The notes under the pieces: generated by a model
Database searches by the model: none
What the model was told of the DNA's origin: nothing
What the model saw: the letters and a program-made list of their open reading frames with translations, nothing else
Part shown: piece by piece, positions 1 to 45,186 of the stretch
Layout of the letters: each line of letters starts with the position of its first letter
Numbering within the stretch: position 1 is the first letter of the stretch
Origin: Chloroflexota bacterium
Lineage (GTDB): Bacteria > Chloroflexota > Anaerolineae > UBA4142
Direction: 5' to 3'
DNA: 45,186 nt
Assembly: GCA_016865935.1 (NCBI GenBank)
Contig: VGOB01000007.1
Location: 1 to 45,186 of the forward strand
Made by a program: the position numbers and the translations under genes

Positions 1-5
1 TCGGG

Positions 6-419
6 ATGGTCTCTGTATACCCGATAAGGACTAACCCCGTCAAGTCCTTAAGTTTACGGATATGTGGTTGGTGGATACTGAGTCAACCATTTGTCATGCT
101 CAGCGGGGTGATCCTACTTGGACCGTTGGTTTTCCTGATCTGGTATGCAACCCGGGGATGGCCTTCGTCTTCCCAAGTGCGTGAGCCCCGGGTCGATATT
201 TGCGATGATGATCAGGTCAGTATCCTCACAGCAGAACTACCCGGCGTTGACGAGGAAGAAATCCTGGTCAACGTCGAAGAAGGGTTTATTGTTTCACTGG
301 AAACCACAGGCGAACGCAAGTACGCGACGACGATTCCGTTGTCTGAATCAGTGATCGCCGCAACGTTGCAGAAGACGCTCCGAAACGGAGTACTGGAACT
401 GCGCTTACAGAAAGCGTGA
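6..419 (+). CDS. Membrane-anchored Hsp20/alpha-crystallin-like protein (5' end uncertain)
   Basis: The C-terminal ~70 residues (LTAELPGVDEEEILVNVEEG then a short strand-rich tail ending NGVLELRLQKA) read as a compact alpha-crystallin/Hsp20-like beta-sandwich, the family of small heat-shock holdases. Before it is a hydrophobic stretch (about residues 30-48, VMLSGVILLGPLVFLIWYA) that would be one membrane segment, which is unusual for Hsp20 proteins. The classic GVL motif appears as NGVLELRL. The ORF begins five bases from the window edge and is open upstream, so the true start may lie outside the window; ATG at 96 is another candidate. No ribosome-binding site decides it. The following receiver-like gene starts four bases after the stop, so the two are probably cotranscribed. 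The fold assignment is by motif; the function is inferred. Confidence 0.65.
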   Translation: MVSVYPIRTNPVKSLSLRICGWWILSQPFVMLSGVILLGPLVFLIWYATRGWPSSSQVREPRVDICDDDQVSILTAELPGVDEEEILVNVEEGFIVSLETTGERKYATTIPLSESVIAATLQKTLRNGVLELRLQKA

Positions 420-422
420 CTT

Positions 423-947
423 GTGATGGCTGGAGCGACAACGCGCGACCGAAACGCGCAGCGCCTCAAGTGTGACCGAAAGAAGCGGCTTCGTCAGAGT
501 TTGGAGCGATTGGCGCAACGGTTCCATTTTCGGCTTGCGCGGAGGACTGAGCAACTGCCTCCCTCCATCGGCGTCGTGCTGATTGTTCAAGTGAATGGAT
601 GGAATGGTGAGTCGCTTGTGCCACTCTTGCGCTCGGTGGGGTACACGGCGCGGATCGCTGAAGACGGCGACGCGGCATTGGAAATATTGAAAGACGCGCA
701 TCCACTTGCGATCATCGTCGGCGGCGCGGCTAACCTCAACCTCTACTGCACTCTCCGTCGCGCCGCGAGGATTCCTATTCTCGCTCTCGTACCCGAGTCG
801 GATCGAGACCGCGCCCTATCTGCATTTGCTGTTGGAGTGGACGATTACCAATCCAGTCCGATCGGCTCGCGCGAGATCGTCACGCGCGTAGGCGCGTTGC
901 TGCGATCCATCCACCGAAAGTCCCCGTCCATCCAGACGTCTTTGTGA
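423..947 (+). CDS. Receiver-like (CheY-fold) protein lacking the phospho-acceptor Asp
   Basis: Residues ~48-165 follow the order of a response-regulator receiver domain: VVLIVQVNG (strand 1), LRSVGYTARIAEDGDAALEIL, HPLAIIVGG (strand 3), RIPILALVPESD (strand 4), AFAVGVDDYQSSPIGSREIVTRVGALL (the DDY-x-KPF region and helix 5). The phospho-acceptor Asp after strand 3 is replaced (IIVGG), the acidic pair after strand 1 is missing, and the conserved Lys of the KP motif is Ser (SSP). It therefore looks like a pseudo-receiver that cannot be phosphorylated in the usual way. The first ~45 residues are basic and unassigned, and there is no DNA-binding output domain. The start is GTG 423 or ATG 426. It follows the Hsp20-like gene almost directly and precedes the efflux operon promoter. 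Confidence 0.7.
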   Translation: MMAGATTRDRNAQRLKCDRKKRLRQSLERLAQRFHFRLARRTEQLPPSIGVVLIVQVNGWNGESLVPLLRSVGYTARIAEDGDAALEILKDAHPLAIIVGGAANLNLYCTLRRAARIPILALVPESDRDRALSAFAVGVDDYQSSPIGSREIVTRVGALLRSIHRKSPSIQTSL

Positions 948-1002
948 GCAGAAGTCCTCCTCTGCTCTATCGTGTCCTCTCCACAAAATCCCCACGACAA
1001 TT

Positions 1003-1033
1003 TCATCAAATCTTTACAAGTTCGTGCTATGCT
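1003..1033 (+). promoter_or_regulatory. Promoter with 16-bp element shared with the site at 5007
   Basis: TCATCAAATCTTTACA at 1003-1018 is repeated exactly at 5007-5022. In both places it is followed after 9 bp by a -10-like hexamer (TATGCT at 1028 here), then the start of a gene for an envelope protein 40-60 bp on. The best-spaced -35 (ATCAAA) is poor, which suits an activator-dependent promoter with the activator bound over the -35 region. The OmpR-type regulator at 5744 is the obvious candidate, by inference. Confidence 0.5.
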
Positions 1034-1072
1034 GACATCGTCCGAACCGAATTGCAGTTGAGGAGAATTTCC

Positions 1073-2449
1073 ATGTCCCGTTCCAAACGCAAGTCTCGCC
1101 GTTTTTTCTGGCTCATAGCTATCGTATTGGCTATGCTCGCAATCGCTAGTGGCATCTACTTTTACCAGGCGAACGTGATTCTAGCTACTGCCAAAGCCGC
1201 GGCGGCGAATACGGTCAAGACCGCTAGGGTCAAGAAAGGCGATATTACGATCACGGCGACTGGCACGGCGACCTTGGTTCCCGTCACCCAGGTTGGATTG
1301 GCTTTTCGATCGGGTGGACAAATCGTCGAACTGCGCGCGCAAGCGGGCGATGCGATCAAAACGGGACAGACGCTGGCGAAACTGGATACGACGCAATTGG
1401 ATTTGCAGCTTGCACAAGCCGAGGCGAATCTCGCGCTCGCGCAATCGAAATTGAGTCAGGTGCAGAAAGGCGGTACGATTTCCGCAATTACCGCCGCGCA
1501 AGCGAATCTTAACTCGGCGAATGCGGCGTATGATAAACTCTTGCATCCTGATCCGAACGATGTGACGATGGCGAAGAGCGATGTGGAGATGGCGAAAGCC
1601 GCGGTGGATCAAGCGCAAGCCGCCTACGACAAAATTGGTGGAACGTCGAATCCGAGCATCAGCATGACGTCGCAGTCACTGCAATTGCAGAACGCGACGC
1701 TCGCATACCAGAAAGCCGTCGCGGCGTACAACACGAAACTGACTCCCACCGACGCGCAGTTGAAAGCGGCGCAAGCGCAGATTCAGCAAGCCAAGGATGC
1801 CCTTGCGCGCTTGTCGCCGACGGACGACGACATCGCACAGCAACAAGCGAATGTGGATGCAGCGCGCGCCGCGCGCGATTTGGCAGAGCAGCGTCTCATC
1901 GAGGCGGTGCTGATCGCGCCGTTCGGCGGTACGATTACGGATGTCAAAGCGGCGGTGGGACAAGTTGTCGGCACCACATCTATTATGACGCTGATGGACG
2001 TTAGCAAAGCCTGGGTTCAAATTGCGATTGACGAAACCGATTCGAGCAAAGCCGCGCTCAGCTACCCCGTGGACGTGACCTTCGATGCGCTGCCCGATCA
2101 AACGTTTTCTGGATCTATTGTGCAGGTCAGCCCATCTGTCGTCATGGTCAATGGTGTTTCGACCTTGTATGTTGTCGCCGAACTAAAAGATCCTTCACCG
2201 TCGTTAAGGGTCGGCATGAATGGCAGCGCCAAAGTGACTGCCGCGGTGGCGAAGCAAGTCCTCACCATCCCAGTGGAAGCGGTGCGTCAGATGGGGGCGA
2301 ATCAATATGCGGTGTTTGTCGTGGATGCCAAGCAGCAACTAACGTTGCGTCCCGTCGAGATTGGGCTGAAGGGCACATCGCTCGTCGAGATCAAGAGTGG
2401 TTTGCAAGTGGGCGAGACCGTGAGCACGGGCACGGTCGCTACCCAGTAG
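1073..2449 (+). CDS. HlyD/MacA-type efflux periplasmic-adaptor protein
   Basis: This is the adaptor subunit of an ABC efflux system, linking an inner-membrane MacB-like permease to export. A basic N-terminus and one membrane segment (residues ~11-31) anchor it. Residues ~50-105 form a barrel/lipoyl-like half (SGGQIVELRAQAGDAIKTGQ), ~105-285 are long Ala/Gln-rich helical hairpin (AQAEANLALAQSKLSQ, QAQIQQAKDALARL), and the second lipoyl half (IAPFGGTITDVKAAVGQVV) and beta-barrel domain follow. The track ORF starts at 944, but ATG 1073 has GAGGAG eight bases upstream and begins the signal anchor, so it is preferred. The hairpin is long, as in MacA. No TolC-like gene is nearby, consistent with a single-membrane cell. 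The ATPase gene begins 13 bp downstream. Confidence 0.88.
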   Translation: MSRSKRKSRRFFWLIAIVLAMLAIASGIYFYQANVILATAKAAAANTVKTARVKKGDITITATGTATLVPVTQVGLAFRSGGQIVELRAQAGDAIKTGQTLAKLDTTQLDLQLAQAEANLALAQSKLSQVQKGGTISAITAAQANLNSANAAYDKLLHPDPNDVTMAKSDVEMAKAAVDQAQAAYDKIGGTSNPSISMTSQSLQLQNATLAYQKAVAAYNTKLTPTDAQLKAAQAQIQQAKDALARLSPTDDDIAQQQANVDAARAARDLAEQRLIEAVLIAPFGGTITDVKAAVGQVVGTTSIMTLMDVSKAWVQIAIDETDSSKAALSYPVDVTFDALPDQTFSGSIVQVSPSVVMVNGVSTLYVVAELKDPSPSLRVGMNGSAKVTAAVAKQVLTIPVEAVRQMGANQYAVFVVDAKQQLTLRPVEIGLKGTSLVEIKSGLQVGETVSTGTVATQ

Positions 2450-2462
2450 GAATTGTCAGGCA

Positions 2463-3181
2463 ATGTCATCTTCCCTCATTCAAACCGAAAACCTCGTCAA
2501 GACTTACGATACGGGCGAAGTGCCGTTGCGCGCACTCGATGGTGTGTCGCTCGACATTGCGCGTGGAGAATTTCTTGCGATCATGGGACACTCGGGCTCA
2601 GGCAAATCAACATTGATGAATGTGCTGGGTGCACTGGATCGTCCGACCGCAGGACGCTATCTCTTGGAAGGCGAAGAAGTTGGCGAGATGGACGTGGAAG
2701 AACTCGCCGACCTGCGGAATCGGCGCATCGGGTTCATCTTCCAAAGTTTCAATCTGCTCCCGCGTCTGAGCGCGCTGCAAAACGTGATGCTGCCGATCCG
2801 CTACCGCGTCGGCAATCGAATCGGCGGAGAGGAGCGCGAAGAAGCGTCCATTGCCGCGCTGGAATCGGTTGGACTGGGAGAGCGTCTCCATCATCGCCCC
2901 AATCAACTTTCGGGTGGGCAGCAACAACGCGTCGCGATTGCGCGTGCCCTGGTGAACCAACCCGCGCTACTCCTGGCAGACGAACCGACAGGCAATCTGG
3001 ACAGCAAATCGAGCGAAGAGATTATGGGTATTTTGCATACACTGAATCGGCAAGGTGTCACTATCGTCATGGTTACGCACGAGTCCGATGTTGCGAATCA
3101 CGCGGGTCGCATCATCCACATGAAAGACGGCAAAATCATCTCCGATGGCCAAAATGGCAAGATGAGCCAGGAGCGCGCACA

Positions 3182-3185
<4 letters not shown>
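2463..3185 (+). CDS. MacB/LolD-type ABC transporter ATP-binding subunit
   Basis: This is an ATPase of the MacB/LolD branch that would power the permease encoded next. Walker A is GHSGSGKST (~residues 41-49), the Q-loop is [18 protein letters not shown], the signature is LSGGQQQR (~147), Walker B/D-loop is [12 protein letters not shown] (~166), and the switch His is in MVTHE. The length (240 aa) is usual. The stop overlaps the permease start as ATGA, a sign of translational coupling. It lies in a different frame from the long track ORF 2453-4387, whose first third is only a shadow of this gene. Confidence 0.93.
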
Positions 3186-4387
<1,202 letters not shown>

Positions 4388-4412
4388 AAAAAATCTTGAC
4401 AGGAGGATTTCG

Positions 4413-4970
4413 ATGAATCACCAACGCGTTTTCGGACTAACCATTCTGGCGGGACTGGTCGCGGTCTTGGCGGCTTGCAGCAGCGCTGCGCCAACGACCC
4501 CTGCCCAGGTTTCTGGATTGGACACCAATTATGCGAACGCGCTGAATGCGCGTAGCCTACTTTTGCTGGGCATAGTTCGATTGGAAGAAGGAAGCGGTCC
4601 CGTCTTGACCAAAGAACAAGCCACAACGTTGATTCCGCTGTGGCAGGCGTCCAAGTCGCTCATGGGGAGCGGCACGGCATCACAAGCGGAGATTGATGCC
4701 ATCACCAACCAAATCCAGGGAGTGTTGACGTCCGAACAAATCAAGACCGTCAACGCCCTGCATTTGACTCAAGCCGATATGCAAGCATTCAATCAGACAA
4801 TTGGCGTGTCTGCGCCGAGTGGTGTTCCAAGCGGTGGCGTGCCAGGGCAGGGACAAACGTTGAGCCCGGCCGAGCGCGCGACGCGCCAGGCGCAAATGGG
4901 TGGAACAGGTGGAAACACCGCAAGCATTGATTACCTGATTGGAATTCTACAGAGAAAAGCGGCAAAGTGA
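4413..4970 (+). CDS. Secreted lipoprotein linked to the efflux operon
   Basis: A signal peptide with a lipobox (GLVAVLAAC, Cys about residue 22) predicts a lipid-anchored extracytoplasmic protein of 185 aa. The mature part is a helical, Gln/Thr-rich domain with LTSEQIKTVNALHLTQADM, reminiscent of the LTxxQ segments in Spy/CpxP-like stress chaperones, then a Gly/Pro-rich linker. The family assignment is uncertain. ATG 4413 has a strong AGGAGG seven bases upstream, so the track start at 4218 inside the permease gene is rejected. It sits 25 bp after the permease and is probably part of that operon. Similar lipoproteins may sense or shield the exporter's substrate; that is inference. Confidence 0.75.
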   Translation: MNHQRVFGLTILAGLVAVLAACSSAAPTTPAQVSGLDTNYANALNARSLLLLGIVRLEEGSGPVLTKEQATTLIPLWQASKSLMGSGTASQAEIDAITNQIQGVLTSEQIKTVNALHLTQADMQAFNQTIGVSAPSGVPSGGVPGQGQTLSPAERATRQAQMGGTGGNTASIDYLIGILQRKAAK

Positions 4971-5006
4971 GCGGACCAACACTCGCACAAAATCCCTATC
5001 GCTTAC

Positions 5007-5037
5007 TCATCAAATCTTTACACGTGTGTGATAGAGT
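5007..5037 (+). promoter_or_regulatory. Promoter with the second copy of the 16-bp element
   Basis: This is an exact copy of the element at 1003-1018 (TCATCAAATCTTTACA, 5007-5022), followed after 9 bp by TAGAGT (5032-5037). The next gene starts at 5091 behind a strong AAGGAGG. The two sites together suggest that the efflux operon and the secreted DUF2680-like protein belong to one regulon. Confidence 0.5.
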
Positions 5038-5090
5038 GAAGGTGGGTTCTGGGACACAGAACCAACATCAAGCGTAAGGAGGTGAGTCAA

Positions 5091-5567
5091 ATGGTTAGAA
5101 AGGTAGTAATGGTCGCGGGCGCGCTCGTGGTCGTGACCATGTTGGGACTGTTCACCGTGGGCACCGCGTCTGCCCAGGGTCCAACGCCAACGCCCCCGAC
5201 TCCTTGGGGGCATGCCTGGAATGGCATCTGCAACGGCTACACCGTCGTGTCGGACGCAATCAGCAAACTGCTCGGCATGACGCCGCAACAAATCTACGAC
5301 GCGCGTGCGTCAGGCAAAACGTTGTCCGACCTCGCCAAATCCAAAGGCGTCACCGATCAGAAACTGATTGACGCGATGCTCGCAGGTCAAAAGACTGTGA
5401 TTGACCAAGCCGTCAAGGATGGGCGGATGACCCAGGCGCAGGCAGACTGGATGGTGTCGAAGATGAAAGCGATGGCACCCTTCAAACTGACGAATCCGTT
5501 TGGACCTGGAATGCGCGGCGGTGGGCATGGCCCCTGGGGAGCGACCCCTCCCCCAGCCACCAAGTAG
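5091..5567 (+). CDS. Secreted DUF2680-like protein
   Basis: The N-terminus is a Sec signal peptide (KVVMVAGALVVVTMLGLFTV, cleavage near ASA-QG). Residues ~60-128 resemble the DUF2680 repeat type: LLGMTPQQIYDARASGKTLS, then a DLAKSKGV segment, then LDAMLAGQ-like helix and DGRMTQAQADWMVSKM. The Pro/Gly/His-rich tail is low complexity. The role of this family is not known; it is common in secreted proteins of Gram-positive and Chloroflexota bacteria. ATG 5091 stands eight bases after AAGGAGG; the GTG at 5082 in the track overlaps the Shine-Dalgarno sequence and is unlikely. It sits between the efflux operon and the two-component system, with its own promoter. Confidence 0.8.
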   Translation: MVRKVVMVAGALVVVTMLGLFTVGTASAQGPTPTPPTPWGHAWNGICNGYTVVSDAISKLLGMTPQQIYDARASGKTLSDLAKSKGVTDQKLIDAMLAGQKTVIDQAVKDGRMTQAQADWMVSKMKAMAPFKLTNPFGPGMRGGGHGPWGATPPPATK

Positions 5568-5597
5568 CACGGCACAGTGACAACTGCTGTTTCCGTC

Positions 5598-5629
5598 GAG
5601 GAGAGCGAGGTTCTTGCCTCGCTTTCCTC
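5598..5629 (+). terminator. Hairpin after the DUF2680-like gene
   Basis: GAGGAGAGCGAGG and CCTCGCTTTCCTC form a 13-bp stem with one G-U pair and a 6-nt loop, 30 bp after the stop. There is no T-run behind it, so termination may be weak or the hairpin may serve mRNA stability. Confidence 0.45.
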
Positions 5630-5665
5630 ACATCGCTTGGAAAAATCATCCACAAGCCAGTATTT

Positions 5666-5694
5666 TTGACTCCACGCTGACGTTGCAATACCAT
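5666..5694 (+). promoter_or_regulatory. Putative sigma-70 promoter of the two-component operon
   Basis: TTGACT (5666-5671) and TACCAT (5689-5694) are spaced by 17 bp, about 50 bp upstream of the response-regulator ATG at 5744. Confidence 0.45.
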
Positions 5695-5743
5695 GAAGAC
5701 ATGAAAAGTATTCTCTGGCTGTACTCGATAGTGAGTTGGATAG

Positions 5744-6451
5744 ATGTCTTTGCCGAACAAAAAGATTCTCGTCGTAGATGACGACCACAAAATTGTTGAC
5801 CTCGCCAAAATGTATCTGGAGAAGGATGGATACCGCGTGATCGCGGCATACGACGGACGCACCGCGCTCGAACTGGCGCGCCGCGAGCACCCTGCGCTTA
5901 TCGTCCTGGATTTGCTCTTGCCTGAAATGGATGGGCGTGATGTGTGCCGTACCTTGCGCGCCAAATCCAATGTGCCCATCATCATGCTCACCGCGCGGAC
6001 GGAAGACACGGATAAACTGGTGGGACTGGAAATCGGCGCAGACGACTATATCACCAAGCCGTGCAACTTTCGCGAGCTGGTCGCACGCGTGCGCGCGGTC
6101 TTGCGGCGAACTTATGCGCACGAGGATGAGCCGACGGCAACGATTGCGCTTGGCGACCTGACAATTGATTTTTCCGCGCACGAAGCGCGCATCGCGGATG
6201 GCGTGATGGAGTTGACGCCCGCTGAATTCGAGTTGCTCGCTTTCTTCGCGCGATCCCCTGGACGCACGTGGACGCGTCCTCAAATCCTCGACCACGTGTT
6301 TGGCGAAGCGTACGAAGGTTACGAGCGTTCCGTGGATGTGCATGTGAAAAATCTCCGCCGCAAAATCGAACTCGATCCGCAGAACCCACGCTACATCCAG
6401 ACGGTTTTCGGCGTCGGCTACAAATTCAGGAGGCGCGACAATGCGGATTAG
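5744..6451 (+). CDS. OmpR/PhoB-family response regulator
   Basis: This is a two-domain DNA-binding response regulator, partner of the kinase that follows. The receiver has the acidic pocket D12-D13, phospho-acceptor D56 ([12 protein letters not shown]), T83 and K105 (ITKPC). A winged-helix output domain occupies ~130-230 ([20 protein letters not shown], then [14 protein letters not shown] and [12 protein letters not shown]). All catalytic residues are present. Its end overlaps the kinase start by 11 bp, so the pair is coupled. The neighbouring efflux and secreted-protein promoters share a 16-bp element that may be its target; that link is inference from proximity. Confidence 0.95.
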
Positions 6452-7778
6452 TTTGCAGTGGCGATTGCTGGCAGCGTTCGTCGCGGTTGTCCTGATTGCC
6501 GTTGCCGTAGTCGCGGTGGTCAGTACCCAAAGTACGGCGACAGAGTTCGGTGTTTTCGTTGCACACAGCAGGCGAATGCAACGTCGTCCCCTCGTCATGA
6601 TGCTGGCGCAATACTACGCTCAGAACCAAACGTGGGCTGGCGCGCAGAATTTGATTGGAACCAATGTGGGATGGATAGCAGACCGCGTGGTGGTCGTAGA
6701 CGCGCAGAATATCGTGGTCGCCGATTCTGCAAACACGCTGATTGGGCAACTGTTCGCGCCAAGCTCTGCCGACACGCAGATGGAGATTCAGTCGGCGGGC
6801 CAAGTGGTTGGGCGGATGTACTTGAACCCGTCACCTGAAGGCGCGCAACTGAACACCGACTTTGTGCAGGCGACGACTCGCGGAATTGTGTTGGCGGGAC
6901 TCGCCGCGAGCGTCGTCGCCGCGGTGTTAAGTTTCTTTGTTGCGCGTCGAATCACCGCGCCCGTGTGCGCGCTCACCACAGCGACGCGGCGCATGGCGCA
7001 CGGCGATTTGAGCCAGCGCGTCAAGGTCGCGTCGTCGGACGAAATCGGCGAACTGGGCGACGCGTTCAACACGATGGCGTCCAGTCTCGCGCGCACCGAC
7101 CAATTGCGCCGCAATCTCGTCGCGGATGTCGCGCACGAACTGCGGACGCCGCTCACGAGCGTGCTCGGTTCGCTGGAGGCGCTGCGCGATGGCGTCGCCG
7201 AACCAAATCACGCGTTCATCGAGTCGGCTTACGAAGAGGGATTATTACTCAAACGTCTCGTCAGCGATTTGCAGGAACTCTCGCTCGCCGAGGCGGGGCA
7301 AGTCCAACTTGATCGCCAACCGATTGCGTTGCTGGAGATTGTAGAGGGTGCGGTGCGTGCGGTGGCAGCAGAAGCTCAAGCAAAGGAAATCGCGATTCAT
7401 ACTGCCGTGCCGTCTGACCTCATTGTGGATGTGGACATGGCGCGCATTGGGCAAGTGTTGCGGAATTTGCTCGCGAACGCGATTGCGTTCACACCTGCAC
7501 ACGGGAAAATCGAAATCTCCGCGCATTCTATGGACAAATGGGTGCAGGGTTCAGTCGCCGACACGGGCGTTGGCATCGCGGCGGAAGACTTGCCTTTCGT
7601 CTTCGAACGGTTCTATCGCGCGGACAAATCGCGTACCCGTGCAACAGGCGGCGCAGGACTGGGCTTGGCAATCGCGAAGCAGTGGGTTGAAGCGCACGGA
7701 GGCAAGATCAAAGTCGAGAGCGAGCCAGGACGCGGCACGACTTTTACTTTTTCCTTGCCGCAAGCCCAAAAGAAATGA
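6441..7778 (+). CDS. HAMP-containing sensor histidine kinase
   Basis: This is a membrane sensor kinase that would phosphorylate the preceding regulator. The order is: helix 1 (~8-28), an extracytoplasmic sensor domain of ~120 residues, helix 2 (~148-168), HAMP ([20 protein letters not shown]), HisKA with the phospho-His H232 in [12 protein letters not shown], and the HATPase_c domain with N-box [12 protein letters not shown]1 DTGVGI, F-box [11 protein letters not shown] and G2 [14 protein letters not shown] 6441 has AGGAGG seven bases upstream. All catalytic boxes look intact. The signal is unknown; the sensor domain shows no motif I recognise. Confidence 0.94.
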
Positions 7779-7789
7779 CTTGATTGTCC

Positions 7790-8605
7790 ATGATTCCACG
7801 CACAGCGCGCATACTTTTCGCGGCACTGCAAAAATATTCTAGCGACAGCGGGGCGATTTACGCGGCGGCGATTGCGTACGCCGCGCTTGCCGCTGTCTTT
7901 CCATTGCTCTTGATCCTGTTTGTCCTCATCAGCCCATTTGTCCAACCGCCCAGAGACATTGAGCATATGATGAGCCGTTTTCTCAATTTCCCCGGCATAG
8001 GTGACTTTCTCAGCCGTAATGTCGTCGCGGTGTACGAGCAACGCACGGCTTTAAGCATAACGGGCGTACTCGGTTTGGTGCTGGGCGCGAGCAGTGTGTT
8101 CGCTGCATTGGAAAGTGCACTGAATCGCGTGTGGGGAGTACACAGGCGCGGTTGGATCAAAGGGCGCGCGGCGGTGTTTCTCGCCCCGGCTATCTTTGCG
8201 CTGGTACTCTTGACGCTTCTCGTTGCCATCATGTTTGGGTTACGTTCTTTGCGTGATTCGCCGCTCGGCGCGACTTTACCACTGCCCTACGGCCCATCAC
8301 TCTTGGGAGTCGTCGCGCCGCCGCTCGTCAACCTGGTGCTCTTTTTCACGGCGTACAAATTTCTGCCGCATATGCAAGTGCCAGCACGCGCGGCATTGGC
8401 GGGGGCGCTCGTCGCGATGATCCTGGCGGAGATTGCAATTGGCGCGCTGGCATGGTATCTTGACTCGATTGCAGACTATAGTCGGATCTATAACACGGCG
8501 GGCGCAGTCTTTGCCTTGCTCACGTGGCTGTACGCGCTTGCGACGGTTTTCCTTTTCGGCGCAGAGGTCAGCGCCACATGCGATTACGAATTCAAAGAGC
8601 GATGA
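7790..8605 (+). CDS. YihY/BrkB-family inner-membrane protein
   Basis: This polytopic protein of ~270 aa has about six hydrophobic segments. It shows the YihY/BrkB (formerly RNase BN-like) pattern: an N-terminal SGAIYAAAIAYAALAAVFPL segment, FESALNRVWGV-like ALESALNRVWGVHRRG in the middle, and YNTAGAVFALLTWLYALATV near the end. The family's role is not settled; a nuclease role was withdrawn for it. The start is ATG 7790; the TTG at 7784 in the track adds only two residues. It follows the kinase by 11 bp, so it may be the third gene of that operon. Confidence 0.85.
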   Translation: MIPRTARILFAALQKYSSDSGAIYAAAIAYAALAAVFPLLLILFVLISPFVQPPRDIEHMMSRFLNFPGIGDFLSRNVVAVYEQRTALSITGVLGLVLGASSVFAALESALNRVWGVHRRGWIKGRAAVFLAPAIFALVLLTLLVAIMFGLRSLRDSPLGATLPLPYGPSLLGVVAPPLVNLVLFFTAYKFLPHMQVPARAALAGALVAMILAEIAIGALAWYLDSIADYSRIYNTAGAVFALLTWLYALATVFLFGAEVSATCDYEFKER

Positions 8606-8715
8606 GGTGAAGCCCAGGGGCAGAGATGGATAGCAGCATCTCTGCAAGTGGCTCTCTATCGCACGCGGGGCTTGGGATATGCTCGCGCCACATCGCCAGT
8701 GCGAGATTCCCACAT

Positions 8716-8766
8716 TTGACAAAAAGCCGCAAACGGCATAATATCTTATTCGGAATATCGAATAAG
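8716..8766 (+). promoter_or_regulatory. Consensus promoter and ArsR-type operator
   Basis: TTGACA (8716-8721), 17 bp, TAATAT (8739-8744) form a near-consensus promoter. Directly after the -10 is an inverted repeat CTTATTCG-N6-CGAATAAG (8745-8766) covering the expected transcription start. The AT-rich 12-2-12-like dyad is the form expected for ArsR/SmtB repressors, so the regulator encoded next probably represses itself here. Confidence 0.7.
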
Positions 8767-8775
8767 GTATATATC

Positions 8776-9156
8776 ATGGTAGAGCTAGATTGGATTGAGC
8801 GGAGCGCCGGCGTGGCGCAAGCACTGGCACACCCTGCGCGTCTGCAAATCTTGGAAATGTTGCGAAACGAGGGCGCGTACGTCATGCACTTGACAACAGC
8901 GCTAAGGCGTCCACAAGCCAACATCTCGCAACATCTGGCGGTTTTACGGGATGCGGGTCTAGTCGTGGACGAGCGCGAGGGGATGACAGTCGTTTATCGG
9001 GTGCGCGATCCACGGGTTTTCGAATTGGTCGATCAGCTCAAGACGATGACACATCCATCGGCGCGGCGACACAAATTCGATGTGGCGGATCAGCGGTGTG
9101 TGCAGCGAGGCGGGCGTTGCCATGGCTGCCATTGTCCACGGTGCTCCGGAAAATAG
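8776..9156 (+). CDS. ArsR/SmtB-family regulator with Cys-rich C-terminal tail
   Basis: This is a winged-helix repressor of 126 aa: LAHPARLQILEMLRNEGAYV, then helix-turn-helix RRPQANISQHLAVLRDAGLV and wing EREGMTVVYRV. The classical alpha-3 metal site (ELCVCDL) is absent. Instead the last ~20 residues hold five cysteines and two histidines (CVQRGGRCHGCHCPRC), suggesting a metal or thiol sensor site at the C-terminus. The track start at 8626 lies upstream of the promoter; ATG 8776 is just behind the operator, with AAGG upstream. The next gene encodes a Cys/His-rich small protein, supporting a metal-linked role. The sensed ligand is unknown. Confidence 0.88.
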   Translation: MVELDWIERSAGVAQALAHPARLQILEMLRNEGAYVMHLTTALRRPQANISQHLAVLRDAGLVVDEREGMTVVYRVRDPRVFELVDQLKTMTHPSARRHKFDVADQRCVQRGGRCHGCHCPRCSGK

Positions 9157-9306
9157 CGGCGTCTTTTTTTACTCTAGATTATTCGCCAAGTCGCATAAGG
9201 TTGAATGCGAAATTAGCGGGCGCACAAGAATCTGTACCTTCCAGGCATGAGGCAAGCCAGGTTGAACGCTCATGCCCAATTCATAAGGTAAAACGAGGTG
9301 AAACAC

Positions 9307-9621
9307 ATGTGCGGACAAGGTCATCAGCACCACGGTGATCACGACGAGTGTGGCTGTCATGCGGGCAGACACCGAGAGCATCACGGAGGGTGCGAGTGTG
9401 GTTGCCAGCAAGAGCCGGAGTGCGAATGCGGCTGCCACGAAGAGGGCGTGTGCTCGTGCGAGTGTCATTGCGGCGGTCATCGTTCCGAAATTCGTTTTGA
9501 GCGACGGTACGTGACACGTGCGGAACGCATCGCGCAATTGGAAGCGTACTTGAAGGACTTGCAAGCCGAAGCCAAGGGCGTCGAAGAACGACTCGCCGAA
9601 ATGAAAGCGGCGAGCGCGTGA
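9307..9621 (+). CDS. Metallothionein-like Cys/His-rich protein with C-terminal coiled coil
   Basis: This is a 104-aa protein in two parts. The first ~58 residues hold 13 Cys and about 11 His, arranged as CGC, CECGC and CSCECHC clusters, as in metal-binding metallothionein-like proteins. The last ~40 residues are a charged heptad-like helix (ERIAQLEAYLKDLQAEAKGV) likely to dimerise. The layout recalls small DUF5320-type proteins, which also end in a coiled coil, but I cannot assign a family with confidence. GAGG eight bases before ATG 9307 supports that start over GTG 9298. It lies 150 bp after the Cys-tailed ArsR gene, and both may respond to the same metal; this is inference. Confidence 0.78.
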   Translation: MCGQGHQHHGDHDECGCHAGRHREHHGGCECGCQQEPECECGCHEEGVCSCECHCGGHRSEIRFERRYVTRAERIAQLEAYLKDLQAEAKGVEERLAEMKAASA

Positions 9622-9679
9622 GCGGAGTGAATGGGCGATGGACTGATGCCGGTGCATCGCGCATTCCTGTTGTGTACCA

Positions 9680-10405
9680 ATGAATGAATCCCCAACCCTG
9701 CTCGCCGTCTTTGCTCATCCCGACGACGAATCATTCCGACCGGGCGGAACACTGGCGTTGCTCGCGCGGCGCGGTGTACGCGTCCACTTGTTGACTGCGA
9801 CACACGGCGAAGCGGGCTCCTGTGGCGACCCGCCCTTGTGTTCGGTCAAAGAACTGCCTGCCGTTCGGGAAGGCGAGTTGCGCTGCGCTTGCGCTATCCT
9901 CGGAATTGAACCGCCGCGCCTACTCGATTATTGCGACGGACACTTGAGCGAAACTGATCTCGATCCGCTCATCATGCAGATTTGTCAAGCCATGAGCGCG
10001 ACGCGCCCGCAAGTGGTATTAACGTTTGGTCCGGATGGGTTGTCAGGACATCCCGACCACATCGCCATCGGGGAGTGTGCTTTGAAGGCATTTCACCGCG
10101 TCGAGCAAGTTGCCGCCTTGTACACCGTTGCCGTGCCGCAGTCGTTGGCGACACGGCTAGGAATGACACAGGTCCGCGCCATTCCCGACGGGGAAATCGC
10201 ATTGACCGTAGATGTATCCGCAGTCTGGGACGTGAAACTCGCGGCGATTCGCTGCCACGCGACCCAGTTGAGTTCTTCGCCGCTGATGCGCGCGCCCATC
10301 GAACGGCAAAAGTTGTTCTTCGGCACGGAATACTTCGCGCGGTACGCGGTGCGACACTCTGAAAATGATTTTCTCGATAAGCTGTTTCAAGGACAAGGTA
10401 GATGA
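9680..10405 (+). CDS. PIG-L/LmbE-family N-deacetylase
   Basis: This is a zinc-dependent deacetylase of the PIG-L (LmbE/MshB/BshB) family, which removes N-acetyl groups from GlcNAc conjugates. The metal motif AHPDDE is at ~residues 12-17, the third ligand is in SGHPDHIAIG (~135-144), and LTATHGEAGSCGDP is also typical. The length (241 aa) matches the family. Members act in mycothiol or bacillithiol synthesis, glycolipid remodelling or antibiotic maturation; nothing here picks one. The stop overlaps the start of the ABC ATPase as ATGA, so it is coupled to the exporter genes. Confidence 0.9.
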   Translation: MNESPTLLAVFAHPDDESFRPGGTLALLARRGVRVHLLTATHGEAGSCGDPPLCSVKELPAVREGELRCACAILGIEPPRLLDYCDGHLSETDLDPLIMQICQAMSATRPQVVLTFGPDGLSGHPDHIAIGECALKAFHRVEQVAALYTVAVPQSLATRLGMTQVRAIPDGEIALTVDVSAVWDVKLAAIRCHATQLSSSPLMRAPIERQKLFFGTEYFARYAVRHSENDFLDKLFQGQGR

Positions 10406-11346
10406 TGAATGCGATCCAAGTATCCGAATTGACCAAGGTTTACCAGACCGCCAAAAATCAGCCCCCCCTGCACGCGGTGGACAACATCAATTTCACTGTG
10501 CACGCAGGCGAAGTGTTTGGCTTTCTGGGACCGAACGGTGCAGGCAAGACGACGACGATGCGGATGCTCACCGGCCTCGTGCGTCCGACAGCGGGTAACG
10601 CGTCCGTGCTGGGATTGGATTTGGCGACCGCCATCACGCGGATCAAAAAACAAATTGGCGTCGTGCCTGAGATGTCGAATTTGTACGATGAGTTGTCGGC
10701 GTTCGACAACCTGGTGTTTGCGATGCAACTCTACGGCGTGCCGCGCGCCCAACGCCAAACGCGCGCCGAAGAATTACTTGCGCGCTTTCGCCTGAGCGAA
10801 AAACGTGACGCGCCTTTCGCGAAACTCTCGCGCGGGATGAAGCGCGCACTGACAATTGCCGCCGCGCTCGCGCATCGTCCGCCGCTGATTTTCCTCGATG
10901 AACCGACGACGGGCTTGGATGTGATGAGCGCGCGCAACTTGCGCCAGATGATCGCGGGATTGCGCAAGGAAGGCGTCACCGTTTTTCTGACGACGCACTA
11001 TCTCGAAGAAGCGGAACGCTTGTGCGACCGCATCGCGATCATCGTCAAAGGACGCATCGTCGCGCTCGACACAGTGGAAAACTTGAAATCCGCCGCGCAA
11101 ACCAAAACGCTGGTCGAGTTGACCCTCGCCGATGCGAACAATTGCATCGAAACGCGGCCCATCGAGGGTGAGACGGTCGAAGCGGCAGCGCGCGCCGCGC
11201 TCGCGCAAACGGACGGACGGCGTGTGCTCGCGATCAACACGCTGCGTCCGACGCTCGAAGATGTGTTCGTCAAACTGACCGGCTTGAAGGCGGATGTGAT
11301 GCTCATCGAAAAAGGTGGCAAGGGAGGCGGCAATGCTGGCGGATGA
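10402..11346 (+). CDS. ABC-2 type exporter ATP-binding subunit
   Basis: This is a DrrA/CcmA-like ATPase of 314 aa. Walker A is GPNGAGKTTT (~45-54), the signature is LSRGMKRAL (~140), Walker B is LIFLDEPTTGLD (~158-169), and the switch is FLTTHYLEEAERLCDRI. The C-terminal ~90 residues match the usual DrrA-type regulatory extension (LKSAAQTKTLVELTLADANN, LRPTLEDVFVKLTG). It pairs with the permease that overlaps its end by 14 bp and with the PIG-L gene before it. The substrate is unknown. Confidence 0.93.
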   Translation: MMNAIQVSELTKVYQTAKNQPPLHAVDNINFTVHAGEVFGFLGPNGAGKTTTMRMLTGLVRPTAGNASVLGLDLATAITRIKKQIGVVPEMSNLYDELSAFDNLVFAMQLYGVPRAQRQTRAEELLARFRLSEKRDAPFAKLSRGMKRALTIAAALAHRPPLIFLDEPTTGLDVMSARNLRQMIAGLRKEGVTVFLTTHYLEEAERLCDRIAIIVKGRIVALDTVENLKSAAQTKTLVELTLADANNCIETRPIEGETVEAAARAALAQTDGRRVLAINTLRPTLEDVFVKLTGLKADVMLIEKGGKGGGNAGG

Positions 11347-12064
11347 CTTGCGCGGAATGTTTTACATCGGACTGAAAGACTTGCGCGCGTACTACTTCAA
11401 GCCACCCAACATCAGTTGGGGGATTCTGTTTCCGTTCGCGTTCATTCTCGCGTTTGCAATTCGCAACCCAGGCGATTTGCGCGCGCTCGTGCCAGGACTA
11501 CTTGCGCTGACCCTGCTCTTTGGCACGAGTTCGATGGAAGCCATCGTCATCGTGTTCGAGCGGCGGATTGGCGCGCTGGAACGCTTGTTGCTTGCGCCGA
11601 TTCGCTTGCCCGCGCTCTTGGCTGGCAAGTTGCTCGGCGGAATGATTTTTGGATTGACGATCACGCTGATCGTGCTCGTCATCGCGCTCGTCGTCTTTGG
11701 CGCGGCGAGCGTCAACTGGGTCTTGCTTGCTCTCGCGATTCTGCTCTCGGCGGCGGCATTCTCCGCGCTCGGCGCGTTCGTCTCGGTCGCGGTGACCGAG
11801 GTTTTTGAAGCGCAGACGCTCGCCAACTTCATTCGCTTTCCGATGATGTTTCTCGGCGGCGTGTTCGTGCCAGTGGATTCGATGCCAATCGCGTTGCAAG
11901 TGATCGCGCGGTGCTTGCCATTGACTTATGCCATCGAAGCATTGCGCGTCGCGCTGAATGGTAGCGCGTGGACGGACGCCGCGTTTGATTTGCTCGCATT
12001 GACAGGATTCGCCGTGGTCTTGTTCGCACTGGCAACACGCGTGATGAGACGCTGGGTCGAATAG
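11333..12064 (+). CDS. ABC-2 type exporter permease
   Basis: This membrane subunit of 243 aa has about six helices. The ABC-2 family pattern is visible: ISWGILFPFAFILAFAIRNP near the start, FERRIGALERLLLAPIRLPA in the cytoplasmic loop, and FLGGVFVPVDSMPIALQVIA followed by LPLTYAIEALRVALNG near the end. ATG 11333 follows GGAGG and overlaps the ATPase gene; the GTG at 11315 in the track lies inside the Shine-Dalgarno region upstream. It ends the PIG-L/ABC operon; the palindrome at 12091 follows. Confidence 0.9.
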   Translation: MLADDLRGMFYIGLKDLRAYYFKPPNISWGILFPFAFILAFAIRNPGDLRALVPGLLALTLLFGTSSMEAIVIVFERRIGALERLLLAPIRLPALLAGKLLGGMIFGLTITLIVLVIALVVFGAASVNWVLLALAILLSAAAFSALGAFVSVAVTEVFEAQTLANFIRFPMMFLGGVFVPVDSMPIALQVIARCLPLTYAIEALRVALNGSAWTDAAFDLLALTGFAVVLFALATRVMRRWVE

Positions 12065-12082
12065 AAGGCGTTGGCTTGTGAT

Positions 12083-12128
12083 TTTGAAATATGCTACCGT
12101 TATGCTATAATTGGCATAACGGTAGCAT
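12083..12128 (+). promoter_or_regulatory. ModE-box-like palindrome around a TATAAT -10 (also terminator-like)
   Basis: ATGCTACCGTTATGC (12091-12105) and its exact reverse complement (12114-12128) flank an 8-bp centre that contains TATAAT (12106-12111); TTTGAA (12083-12088) is the -35 at 17 bp. The inner half-sites read CGTTAT-N12-ATAACG, the form I recall for ModE boxes of molybdate operons. A bound regulator would block the -10 directly. The 15-bp stem is also followed by GTTTTTTGTTTT, so in RNA from the upstream ABC operon it could act as an intrinsic terminator. Confidence 0.75.
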
Positions 12129-12170
12129 GTTTTTTGTTTTCCGTTAGAATGATCCCCTTGAGGCATTCAA

Positions 12171-12614
12171 ATGAAAAGCACCGGCAAGATCATCAAACGT
12201 GCGACACGCTCGCCAACTACCCAAACACGCCACGCTGCGTTTTCACCGCGCTGCAAAGTCTGGCTCGAACTGGATGGCAAGGTCGCGCTCTCCGCCTGGC
12301 GCGTTGAACTGCTTGAGCTCATCGAAGAAACCGGATCCCTGACACTGGCAGCCAAGCATCTGCAAGTCCCCTACCGCACAGCGTGGTACAAACTGAAAGA
12401 CATTGAGGAATGTTTGGGTCTCAAATTAGTCGTGACGGAGAGCGGTGGGTTGAAAGGCGGCGGAAGCCATTTGACACCCGAGGCGCAACAAATCATTGCG
12501 CGCTTTCGTCGCGTGACCGCTGGCGTCAGTCAGATGGTTGAGGAACGGTTCCGTAAGCAATTCGAGGATGTCCGATTCACCCAATCACCTAATCACCAGG
12601 AGGATAAGCGATGA
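12171..12614 (+). CDS. ModE-like molybdenum-dependent transcriptional regulator (HTH only)
   Basis: This 147-aa protein matches the N-terminal LysR-like HTH of ModE: LELIEETGSLTLAAKHLQVP, then YRTAWYKLKDIEECLGLKLV and the wing VTESGGLKGGGSHLTPEAQQ. It has no C-terminal molybdate-binding (TOBE/MOP) domains, so it either uses another ligand mode or needs a partner. The first ~35 residues are basic and unassigned. Its stop overlaps the ATG of the molybdate transporter gene (ATGA), and the palindrome upstream is the likely operator, implying autoregulation plus control of uptake. Confidence 0.87.
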   Translation: MKSTGKIIKRATRSPTTQTRHAAFSPRCKVWLELDGKVALSAWRVELLELIEETGSLTLAAKHLQVPYRTAWYKLKDIEECLGLKLVVTESGGLKGGGSHLTPEAQQIIARFRRVTAGVSQMVEERFRKQFEDVRFTQSPNHQEDKR

Positions 12615-13765
12615 AATACAAATCGTTCGAGTTCAACTTGCGGGAACTGGCTGGTTCCATGGGCGATTTCGGGACGCTCTTTCCCCTTGCGATCGGCTAT
12701 ATTGCCGTCAACGGACTTAACCCCGCTGGGTTTCTGGTGATGATGGGCGTGGCGAACATTGTCACCGATGTAGTGTATCGACTGCCGATGCCTATCGAGC
12801 CGATGAAGGTGCTCGCGGTCGTGGCGATTGCCCAGGGTTGGTCTCCTTCCATGGTTTATGCCTCCGGGTTTGGCATGGGCATCATCTGGTTGATCTTTGC
12901 GGCAACCAACTTGGTCGGTTGGATCGCGAAGATCACACCCAAGTCGGTGATCTGGGGCATTCAAGTCACCTTGGGCGTGCTTCTTGCCATCGAGGCGCTC
13001 AAAATGCTTTCGACGGGATGGCTTTGGGGTGTCGTCTCCATTGTTATCGTACTAACGCTGCGTTCAAGTCGCTATACGCCTGCTCCCATCGTGCTCGTGC
13101 TGCTTGGATTGGCAATCACATTTTTCAACGGCGATTTGCAGAAGGTCAGTGCTCCAACTCTGAGTTTTCCGCCGCTCACCGGTTTCAAGCTTGATGAAGT
13201 CTGGCAGACTCTATTGCTCGCTGGGTTCGCGCAGATTCCCCTCACAGTGACGAATGCCACGATTGCAACTGCTGCCTTGATTAAAACCTACTGGCCCGAG
13301 AAACCCGTGAGCGAAAGACGACTCTCGCTGAATCAAGGTCTCATGAACTTGGTCTTGCCCTTCTTCGGCGGCATGCCCATGTGCCATGGTGCGGGCGGCT
13401 TGGTGGGACAGTACTATTTTGGCGCGCGCACCGGCGGCGCCAACATCCTTGAAGGAATGATCGAAATCTCCCTGGGGTTATTTCTGGCGACCTCCGTGGC
13501 TGGGTTATTTAGCATTTTCCCAGTTCCCATCGTTGGTGCCATGATGTTGTTTGTCGGGATCGAACTCACCAAATTCGCGACGAAGATTCGCCCGAACAAA
13601 GACTTGGTGCCTCTCGGCGCCACCGTGGTCGTTTCCTTGCTCAGCAATATGGCGCTTGGTTTTGTGGCGGGGCTGGGCGTCTATTACGGGATCCGTTACC
13701 TGGTTCGACGCAGTGGTCGTTGTGCGTGCCATGCGTGCCATCAGCCCGCCATGATCAGCGCCTGA
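12611..13765 (+). CDS. MOT1-type molybdate (sulfate-family) transporter
   Basis: This is a polytopic transporter of 384 aa with about ten hydrophobic segments. The two MOT1 signature blocks are present: FNLRELAGSMGDFGTLFPLA near the N-terminus and GGMPMCHGAGGLVGQYYFGA (~residues 255-275). MOT1 proteins take up molybdate with high affinity. CAGGAGG eight bases before ATG 12611 and the ATGA overlap with the ModE-like gene fix the start and support the substrate. The tail has a CACHAC-like Cys/His cluster (RCACHACHQP), which is not a standard feature of the family and may bind metal. Confidence 0.9.
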   Translation: MKYKSFEFNLRELAGSMGDFGTLFPLAIGYIAVNGLNPAGFLVMMGVANIVTDVVYRLPMPIEPMKVLAVVAIAQGWSPSMVYASGFGMGIIWLIFAATNLVGWIAKITPKSVIWGIQVTLGVLLAIEALKMLSTGWLWGVVSIVIVLTLRSSRYTPAPIVLVLLGLAITFFNGDLQKVSAPTLSFPPLTGFKLDEVWQTLLLAGFAQIPLTVTNATIATAALIKTYWPEKPVSERRLSLNQGLMNLVLPFFGGMPMCHGAGGLVGQYYFGARTGGANILEGMIEISLGLFLATSVAGLFSIFPVPIVGAMMLFVGIELTKFATKIRPNKDLVPLGATVVVSLLSNMALGFVAGLGVYYGIRYLVRRSGRCACHACHQPAMISA

Positions 13766-13910
13766 CCCAATCACCGCACCATAACGTCTAAGCCACATCC
13801 CTGATGACGGTACTCATTCGCTTTTCCTCTTCTCCCGGCTACACTTGAGGGCTTGTGTACATTCTGGAAAGCAAGGTACGCTCGCGAAAAGGGGCTACAT
13901 GGAGTGAAAC

Positions 13911-14465
13911 ATGGTATCCTTGATCCAACTGGCATTGACGTTTCTGAAAATCGGTGCGCTTGGTTTTGGCGGACCGTTCTCATTGCTCGCCATCATGCAG
14001 AAAGAAGTTGTTGAACGGCGCAAGTGGCTGACCACGGAAGATTTCACGCAAAGTATTGGCATCGGCACGATGACACCAGGTCCCATCTTCTTCGCCGCGG
14101 CGATTTTCGTCGGTTATCGCCTGCGCGGGATCCCTGGTGCGGTCATCTGTGGACTCGGTACGTTGCTGCCCAGTTTCATCCTCGCGGTGCTCATTGCGGC
14201 GCTCTATGTCGAGGTGGAATCCAGTCTCCTGGTCATGGGAACGGTGCACGGCATTGCCGCGGGCGTCGTTGGTCTATTTCTTAGCGTCGTGCTGAAAACA
14301 GGGCGCGCGACGGCGAAAGATGTGCGGAGCACCGCCTGGATCGTCATCGCTTTCATCGCATTGGCAATACTCAAAGTTGATCCACTCCTGTTGATCGTCA
14401 TCGCGGGCATAGCAGGTGCATGGTTGTTGCGCCCCATGCCCAAAATCCAGGCGGCGGAGAAATGA
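13911..14465 (+). CDS. Chromate transporter, N-terminal half (short CHR subunit 1)
   Basis: This is a single CHR domain of 184 aa with about six helices. The family pattern is ALTFLKIGALGFGGPFSLLA followed by an RRKWLTTEDFTQSIGIGTMT segment with TPGP. In bacteria with split chromate transporters, two short CHR proteins form a heterodimer; the next gene is the matching half, coupled by an ATGA overlap. Chromate export is the known role of some members; others may move sulfate-like anions. It follows the molybdate genes by 145 bp but need not be in their operon. Confidence 0.9.
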   Translation: MVSLIQLALTFLKIGALGFGGPFSLLAIMQKEVVERRKWLTTEDFTQSIGIGTMTPGPIFFAAAIFVGYRLRGIPGAVICGLGTLLPSFILAVLIAALYVEVESSLLVMGTVHGIAAGVVGLFLSVVLKTGRATAKDVRSTAWIVIAFIALAILKVDPLLLIVIAGIAGAWLLRPMPKIQAAEK

Positions 14466-14998
14466 CCGATATGCTGTGGGAATTTTTTCTAATCACGCTC
14501 AAGATCGGCGCGTTGGCTTTCGGCGGCGGCTATGCGATGATTACGCCGCTGCACTATGACTTGGTCACCCATTACGGTTGGCTCACGGAAACCGAATTCA
14601 GCAGCGCGGTCGCGGTGGGACAGATCACGCCCGGTCCATTAATGATCATGGTGGCGTTCATGGGCTATAAAGTCGCGGGCTTGCCAGGCGCGACGTTGGG
14701 CACGATCGGATTGTTCCTGCCATCGGCATTGATCGTCCTCGCCATCGCGGGCTCGTATTTGCGATTCAAGGACGCGCCAATCGTTCAGGGCGCGATGCGC
14801 GGCGTCAGTCTCGCCGTGATTGGGTTGCTCGCGGCAGTGGTGATTGAATTGGGGCGCGGTGCGCTTTCAACTCCTCTGGACGTATTGATTGGCATTGCGG
14901 CATTCGTTGCGGCAGGTCCGCTCAAACGCGATCCGATTGCGGTGCTGCTTGGTGCAGGGCTAATTGGATTGGTGCACTATCTTATCGTTGGCGGCTGA
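14462..14998 (+). CDS. Chromate transporter, C-terminal half (short CHR subunit 2)
   Basis: This is the second CHR domain, 178 aa: FFLITLKIGALAFGGGYAMI, LTETEFSSAVAVGQITPGPL and a string of hydrophobic helices. It pairs with the preceding gene, whose stop overlaps its ATG at 14462; the track start at 14420 lies inside the upstream gene. The two halves together equal one full-length ChrA. Confidence 0.9.
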   Translation: MTDMLWEFFLITLKIGALAFGGGYAMITPLHYDLVTHYGWLTETEFSSAVAVGQITPGPLMIMVAFMGYKVAGLPGATLGTIGLFLPSALIVLAIAGSYLRFKDAPIVQGAMRGVSLAVIGLLAAVVIELGRGALSTPLDVLIGIAAFVAAGPLKRDPIAVLLGAGLIGLVHYLIVGG

Positions 14999-15027
14999 GC
15001 AACCGCAGTCATTGTCTCTGTCAAACA

Positions 15028-15257
15028 CTAGCGTAACTTTTGCGCAACCAGAACCGGATTCGTTAAATCAGTTGCAATTCTGCACGACTTGGTTGCCTGA
15101 GATCGTTGTCCCAGAGGCGAGAAAAGCAACCTGTTCGAAGCAGATGACTCAGCGTGGTAATTACGTGCCTCTGGGTCAATAGGCAGATCGCCGCGAAGCA
15201 TGCAAAATTGCAAGTCAAACAACGATTTGCCCTGTGATTGTGCAAAACCTACGCTAG
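15028..15257. mobile_element. MITE-like palindromic element, ~230 bp, non-coding
   Basis: CTAGCGTAACTTTTGCGCA at 15028-15046 is matched in inverted orientation by TGTGCAAAACCTACGCTAG at 15239-15257 (16 of 19). The symmetry continues inwards without gaps: a TTGCAATT-TTGCA block and CCCAGAGGC (15110-15118) versus GCCTCTGGG (15167-15175) are exactly equidistant from the ends. The central ~48 bp are not palindromic. CTAG at both ends could be a 4-bp target duplication of the YTAR type used by IS5-like elements. There is no ORF worth calling. It fills most of the 484-bp gap between the chromate genes and the next gene. Confidence 0.6.
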
Positions 15258-15411
15258 AATTCCTCCATCTTGCATTTATCGCAGTCTGCGGAATTGCTGG
15301 ATGGATTACCATGATCGTCAAGCCGAGTCGAAGATTCAAACTCGCCGTTCCGAAAAGGATCTGGCGAGTTTGTGTTTGATGTGATCGTGCCAAACCCTCA
15401 CAAATTGCCTA

Positions 15412-15440
15412 TTGCTTCTTCACAACTCCTCCATATCTTT
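15412..15440 (+). promoter_or_regulatory. Putative sigma-70 promoter
   Basis: TTGCTT (15412-15417), 17 bp, TATGAT (15435-15440), about 43 bp before the ATG at 15483, which has GGAGG upstream. Confidence 0.5.
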
Positions 15441-15482
15441 GCGTTATGATTCAACCAAGATAACCTACACACGGAGGATAAT

Positions 15483-15992
15483 ATGTTGAAAAAAATCGTG
15501 GTTGCAGTTTTGATTGTTGGGCTAGTCGCGATTGTAGGAGTAGGCATGGCGATGCGGTTCTTCGTGCCAATTCCCACGAGCGCGAATAATCCGCCGAATA
15601 CCGCGAACGTATCGGGCACGGGAAGTCAATTTCGTGGGGGTGGCCAAGGGCAAGGCCAAGGCGTTGCCGCGCAAGGTGTTCAATGGGCAACTTTGCAGGG
15701 CAATGTGATTGCTATAAATCAATCCGCGATGACCGTCCAAACTTCAAACGGTGAGAAAGTGATTATCGAAAATCGCCCCTGGTCGTTTGCGCTCGAACAG
15801 GGATTTACCGCCAAAATCGGGGATCAACTCAAGATGAACGGTTTCTACCAGAACGGCCTCTTCGAAATCGGTCAGATGCAGAACCTGACGAATGGTTCGG
15901 CGATCCAAGTCCGCGATCAATCCGGGCGACCGGGTTGGGCTGGACGCGGCAATAACGGCGAACGCGGTTTCAACACGAATGGGACCAACTAA
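15483..15992 (+). CDS. Small anchored extracytoplasmic protein (OB-fold/DUF5666-like)
   Basis: The 169-aa protein has an N-terminal membrane anchor or signal (KKIVVAVLIVGLVAIVGVGM), a Gly/Gln-rich linker (GGGQGQGQG), then a short beta-rich domain (LQGNVIAINQSAMTVQTSNG through LKMNGFYQNGLFEIGQM) of the kind seen in DUF5666/OB-fold exported proteins, and a Gly/Asn/Arg-rich tail. No cofactor motif is visible. It stands 140 bp before the cytochrome b gene with its own promoter, so it may or may not belong to the respiratory operon. The function is unknown. Confidence 0.75.
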   Translation: MLKKIVVAVLIVGLVAIVGVGMAMRFFVPIPTSANNPPNTANVSGTGSQFRGGGQGQGQGVAAQGVQWATLQGNVIAINQSAMTVQTSNGEKVIIENRPWSFALEQGFTAKIGDQLKMNGFYQNGLFEIGQMQNLTNGSAIQVRDQSGRPGWAGRGNNGERGFNTNGTN

Positions 15993-16051
15993 AGCGACGG
16001 TTGATGAGGATCGGCGGAATTCTTCTTGCAGGGGAATGAGAATGCCGCCGA

Positions 16052-16110
16052 TTTACAAACGAAACAGATTCTGCTAGAATCGGGAAACACGAACCGAATC
16101 ATGTTTCCCG
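16052..16110 (+). promoter_or_regulatory. Promoter and 9-bp inverted repeat before the cytochrome b operon
   Basis: TTTACA (16052-16057), 17 bp, TAGAAT (16075-16080) form a good promoter. Immediately after the -10, CGGGAAACA (16081-16089) and TGTTTCCCG (16102-16110) make a perfect inverted repeat with 12 bp between, spanning the expected start point. It may be a repressor operator or a 5' leader hairpin. The cytochrome b ATG is 25 bp further on. Confidence 0.6.
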
Positions 16111-16134
16111 GTCTAGCGTACATAGAAGAAGCTA

Positions 16135-17529
16135 ATGACTGAACCGACTCTAACCCGACCACCTGTTTGGCAGCGCATCTGGCGCAGCATCGTGCGCGAG
16201 CCATTCACTGGCGACCGCCGCAGTCGTCTGCGCCTGGTGATGAACAACTTGATTTTGCATTTGCATCCGTCCCAGGTTCCGGCGCGTACGTTGCGTTTCA
16301 CCTATACCTGGGGTCTCGGCGGATTGTCCGGCTTGCTCGTCGTGATTCTCGCCGTGACCGGGATGCTACTCGAAACCGCGTATACACCCTCACCGGACAA
16401 GGCGTACACGTCAATTCTTGCGCTGAGCACGCGCATCTGGTTTGGGCAATTCATCCGCAACCTGCATCACTGGTCGGGTAACCTGATGATTATCGTTGTC
16501 GCGTTGCATATGTTACGCGTGTTTTTCACTGGCGCGTTCCGCGCGCCGCGCGAATTCAACTGGCTCGTGGGCATCGCGCTGTTGCTGTTAACCGTAATCG
16601 CTAATTTCACCGGCTATCTCTTGCCCTGGGATCAACTGGCGTACTGGGCAATCACAGTCGGCTCTAGCATCATCGTCTATATCCCGCTCATCGGGAATGG
16701 GTTGGCGAATGTATTGCTCGGCGGGCCCGACATTGGTCCAACCACCTTGCTCAACTTTTACGCGTTTCACATTTCGATTATACCGATGGCCATTCTCGTG
16801 CTGATGAGTTTGCACTTTTGGCGCGTCCGCAAGGACGGCGGACTGTCACTGCCACGCAGCGTGGATGAACCGCCGGTGAACAAGGACGAAAATGTGTTGA
16901 CCGTCGCTGACCTTGTGCGTCCCGAAGCGGTGTGGGCAACGGTCGCGCTCGCCGGGATTGTGTTGTGGTCAGCATTCGTCAACGCGCCGCTCGAAGCGTT
17001 AGCGAATCCGGATGCAAGTCCGAATCCCGCGAAAGCCGCGTGGTACTTTATGGGCATTCAGGAGTTACTGTTGCATTTTCATCCACTCATCGGCGCGATT
17101 ATCGTGCCAACGCTCGGCCTATTAGGTATGGTCGCGTTGCCGTACATGGACAGCGATATGGACAGCGTCGGCATCTATTTTCGTTCGCGCCGAGGTCGCT
17201 GGCTGGCGCTCTTTAGCGCGGCGAGCGGCGCGATGGCAACTGCACTCTATGTCGTGCTGGACGAATTCTTCATTGATTGGGCGGGATGGTTCTATGGACT
17301 CCCCGCGATTATCTCGAATGGTGTCCTGCCGCTGATCCTCCTATTGCTCGGCGTGATTGGCTATTATGAATTCGTGCGGCGTGTCTTTCGTGCGACGAAA
17401 TGTGAAGGGGTATTGAGCGTGTTCGTGCTCGTGCTCGCCGGATTTATTGTCCTAACGCTGGTCGGAGTTTTCTTTCGCGGCGCAGGAATGAAGCTGATGT
17501 TTCCGTGGCAAATTGTAACGATCCATTGA
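16135..17529 (+). CDS. One-piece cytochrome b of a bc/b6f-like complex
   Basis: This is the quinol-oxidising membrane subunit, 464 aa, carrying both the b6-like haem domain and the subunit-IV-like C-terminal part in one chain. Four haem His ligands sit in two helices: NLHHWSGNLM and LHMLRVFFTGAF, then FYAFHISIIP and LHFWRVRKDGG. GYLLPWDQLAYWA is the conserved cd-loop motif. The usual PEWY motif of the Qo site reads AAWY in NPAKAAWYFMG, so the conserved Glu is missing. Extra C-terminal helices follow. The Rieske gene starts 10 bp later and the cytochrome c gene after that, so the three encode one complex, probably oxidising menaquinol. Confidence 0.92.
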   Translation: MTEPTLTRPPVWQRIWRSIVREPFTGDRRSRLRLVMNNLILHLHPSQVPARTLRFTYTWGLGGLSGLLVVILAVTGMLLETAYTPSPDKAYTSILALSTRIWFGQFIRNLHHWSGNLMIIVVALHMLRVFFTGAFRAPREFNWLVGIALLLLTVIANFTGYLLPWDQLAYWAITVGSSIIVYIPLIGNGLANVLLGGPDIGPTTLLNFYAFHISIIPMAILVLMSLHFWRVRKDGGLSLPRSVDEPPVNKDENVLTVADLVRPEAVWATVALAGIVLWSAFVNAPLEALANPDASPNPAKAAWYFMGIQELLLHFHPLIGAIIVPTLGLLGMVALPYMDSDMDSVGIYFRSRRGRWLALFSAASGAMATALYVVLDEFFIDWAGWFYGLPAIISNGVLPLILLLLGVIGYYEFVRRVFRATKCEGVLSVFVLVLAGFIVLTLVGVFFRGAGMKLMFPWQIVTIH

Positions 17530-17539
17530 GAGAGATATC

Positions 17540-18058
17540 ATGACTGATCAAAAACTACCTCAAGCCGCACCGGAATATTTGCAGTCCGACATGCCGCGCC
17601 GCGATTTTCTGCGACTGGCTTGGATAGCCCTCATCGGCGTTGCAACAGTCGAAGCGGGCGTTGTCGGCACCGGTTTTTTTCTCCCGCGTCTTGCCGCGGG
17701 CGAGTTTGGCAGTATCTTCAAATGCGGCAGTGTGGATAAATTTCCCAATGGCTCGGTGACGCCATTTAACGAAGGACGGTTTTATCTCGTGCGTATTCAG
17801 GATGGCGGATTTCTCGCGTTGTATCGCAAGTGCACGCATCTAGGCTGTGCCGTTCCCTGGGATCAAACGAAAAAGCAATTCATCTGCCCGTGCCATGCTT
17901 CGGTGTTCGATCAAAATGGTGCGGTGCTGAATGCGCCTGCGCCGCGACCGCTCGACCTGTTTCAAGTTAACATTGTCAACGGGGAAGTACAAGTGGACAC
18001 AGGCAAACCAATCAGCCGTGATCGTTTCGATCCAGCCCAAGTTGTTTACCCAACCTAG
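17540..18058 (+). CDS. Rieske 2Fe-2S protein
   Basis: This is the iron-sulfur subunit of the bc-type complex, 172 aa. It starts with a twin-arginine-like signal anchor (MPRRDFLRLAWIALIGVATV). The cluster ligands are in CTHLGC (C98, H100) and CPCH (C116, H119), with the two extra cysteines (C103, C118) that form the stabilising disulfide. A GAVLNAPAPRPLDL segment (Pro loop) follows the second box. It carries electrons from quinol at the Qo site to the multihaem cytochrome encoded next. Confidence 0.94.
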   Translation: MTDQKLPQAAPEYLQSDMPRRDFLRLAWIALIGVATVEAGVVGTGFFLPRLAAGEFGSIFKCGSVDKFPNGSVTPFNEGRFYLVRIQDGGFLALYRKCTHLGCAVPWDQTKKQFICPCHASVFDQNGAVLNAPAPRPLDLFQVNIVNGEVQVDTGKPISRDRFDPAQVVYPT

Positions 18059-18070
18059 GATAGAATTAAC

Positions 18071-19345
18071 ATGCGAACCCAAATGTTTATTGGCTTTCTC
18101 GCCGCGCTTGTGCTGGTCACGACACTCGGTGTGTACATGGTCTACGAACCGTACCGTCAAGATCGCGCGCGCGCCGATCTGCTCACGTCGCAAATTCGGG
18201 AAGGGCAAGTCGTGTTTGCGCAAAATTGTGCAGTCTGTCATGGTGGTGCGGGTGAAGGAATGGGCGCAATACTGCCGCTCGACAATCCTGGATTGCGTGC
18301 GGCAGACTATGACACGCTCTACAAAACAATTTCACGCGGACGATACAACACCGCGATGCCGGCGTGGGGCACGACGGATGGCGGACCGCTCAACGACGCA
18401 TCCATCGAAGCGGCTATTGCGTTGATTCAACACGGCGATTGGCAACAAACGCGCCTCATCGTTGCCGATCTGGGTCTAACGCCCCGCATGCCAATCAGCG
18501 TCACGATTCCAACGGAGATGCTGAAACAAATCGCGGCATTGCCAGATGGCGCCAAATTGTCGAACGCGGCGCAACTCTACGCGGCAAATTGTGTTGCGTG
18601 TCACGGTGCGAATGGCAAAGGCACGTCGCTCGCGCCCGCGCTCAACGATGCGAAAATCCGAACTGAGCGCACACTCGATCAACTCACCAAAACGATCACG
18701 CTGGGTTCGCCCGCGACATTGATGGCGGGTTGGAATCAGCGACTCAAGCCGGAACAAATCGCGGATTTGGTCTTACTGATTCAACGCTGGGACACATTGC
18801 CGTCCGACGCAATACCCGCGCCGCCCGCGCAACCGATTGTCGTGACGCAAAAAATTCTCGACACAGGCAAAAACCTGTTCGCGCAAAATTGTTCGTGGTG
18901 TCACGGCACGGAAGGACAAGGCACGCGTCGCGCGCCTGCACTCAACGTTCAAAGCTTCTTTCAAAAAGTGACGAGCGATGCCGCGATGGTGCAGATTGTG
19001 ACGAACGGGGTGCCGAACACAGCCATGCCAGTTTGGGGAACACGTCTAGGCACTTCGGAAATTGAGGCAGTTGTCGCGTATGTGCGACAGTGGCAAGCAA
19101 CAGCGCCAGCAACGGCTTCGCCCCAACTCGGCAACGCGGGCGGACCTCCATGGATGCGCAACAACACATCGCCGAATCCGCAACCCATCCCGCCGGGGCA
19201 GGCGAGGCAGGTTCAGCCGGCAACGTCAACCCAATTCGATTGGCGACAGATTGTTTTGCAGGGCGTTCCGGGAACTATTTTGGCTATGCTGCTCGCGTGG
19301 TCGAGCTGGAGGTTGTGGAAGCTGAGGAGCGGTGGTAATCCATAA
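18071..19345 (+). CDS. Membrane-anchored triheme cytochrome c
   Basis: This 424-aa protein has three CXXCH haem sites: CAVCH (C53-H57), CVACH (~residue 178) and CSWCH (~residue 277), each in a class-I cytochrome c fold with a downstream Met-type region (AMPAWGT, TLMAGW, AMPVWGT). An N-terminal helix (~5-24) and a C-terminal helix (VPGTILAMLLAWSSWRLWKL) would hold both ends in the membrane. It takes the place of cytochrome c1/f in the operon. The three domains look like tandem duplications. A Pro/Asn-rich linker precedes the last helix. Confidence 0.93.
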   Translation: MRTQMFIGFLAALVLVTTLGVYMVYEPYRQDRARADLLTSQIREGQVVFAQNCAVCHGGAGEGMGAILPLDNPGLRAADYDTLYKTISRGRYNTAMPAWGTTDGGPLNDASIEAAIALIQHGDWQQTRLIVADLGLTPRMPISVTIPTEMLKQIAALPDGAKLSNAAQLYAANCVACHGANGKGTSLAPALNDAKIRTERTLDQLTKTITLGSPATLMAGWNQRLKPEQIADLVLLIQRWDTLPSDAIPAPPAQPIVVTQKILDTGKNLFAQNCSWCHGTEGQGTRRAPALNVQSFFQKVTSDAAMVQIVTNGVPNTAMPVWGTRLGTSEIEAVVAYVRQWQATAPATASPQLGNAGGPPWMRNNTSPNPQPIPPGQARQVQPATSTQFDWRQIVLQGVPGTILAMLLAWSSWRLWKLRSGGNP

Positions 19346-19804
19346 AGGGCACTTTCCGCTCTCACGATGAGGCGCGTGTTCTTCGCGCTCGTCTGCGCAA
19401 TGATTGCTGGAATGAGAAATAGGTTTGTTACTGGGCAGTACGCGAGCATCGGTTATTCCAAGTGGCTCGCACCATTGGAGGTGACCGCTTCGCCATAGAC
19501 GTAATCTGGTCGAGCGGGGTGACGCGCATGGCTCGGCGTGGCGTTTTCGTTTGCCGCGTGTCCCACGTTGTTTATCCTTTTCTTTAGCACGATGACACCG
19601 CTCGCGCTGAGTTCATTTGGCGGCATCACGTTCCTTGCGATTTTTGCCGTTGAGATGACGACCCTGCTGATGTTGTTCATCGCGCTCGTGGTGTTTGGCG
19701 CGTTGTCGATGTGTGTGGGTCGCGGTTTGCAGCCGTGGTTTCCATTTTGGTGGGTATCAACGAAATTTAGTTGTATTGGTTTCGATAAGGAAGATGATAA
19801 CAAG

Positions 19805-19841
19805 AAAAACGCGGCAAGTGAAGAATCCGCGTCGCGTTTTT
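19805..19841. terminator. Symmetrical hairpin AAAAACGCG...CGCGTTTTT
   Basis: A perfect 9-bp inverted repeat with A/T-runs at both ends looks like a bidirectional intrinsic terminator. It could end transcription from the cytochrome operon, 460 bp upstream, although the 19-nt loop is long. Confidence 0.4.
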
Positions 19842-20230
19842 GGTTTTACTCTGCAGTTCATCCTGCCAGCAAAAAACTCGCCCGCCTTGTCTGCTGTGCT
19901 CGCGGACATCGCAGAGCGCAAAGGGTTGCCTAACATTGCACGCGTGTTCCGCACTGTATCCCTCGTTGAACAGATGCACACGACTGCACACCTATGCGCG
20001 TTTGGGGGCGTGCTAGTGCTTGTGCTCGTACGCCTACCCATGTCCCCACGCTGTAGATATTGCGCTTGTCCGTCTGCAATTCTTCACTGAGGTGCTCGAC
20101 GATCACATGGCGCACAAGCTTGGTATTGTGGGTAGGTCGTCCGATGCGTGGTCGTCCATGCTTCGGAACAGCCAGAGGATGATTCTCATATTCATTGCTG
20201 CCAAGAATCTCTTTGATGCGCCCTACCGGT

Positions 20231-20277
20231 ATAGAAGCATCTCCCAGGCGGCAACAACACCTGGGAGATGCTTCTAT
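20231..20277. repeat. 18-bp perfect hairpin downstream of the sigma-like gene
   Basis: ATAGAAGCATCTCCCAGG (20231-20248) pairs perfectly with 20260-20277 across an 11-nt loop. It lies 18 bp beyond the stop of the - strand gene at 20295. No T-run follows on either strand, so it may be a processing or stability element instead of a simple terminator. Its CCAGG/CCTGG top and 11-nt loop resemble the hairpin at 24970. Confidence 0.6.
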
Positions 20278-20294
20278 TCGTCTACTCTCTTTAA

Positions 20295-21134
20295 CTATCC
20301 CGGGATCCATCGCCGTTGGAAACAAAGGTTTTCCGGCAGGGACGGATCGCCAGGAAGCCATCCCTCATGCAACGCTTGCTTGGTCGCGATTCGCAACGAT
20401 TGTGCGGCGGATAGGACATCCTTCTTCGTTGTCTCAAGCGCGTTCATTAACGCCTGGGTGATCTGGCGCCGCACGATCGTTTGATTGTGCAATCGGCGAT
20501 CCGAACGCTTCTTGTACGGATCACGACGTCGGTCGCAATTGATCGGCGCGTCCTCATACTCGTCCACGCCGATGCCCTTGCCGAGATTAGAAGATTCTCG
20601 AAAGATACCAAGAACTCGTCTGGCATCTCGGATTGCCTCACTCGTCGTGTGGCGATGGCGATAGTCGCGCATCGTGTAGAGGATTTGTTCGATCCGCTGA
20701 ACAAATAGCTCATCGACACCTTCCACGTAGCGTGGGTCTGCGAGAAACGGCAGCACACATTCCTGATACTGGTAGAATTCGAACTCGTTGTCAATGTTCT
20801 CGAATCCGACTTGGCGGCGATGCCTGCGGTACTGGTAGTGCGCGTATCGCCACGCGACCTTGACGACATAGCCCTCAAGCGAACCTTCGTAGCGGAACTT
20901 TTTGTTCGCGACCAAGAGCGCCTCATGCAGCGCTTCATCCGGATCACACAAATCCGGCGGGATGATGCGGTGGATGTGCGCCCGGATTTTGTCGTACTCG
21001 TCGCGCGAGAGCGCTCGGAGTTTGCGGTTCCATTGCGGCGCGCAACCGGACACATCAAGCGGCGCGTCCAGCTCATCGGCAGAGTGCTCGCGTCCTTCGA
21101 CAGAAACGTTATTCGGGTTATCATTGATTTGCAT
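20295..21134 (-). CDS. Sigma-factor-like protein of the element (region-2-like domain)
   Basis: This is a 279-aa protein. Residues ~45-110 resemble sigma-70 region 2: DPDEALHEALLVANKKFRYE, then GSLEGYVVKVAWRYAHYQYR ending RRHRRQ, in the place of the core-binding and -10-recognition helices of ECF sigmas. I do not see a clear region 4, and the C-terminal ~100 residues (TIVRRQITQALMNALETTKK) are helical and unassigned. It may be a divergent or incomplete sigma factor controlling element genes, or a DNA-binding protein that only shares the helix pattern. ATG 21134 has GGAGG seven bases upstream. It is the last gene of the leftward operon. Confidence 0.6.
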   Translation of the reverse strand: MQINDNPNNVSVEGREHSADELDAPLDVSGCAPQWNRKLRALSRDEYDKIRAHIHRIIPPDLCDPDEALHEALLVANKKFRYEGSLEGYVVKVAWRYAHYQYRRHRRQVGFENIDNEFEFYQYQECVLPFLADPRYVEGVDELFVQRIEQILYTMRDYRHRHTTSEAIRDARRVLGIFRESSNLGKGIGVDEYEDAPINCDRRRDPYKKRSDRRLHNQTIVRRQITQALMNALETTKKDVLSAAQSLRIATKQALHEGWLPGDPSLPENLCFQRRWIPG

Positions 21135-21282
21135 TGGAAGACCTCCAGAGTTTTAGATTTCGTTCCCCTGATGGTGACCCTGTCCTCCTTTTGTACCTCG
21201 CCAGTGAGAAGTGTCTTGTCACGTCTCACATTGAGTCGTTTGGTGGAGCGCAGTTGGGGTTGTGAGGGGCAGACAAACTGGG

Positions 21283-21534
21283 TTACGCTGGTTCGACCGC
21301 TGGCGCAAGCATGGTGGGTAACGATGGCGAATTGGTCTCGACCGTCGCCTTGATGACGCCGACGGAATGTTCGTCGCCGACTGTTCGCATCCATTTCGGT
21401 TGCACCGCGCACGCGACCGCTCGGCACGCCGAGCCAGATGTGTCATCAGCGCCGATCAAACACAGACGCCGCGAGGTTTGGGATTCCTCACGGCGTCTGA
21501 CATTCAAGGGACGGTTGAACAGCAACGCGCTCAT
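21283..21534 (-). CDS. Small hypothetical protein coupled to the primase gene
   Basis: An 83-aa ORF whose ATG overlaps the primase stop as ATGA, the best reason to believe it. The protein (LCLIGADDTSGSACRAVACA in the middle) has no family I recognise, no signal peptide and no membrane helix. Codon use is like its neighbours. A + strand ORF on the same bases (21311-21625) has no such support. It may be a small accessory protein or a chance ORF. Confidence 0.4.
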   Translation of the reverse strand: MSALLFNRPLNVRRREESQTSRRLCLIGADDTSGSACRAVACAVQPKWMRTVGDEHSVGVIKATVETNSPSLPTMLAPAVEPA

Positions 21535-22808
21535 GCTTGATGGGTTTCAGCATATCGCACGAGGTGCGCGAAGATGTCGCGCCCATCGCGCGGATGTCTC
21601 TCCATCAACTCGTTCACATCTTTGATGTCCTGCAAGTTTTTGAAGCGCTTGAAGGAAGGCAGAACAATTGCGCGGTTGCCGAGCCTTTCCTTGAGTGTTG
21701 CGGCGAACTCGCGACCAGCGTCGTCGGCATCCGTTGCGATGTAGATGCGCTCTGCATGCGCAAGTTCCTCGACGTGCTCGCGCTTTGGATGACCCAGGGT
21801 CGCGACTGCCGCATAGCCCCATTCGACAAGCGTCAGCATGTCGAACACGCCTTCGCACACGAACACCTCGCCTGCGTCACGCGCTCGTTCAGCGCCCCAT
21901 AAGGGCTTGGGCACATTGGGCAGACCCAGATATTTCGCCTTCTGCCATCCTGCCGTCGCGCGTCCGACGAGATAGATTGCGCGCGCTGGTCCGCCTGAAC
22001 AGACGCGTAATTCCGGGATGACCATGCGCCTGCTAAAGTATTCGCGGACGGCACCGTCATCTTTCTTAACCAAGAGACCCAGCTCGAGTCCGGCTTGTTG
22101 GTTCCAACCCCGAAAGCGAAAATACTTTTCAAAGTTGTCACCTGCCGCATAGCCGAGGCGATACTTGCGCACCGCGTCAAGGTTGAATCCGCGTTTCGCT
22201 AGATACCCCAGCAGTTTGGGCTGCTGCAGGAGTGCGGCGTGATACACCTCGGTTGCCGCGGTCAGCAGAGTGAAATGTTCCTCCGTCAGTTCGAGTTGCT
22301 GCCTTTGTTCAGCAAACGTCCAGAGAGTGGATCGCCTTGTCTCCTGCGTCGGGGTGCCGACGGCGTGATCCTTGACTGATGAACCTGGGTCAAGTCTCCG
22401 CAGGGCTTTGTCAAACGAGATGTTCTCGATCCGTTTGATGAATGCGAAAACATCACCACCCAGGTCACAAGCGAAGCAGAACCAGGACTCATTACCTGGA
22501 TACACGACCAAACTGGGCGAGCGATCCTCGTGGAACGGACAGCGACCCACCAACCGTCGCCCGCCCGGTCGCAGTTCGACGTATCGCCCGATCACCTGCT
22601 CGACAGGATTATTCGCCCGGACAGTCTCTATTCTTTGGCGTTGCTCATCAAGAGTCTGTCTTGGCGTGAAACGTGCCGAATGCTGCGCGTGACCTTGGTC
22701 AGAACAGATTGAACTTGGCGCGCCGTGGATACTCTTTCCTGCTTCGCAGGACATCGGGCGTGTTGGTACTTCTGTCTGAGTCGCAGAAGCTGTAGCCGAT
22801 TGGTGCAT
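21531..22808 (-). CDS. DnaG-like primase (CHC2 zinc finger plus Toprim), short form
   Basis: This is a bacterial-type primase of ~425 aa. The CHC2 zinc-binding domain shows CPFH and CFAC with GGDVFAFIKRIENISF behind it. The catalytic core follows (YLAKRGFNLDAVRKYRLGYA), and the Toprim domain has its acidic residues in VFVCEGVFDMLTLVEWG and IYIATDADDAGREFA. The C-terminal helicase-binding domain of chromosomal DnaG is missing, as is usual in plasmid and phage forms. ATG 22808 has AAGGGAA upstream; GTG 22832 in the track overlaps the helicase stop and is the alternative. Upstream and coupled is a UvrD-like helicase, so the two probably serve replication of the element. Confidence 0.88.
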   Translation of the reverse strand: MHQSATASATQTEVPTRPMSCEAGKSIHGAPSSICSDQGHAQHSARFTPRQTLDEQRQRIETVRANNPVEQVIGRYVELRPGGRRLVGRCPFHEDRSPSLVVYPGNESWFCFACDLGGDVFAFIKRIENISFDKALRRLDPGSSVKDHAVGTPTQETRRSTLWTFAEQRQQLELTEEHFTLLTAATEVYHAALLQQPKLLGYLAKRGFNLDAVRKYRLGYAAGDNFEKYFRFRGWNQQAGLELGLLVKKDDGAVREYFSRRMVIPELRVCSGGPARAIYLVGRATAGWQKAKYLGLPNVPKPLWGAERARDAGEVFVCEGVFDMLTLVEWGYAAVATLGHPKREHVEELAHAERIYIATDADDAGREFAATLKERLGNRAIVLPSFKRFKNLQDIKDVNELMERHPRDGRDIFAHLVRYAETHQA

Positions 22809-22828
22809 GGTTCTTTCCCTTCGGTTGT

Positions 22829-24877
22829 TCACGATCGTGCTTCAACCATCGGAAGAGCAAGCACGGTTGTTTGGAATTCCAACGGCAGTACGGTCGCGCC
22901 TATCGTTTCATGTGTCATCACGCCGCGTTCCGTCGCTGAGACGACCCTGGTCAAATGCTTGGGAATGCTCGCCAGGAATCGGCTGGGCGAATGCTCCTTC
23001 ATCTCTTCGCCGACGACGCGTGAGCGCGCGTAGGTCAGATACAGCAGGGACATTGCGCGCGTCATCGCGACGTACGCGAGGCGCGTTTCTTCCTCCATCC
23101 CTTCTGCCGTCTTCATCGCTTTGGCATGTGGGAAAATGCCCTCTTCCAACCCCGCAACGAAGATAACGGGGAACTCCAGCCCTTTGACGGCGTGGATCGT
23201 CGCCAGCGTCACACCGCGACCTTCGGCAGGCACATCCAGACTTGTATCTCCACCTTCAACCGCGCTGATGCTTCGACTAACGCTCAGCATCGCGATGTCG
23301 GCGAGGAATGTTCCCAGGGCTTCCTCCGAATGATCGTACCGCGTCGTCATCGCGCGTAGAAGCCGAAGGTTCGCGACGCGTCGTTTGGCATCCGGGTCCT
23401 TCTGAATCCACGCAAGATACCCCGTTCGTTCGAGCACATAGTCGAAGAAATCGGGCAGCGTTTTCTCCTTCACCGCGCGCGGCAAATCGTCGAAGATCAG
23501 ATCGGCGAATTCCATCGCGGCAGCCAACACTTTTGGTGGCAGGTCGGTCCGATTGTGCAATCCCGTGATGGCGGAAAAGTTCAACTCCGGCTCGCTCCCT
23601 TGCAGTTTTTGGAGTGAAGCAGGTCCAAGACCGCGCGGCGGACGGTTGATGATCCGTTGGAGTGCGCCGGCGTCCAACATATCGTGAACGACGCGCAGAT
23701 ACGCCAAGATGTCTTTCACCTCGCGCCGCTCGAAGAACTTGAAATCGCCGACGAGCGTGTAGGGCAGCCCTTGGTGCATAAAGACCTGTTCCAACAGCCG
23801 CCCTTGCGCGCGCGTGCGGAACAAGACGGCGCAATCCTCAACTCGGCAATACCCTTCCTCGTCGAGTTGCTTGATTTCATTCGCGATGAAGTTTGCCTCA
23901 TCCCAATCGGTGTTGAGTGGAACGACTGCCACAGACGAACCCTGGTCGTTATCCGTGCGTAGATCCTCGCGATACGGCAGGTCGCGCACGACTGCTTGGG
24001 CTGCCGCGAGAATCGTCGCCGTGGAGCGATAGTTTTGTGACAGCACGACCATCAGCGCATTCGGGAAATCCGTGCGGAAGCGCTCCAGGATGTTGTGAAT
24101 GTCCGCGCCGCGCCACGAGTAGATCGCTTGCACCGGCGAGCCGACACAACAGAGATTCCGATTTCGCCAAACGAGATGGCGCACGAGTTGATATTGCCCG
24201 AAGGATGAGTCTTGAAACTCATCAATCAGGACGTAGCGGAACAAATTCTGGTAGAACTCGAGTGTCCCAGGATTCTGACGCAGGAGTTGGACGCTCAGGC
24301 GAATCAGGTCGCCATAGTCGACCGCGTTGTTCTCCATCAACAACTGCTGATACCGTCGATAGACCTTGGCGATAGATTCTTCGAAGAAATCACCTTTCGC
24401 CTGCACGAAATCCTCTGGCCCGTACAGGTTATCCTTCGCGCGTTCGATGATCGGCGCGACCTGCTCGATAGTCCACCGCGTCCCGTCTACGTTGGTTTCC
24501 TGCATCGCGCGATGAAGTAACCGTTGCGCTTCGACCGCGTCGTACACCACGAGTTTATCGGGCTTGTATCCAAGCACCCCACCTTCTGCTGAAAGCAGTT
24601 TGAAGCCGAGACTGTGAAACGTGACCGCTGTGATATCCTTGGCGGGTGAGCCGACGAGTTCTTCCAAGCGGCGGCGCATCTCCCATGCGGCTTTGCGCGT
24701 GAACGTGATCGCGAGCACGCCGTGCGGCGAGACACGACCTTGGTCGAGAATGTTCGCGATACGGTAGGTCAGGGTACGTGTCTTGCCACTCCCCGCGCCG
24801 GCAAGCACCAAAATCGGACCATCAACTTTCTCGACGGCAATTCGCTGTTCTGGGTTGAGTCCTGCGAAATCAATCAC
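22829..24877 (-). CDS. UvrD/PcrA-type superfamily 1 DNA helicase
   Basis: This is a 3'-5' SF1A helicase of 682 aa, within the usual range. Motifs in order: Q-motif LNPEQRIAV, Ia/Walker A AGAGSGKTRTLTYR (~27), motif II LIDEFQDSS, motif III QAIYSWRGAD, motif IV QNYRST, motif V TIHAVKGLEFPVIFVAGLEE, motif VI EETRLAYVAMTRA. All are intact. The start is GTG 24877, six bases after AAGG. It ends in a GTGA overlap with the primase reading frame. Being encoded between a coiled-coil protein and a primase suggests a replication or transfer role in the element, not the chromosomal repair copy; that is inference. Confidence 0.93.
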   Translation of the reverse strand: MIDFAGLNPEQRIAVEKVDGPILVLAGAGSGKTRTLTYRIANILDQGRVSPHGVLAITFTRKAAWEMRRRLEELVGSPAKDITAVTFHSLGFKLLSAEGGVLGYKPDKLVVYDAVEAQRLLHRAMQETNVDGTRWTIEQVAPIIERAKDNLYGPEDFVQAKGDFFEESIAKVYRRYQQLLMENNAVDYGDLIRLSVQLLRQNPGTLEFYQNLFRYVLIDEFQDSSFGQYQLVRHLVWRNRNLCCVGSPVQAIYSWRGADIHNILERFRTDFPNALMVVLSQNYRSTATILAAAQAVVRDLPYREDLRTDNDQGSSVAVVPLNTDWDEANFIANEIKQLDEEGYCRVEDCAVLFRTRAQGRLLEQVFMHQGLPYTLVGDFKFFERREVKDILAYLRVVHDMLDAGALQRIINRPPRGLGPASLQKLQGSEPELNFSAITGLHNRTDLPPKVLAAAMEFADLIFDDLPRAVKEKTLPDFFDYVLERTGYLAWIQKDPDAKRRVANLRLLRAMTTRYDHSEEALGTFLADIAMLSVSRSISAVEGGDTSLDVPAEGRGVTLATIHAVKGLEFPVIFVAGLEEGIFPHAKAMKTAEGMEEETRLAYVAMTRAMSLLYLTYARSRVVGEEMKEHSPSRFLASIPKHLTRVVSATERGVMTHETIGATVLPLEFQTTVLALPMVEARS

Positions 24878-24969
24878 CGCTGCCTTAGCCCGTTTCTATA
24901 CGCACGTTCACTGTCAGTCCCGTCAATCCAGGGAGCGGAATCAATGACAACCCATCGAGATGGTGCAGT

Positions 24970-25002
24970 CCCCTGCCAGGCGAACCACATACCTGGCAGG
25001 GG
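24970..25002. repeat. 11-bp perfect hairpin between the helicase and coiled-coil genes
   Basis: CCCCTGCCAGG (24970-24980) pairs with CCTGGCAGGGG (24992-25002) across an 11-nt loop, 25 bp beyond the stop of the gene at 25028. It has the same stem top and loop length as the hairpin at 20231. No T-run is present. Confidence 0.55.
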
Positions 25003-25027
25003 ATGAGTGATGACCACACAACCCGGA

Positions 25028-26260
25028 TTACTGAGCAGATGCGCTCTGCCCAGAGCGATGGTGATTGAACCAGCGCGAGTTCTGCACGCGTTTTGGGAGC
25101 TCTCGGCGCGTGACTGGCACACGCGGCGTTTCGGTTTTCCAGGACTCGCCGCGCAGTACCATCACGCGATCCAATGTCCAAGCCGTGCCGTGGCTGTTCC
25201 TGGAGATTTCCTTCCACGCCTCAATGCGTCCGTCACCAACAACTGGGACAAATCCTTCACTTGCCAGATGGTTGGCAATTGGTCGTGCTTGGGCGTATCG
25301 TGCGTTCGCGGCATGGCGCGCGGTTTCAAGTACGCGATTGGCATGCGGTGTGACCAGGTTTGCCATACCCGCGCGCTCCGCTTCTTCGATGAGCCGCCGG
25401 ATGCGGCGGACTGCCCCTGGTTGATCAACGTTGGCGTTGATGCGCGCGACGAAATCGCGCGCGGTCTTTGCTTGTCGTGCTTCGGCGAGTATCTTCTCTG
25501 CCTCAGCAACTCGCGCGGCATCGGCGTTCCCTGCTTTCGCCTTGGCGAGCAGAATCTCGGCGTCGTGCAGCAAGCCATCCTTCATCGCCTGGAGCGCAGT
25601 GGTGAGGTTCTCATGCGCAGTTGCCGCGAGTCGGACGTTCGTTGCCACCTCGGGCGCAGCCGTTTCGAGTTGCGCCAGGTATTGTTCTGCAAGTTGCAGT
25701 TCGAGCGCATCGGAGATTAGCGCGGCTTGAATTTGCGTCTGCATCTCTTGCGCGTCCGCTTCGGCAACGGCAAGCGCGTCTTCCAATTCCAACTGGCGCA
25801 CGTTGAAAGCCAGGTGAATCTTCTCGGTGGTCGCTTTTAGCGCATCGCCAGTGAGGAAGGTTTCCGCGCGGCGTTCCAGTTCGGCGCGTTCGCCGGCGAG
25901 CCCATCGAGTTCGGCTCGGGTCTTGCCCACACGCTCTTGCGCCGCTCTCAATGCGGTGTCGCGTGCATTACGTTCCCGCTCGATGCGAGCGCGCGTTTCG
26001 TTCAGGTCGTGCATCGCCGCCTCGATGCGTTGCCGTGCTGCTGCCGCGATTTCGTGCTCAATCTCCTCCAGCGTCGGCGCCGTCGCGATTTGACACGCTG
26101 GCAATTCCGTGCTATATTCAGCTTTAGATTGAATGGTGGCGAATGCCACTGACGCCTCTAGAGCTGCTAACTCTGGGGCGTTTTTCTTTTCCTCTTCCCC
26201 GCTTGCCACAACGGTCGGCAAAGTCGGGGTCGTACACACGAGCGTTGTCGTGCTGTTCAT
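25028..26260 (-). CDS. Coiled-coil protein of the element
   Basis: This is a 410-aa protein of unknown family. The first ~70 residues are low complexity (TTTLVCTTPTLPTVV). Residues ~75-180 are a charged heptad-like coiled coil (HDLNETRARIERERNARDTA, LAGERAELERRAETF). Residues ~180-330 are Ala/Glu-rich helices (AEAEKILAEARQAKTARDFV). The last ~60 residues, with GFVPVVGDGRIEAWKEISRN and LDRVMVLRGESW, look like a small folded domain. ATG 26260 stands behind AGGAGG; the track start at 26449 is rejected. It sits upstream of the helicase gene on the same strand. A structural or tethering role is possible but not shown. Confidence 0.75.
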   Translation of the reverse strand: MNSTTTLVCTTPTLPTVVASGEEEKKNAPELAALEASVAFATIQSKAEYSTELPACQIATAPTLEEIEHEIAAAARQRIEAAMHDLNETRARIERERNARDTALRAAQERVGKTRAELDGLAGERAELERRAETFLTGDALKATTEKIHLAFNVRQLELEDALAVAEADAQEMQTQIQAALISDALELQLAEQYLAQLETAAPEVATNVRLAATAHENLTTALQAMKDGLLHDAEILLAKAKAGNADAARVAEAEKILAEARQAKTARDFVARINANVDQPGAVRRIRRLIEEAERAGMANLVTPHANRVLETARHAANARYAQARPIANHLASEGFVPVVGDGRIEAWKEISRNSHGTAWTLDRVMVLRGESWKTETPRVPVTRRELPKRVQNSRWFNHHRSGQSASAQ

Positions 26261-26286
26261 GGATTCCTCCTGAGGAATTGCGAACT

Positions 26287-26325
26287 GCGAATTAGGAATT
26301 GCGCCATTCGCAATTTGCAATTCGC
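26287..26325. repeat. REP-like palindrome before the coiled-coil gene
   Basis: GCGAATTAGGAATTGCG and CGCAATTTGCAATTCGC form a 17-bp imperfect stem (three central mismatches) with a 5-nt loop, just upstream of the Shine-Dalgarno sequence of the coiled-coil gene. The surrounding bases carry further partial GCGAATT/AATTGCG copies. Confidence 0.5.
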
Positions 26326-26333
26326 TATTCGCT

Positions 26334-26591
26334 TCAATCGAGAATGTCGGCAAGTAAGGTGTTGAGCAGTCCTGGATTGCGTTGTTGCAGCAGAGTGAGC
26401 GACATCTGCGCGTGCTGTGGAAAGGCATCGGCGATTCCATTCCGCGCAAAATCGGCGTACGCGGTCGCCGCGCGCATACCCACCCACCGCATGTTGAGCA
26501 GTTGGTACAACTGTTGCGCCGCGTGCTCGCGCTGATCGAATGTGCCGAGGCATTCGGCGCAGCGGCAACCTGGTTTGTGCTGATGCTTCAA
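26334..26591 (-). CDS. Small protein with CxCxxC motif (TTG start)
   Basis: An 85-aa protein beginning KHQHKPGCRCAECLGTFDQR, where the closely spaced His and Cys residues suggest a zinc-binding knuckle. The rest is helical (REHAAQQLYQLLNMRWVGMR, then LLQQRNPGLLNTLLADILD). AAGGAG stands eight bases before the TTG at 26591, which fits better than any upstream ATG in the 125-aa track ORF. It precedes the coiled-coil gene by 73 bp. The family is unknown. Confidence 0.6.
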   Translation of the reverse strand: MKHQHKPGCRCAECLGTFDQREHAAQQLYQLLNMRWVGMRAATAYADFARNGIADAFPQHAQMSLTLLQQRNPGLLNTLLADILD

Positions 26592-26626
26592 TTCGGTTTC
26601 TCCTTGTTTGGTTTTCCTTCCTGGTC

Positions 26627-26743
26627 TCAGCGCGCGTGACCAGAGAGCGTAACGAGCAGCGGCTGTAATGCGGCGAGCAGCATTTGCGCGCAGACGTACG
26701 CGACCACGCACACCGCTACGATGAGAGCGAGCGCTTCCTTCAT
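26627..26743 (-). CDS. 38-aa single-pass membrane peptide
   Basis: This short ORF encodes KEALALIVAVCVVAYVCAQM followed by a second hydrophobic run and a short basic tail; it would be one membrane helix. AAGGAGG is eight bases before ATG 26743, a very strong site for so small a gene. Other ATG/GTG codons just upstream are too near the Shine-Dalgarno sequence. It is the first gene of the leftward operon. It may be a small membrane effector or regulator; nothing identifies which. Confidence 0.6.
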   Translation of the reverse strand: MKEALALIVAVCVVAYVCAQMLLAALQPLLVTLSGHAR

Positions 26744-26779
26744 TTCCATCACCTCCTTTGTTGGATTTGTTATCCGTCG

Positions 26780-26825
26780 CGCGTGTTTCGTGATATGTCC
26801 ACGAGACATGCGATCCGAAAACGCG
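26780..26825 (-). promoter_or_regulatory. Nested dyad upstream of the small membrane gene
   Basis: CGCGTGTTTCG (26780-26790) faces CGAAAACGCG (26816-26825), with an inner GATATGTC/GACATGC pair, all centred near 26802. It lies ~40 bp upstream of the ATG at 26743 and could be an operator for the leftward operon. No clear promoter hexamers accompany it. Confidence 0.35.
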
Positions 26826-26829
26826 AAAA

Positions 26830-26862
26830 CCCCCAGGTCGCGAGAAAACACGACGAGGGGGG
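26830..26862 (-). terminator. Hairpin with T-rich 3' flank on the - strand
   Basis: CCCCC-tc-GTCG-loop-CGAC-ct-GGGGG on the - strand is followed by TTTTCGCGTTTT. It would stop or attenuate leftward transcripts coming from 27390 before they reach the gene at 26743. Confidence 0.5.
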
Positions 26863-26992
26863 ATGCGGAAAGAAAACGGCAGCGAGACACCAGACCGCGC
26901 GGACGATCACTCGCACGGGTCAGGTATCTTCGATTGTGCTATTGGGATTGGGCAATCAGTCACAGAACGGCGCTGCGACCTTGGAGCACACC

Positions 26993-27041
26993 GCGCGCGG
27001 CGAGCCAGGGGAGCACGTCGCGACTCCGCGCGCCTTTTTTT
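26993..27041 (+). terminator. Orphan + strand terminator
   Basis: GCGCGCGG (26993-27000) pairs with CCGCGCGC (27026-27033) and is followed one base later by seven T. No + strand gene ends here, so it may end an unrecognised + strand RNA. Confidence 0.45.
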
Positions 27042-27097
27042 GTTTCGCCTGAGGATTTGGGAACAGTCGTTCCTAAACTGAATAGAGGAAAGATGCC

Positions 27098-27137
27098 AAA
27101 AGCCTATTGGCGGACTTGTTCCGACCAACAGGCTTTT
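27098..27137. terminator. Bidirectional terminator-like hairpin
   Basis: AAAAGCCTATTGG and CCAACAGGCTTTT form a 13-bp stem with one G-U pair and a 14-nt loop, with A4/T4 at the ends. On the - strand it lies ~290 nt after the promoter at 27397-27426. Confidence 0.55.
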
Positions 27138-27396
27138 CTGGGTATGACAAACCACACGGAGTTGGATCTTCGTGGGGGGAAATCTCTATCGAGTTGTTCG
27201 CTTTCGTGAGTCGAAACTCTGATGCATCTGAAGATACACCGTTCGATTCCAAAGAGAGACCATGACACCTGCAATGGAATCCATCTCGAGTGAAAGCATG
27301 TGCCAAAAGTGGAGCGAAGGACTAGCAGTGCAAGCACAGACCCGAGAGCAATCGTCCAAGGCGACGAATGAGACCATGTGAATTGAAGTTGAGCAT

Positions 27397-27426
27397 ATTA
27401 TACGGGATGAGGGAGGGAGGAGTCAA
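27397..27426 (-). promoter_or_regulatory. Strong leftward sigma-70 promoter
   Basis: On the - strand TTGACT (27426-27421), 18 bp, TATAAT (27402-27397). Transcription would start near 27390 and run left. The next gene on that strand starts 650 bp away and two terminator-like hairpins intervene, so the transcript may be a small RNA or a long attenuated leader. Confidence 0.6.
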
Positions 27427-27587
27427 TAGATTTTCGAGAAAACAGAGAAAAGGGAGCGTTAGCGTGCGTACGGGGAGGAGGGATAACTATGTCGCGGAAA
27501 AGTAGAAGGGAATATATAAGATAGTCGCTGCAGTTTTCCGAGGAAAGTGTCTTTTTTCTGGGAGATTTTGCGATTCCGAGGAAGATG

Positions 27588-27657
27588 GGCGGATGTAAAA
27601 TGACAAAATGGCGGGACGCAAAATGACAAACACGCGGGACGTAAAATGACAAAATCG
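27588..27657. repeat. Three tandem 23-bp repeats (iteron-like)
   Basis: AAAATGACAAA occurs at 27597, 27620 and 27643, exactly 23 bp apart, each preceded by a GCGG(A/GA)(T/C)G-type segment, giving GCGGGACGTAAAATGACAAA-like units. An AT-rich stretch lies to the left. Direct repeats of this size are typical of plasmid iterons; IS21-family ends also carry multiple short repeats of this kind, which is the main alternative. Confidence 0.65.
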
Positions 27658-27747
27658 TTTGCGGGAATCGCGTTTCTCAGGCAACGGTCTACCCAAGCAT
27701 TGGTTCCTCCAGAATTGCCAAATGCTCTGGATTTGCCATTTGTCACC

Positions 27748-30700
27748 TCATCCTGCCACCGCCAACTCAAACACATTTCCACTCGCGGAGCGTTGCCAGA
27801 CGAAATCATAGATTTTCTTAGCGAGTGGCTGGGTCTCTGCTTCGGTGAAGGGTGGCATTGGGAGTTTTTGATAGAGCCAGTCTAGAATGCGGGACTCGAC
27901 CTCCGCCTGTGTCTGCGTATTCTGTGTCCAGTACGGCATTGGCTTGACCAACTCTTTGAGCGACGCGAGCAAAGATTGGCTAGCTTGCTTCAATTTCTCG
28001 CGATCGGCTTGGCTCAGTTTATCTTTGTACAGCAAATCAAATAGCGCGAGTTCATCATCGCTCAAGCCCTCACGCGCCGCACGCTGTTGTTCGGCGTCCA
28101 GTTCTTGTGCAAGTTCGGTCAACTTGGTAAAGGTATCTTCAACCGTTGCGCGGTCTTTCTCGCGATTGTACTCGGCAATGATTTGTTGGTAGCGTTTGTA
28201 ATAATCCATCCGCATCGGATTACGCGCCAGCATTTGTTGCAACTTGGCTTCGACCACATCGCGAATGTCTTGGAGCGCAATGTGTTTACGGTGTACTCTC
28301 TTCGCAAATTCTTCACGCAATTTGGCGAAATCAATTTGGCTGAGGTCAACAGTATGACCGTTGGCTTGGTCGCCACCTGTACTTTGTGTGCGAATAGCTT
28401 CGTTGACGATTTTGTGAATCTCTTTGAGAATCGCGGTCACGTCTGCCATATCGCGCCGCTCGTTTAGTTTCTGGTAGATGGCTTCCAGATTATCGCGGCG
28501 TTCGGCGTACGTGAACACATTCGGATCCATCGCGAGTGCGCGGAATCGCGCCAATACTTCGCGCACCATAATCTCAAATCGCCGCTTGGCTTCGTCCGAA
28601 GTGCACAGCGCTTCAGTTGCGTCGCGCATTGCTTCGATGCGATCAAATCCTTGCGCGCCGATCAAGCGCGATGGTTCAAAGCCCAATCCTCGGAGATGAT
28701 TCTCTGCCACGTCAATGGCTTGGTCGAGTGAGCGCAGCAATTCTTCAATCGGCGCGATGATGCCACCACCTGTCGTATATCCGCCGCGCGCATCGCGTGT
28801 GCCTTTTTCATTTCCCGTGTATTCACCGTCACCAAGTGCGTACTGCGCCAATGCCTCGCGCAGACTCTTGAGCATTCCGTTGTAATCGACAATGACGCCG
28901 CAATCTTTCCCAGGGAAGACGCGATTCGCGCGCGCGATGGCTTGCATCAACGTATGCGCCTTCATTGGCTTGTCGATGTAGAGCGTCGAGAGACATTCCA
29001 CATCAAACCCAGTGAGCCACATCGCGCATACAATCGCAATGCGGAACGGATGCTTGGGATCCTTGAACGCCGTTTCCACATCAACGCGCTTGCCGTCGGG
29101 CGTTTCAAAGCCGCGTTTCATTCGGTAGCGATGCGGGATGATGTCCACGTTCCATTTCTTGAAATCGCGGACTTCGTTCTGTCCTTCGCTGATAATGATT
29201 TCGATGATCGTGCTTGCCATCCAATCGGCTTGACTACGCAACGCATCCAACTCTTTGCCGATACGTTCGCGTTCCTCGTCGTTCGTCGCAGCGGCGAGAT
29301 CGGCTTCCTTCTGCGGAATCTCGGCGACGACTTGAGCAATCTTGCTCTTCCACCGTGGCAATATGAAGTTATACATTCGTCCGCACGTAATCTTGTCGAT
29401 GCACACGAGCATTGATTTGCCTGATTCCCAGCGCGAGGAGCAATGAGCGACAAAATCATCGGCGATTTTTTCCAAGCGTTCGTCGGCGGTAATGACTTCG
29501 TAATCTTTGCCGAGCAAGCGATCCAACGAAGCGACTTGATCGGCATCGAGTTTGCCTTCTTCGATTTTCTTGGCGATGCGGTCGTTAAGATCGGGACGCG
29601 CGACCTTGAGTTTCTCGCCGCGATTTTCGTAGATGAGTTTGACGGTCGAGGCATCTTCTTCCGAGCGTTTGAAATCATAGCGCGAAACATAATCGCCAAA
29701 GATGCGCCGCGTCAGATGATCGAACTTGAAAAGTGGCGTGCCAGTGAATCCGATGAACGATGCGTTCGGCAATGCGAGGCGCATATTGCGCGCAAACTTG
29801 CCCGCTTGAGTGCGATGCGCTTCATCGGACATTACGATAATATCTTCGCGTCGGCTGTACGGTTCTTCCAGACTCACGCGTTGATTGAACTTGTGAATCA
29901 GACTGAAAATGAACCGATGATTTTCTTTCAGCAAGCGTGCGAGGTCGTGTCCCGATTCGGCGCGCGGGGTCTTGTCGTCGGCGATACCGCAACCGACAAA
30001 GGTGCGCCAGATCTGATCGTCCAAATCCTCGCGGTCGGTCATCAATAGAAAAGTGAAATTACCTGGGACGATTCGTCGCACTTTTTCGGCGAAGAATGCC
30101 ATCGAGTACGATTTACCACTGCCCTGGGTGTGCCAAAAGACACCGAGACGCCCCAGGTCGGGATGCACGCGTTCGACGAGCGGTAGTTCGGTGTCATGTC
30201 GTTCTGGCTTGCCTCGTGATTTTGGCGGAGGTTTGGCAAGCCGATACTGCAATCGTTTTTCGACTGGGAATTGTTTCTTGAGTTCTTCTTGTCGTTTCAC
30301 CGAAGCGATGGCGTTGTTCACGCCAAGCACTTGATGATTACGTGCGACGATTTTCCGCGTTCCGCCTGGCTTGCTATCATCGAACAGAATGAAATTTTCC
30401 ACGAGGTCGAGCAAGCGGTCGGGCGCGAGCATTCCGTTGAGCAAAACTTCGGCATCGACACGCCCAGGTTCTTTTTCGTCGTTGCGTTTCCATTCGGCGA
30501 AATGTTCCCACTGGCTCGTGATCGAGCCATAGCGCGCGTGATCGCCATTGCTCACGACGAGAAAGGCATTGTGATGAAAGGCGTGCGCGATGCTGGTATC
30601 GCTGAGATAATCGGTGAGGTTGTTGTCAAACCCTTCACGGATGTTGCGATAGACGGCTTTTAATTCGATAAAGACAAGCGGGAGTCCGTTGACGAAACAG

Positions 30701-31182
30701 ACGAGATCGGCGCGGCGATTATAGTACGGCATCCGCATCCCTCGAATTTTCAACTCGCGGACGGCGAGAAAACGATTATTAGGTTTGCCATTCGTTGTGC
30801 CGTTGCGAAAATCAATCACGCAAGCGCGCACGTGTTGCAGTTCGCCGTGAGCATCTTGATAACTGACGGGCACCCCATCGCGAATGTAATTGTAGAATTC
30901 TCGATTGTGTTGGACGAGGGAGCGCGCGAAATCAACTTGCGTGAGTAATTGAATGGCTTGGTCAATCGCCGAGGGAGGAAGTGCAGGGTTTAATCGTTCC
31001 AAAGCGGCGCGCAAATCGCGCACCAAGACGACCTCACGTTCGTTCGCGCGACCGAGCGTGCCGTTGGGTCCGAACGTTTCGTCGTTGAACGCATAGATGT
31101 TTTCCCAACCCAGTTGATCGTGTAGATGGTTGGCGAAAGTTTCTTGAACGAGACGGTCTTCGCTGTTGATGTCGGTAATCAT
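27748..31182 (-). CDS. hsdR: Type I restriction enzyme, endonuclease/translocase subunit
   Basis: This is the motor and nuclease subunit, ~1144 aa, near full family length. The N-terminal nuclease has the PD-(D/E)xK motif in RRADLVCFVNGLPLVFIELK. The SF2 translocase has Walker A in FWHTQGSGKSYSM (~residue 360), motif II SDEAHRTQ, motif III FIGFTGTPLF and motif VI AIARANRVFPGK. A long helical C-terminus that binds the methylase follows. ATG 31182 is preferred to the TTG at 31212 of the track. Its promoter interleaves with that of the HEPN gene. It is separated from hsdS by the HEPN-MNT pair, so it is transcribed apart from hsdM-hsdS. Confidence 0.94.
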   Translation of the reverse strand: MITDINSEDRLVQETFANHLHDQLGWENIYAFNDETFGPNGTLGRANEREVVLVRDLRAALERLNPALPPSAIDQAIQLLTQVDFARSLVQHNREFYNYIRDGVPVSYQDAHGELQHVRACVIDFRNGTTNGKPNNRFLAVRELKIRGMRMPYYNRRADLVCFVNGLPLVFIELKAVYRNIREGFDNNLTDYLSDTSIAHAFHHNAFLVVSNGDHARYGSITSQWEHFAEWKRNDEKEPGRVDAEVLLNGMLAPDRLLDLVENFILFDDSKPGGTRKIVARNHQVLGVNNAIASVKRQEELKKQFPVEKRLQYRLAKPPPKSRGKPERHDTELPLVERVHPDLGRLGVFWHTQGSGKSYSMAFFAEKVRRIVPGNFTFLLMTDREDLDDQIWRTFVGCGIADDKTPRAESGHDLARLLKENHRFIFSLIHKFNQRVSLEEPYSRREDIIVMSDEAHRTQAGKFARNMRLALPNASFIGFTGTPLFKFDHLTRRIFGDYVSRYDFKRSEEDASTVKLIYENRGEKLKVARPDLNDRIAKKIEEGKLDADQVASLDRLLGKDYEVITADERLEKIADDFVAHCSSRWESGKSMLVCIDKITCGRMYNFILPRWKSKIAQVVAEIPQKEADLAAATNDEERERIGKELDALRSQADWMASTIIEIIISEGQNEVRDFKKWNVDIIPHRYRMKRGFETPDGKRVDVETAFKDPKHPFRIAIVCAMWLTGFDVECLSTLYIDKPMKAHTLMQAIARANRVFPGKDCGVIVDYNGMLKSLREALAQYALGDGEYTGNEKGTRDARGGYTTGGGIIAPIEELLRSLDQAIDVAENHLRGLGFEPSRLIGAQGFDRIEAMRDATEALCTSDEAKRRFEIMVREVLARFRALAMDPNVFTYAERRDNLEAIYQKLNERRDMADVTAILKEIHKIVNEAIRTQSTGGDQANGHTVDLSQIDFAKLREEFAKRVHRKHIALQDIRDVVEAKLQQMLARNPMRMDYYKRYQQIIAEYNREKDRATVEDTFTKLTELAQELDAEQQRAAREGLSDDELALFDLLYKDKLSQADREKLKQASQSLLASLKELVKPMPYWTQNTQTQAEVESRILDWLYQKLPMPPFTEAETQPLAKKIYDFVWQRSASGNVFELAVAG

Positions 31183-31198
31183 TGGACAGACATTCCGT

Positions 31199-31227
31199 TT
31201 GACACGCAGCAAATTCTAGGATATAGT
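31199..31227. promoter_or_regulatory. Interleaved divergent promoters of HEPN and hsdR
   Basis: For the + strand, TTGACA (31199-31204), 17 bp, TATAGT (31222-31227) is near consensus and places the start point about two bases before the HEPN ATG at 31236. For the - strand, TAGAAT (31218-31213) is a good -10 for hsdR with a poor -35 (CTTCAT). The two -10 boxes lie within 15 bp, so the polymerases should exclude each other. Confidence 0.6.
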
Positions 31228-31235
31228 TACAAGCG

Positions 31236-31619
31236 ATGAAGCCCCAAACGCAACAATGGCTGGATATGGCTCACTATGATTTGCGCGCGGCGAAGCACAA
31301 CTTTGATACGCGCACGTATCTGTATGTCATTTTTCTCTGCCATCTGACGATTGAAAAATTGCTCAAAGGTTGCATCACAGAATTTACTGAGGATTTTCCG
31401 CCGCCGATTCACGACCTGAATAAACTTGTCCGCCTTGCTAAACTGACGCTGCCCGATGAGATGACACGCTTTGTATCGGAAATGTCCCAGAAAAGCGTTC
31501 CCGCGCGTTACCCGCAAACGCTGAATGCTTACAATCGCAAAGACGCGGAAGATTGCCTGAAACAAACACGCCGAGTCGCCAAATGGCTAGAAGCCAAACT
31601 GAAATCAAACGCCTTGTAA
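31236..31619 (+). CDS. HEPN-domain protein (toxin of a HEPN-MNT pair)
   Basis: This is a 127-aa all-helical HEPN protein: WLDMAHYDLRAAKHNFDTRT at the start, CHLTIEKLLKGCITEFTEDF in the middle and PPIHDLNKLVRLAKLTLP. HEPN proteins paired with a minimal nucleotidyltransferase are toxins, often RNases that use an RX4-6H motif, and are silenced by AMPylation or binding by the partner. A textbook R-x(4-6)-H is not obvious, so activity is uncertain. There is no Shine-Dalgarno sequence and the predicted start point is ~2 nt upstream, suggesting near-leaderless translation. It overlaps the MNT gene by 37 bp. Confidence 0.85.
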   Translation: MKPQTQQWLDMAHYDLRAAKHNFDTRTYLYVIFLCHLTIEKLLKGCITEFTEDFPPPIHDLNKLVRLAKLTLPDEMTRFVSEMSQKSVPARYPQTLNAYNRKDAEDCLKQTRRVAKWLEAKLKSNAL

Positions 31620-31942
31620 AACAATATGTGAACGCGCTTGAACCGACCATCAACGTGGATCGGATTATTCTGTATGGCTCGCATGCGAATGGACGCCCGC
31701 ATCGCTGGAGCGATATTGATCTGGCGATTGTCTCGCGTGACTTTGCCAAGAAATCCGTGTGGCAACGTCAAGGTATTTTGGGCAATGCGCTGAAAAATAG
31801 CGACGCAATGATTGAGGCACTGGGCTATAGCATTGCCGAATACAATCACGCCATCCCGCAAACTTTTCTTGGCGAAATCAAGCGCACGGGCAAGGTTGTT
31901 TACACACGGCGCAAACGCAGAACAGCGACTGCACGACGATAG
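31583..31942 (+). CDS. MNT-domain nucleotidyltransferase (antitoxin of the HEPN-MNT pair)
   Basis: This is a 119-aa minimal nucleotidyltransferase. The catalytic motif is ILYGSHANGRPHRWSDIDLA (GSxxxG then SDIDL), about residues 27-45. Known MNT partners AMPylate the HEPN toxin at a Tyr. ATG 31583 gives a product starting at the usual place; the ATG at 31553 in the track adds ten residues and a longer overlap. The pair is encoded against the direction of the surrounding restriction genes. A shared terminator hairpin follows at 31949. Confidence 0.88.
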   Translation: MARSQTEIKRLVKQYVNALEPTINVDRIILYGSHANGRPHRWSDIDLAIVSRDFAKKSVWQRQGILGNALKNSDAMIEALGYSIAEYNHAIPQTFLGEIKRTGKVVYTRRKRRTATARR

Positions 31943-31948
31943 TTCTTC

Positions 31949-31981
31949 AGACCTTCGAGGTTTCCAAAACCTCGAAGGTCT
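31949..31981. terminator. Bidirectional intrinsic terminator between MNT and hsdS
   Basis: AGACCTTCGAGGTTT and its exact reverse complement form a 15-bp stem with a 3-nt loop, followed by TTTTGTTTATT on the + strand; A residues are scarce on the left, so it is strongest for MNT. It separates two convergent genes. Confidence 0.85.
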
Positions 31982-31990
31982 TTTGTTTAT

Positions 31991-33226
31991 TCACACCGCA
32001 ATCTCTCCGCTCATCAAACGCGGAAGTAAAAGGTCACGCGCGGCGCGGAGTTTGACCTCTTGTTTTTTTAGAACACGCACTTGTCTAAAAGTATCGTAAG
32101 CAAATTCGCTGAACGATTCTAACAAAGAATGAGTTGGCACAAGAATATCCATTTCCCGAAATGTGGATTTGGATATTTCTTTATAGGTGCTTCCAACTGC
32201 TCGACCAAGTATTTCTTCTCTCCGATTCATCAGGTTGTGAAGCAGATACATTCGCAAATTTTCTTCTTTGGGAATGACCGAAATAAAACCCTGATTCGTG
32301 CAAACTACGCGGTCAACTAAACCAAAGAAGCCGATGGAAGCACGGCTTGTCATCAAGATAGTTTCAGGCGGTACCATCTTTGCCGAACTATTTTTGAGAC
32401 CTGCTTCGGTAATTTTCTTTTCAGAATCGAGCAATGCAAGACAATTGTTCCGCGTGATGTCTGTTGGCACGACCCAAGTAATATCGCCATCTTCCCAAAA
32501 TTCTGGTCGAGATGTTGAGGGTGTTCCACCACCAACACTTTCGCAAACATCGCGCATTTTCTTTTTAGCCCATCCCTCTGGCACACCCTTCACGATTCGC
32601 GTGTGCTCATAGCCAGGAAAACGCAAACGCACAAACCACTCGCGGTACAGTTGCCGCGCCGATTCTTCGAGCAACGTCATCCGTCGTCGGTTGTTTTCGA
32701 TGAGGTCGTCGTAGGCGGAGAGGACAGACGCGATTTTTTCTTGAACGCCAAAATCAGGATAACGAACAGGAATGGCTTGAATGATAGTCGAATTGAGATT
32801 GAGCATAGTTGAACCGACGGCGTGTTGCTCAATCCAAGCGACAATATTCGGCTGATCAAGATAGTGATACAAAAATTTCGGGTGCAGTCCAACTCCAGAG
32901 AGTTCAATTTTTATGCAACCACTTCCGCAGAGCGCACCTTCCTCAATTTCGGTGATAAATGCTCTCTTGTTGATCGCGCCCCGCCTCGGCATCACAATAG
33001 TTCCTAGCTTTACTTTATGCCGCTTTAATCGGTTTGCCGCTTCTTCTGAAACCCTTGCGACCGAGTCAAGTTTGATGCGTCCATCCTCAATGTCCTGTGG
33101 CATTATGAATGGAACACCTTCATCCTGATATTCTGACTGATGAAGTTGAGAACCAAAGGGTCCCGTCTGAATGAGTCCACCAAACTCTTCGCAGATTGCG
33201 CCGAGTTTTTTGTCACTCCACTTCAT
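31991..33226 (-). CDS. hsdS: Type I restriction-modification specificity subunit
   Basis: This 411-aa protein has two target-recognition domains, each followed by a conserved helix region. The first half begins WSDKKLGAICEEFGGLIQTG with GPFGSQLHQSEY, and ends FGVQEKIASVLSAYDDLIEN NRRRMTLLE. The second half begins GWAKKKMRDVCESVGGGTPS and has ITRNNCLALLDSEKKITEAG. The halves recognise the two parts of a bipartite DNA site. Its ATG overlaps the hsdM stop by four bases. The stop lies 49 bp from the converging MNT gene. Confidence 0.92.
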   Translation of the reverse strand: MKWSDKKLGAICEEFGGLIQTGPFGSQLHQSEYQDEGVPFIMPQDIEDGRIKLDSVARVSEEAANRLKRHKVKLGTIVMPRRGAINKRAFITEIEEGALCGSGCIKIELSGVGLHPKFLYHYLDQPNIVAWIEQHAVGSTMLNLNSTIIQAIPVRYPDFGVQEKIASVLSAYDDLIENNRRRMTLLEESARQLYREWFVRLRFPGYEHTRIVKGVPEGWAKKKMRDVCESVGGGTPSTSRPEFWEDGDITWVVPTDITRNNCLALLDSEKKITEAGLKNSSAKMVPPETILMTSRASIGFFGLVDRVVCTNQGFISVIPKEENLRMYLLHNLMNRREEILGRAVGSTYKEISKSTFREMDILVPTHSLLESFSEFAYDTFRQVRVLKKQEVKLRAARDLLLPRLMSGEIAV

Positions 33227-35394
33227 ACGAGTTCCTCAAAGTTCTCATGAATCTTTGACGCAAGTTCAATCGCTTCCTTGTCCAAGTCGTCAAGTTCAGT
33301 GTGAATGTCGCGCAACGTCGCTTCAAAATCAAAATCGTCATCTTCCTCTTGCGGCGCAACCCCCACGTATCGCCCTGGCGTCAAACTCCAATCTGCTTTT
33401 TCAATTTGCTTGCGGTCAACCACCTTGACCAAGCCATCCACGTTTTGCAATTCCGCTTTGGGGAAACGGTCTTGCAACCAAACGACCTGGCGGAAAAAAT
33501 AGGTCGCTTGTTTGAGTTGCTCAACTGCCGCTTTGCGTTCCTCGTCCAATTGCTTCACCAACTTGCTCACCGCGCGACGGTCGTATGCTGCGAGGAGCGC
33601 AGTCGTGTCCGCGTCCACGTTGCCATTGGTGGATTGCTTGGCGTTTTCGGCACTCGCATTGACAAACACTTCGTTGAGCAAATCCGCCGCACGCGACGCC
33701 AGTTTGTAGAGCAAGTCAATTTGCTTGACGAGTCCCTTGATTTCTTCGGCGAGCGGCTCGAACTTTTTGCGCGCGGCGCGTTGCGCCTCGTTCGTCGCAG
33801 GCAATGCTTGCTCGTACTTGTTCCGAAAAGTTTCAAGACCACCCAGCAAGCGCGAACGGTCCGCTTGATACGGCGCGAGCGCATCGCGCAATTCTGCCGC
33901 CGCGTCCGTCGCCAATTTTGTTTTATCGGCATCAACTTTTTCCAACTTGGCGATAGCTTGCACGCCCGCATCGAATCGTTCGCACAAAGTATTGACCGTC
34001 GCATCAAACGCATCGAGCATCGCAGGCACTGCCGCGCTTTCGGCGCACACCGATTCAACGTACTGCTTGACCAGACCCAGGAAACGATCGGGCTGATCGC
34101 GATAAAGCCAAACAATCGCAGCGATGTTGGCGAGGTGTTCGGGCGAGAAATCGTTGATCTTGCGCGTCACCTTGCGATAGACATTGCGCGCATCGATCAT
34201 CAACACCTTGTCACGCCGCGCTTTCGGTTTGCCGCGATCAAAGAACCACAATTCGCACGGCACGCTCCGCGTGTAAAAGAAATTCGAGCGAATGGCGACC
34301 ATCACATCCACATCGCCCGTCTCGACCATCTTTTGGCGCACTTCTTTTTCGCCGTGTCCCGCGCTCGATGCCTGGGACGACATCACAAAACCCGCGCGTC
34401 CTTTTTCGTTCAAGTAACTGTAGAAATAGGAAATCCACAAATAGTTTCCGTTCGAGACGCGCTTGTTTTTGTTCACGCCAGGCAAACCGAACGGCAGACG
34501 CGGATCAGTCTTGATGCGCTCGGCGTCCACCAAGTCCACGTTGAACGGTGGATTCGCCATCACGAAATCGCACTTGCCAACCTGGGCTAGGTCGAAATCA
34601 TAGTACGTGATCGCTTCGGCGATTTTTCCTTCGAGTCCGTGCACCGCCAAATTCATTTTGGCGATGCGAATCGTGTCGCGGTTTTTCTCCTGCCCATAAA
34701 ATACGACCTTACGCATCGTGTCATCGCCCGCGCGTTCGATAAAATGACTCGATTGCACAAACATTCCGCCAGAGCCGCACGCTGGGTCAAGGACGATGCC
34801 GTGATTCGGTTCGATCACATTGACAATCGTTTGCACGAGCGATGACGGCGTAAAGAACTCGCCGTTGTCGTGCGCCTTTTGCACCGAAAACTTTGCTAGG
34901 AAATATTCGTAGATGCGTCCAAAGACATCGCCCGTCGCTTGCTTGATCTGCTCGCTGTTGAAAAGCCGCAACAAGTCTTCGAGAACTTTCGGTTCAAAGA
35001 TGCCATAGTCTTTGGGCAGAACACCTTTCAACGGCTCGAATTCATTTTCGATTGCCGTCATCGTTTCGGTGATCAACTTGGGCAAATCTTTCGTCGTCGC
35101 GGCGTCTTGCATAATGTTGTCGTAACGCGCCTTCTCTGGCAACCACAATGCGCGGCGACGAATATAATCCGCTTTGACGATAGGACGCTTGGGGATTTTG
35201 CCGCTGGCTTGCTCAGTTTGAATCTCACGCGTCGCGGCATCAAAACGATTTGCCGCGTGGCGCAAAAAGATGGCACCCAGCACGGGCATAAAATAATCGC
35301 TGGAGGTCAACTTGGAATTGGCGCGTAGTTGGTCCGCCGCTTCCCAGAGATCGTTTTCTAGTTTTTCAATGTCGTGGAGAGGGTTATGATTCAT
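33223..35394 (-). CDS. hsdM: Type I restriction-modification DNA methylase subunit
   Basis: This is an N6-adenine methyltransferase subunit. An N-terminal helical HsdM domain (HDIEKLENDLWEAADQLRAN) is followed by the catalytic fold with SAM motif LDPACGSGGMFVQ (~residue 215) and NPPF (~285), both intact. Residues ~480-723 form a long coiled-coil-rich C-terminal extension (LVKQIDLLYKLASRAADLLN) that is longer than in EcoKI-type HsdM. ATG 35394 is chosen over the upstream GTG of the track because it begins the family-typical sequence and lies behind the promoter and leader hairpin. Confidence 0.93.
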   Translation of the reverse strand: MNHNPLHDIEKLENDLWEAADQLRANSKLTSSDYFMPVLGAIFLRHAANRFDAATREIQTEQASGKIPKRPIVKADYIRRRALWLPEKARYDNIMQDAATTKDLPKLITETMTAIENEFEPLKGVLPKDYGIFEPKVLEDLLRLFNSEQIKQATGDVFGRIYEYFLAKFSVQKAHDNGEFFTPSSLVQTIVNVIEPNHGIVLDPACGSGGMFVQSSHFIERAGDDTMRKVVFYGQEKNRDTIRIAKMNLAVHGLEGKIAEAITYYDFDLAQVGKCDFVMANPPFNVDLVDAERIKTDPRLPFGLPGVNKNKRVSNGNYLWISYFYSYLNEKGRAGFVMSSQASSAGHGEKEVRQKMVETGDVDVMVAIRSNFFYTRSVPCELWFFDRGKPKARRDKVLMIDARNVYRKVTRKINDFSPEHLANIAAIVWLYRDQPDRFLGLVKQYVESVCAESAAVPAMLDAFDATVNTLCERFDAGVQAIAKLEKVDADKTKLATDAAAELRDALAPYQADRSRLLGGLETFRNKYEQALPATNEAQRAARKKFEPLAEEIKGLVKQIDLLYKLASRAADLLNEVFVNASAENAKQSTNGNVDADTTALLAAYDRRAVSKLVKQLDEERKAAVEQLKQATYFFRQVVWLQDRFPKAELQNVDGLVKVVDRKQIEKADWSLTPGRYVGVAPQEEDDDFDFEATLRDIHTELDDLDKEAIELASKIHENFEELV

Positions 35395-35407
35395 AGGAAA
35401 TAGATAA

Positions 35408-35436
35408 GCCCGCCCTGGTCGTTGACCAGAGCGGGC
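35408..35436 (-). promoter_or_regulatory. Leader hairpin of hsdM
   Basis: In the - strand RNA, GCCCGCTCTGGTC and GACCAGGGCGGGC form a 13-bp stem (one G-U) with a 3-nt loop, ending 13 nt before the hsdM ATG and followed by UUAUCUAUUU. Downstream of the hsdM promoter, it could attenuate transcription or hinder ribosome access. Confidence 0.55.
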
Positions 35437-35501
35437 GACAACGCGCACTCTCAATCGCCTCAGGTGGTCAACGCAACTTGAGCCGTTCCTGATTCGTTCT
35501 G

Positions 35502-35530
35502 ATTATATCCCAATTTGCACGGCTTAACAA
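35502..35530 (-). promoter_or_regulatory. Promoter of hsdM-hsdS
   Basis: On the - strand TTGTTA (35530-35525), 17 bp, TATAAT (35507-35502). The -35 lies at the stop of the upstream ATPase-like gene. The expected start is near 35495, giving a ~100-nt leader that contains the hairpin at 35408-35436. Confidence 0.7.
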
Positions 35531-36903
35531 GATTCCCGAACAGCCGATTCGTCTCTATACCACTTGTGAATGAACGGCGTGCGCTCTGATCTGACGTCAT
35601 TTACGGGTCGAGCGCATGACTTGACGCGAGACAGGATTCGTTCCACGGCGCGTCGATCAGTTTTGAGTGGCGGCGCGGCTGTAATCCGCTCGACCAGTAT
35701 GTTCTGACTCTCCGTGAGGGAGCGAACGTAGCATGCGTGGTAGGGCAAATCGACGAGGTCGCGGGCTGACACGCACTCACCCAGTGTGTCACACAGCACT
35801 TGGGCATCATACCCCGTTGGGCAGAAGACAAAAAGGTTCGTCGCGTTCTCAAGAAGTGCTTGCGGCAATCCTGGTCCCTTGGTTTCTGGGCGACTGACGA
35901 AATCATAAGGCAGGATGTAACTCGCTCCACGTCTTTGGAGTTCCACAAGGAATTCCGGATCATCGAGATACGGAATCTGCAGATTGCCATTGACCGCGAC
36001 GACGAGTGGAGTCGGTAGAACCCCTGAGGTGGCTTGCCGTTCCATCACCAGCAAGTTGACTCGATCCGCCAAAAGCGCGGCAAGCCAGCGCCGCATTTCG
36101 GGCAGGAGCGCCATCCCGCTGGCGTTGAGCAGGGTGACGCGCGCGGGCTCGAGCCACGCGCGTGGATCGACGGTCGAGGTGGACTGACCGAGAACGTTCG
36201 CGGCGCTGTCCGCAACGAGCGTGTGCAAGGGAGTGATGAGAGTTGCCATCAAGTCCAGATCGGCGAACACTTCCAGAGATTCCAGGTCCCCATTCCCCCA
36301 TCTGGTCAGGTCAGAAGCACCCAAGAACTTGAGAATCCGGCGACGGAAATCAGCCGATTCAAAGAGCGCGGGAACATCCAAGAGTGTGAATTGCGGCTCC
36401 TTTCTTTCGACCAAGACTCGATTCGCGGCGATGAAAATTCGGACCGCTGCGCTGAGCGCCTCGGCTGCGTGTGGGTTCCAGTACTTGCCCCACAACCCAG
36501 CCGCCGTGCGCGCAAGGTTCGCGAAAATAAAATCCGCATCGTCACCGTGACTCACATCGAGCAGATTCCAACCCGGGATGTGTGATTCATTGCTCAAATC
36601 AATCAAGCAGACATCCTCGGCGCGCTTGCGCGGAATATGCGCGAGGAGATGGGGCACCAAATCGCCTTCCATGTCGATGACGACGAGTGCCGCGCCATTT
36701 TGCATCGCGGCGTACGCCAGATGCCCGCTGAGCGTGGTCTTGCCGGTCCCCGCCCGACCGACGAGCACCGAGTGACCGCGCAGTTGATCTGGGGAAAGCC
36801 GAAAAGGCGACTGCTTGTTGCCCCGAACGACGAAGCCAACAGTCGCATCCTTTGACATCTTGCGCCATTTCGATAGAAACGGCATCTTGAAAATCGATCT
36901 CAC
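35524..36903 (-). CDS. TraG/HerA-like ATPase paralogue with degenerate Walker B
   Basis: This is a 459-aa P-loop protein related to the ATPase domain of the gene at 39026-42097. Walker A is GRAGTGKTT (~49-57), followed by ALVVIDMEGDLVPHLL where the large paralogue has VVVIDPHGDLARAVL. Further shared blocks are FTLLDVPALFE and LLVMERQATSG. At the position of the paralogue's IDEFQSIPG this protein has VNGNLQIPY (~residue 302), losing both Walker B acidic residues. It may bind ATP without normal hydrolysis. The GTG start at 36903 is fixed by AAAGGAGG five bases upstream. It has no N-terminal membrane or Zn-ribbon part. It may regulate the large ATPase. Confidence 0.8.
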   Translation of the reverse strand: MRSIFKMPFLSKWRKMSKDATVGFVVRGNKQSPFRLSPDQLRGHSVLVGRAGTGKTTLSGHLAYAAMQNGAALVVIDMEGDLVPHLLAHIPRKRAEDVCLIDLSNESHIPGWNLLDVSHGDDADFIFANLARTAAGLWGKYWNPHAAEALSAAVRIFIAANRVLVERKEPQFTLLDVPALFESADFRRRILKFLGASDLTRWGNGDLESLEVFADLDLMATLITPLHTLVADSAANVLGQSTSTVDPRAWLEPARVTLLNASGMALLPEMRRWLAALLADRVNLLVMERQATSGVLPTPLVVAVNGNLQIPYLDDPEFLVELQRRGASYILPYDFVSRPETKGPGLPQALLENATNLFVFCPTGYDAQVLCDTLGECVSARDLVDLPYHACYVRSLTESQNILVERITAAPPLKTDRRAVERILSRVKSCARPVNDVRSERTPFIHKWYRDESAVRESC

Positions 36904-37101
36904 AGTTTCCTCCTTTGGGAATTTGAATGGGTTGGTTTTTTCTCATTCACTCCAACCGATTGTTGATCAACGCAATGTGGATTCATTGCGCCGACAGAAT
37001 ATTGTCCTCCACAGAAACGATTACGACCACGACGATTTGGCTCTGCGATTTCTGCGTCTGTGGTTGAATTGGGTTGTGGCGGGAAGCCACACGCTGATCT
37101 T

Positions 37102-39051
37102 TCAGCGCGATTTGTCGGTGAAACATTCAAAGCAACAGGCCTTGGGACTCTTCGCCGCGCGTTCTGAACGCGCGACATCTCCGCGCAACCAGATCGGCGC
37201 GTCGACGCCACTCGCCGTGAGGCGATCAAACGTCGTGACGAAAATCGGAAAGCGGACTTTTTCTTCAAGCGCCGCACGTCGCCACGCTTCCGCGCGCTCC
37301 CAGCTGTTGGTCACGACGAGCAGGCGCAAGAACTCGATCCCTTCGCTGCGAAGAACGTTCGAGTTGATGCAGGCGTCGTATTCCGACAACTTGCCGCGAA
37401 ACCGCGCGAGCGGCGAGCGGCTGCGATCAATTTCGAGCGCGAACTCGTACCGCTTTTTGCCAGCGATGTACGCGCCGCGCCCATCCGGGAGAAAACTGTG
37501 CCAGCGCGGGCCTGCCTCGTAATACAAACGACCCTCCAATTCGGAAAGCCAGGTCAGCCGATGATGGCGTTCGCGCGCAACCTCTGCCAGACGGAGAAAG
37601 AATTCGTTTTCGGCTTTCGTGTGTTCCAGATGCCGCACCATCTCGCTAAAGCCGCCCGCCCAGCCGCGCGCTCGCGCGTATCGGCGCACGGCGTTCCCAA
37701 ACCCGGCAACCAGCGCGAGATACTGTTGTCCCTTGGGCGCGACGAGATAACGCGACTCGTGCGGCTCGATCAGTTTCAACCGGGACATCTCTGCAAGCGC
37801 CGGGCGCACCCAGCGTAATGTGCCCCTGAGCAAGAGAGTCAGTTCCTCGCGTGTCAGCAAAGGATGCGCGGCAATCTCGTCCAGAAGTCGTTTGGCGAGC
37901 GGAGTCAGATTGAGCGAGATCTGCGCGAGTTCACTCAAACTTAGCGCGCCTTCAATCTTCTTTTCATCGTTTTGGACTCCTTGTTCAATGCGAGATAATT
38001 CTGGCGTAATTACGCCGTTATTCTTTTCGGCGTGCGTATTCTTGGTCCTTGTCTCACCAAGCGGCATCTTGCGCCATGGGACTTGATCGGGCAACGGAGT
38101 CCTTGACCCTTCCGTGTCGAACAAAAGCGCGGTGCGGTGTCCTGATATTGTCGAGTACCAGATCGGGCTCGCGCGGTCATTCCGCAGCGATAACATCGCG
38201 CGGACGGTGGTGAGGTAGGCGCGCGGCATCGGTAGTTGGCGCGAAAGAGCGGCTGAACGGAGAATCGAGTAGTATTCCTGGAGACGCAGTTCGTCTTGCG
38301 CGATGACCAAGAGCACGGGGAAAAGCGCTTCCCTCCCCTTGCCCCAGTAGCGCGGATCGTCCTGCGCCGCGACGAATTGCGCAAAGCGCTCACGGACACC
38401 CTCCACCGGCGCGCGGTTCAGATCGAACTCGACGACGACGAAAGCCCAACCTCCATCCTTCGACTGCGTTGCACTCCGCTCAGGACTACGTTGCATAATC
38501 GCAGCGCCGTGGAATGGAATCCAAACCGCACTTCGTTTCGTGCTGAAGAGCTTGCCCACCTCGACATCCCAGGTCACTGCCTGCCAGAGTCCTGTGTTAT
38601 TCGGCGATGCATTGGCGGCAACGTCTTTCGCGGTGGGATTACTCGTTTGCCTGCCCGAACGGTTTCGGTTCATCGGACGTTTCGGCTTGGGAGGAGAGAG
38701 CCACAGAAACAGGGTTCGCACCTGAAAGACGCGCTCCAGCGTGACGACGAGCCGATTCAGCCGTTCCGTGGATAAGCGAGACTGCGCGGCAACATCGCTG
38801 AAGGGAATTCCCGCCTGCTGCGCCAATTCCTCCAGCCCCGCGTGTGTTGGCGCGTAGATCGCGCGTGCATGCATCCCTGGCTGCCGCGCATTCGCCTGCC
38901 AGATCAGTCCGCGCTTTCGCAGTTCACGCAATCCATACCGCACGCCAGCCGATGAAACGTGGAGCAGCAATTCCAACTGCCGTCGGGAAAGGAGCGGATG
39001 CTCGCACAACGCTTTCAGGATTGCATCACGGATTCGCGATCGCTTCTTCAT
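37102..39051 (-). CDS. Replic_Relax-type protein with two tandem HTH plus nuclease-like halves
   Basis: This ~649-aa protein consists of two related halves. Half 1 has a winged helix (ILKALCEHPLLSRRQLELLL) and an alpha/beta segment with WAFVVVEFDLNRAP and LFPVLLVIAQDELRL. Half 2 repeats the order: winged helix (LLDEIAAHPLLTREELTLLL), then RYEFALEIDRSRSPLARFRG and FLRLLVVTNSWERAEAWRRA. This arrangement matches replication-relaxation (Replic_Relax) family proteins, which are found on plasmids and integrative elements and whose exact job is poorly known. ATG 39051 follows AGGAGG and overlaps the ATPase stop by 26 bp; the GTG at 39117 is the track start. It lies between the two ATPase paralogues. 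Confidence 0.75.
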   Translation of the reverse strand: MKKRSRIRDAILKALCEHPLLSRRQLELLLHVSSAGVRYGLRELRKRGLIWQANARQPGMHARAIYAPTHAGLEELAQQAGIPFSDVAAQSRLSTERLNRLVVTLERVFQVRTLFLWLSPPKPKRPMNRNRSGRQTSNPTAKDVAANASPNNTGLWQAVTWDVEVGKLFSTKRSAVWIPFHGAAIMQRSPERSATQSKDGGWAFVVVEFDLNRAPVEGVRERFAQFVAAQDDPRYWGKGREALFPVLLVIAQDELRLQEYYSILRSAALSRQLPMPRAYLTTVRAMLSLRNDRASPIWYSTISGHRTALLFDTEGSRTPLPDQVPWRKMPLGETRTKNTHAEKNNGVITPELSRIEQGVQNDEKKIEGALSLSELAQISLNLTPLAKRLLDEIAAHPLLTREELTLLLRGTLRWVRPALAEMSRLKLIEPHESRYLVAPKGQQYLALVAGFGNAVRRYARARGWAGGFSEMVRHLEHTKAENEFFLRLAEVARERHHRLTWLSELEGRLYYEAGPRWHSFLPDGRGAYIAGKKRYEFALEIDRSRSPLARFRGKLSEYDACINSNVLRSEGIEFLRLLVVTNSWERAEAWRRAALEEKVRFPIFVTTFDRLTASGVDAPIWLRGDVARSERAAKSPKACCFECFTDKSR

Positions 39052-42000
39052 CCCCCTCCTCATTGCGCGCACGGCGGTCTCGTTCGGCTTGGTCTTCCGA
39101 AATACCCAGGGTACCACTCAGAGGAATTTGCGCGGACTCGGCTGTTTCATTACCGCCAATCACCAAGTCTGCTCCCGGCGTCACCTGCCCTGAATCTCCT
39201 GGTTCGGTACCGCCTATCACCCAATCGGCCCCCGGCGGCATTGTCCCTGAATCTGCAAGTTCAACACTGTCACTCATCAACTCTGCTTCCGGCGGAGCAT
39301 GATCTGACGCGCTTGACTCACTACCGTCAGTCGGTGAATGAGCATCCGCCGGCGGTTGACTTGACGCCGCTGGCTTGGGACTCTCAGAGTTCCTCTTGTC
39401 GCCCGAGCGATCCCTGGGCGAACCAGGGAGTTTGTTTTCCAACATCAACTTTTTCAGCATCGCGCGCTCGCGACCATACCACTGTTCCTGAAAACTATCC
39501 CGCTCGGAGGCGACGACGGACATCGCGCGCGTGTACCGCCCCATCTGTCCTGTGATTTGCGCGATGACTGCGCGATTCTGCGGCGGCGGGGGCAACGTCG
39601 CGACGTGCATCACGGGCAGCCGCGTGTGCCGCAATTGCGTTTTCACGTAGCAGGTGTAATCATCCAGATTGATAATGTCCGTCGCGGTCACCGCCTCGTC
39701 CAATTCGTGCCGCAACAGATCGGCATCTTCGGCGCTCGTCTGGAACACAAAGAGCGACGCGATGTTCGATAGAATCGAGGCGCGCAATTCTTTGTTGATT
39801 GCATCGAGCTGCCCCAATGCCTGGGTCGCGAGAATGAAACTCGCCCCCATCTTCTGCAGTTCGGCGAGTAGTCCCTTGTAGTCCACGCCAGGGATGGATT
39901 GGAATTCGTCAATCACGACGATGACTTTGGCGCGCGCCGACGGATCGGGAATCGCCATCTGTTCGCGCACGGCAAAGTTGATGTAATCCACGATGACCGC
40001 ACCCAGGATTCCTCCTGCATCGGGACCGATCACACCCGTTGCCGTGTTGACCAACAGAATGCGGCGTTCAGCGAGGAGTTCGCGAAAGTTGATCGTCGAC
40101 CGGGATTGCGCGACAACACCCCGAATCGTCGCGTGCGTCGAAAAGCGGTGAATCTTGGTCTGGACCGGGTTGATCACGTCGATCTGCAGGTTCTGATACA
40201 TCCGCTCATAGTACCCGCTCCACCATTCCAGAATGTCGGCGTCTTTGACGTAATCCTTCAAGAGGCGATGGCGAAAGTTGCCGAGTTCAAAGAGCGGCAG
40301 AACATCGAGGAGCGTGAATTGCTGCTGCCCTCGTATTGCAAACCTTTCGTTGATGTAGAGCAAAGTGCGCGCCGCCATTCGCAGCGCGTCTTCCATGCGC
40401 GGTCCCCAGTAATCGCTCCAGATCATCTCGCCGACGTGGACGAGGTGCGAGACAACCCGATCCGCGCTGCGTCCCTGCGTCATGTCCAGCAGATTGAGTC
40501 CGACGAGTTGACTCCTGTCGCTCAGATCGACGTAGACGACATCCTTCGCGCGCGACGGTGGAACGACGCCGAGCACCGCGCGCGCCAGGTCGCCATGCGG
40601 ATCGATCACCACAACCGCCGCATCTTTCTTCATCGCCTCGACCGCGAGATTCGCCATCAACGTGGACTTGCCTTTCTGCGTCTTGGCGATCATAAAGTTG
40701 TGATGCCACAAGGTTTCGGCATCGAGATGCACGGGAATCCGCTGCCCTTGATGCACCGAGTGCCCGATGAGAATGCCTGTCTCGACGGTGTTGGGCAGCG
40801 GCAGGAGTCGTTTCGCTTTCGCGCGTTCGACGAACGGCGCCTCGAATCCCACCGGCAGATGCCACATCGACGCGATTTCGGCGACGGTCAGCCGCATTCC
40901 ACGATCCAACCATTCGTCCCACACCGGTTTGGATGGGAGCGCGATGTCGCGTGGATCGAACTCCGCGAGGCGCGCCTCGAGCGCATTCCCGCTCGCGAGA
41001 TTGAATTGGGCATAAGCTTTGGCAAGCGACCGCAAGCGCAGTCGTGCGAGTCCGGGTGTTTGCGCGAACGCGGTTAGGCGGAGCGCTACGTCGTACGCCG
41101 ATGAACCCTCCAACTTGCGTTTCACCATTTCAGGGTTGACGTTGGTTACGTCCCCCATGGACTTGATCGCGTAGAGCACGCCGCCCAGGGCCGTGATGCC
41201 GGTGACAAGTGCCACCCCAAATTCCAACCAGCGCTGTTGCAGTCCCGTGACGACTCCGCACAAAACCGTCATGAGCAAGAAGCAAGAAACGACGAGTCCA
41301 GCGAATTGCCGCAGGAATAGATTCACGGAGCGCGGCCCTCCCTCGCCCGTCCCCCGTTCGACCTGCCGCTCCATACCTTGATAACGATCCGCCCGGTTCG
41401 CCGGCGCAGGGAACAGGATCAGTTGCGACAGCATTCGCTCGCCTTGTTCCAGGTCGGCAAAGGTGCCGAGGAGTCCGAGCACCGGATCGGCTTCCAGAAA
41501 ATCGCCATTGCGAAAAGTTCGCAACGGAAGATACAGCGGCTTGCGCAGCGAGAACTCAGCAGACATACGCGCGAGTGTGTGCTCGTACGCTGGGTCTTCT
41601 TCGGGCGGGACAGCGCGGAACTCGGCTTGCGGATAGGTTGCCTGAATCTGGCGACGGAGATGCGCGACGGTCGCGCGCGGCGCGCGAAAGAGCAAACGCC
41701 GCACGTGCGCATCGCCAGCAATCTCAAGCGAGAAGGGTGTCTCCGCAGCAAAGCAACTGAGCAAGAGTTCGACCGCGAGCGCGTCGACGGTGTTCTCGCG
41801 CGGGGGAATGATCTCAAACACTTCCGTCGGCTCAGTGAACGATGGCGGCGCGGCAGAGTTCAGTGTTCCAGTTCTTGCAGGAGCACTGAATCGTGGAGGA
41901 GACGCGCTGGGGTCCGCCGTAGCCGTGCCGAACTTCGGGACGGGCGCGCTGGGCTTCAGAAAGGATGCGAACCCGCGCGTGCCGAGTTCAACGCGTTCGA

Positions 42001-42097
42001 GCGCGATGCCGCAACACATAAAGCGGCGCGCGCCGGCATCCAGCGGGCGATAGGTAGTTCCGCATTTCAGACAGCGATAGATAGCAACAGTTGGCAT
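39026..42097 (-). CDS. Large Zn-ribbon TraG/VirD4-HerA-like ATPase
   Basis: This is a 1023-aa membrane ATPase. It has an N-terminal zinc ribbon (YRCLKCGTTYRPL, RRFMCCGIAL), a long N-terminal domain of ~200 residues, and two membrane helices (~270-320, FAGLVVSCFLLMTVLCGVV). The P-loop domain follows: MIAKTQKGKSTLM (~470), VVVIDPHGDLA, FTLLDVLPLFELGNFRHRLL, KVIVVIDEFQSIPG (~730) and LLAELQKMGASFILATQ. The ATPase motifs are complete. The C-terminal ~120 residues are low complexity with a 19-residue repeat. Such proteins act as coupling ATPases that bring DNA to a secretion channel or pump DNA. ATG 42097 has GAGG upstream; the track start at 42178 is rejected. Confidence 0.85.
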   Translation of the reverse strand: MPTVAIYRCLKCGTTYRPLDAGARRFMCCGIALERVELGTRGFASFLKPSAPVPKFGTATADPSASPPRFSAPARTGTLNSAAPPSFTEPTEVFEIIPPRENTVDALAVELLLSCFAAETPFSLEIAGDAHVRRLLFRAPRATVAHLRRQIQATYPQAEFRAVPPEEDPAYEHTLARMSAEFSLRKPLYLPLRTFRNGDFLEADPVLGLLGTFADLEQGERMLSQLILFPAPANRADRYQGMERQVERGTGEGGPRSVNLFLRQFAGLVVSCFLLMTVLCGVVTGLQQRWLEFGVALVTGITALGGVLYAIKSMGDVTNVNPEMVKRKLEGSSAYDVALRLTAFAQTPGLARLRLRSLAKAYAQFNLASGNALEARLAEFDPRDIALPSKPVWDEWLDRGMRLTVAEIASMWHLPVGFEAPFVERAKAKRLLPLPNTVETGILIGHSVHQGQRIPVHLDAETLWHHNFMIAKTQKGKSTLMANLAVEAMKKDAAVVVIDPHGDLARAVLGVVPPSRAKDVVYVDLSDRSQLVGLNLLDMTQGRSADRVVSHLVHVGEMIWSDYWGPRMEDALRMAARTLLYINERFAIRGQQQFTLLDVLPLFELGNFRHRLLKDYVKDADILEWWSGYYERMYQNLQIDVINPVQTKIHRFSTHATIRGVVAQSRSTINFRELLAERRILLVNTATGVIGPDAGGILGAVIVDYINFAVREQMAIPDPSARAKVIVVIDEFQSIPGVDYKGLLAELQKMGASFILATQALGQLDAINKELRASILSNIASLFVFQTSAEDADLLRHELDEAVTATDIINLDDYTCYVKTQLRHTRLPVMHVATLPPPPQNRAVIAQITGQMGRYTRAMSVVASERDSFQEQWYGRERAMLKKLMLENKLPGSPRDRSGDKRNSESPKPAASSQPPADAHSPTDGSESSASDHAPPEAELMSDSVELADSGTMPPGADWVIGGTEPGDSGQVTPGADLVIGGNETAESAQIPLSGTLGISEDQAERDRRARNEEGDEEAIANP
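39149..39262 (-). repeat. Tandem 57-bp repeat inside the large ATPase gene
   Basis: Two adjacent 57-bp units encode ELADSGTMPPGADWVIGGT and EPGDSGQVTPGADLVIGGN, and a third, diverged unit (ETAESAQIPLSG) follows. They form the acidic, Pro/Gly-rich tail of the ATPase and may be a flexible docking region. Confidence 0.7.
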
Positions 42098-42705
42098 CCA
42101 TACCTCTCTGCGCGTCCTTGTGTACGCGGGTATAAACAGAAATGACCTTGGGCACCATGATTTTCTCTTTGCCCGCATGCGATTGGCTGGTCCTTTGCTC
42201 GTTGGCAGACCCAGTTTGTATCTATCGCCTCACTTTTCTCAGAAAGCACATGAATGCCAACGTCCCTGCAAACTCCAAGCGGCAAGACGTGATGAGACTC
42301 TTCCCACTTTGGGAGGAGAAAAGTTTACTCCTGTGTGTGTGCACGCGATGTGCAAACCGGGACTGACTTGCGTTGAGTGCCGTTCTTGGCTGGCGAAAGA
42401 CCTGAAGTTGTGTGTGTGTGCAAAGGATATGAAAACTAACTGATTGGCGACTCTGGTGAAACCGACCCAATGGATGGTGCACTTGTTCCGGAATGAACTC
42501 CTGGCGCCGCGCCAATGTGCGGAGTGCTTGCCGGCAAACCGCACCCATGTGTCCCGCGCGCACACACACGGTGGTCTATGGCTTCTCCCAAAGTCCGAAG
42601 AGTACGTGCCCGTCTGACCGGGCGCCGGATTGCGGATGCCGGACGTCTTCCCATCGCTTTCCCTGCCGGCTGTGGACGATGAACAACGCCACAGCTTCCA
42701 GCACC
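42098..42705. other. 608-bp gap without a supported gene
   Basis: The ORFs on both strands here have no ribosome-binding site. The stretch carries GT tracts (TGTGTGTGTGCA near 42332 and again near 42410) and an opposing CACACACAC near 42560. A + strand frame of 46 codons from 42474 contains CAEC and ends at 42614, and an upstream frame holds several Cys, but the cysteines largely come from the GT tracts. It may hold a promoter for the ATPase gene or part of an origin; nothing decisive is seen. Confidence 0.4.
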
Positions 42706-45186
42706 TCACTTCGCAAGCCCTCCCAGCGCGATGGCCTCCGCAAGCTCAGCAGGCGTACTCAGTCCACGGATCCTCAACATGCCCTCGTCGAGTTGACCCT
42801 TTTCGCTCATCTTGTAGACATATTTCTTTCCCTGCCCACCGCTGATGACCTCAAGGTATTCTCGATTCTCAAGTGGACGAACGTAGGTCACTACAAAATC
42901 ATAGGGCGTCCTAGCCCAGGTCGCGATGTCAGAGCGAGTGAATGTGCTGCGCCGTTCGTGCTCTGATTTGCCTTCATCTTCGCTCGCCCATCTTGCCAAG
43001 CCAGCGCGAATGGTTCCCAGCAGGGCACGGCTGTGTTCTGGCAGTTCGTCCAATCCCGCGGCAATTGCTGGAGCAGCATAGCGATACGCCACGTCATAAT
43101 CCGCCAAATCGGCTTCGATGTACTCGATAGGGCCATCCATCGTGGCGTCCGAATCCGTCTTCCTGGGTTTTTGCTTTTGACGAAGAAAGGCAATTGCTTT
43201 GATGACTTCGAGGAAACGCGGCAGGTCACGGCGCGTGCGTGGAACATCCGCCGGGAATTTGATCAAGTCGGCATAGGGAATCGCGACCTTGACCGGCTCA
43301 AGCAACCGTTGCGCGTTGCGATGCCGACGCAAAACCGCTTCTTTCCCGCTTTCGCTCCGCAATCCCTCGATGGTGGCATGCTTGCGTTGAACCTCATGGA
43401 TGCGTTGCGTTTGTTTCTCGGTCCCGTCCAGATACAGTTCGAAAACGCGCGTCGCGTTTTCGCTGTGAATGGTGGGGCGCGTCGTTGTTTCGGTATATGC
43501 CATCGGCCCGTTGACCTGGCTCTCCCGCGTGCGCATTTCTCCCGTCAGCGGATCCTTCGTGGCATACGCGACTCGAATGACATTCTCCGATTGCAGGACC
43601 CGAATGGTGTAATCGCTTTCCTCGGAGCCATTGCGTTCGGTCACCACCATGAATTTGTGCTGCAAAGCGTTCGGGGGAAGGTACGCCAGAGACTGAGCTG
43701 TTAACCGCGTGTATTCGGCCACATCCTCGGGCGGCATCAGGCGCGCAACCTTTTTGACCATCTCTGATTTGCCCCACGCCGATGGACTCTTGACGACCGC
43801 TGAGAGAGGACAATCCTGTTTGCGCGATGTTGCCACCAGATACTGGAGAACTTTGTTGGCGTCCTCGCCGACGTAACCCAACGTGGTAATGTCTTGGATA
43901 ATCCGCTCGAACAGGCGCGGGTCTTGGAGCAACGCCATGGCTTCCGCGCGCTCTTCGTCTGTCATCTCCCTTGCCTTCGCGGCTTGCGCCTCTTCCTCCG
44001 CCACCCTCTCCTTGACCTGGCGCATCTGCTCGGACTGTTCCCAGCCGTCGCGTAGTTTCGCCAAATCGCTCTCGTAGGCGCGGACTGCCGAATAGGTGAG
44101 TCCAAAGTGTGGCTTGATCTTGTAGTTGAGAAACGCACTGGAAATTGCTTTACCCATTGGCGCAAGCTCCTCAAGGATCGGGCGCAGCACCAGGGGGAGG
44201 CGCAGTTTGTCGGTATCCGCTGGCACCTGCTCCACCTTCGCTTCCAACTCTGCAATCCGCGCCTTCATCAAATTTGCTTCATCGTCCAAGCCCTCCTCCA
44301 CTGTTTCTGCGGCAGGATGGTCGGAGTTTCGGTTCTGCACCAGGTGCGGCACTCTCATCCCCGCCTCAAGCCCGCTTCGAATTGTTGCGATGGCTTCGCG
44401 TTCTCCCAGCCCGATTGCGCGCGCAGAATCAAAGAGGCGCGCCTCGGCGATTGAGCGATTGAGTGATCCGGTCGCGATGAGTTGACCGAGCGTAAATGCG
44501 GCTTTATTCAATTGCGCATTGCGCTTGCCCTCGACCGTCGCCAAGAGTTGATCGATCTCGCGCTGCAAGACCGCCGCCTCATCGTTGCGGTTGGGCTCAT
44601 TCGGTTGAATTGGAAATTCACGCAGCACACGGCCGACCCGGGCGGTCAGTCGTTCCAGGTCTTCCAGCGTGTAGCCACGTTCCCAATCCGTCCGCACGAA
44701 ATCAACGCGTGGATAGTTCGGTGCGTACTGCGGCTTGAAATTACGTGTGCCTGGGATACGCAGAACTCGCGCGAGGTCTTTCGCGCCGATATCGCCCTTC
44801 ACCAACGCCACCCAGCTCGCTTGCAGTTGACGCGCCCGGTCTCGATCTGACTCAGTCGCGATCACGAACGGATCGCGCAGAAACCAGTAGCAATGATAGC
44901 CCCCGCCACTGTCGGCGATGACAGAAGGTGCGGCTGGCAAAGCATCAAGGTGCTCCCTCACTTTTCCCTTGTCGCCAAAGTCTGCCGCGTCGAAATCGGC
45001 GAAGACACAGTTGATGCCGGCGATATCCGCAATGCGCGCCCGCTCGTGATCGCTGCGCTTACGGCTCGTTGGATGGACGCCATAGAACCAGTTGCCTTGC
45101 TCTGAAGGGATGGCGGTTGGGTTGTCGGACTGCCACCAGATGCTTAGCTTGCTCTCCGCATTCCACCAATACCCATACTCTCCACC
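42706..45186 (-). CDS. Primase-polymerase (AEP-like) replication protein with P-loop domain, 5' truncated by the window
   Basis: The frame stays open to the right edge, past the GTG at 44961 where the track begins; the extra ~75 residues include the catalytic INCVFADFDAADFG motif. With SGGGYHCYWFLRDP (His motif) and VLRIPGTRNFK it matches archaeo-eukaryotic-type primase/polymerases of plasmids and elements. A helical linker (residues ~180-330) leads to a helicase-like domain with SPSAWGKSEMVKKV (~467), where the first Gly of a normal P-loop is replaced, and FMVVTERNGSEESDYTI. The last ~150 residues include a winged-helix-like region. It is probably the replication initiator or replicative primase-helicase of the element. 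At least 826 codons are present; the start lies outside. Confidence 0.82.
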   Translation of the reverse strand, partial: GGEYGYWWNAESKLSIWWQSDNPTAIPSEQGNWFYGVHPTSRKRSDHERARIADIAGINCVFADFDAADFGDKGKVREHLDALPAAPSVIADSGGGYHCYWFLRDPFVIATESDRDRARQLQASWVALVKGDIGAKDLARVLRIPGTRNFKPQYAPNYPRVDFVRTDWERGYTLEDLERLTARVGRVLREFPIQPNEPNRNDEAAVLQREIDQLLATVEGKRNAQLNKAAFTLGQLIATGSLNRSIAEARLFDSARAIGLGEREAIATIRSGLEAGMRVPHLVQNRNSDHPAAETVEEGLDDEANLMKARIAELEAKVEQVPADTDKLRLPLVLRPILEELAPMGKAISSAFLNYKIKPHFGLTYSAVRAYESDLAKLRDGWEQSEQMRQVKERVAEEEAQAAKAREMTDEERAEAMALLQDPRLFERIIQDITTLGYVGEDANKVLQYLVATSRKQDCPLSAVVKSPSAWGKSEMVKKVARLMPPEDVAEYTRLTAQSLAYLPPNALQHKFMVVTERNGSEESDYTIRVLQSENVIRVAYATKDPLTGEMRTRESQVNGPMAYTETTTRPTIHSENATRVFELYLDGTEKQTQRIHEVQRKHATIEGLRSESGKEAVLRRHRNAQRLLEPVKVAIPYADLIKFPADVPRTRRDLPRFLEVIKAIAFLRQKQKPRKTDSDATMDGPIEYIEADLADYDVAYRYAAPAIAAGLDELPEHSRALLGTIRAGLARWASEDEGKSEHERRSTFTRSDIATWARTPYDFVVTYVRPLENREYLEVISGGQGKKYVYKMSEKGQLDEGMLRIRGLSTPAELAEAIALGGLAK

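Follow-up and report, generated by a model that had tools for sequence, protein, structure and literature searches.

A coupling protein, a MOBC-like relaxase candidate and a putative pseudo-ATPase paralogue in a Chloroflexota mobile element

The three genes at 35524-42097 of the window (the whole analysed stretch of 45,186 nucleotides, i.e., contig 7 of the 4.8 Mb draft genome of an uncultured Chloroflexota bacterium) make up the DNA-transfer core of a mobile element integrated there and form a conjugation coupling-protein and relaxase-type module of known kind. We consider it likely that this core comprises a VirD4/TrwB-type coupling protein (T4CP), a MOBC-like relaxase and a maintained pseudo-ATPase paralogue of the coupling protein, and that it belongs to a Chloroflexota mobilizable (or formerly conjugative) element. 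This reading draws on gene order, homology, the loss of motifs in all orthologues of the small ATPase, coding constraint, a TrwB-like predicted fold and the conjugative setting of relatives, i.e., Chloroflexota metagenome-assembled genomes that are named here by G-numbered loci. That is, a machine of known kind (T4CP plus MOBC-like relaxase) has a new, lineage-restricted part, whose role we infer. The initial annotation had proposed one machine for moving or relaxing DNA that resembles no described system; the former holds in the form of a conjugation core, the latter is not supported, since relatives have this core among conjugation genes.

On the minus strand, the transcription order is primase/helicase-like gene, large ATPase, Replic_Relax gene, small ATPase and type I restriction-modification (R-M) genes. 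We describe the transfer core of a Chloroflexota mobile-element family, of which no earlier description was found in the open-access literature. A natural, maintained, dead T4CP paralogue beside an active one would offer a convenient way to test the number of active sites needed per ring and the gating, and the small ATPase is experimentally tractable and well conserved across a narrow range.

The coupling protein and the relaxase candidate

The large ATPase (39026-42097, minus strand) has 1023 amino acids when counted from the conserved ATG at 42097, a start common to its relatives. A cysteine-rich N-terminus is followed by two predicted transmembrane (TM) helices (amino acids 258-276 and 290-308 by hydropathy, with stronger peaks in the G012 orthologue), the motor and a long low-complexity C-terminal tail. 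Both motor motifs are present, i.e., Walker A as AKTQKGKST (40661-40687) and Walker B as IDEFQSIPG (39887-39913), and the Pfam families TrwB_AAD_bind (42.9 bits), T4SS-DNA_transf (24.9 bits) and DUF87 all match above their cut-offs. Judged by these features, it is a membrane-anchored VirD4/TrwB-type T4CP, which it resembles in motor domain, N-terminal TM pair and the adjoining relaxase-type gene. Coupling proteins act as gatekeepers in conjugation, and the usual picture is that of a homohexamer.

The adjoining gene (37102-39117, minus strand, 671 codons) matches PF13814 with 55.6 bits (cut-off 25.3) in two stretches, as expected for the duplicated Replic_Relax protein that had been annotated between the ATPases. 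Its C-terminal half keeps PDG (37480-37488), EIDR and KLSEY, while PFHG (38506-38517) replaces PDG in the N-terminal half. The same holds in an alignment of relatives: wherever the C-half is complete (15 sequences and a separate C-half from G012:C72), PDG is followed by E-x-D/E and then K, while none of 16 N-halves has an Asp at the PD position. The nine nearest show PFHG here, and the N-half keeps W..E as well as, in most of the 16 sequences, E.D. Judged by these motifs, the Replic_Relax protein likewise consists of one intact and one degenerate half, and this pairing is more widespread than that of the ATPases, i.e., it appears across far more relatives.

In the predicted structure (pLDDT 71), the two halves resemble each other in how their elements are ordered. 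A Foldseek search with this model returned MarR winged helices at E-values of 0.007 or worse and no nuclease, such that we propose the nuclease fold on the basis of motifs. According to Coluzzi et al. (PMC5357655), CONJscan identifies PF13814 relaxases as MobC, and streptococcal integrative and mobilizable elements (IMEs) combine them with VirD4 coupling proteins; from this work we take the equivalence of PF13814 and MOBC. MOBC enzymes are proteins with a winged helix and a PD-(D/E)XK domain (PMC12857230). The C-half of the window protein is like MOBC relaxases (TraX of pAD1, MobC of CloDF13; PF13814) in having a putative winged helix followed by a PD-(D/E)XK-like motif set (PDG...ExD...K), and the pairing with a VirD4-type coupling protein is likewise seen in streptococcal IME class 8 (PMC5357655). 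The window protein differs from them as a tandem duplicate, one half of which is without the PD Asp in all relatives examined. We thus regard it as a relaxase candidate, MOBC-like, with a putative winged helix and nuclease-like domain present twice. CloDF13 was of limited use as a MOBC yardstick: the annotation of its mob region in that record is fragmentary, and a single protein from it, when scanned, matched no relaxase family. A plasmid scan with the Replic_Relax protein returned no relatives.

In two loci (G012:C72, L036 10412-12491, and L045, about 4199-6101), the Replic_Relax halves lie in different frames as two overlapping ORFs, which may be a gene split, a frameshift or an assembly error. 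Two more two-half Replic_Relax genes are found within one genome (G000:C146 and G000:C167; L053 and L054), on short contigs on which neither a large nor a small ATPase was seen.

The small coupling-protein paralogue

The small ATPase (35524-36903, minus strand, GTG start) is a soluble T4CP paralogue of 459 amino acids, and hydropathy reveals no N-terminal TM peak in it or in any of its orthologues. Its Walker A is kept as GRAGTGKTT (36733-36759), whereas the aligned place of Walker B reads VNGNLQIPY (35968-35994), so that the motif contrast with IDEFQSIPG described in the initial annotation is found again. This loss extends beyond one genome. The catalytic Walker-B Glu is Gly in 3/3 small orthologues but Glu in all 103 other distinct T4CP-type motors compared, and no small paralogue with an intact Glu was found among the relatives. 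On the other hand, the Walker-A Lys is present in 106/106 distinct motors, the small three included, and GKTT is fully conserved among the latter. The Walker-B Asp is Asn in two of the three and kept in the G005 copy.

The loss is not confined to the Walker B acids, contrary to what the initial annotation had stated, since all three small proteins also lack P78-H79 of DPHGD, K225, R297, F307, Q308, Q338 and Y430 (consensus residues at the positions of the small protein, all near-invariant in active homologues). We also weighed an arginine-finger swap between the two ATPases, large and small (positions 323-324), but dropped it, as the small protein of the window does not have it.

Despite these losses, the AF2 model of the small protein (pLDDT 84.6, pTM 0.86) shows a TrwB-like motor fold, with TrwB delta N70, i.e., the soluble part of the coupling protein, as best PDB match (E-value 2e-11) and Cag-beta and DotL structures among further fold matches; sequence searches of the PDB yielded no usable motif mapping. 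Compared to VirD4/TrwB T4CPs, the small protein thus shares the predicted fold but neither the TM segment nor the catalytic Walker-B Glu. In general, elements are known to encode a single active T4CP and not an active/dead pair.

Orthologues are present in G012:C72 (41% identity) and G005:C165 (38%), in both cases directly 3' of Replic_Relax; these orthologues in two other elements support a maintained active/degenerate pair of TraG/HerA-type ATPases around a two-half Replic_Relax protein. A profile built from the three small proteins themselves scored these with 793-856 bits in a scan of 396 genomes of the class, while the next matches were large proteins with at most 413 bits. When the small protein alone was run against a genome collection, or its alignment against viral contigs, no relatives were returned, and among plasmids all matches were distant HerA/T4CP ones. 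Within the subfamily, the genes co-occur consistently: the small gene or a remnant of it is present in all four elements whose Replic_Relax genes are most similar, while five less similar loci of the family are without it, and the remaining loci showed no second T4CP. Only three intact small genes are known, all in one family.

Within the tree, the small proteins form a clade (support 100/100) that is nested inside the large proteins of the same family (97/96) on a long stem, for which the tool warns of long-branch effects. This placement fits one duplication followed by fast change, which also manifests in the identities for the same pair of elements (41% for the small versus 78% for the large protein). 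Between the small genes, pN (0.37-0.44) amounts to roughly 1/2 to 2/3 of pS (0.62-0.73, near saturation). Their three frames are intact at 37-41% identity and contain no stops, compared to a mean of 10.7 and a minimum of 5 in 200 neutral simulations at the same identity. Given the conserved orthologues, the absence in five loci and the clear coding constraint, the small protein is, as far as sequences can tell, one lineage-restricted duplication turned maintained pseudo-ATPase.

Possible roles of the small protein

In the mechanism we propose, the large protein would be the anchored motor, hexameric by analogy, which receives the complex of relaxase and nicked DNA and passes it on to a type IV channel. 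Nicking would fall to the C-half of Replic_Relax, which is probably catalytic, while the N-half probably only binds DNA. The small protein would stem from a duplication of the coupling protein's motor domain with loss of membrane anchor and catalytic residues; as a pseudo-ATPase it probably binds ATP without hydrolysis, and its most likely docking site is the ring of the coupling protein or the relaxosome, which it may help to load or gate.

Two versions of this proposal are about equally likely, each being a tentative option. The small protein could sit inside the coupling-protein hexamer, such that dead sites in a mixed ring set stepping or gating. It descends from the ring protein itself, is encoded in the same cluster as the large protein and keeps Walker A and the full TrwB-like motor fold, all of which are in line with ring membership. 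The loss of invariant basic and polar residues besides Walker B (K225, R297, Q338) is at odds with this, as is an evolution much faster than that of the large protein, which is unlike a subunit of a tight ring. Alternatively, it could act outside the ring as a soluble, ATP-sensing adaptor that bridges the relaxosome and the anchored motor. The N-terminal TM anchor missing from every small orthologue, the position of the gene directly 3' of the relaxase-like gene and fast divergence beside a conserved P-loop agree with such a bridge, which is on the other hand deduced from the missing anchor and catalysis.

A further-reaching version, which we consider rather doubtful, combines a heteromeric motor ring of active and pseudo-ATPase subunits with an active/dead tandem relaxase that feeds it, i.e., asymmetry at both nicking and pumping. 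Cag-beta/CagZ, the DotL complex and Pex1/Pex6 are alike in their general principle, in which a partner modulates a motor. The partners CagZ and those of DotL are not known to be T4CP paralogues, unlike the small protein, and Pex1/Pex6 is an unrelated AAA+ pair. Coupling proteins that are heteromeric or duplicated were searched for in the open-access literature and not found. A dead motor subunit that derives from a T4CP and belongs to a conjugation core is likewise not described there as far as we found; the setting (ICE/IME conjugation) is known.

It is improbable that the small gene is a decaying duplicate without function. Long branches in the tree and the many lost invariant positions would fit decay, as would G002:C4, where Replic_Relax is intact and 90% identical but the equivalent of window positions 37096-35668, i.e., most of the small gene, is deleted and only a C-terminal scrap is left. 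The large ATPase of this element is, however, broken too, by an insertion of about 140 bp (L038, about 7659-7801) and a later frameshift. The G002 element is thus decaying as a whole, and its loss of the small gene says little about dispensability. Furthermore, the three intact frames, pN well below pS, the absence of stops (versus at least 5 in each simulation) and the fully conserved Walker A GKTT contradict decay.

Element setting and cargo

The assignment of the core as a conjugation module follows from relatives that hold it between VirB4/M23 and ParB/helicase/integrase genes. G012:C72 shows the order VirB4-like ATPase, orf113, M23 peptidase, T4CP, Replic_Relax, small ATPase, ParB, DnaB-like helicase and tyrosine integrase. 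In G005:C165, whose contig begins within Replic_Relax such that the large partner lies outside the sequence, Replic_Relax is followed by the small ATPase, ParB and, downstream, a serine recombinase. G005:C57 has size-matched genes at the VirB4, M23 and orf113 positions, then T4CP, Replic_Relax and ParB, and no small gene. No homologue of the G012-type VirB4 was found in the draft assembly of the window's own genome, and G002:C4 carries a serine recombinase upstream. The window element is therefore probably mobilizable and not self-transmissible, i.e., at best mobilizable unless the assembly misses genes. Streptococcal IME class 8 combines a serine integrase, a MobC-type relaxase and a VirD4 coupling protein (PMC5357655).

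Upstream of the T4CP, the gene at 42706-45186 (minus strand, cut by the contig end) encodes a primase/helicase-like protein of the element (weak RepB_primase match; phrog_2478 DNA polymerase/primase, 9e-12), and the same upstream gene is found in G002:C4 with 84% identity. The non-coding gap between both genes (42180-42700, no strand assigned) contains inverted GTGTGTGTGC/GCACACACAC repeats, i.e., GTGTGTGTGCACGCG/CGCGCGCACACACAC, and is a candidate oriT or replication origin; G002 has a comparable pair at the equivalent position (L038 5670-6120). For the window, the predicted fold of the gap is better than that of shuffled sequences (z -2.7), which does not hold for G002 (z -0.2), and we thus treat it only as a lead.

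The type I R-M genes (27748-35454, minus strand), i.e., HsdR (27748-31212), HsdS (31991-33226) and HsdM (33223-35454), were identified by Pfam for HsdM and HsdS and by defence-profile matches for all three, and are cargo downstream of the module and outside the machine. We rejected as very improbable that the three core genes form a HerA-like or MADS-type defence system tied to these neighbours, as suggested by HerA/mad8 profile similarity and the adjoining R-M genes, because the mad8 and HerA matches are weak, the R-M genes are ordinary type I (788 bits of HsdM to such methylases versus 119 to mad2) and the G012:C72 module lies with VirB4, M23, ParB and integrase genes and has no R-M genes beside it.

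The closely related G002 element carries a different type I R-M set in opposite orientation at the same place (L038 11375-19213 versus window 27748-35454), so this position is possibly a cargo hotspot. Finally, within the region presumed to belong to the element, a predicted tRNA-Thr (25099-25193) overlaps the end of a coiled-coil ORF (25028-26449) and may be an integration scar or a false call.
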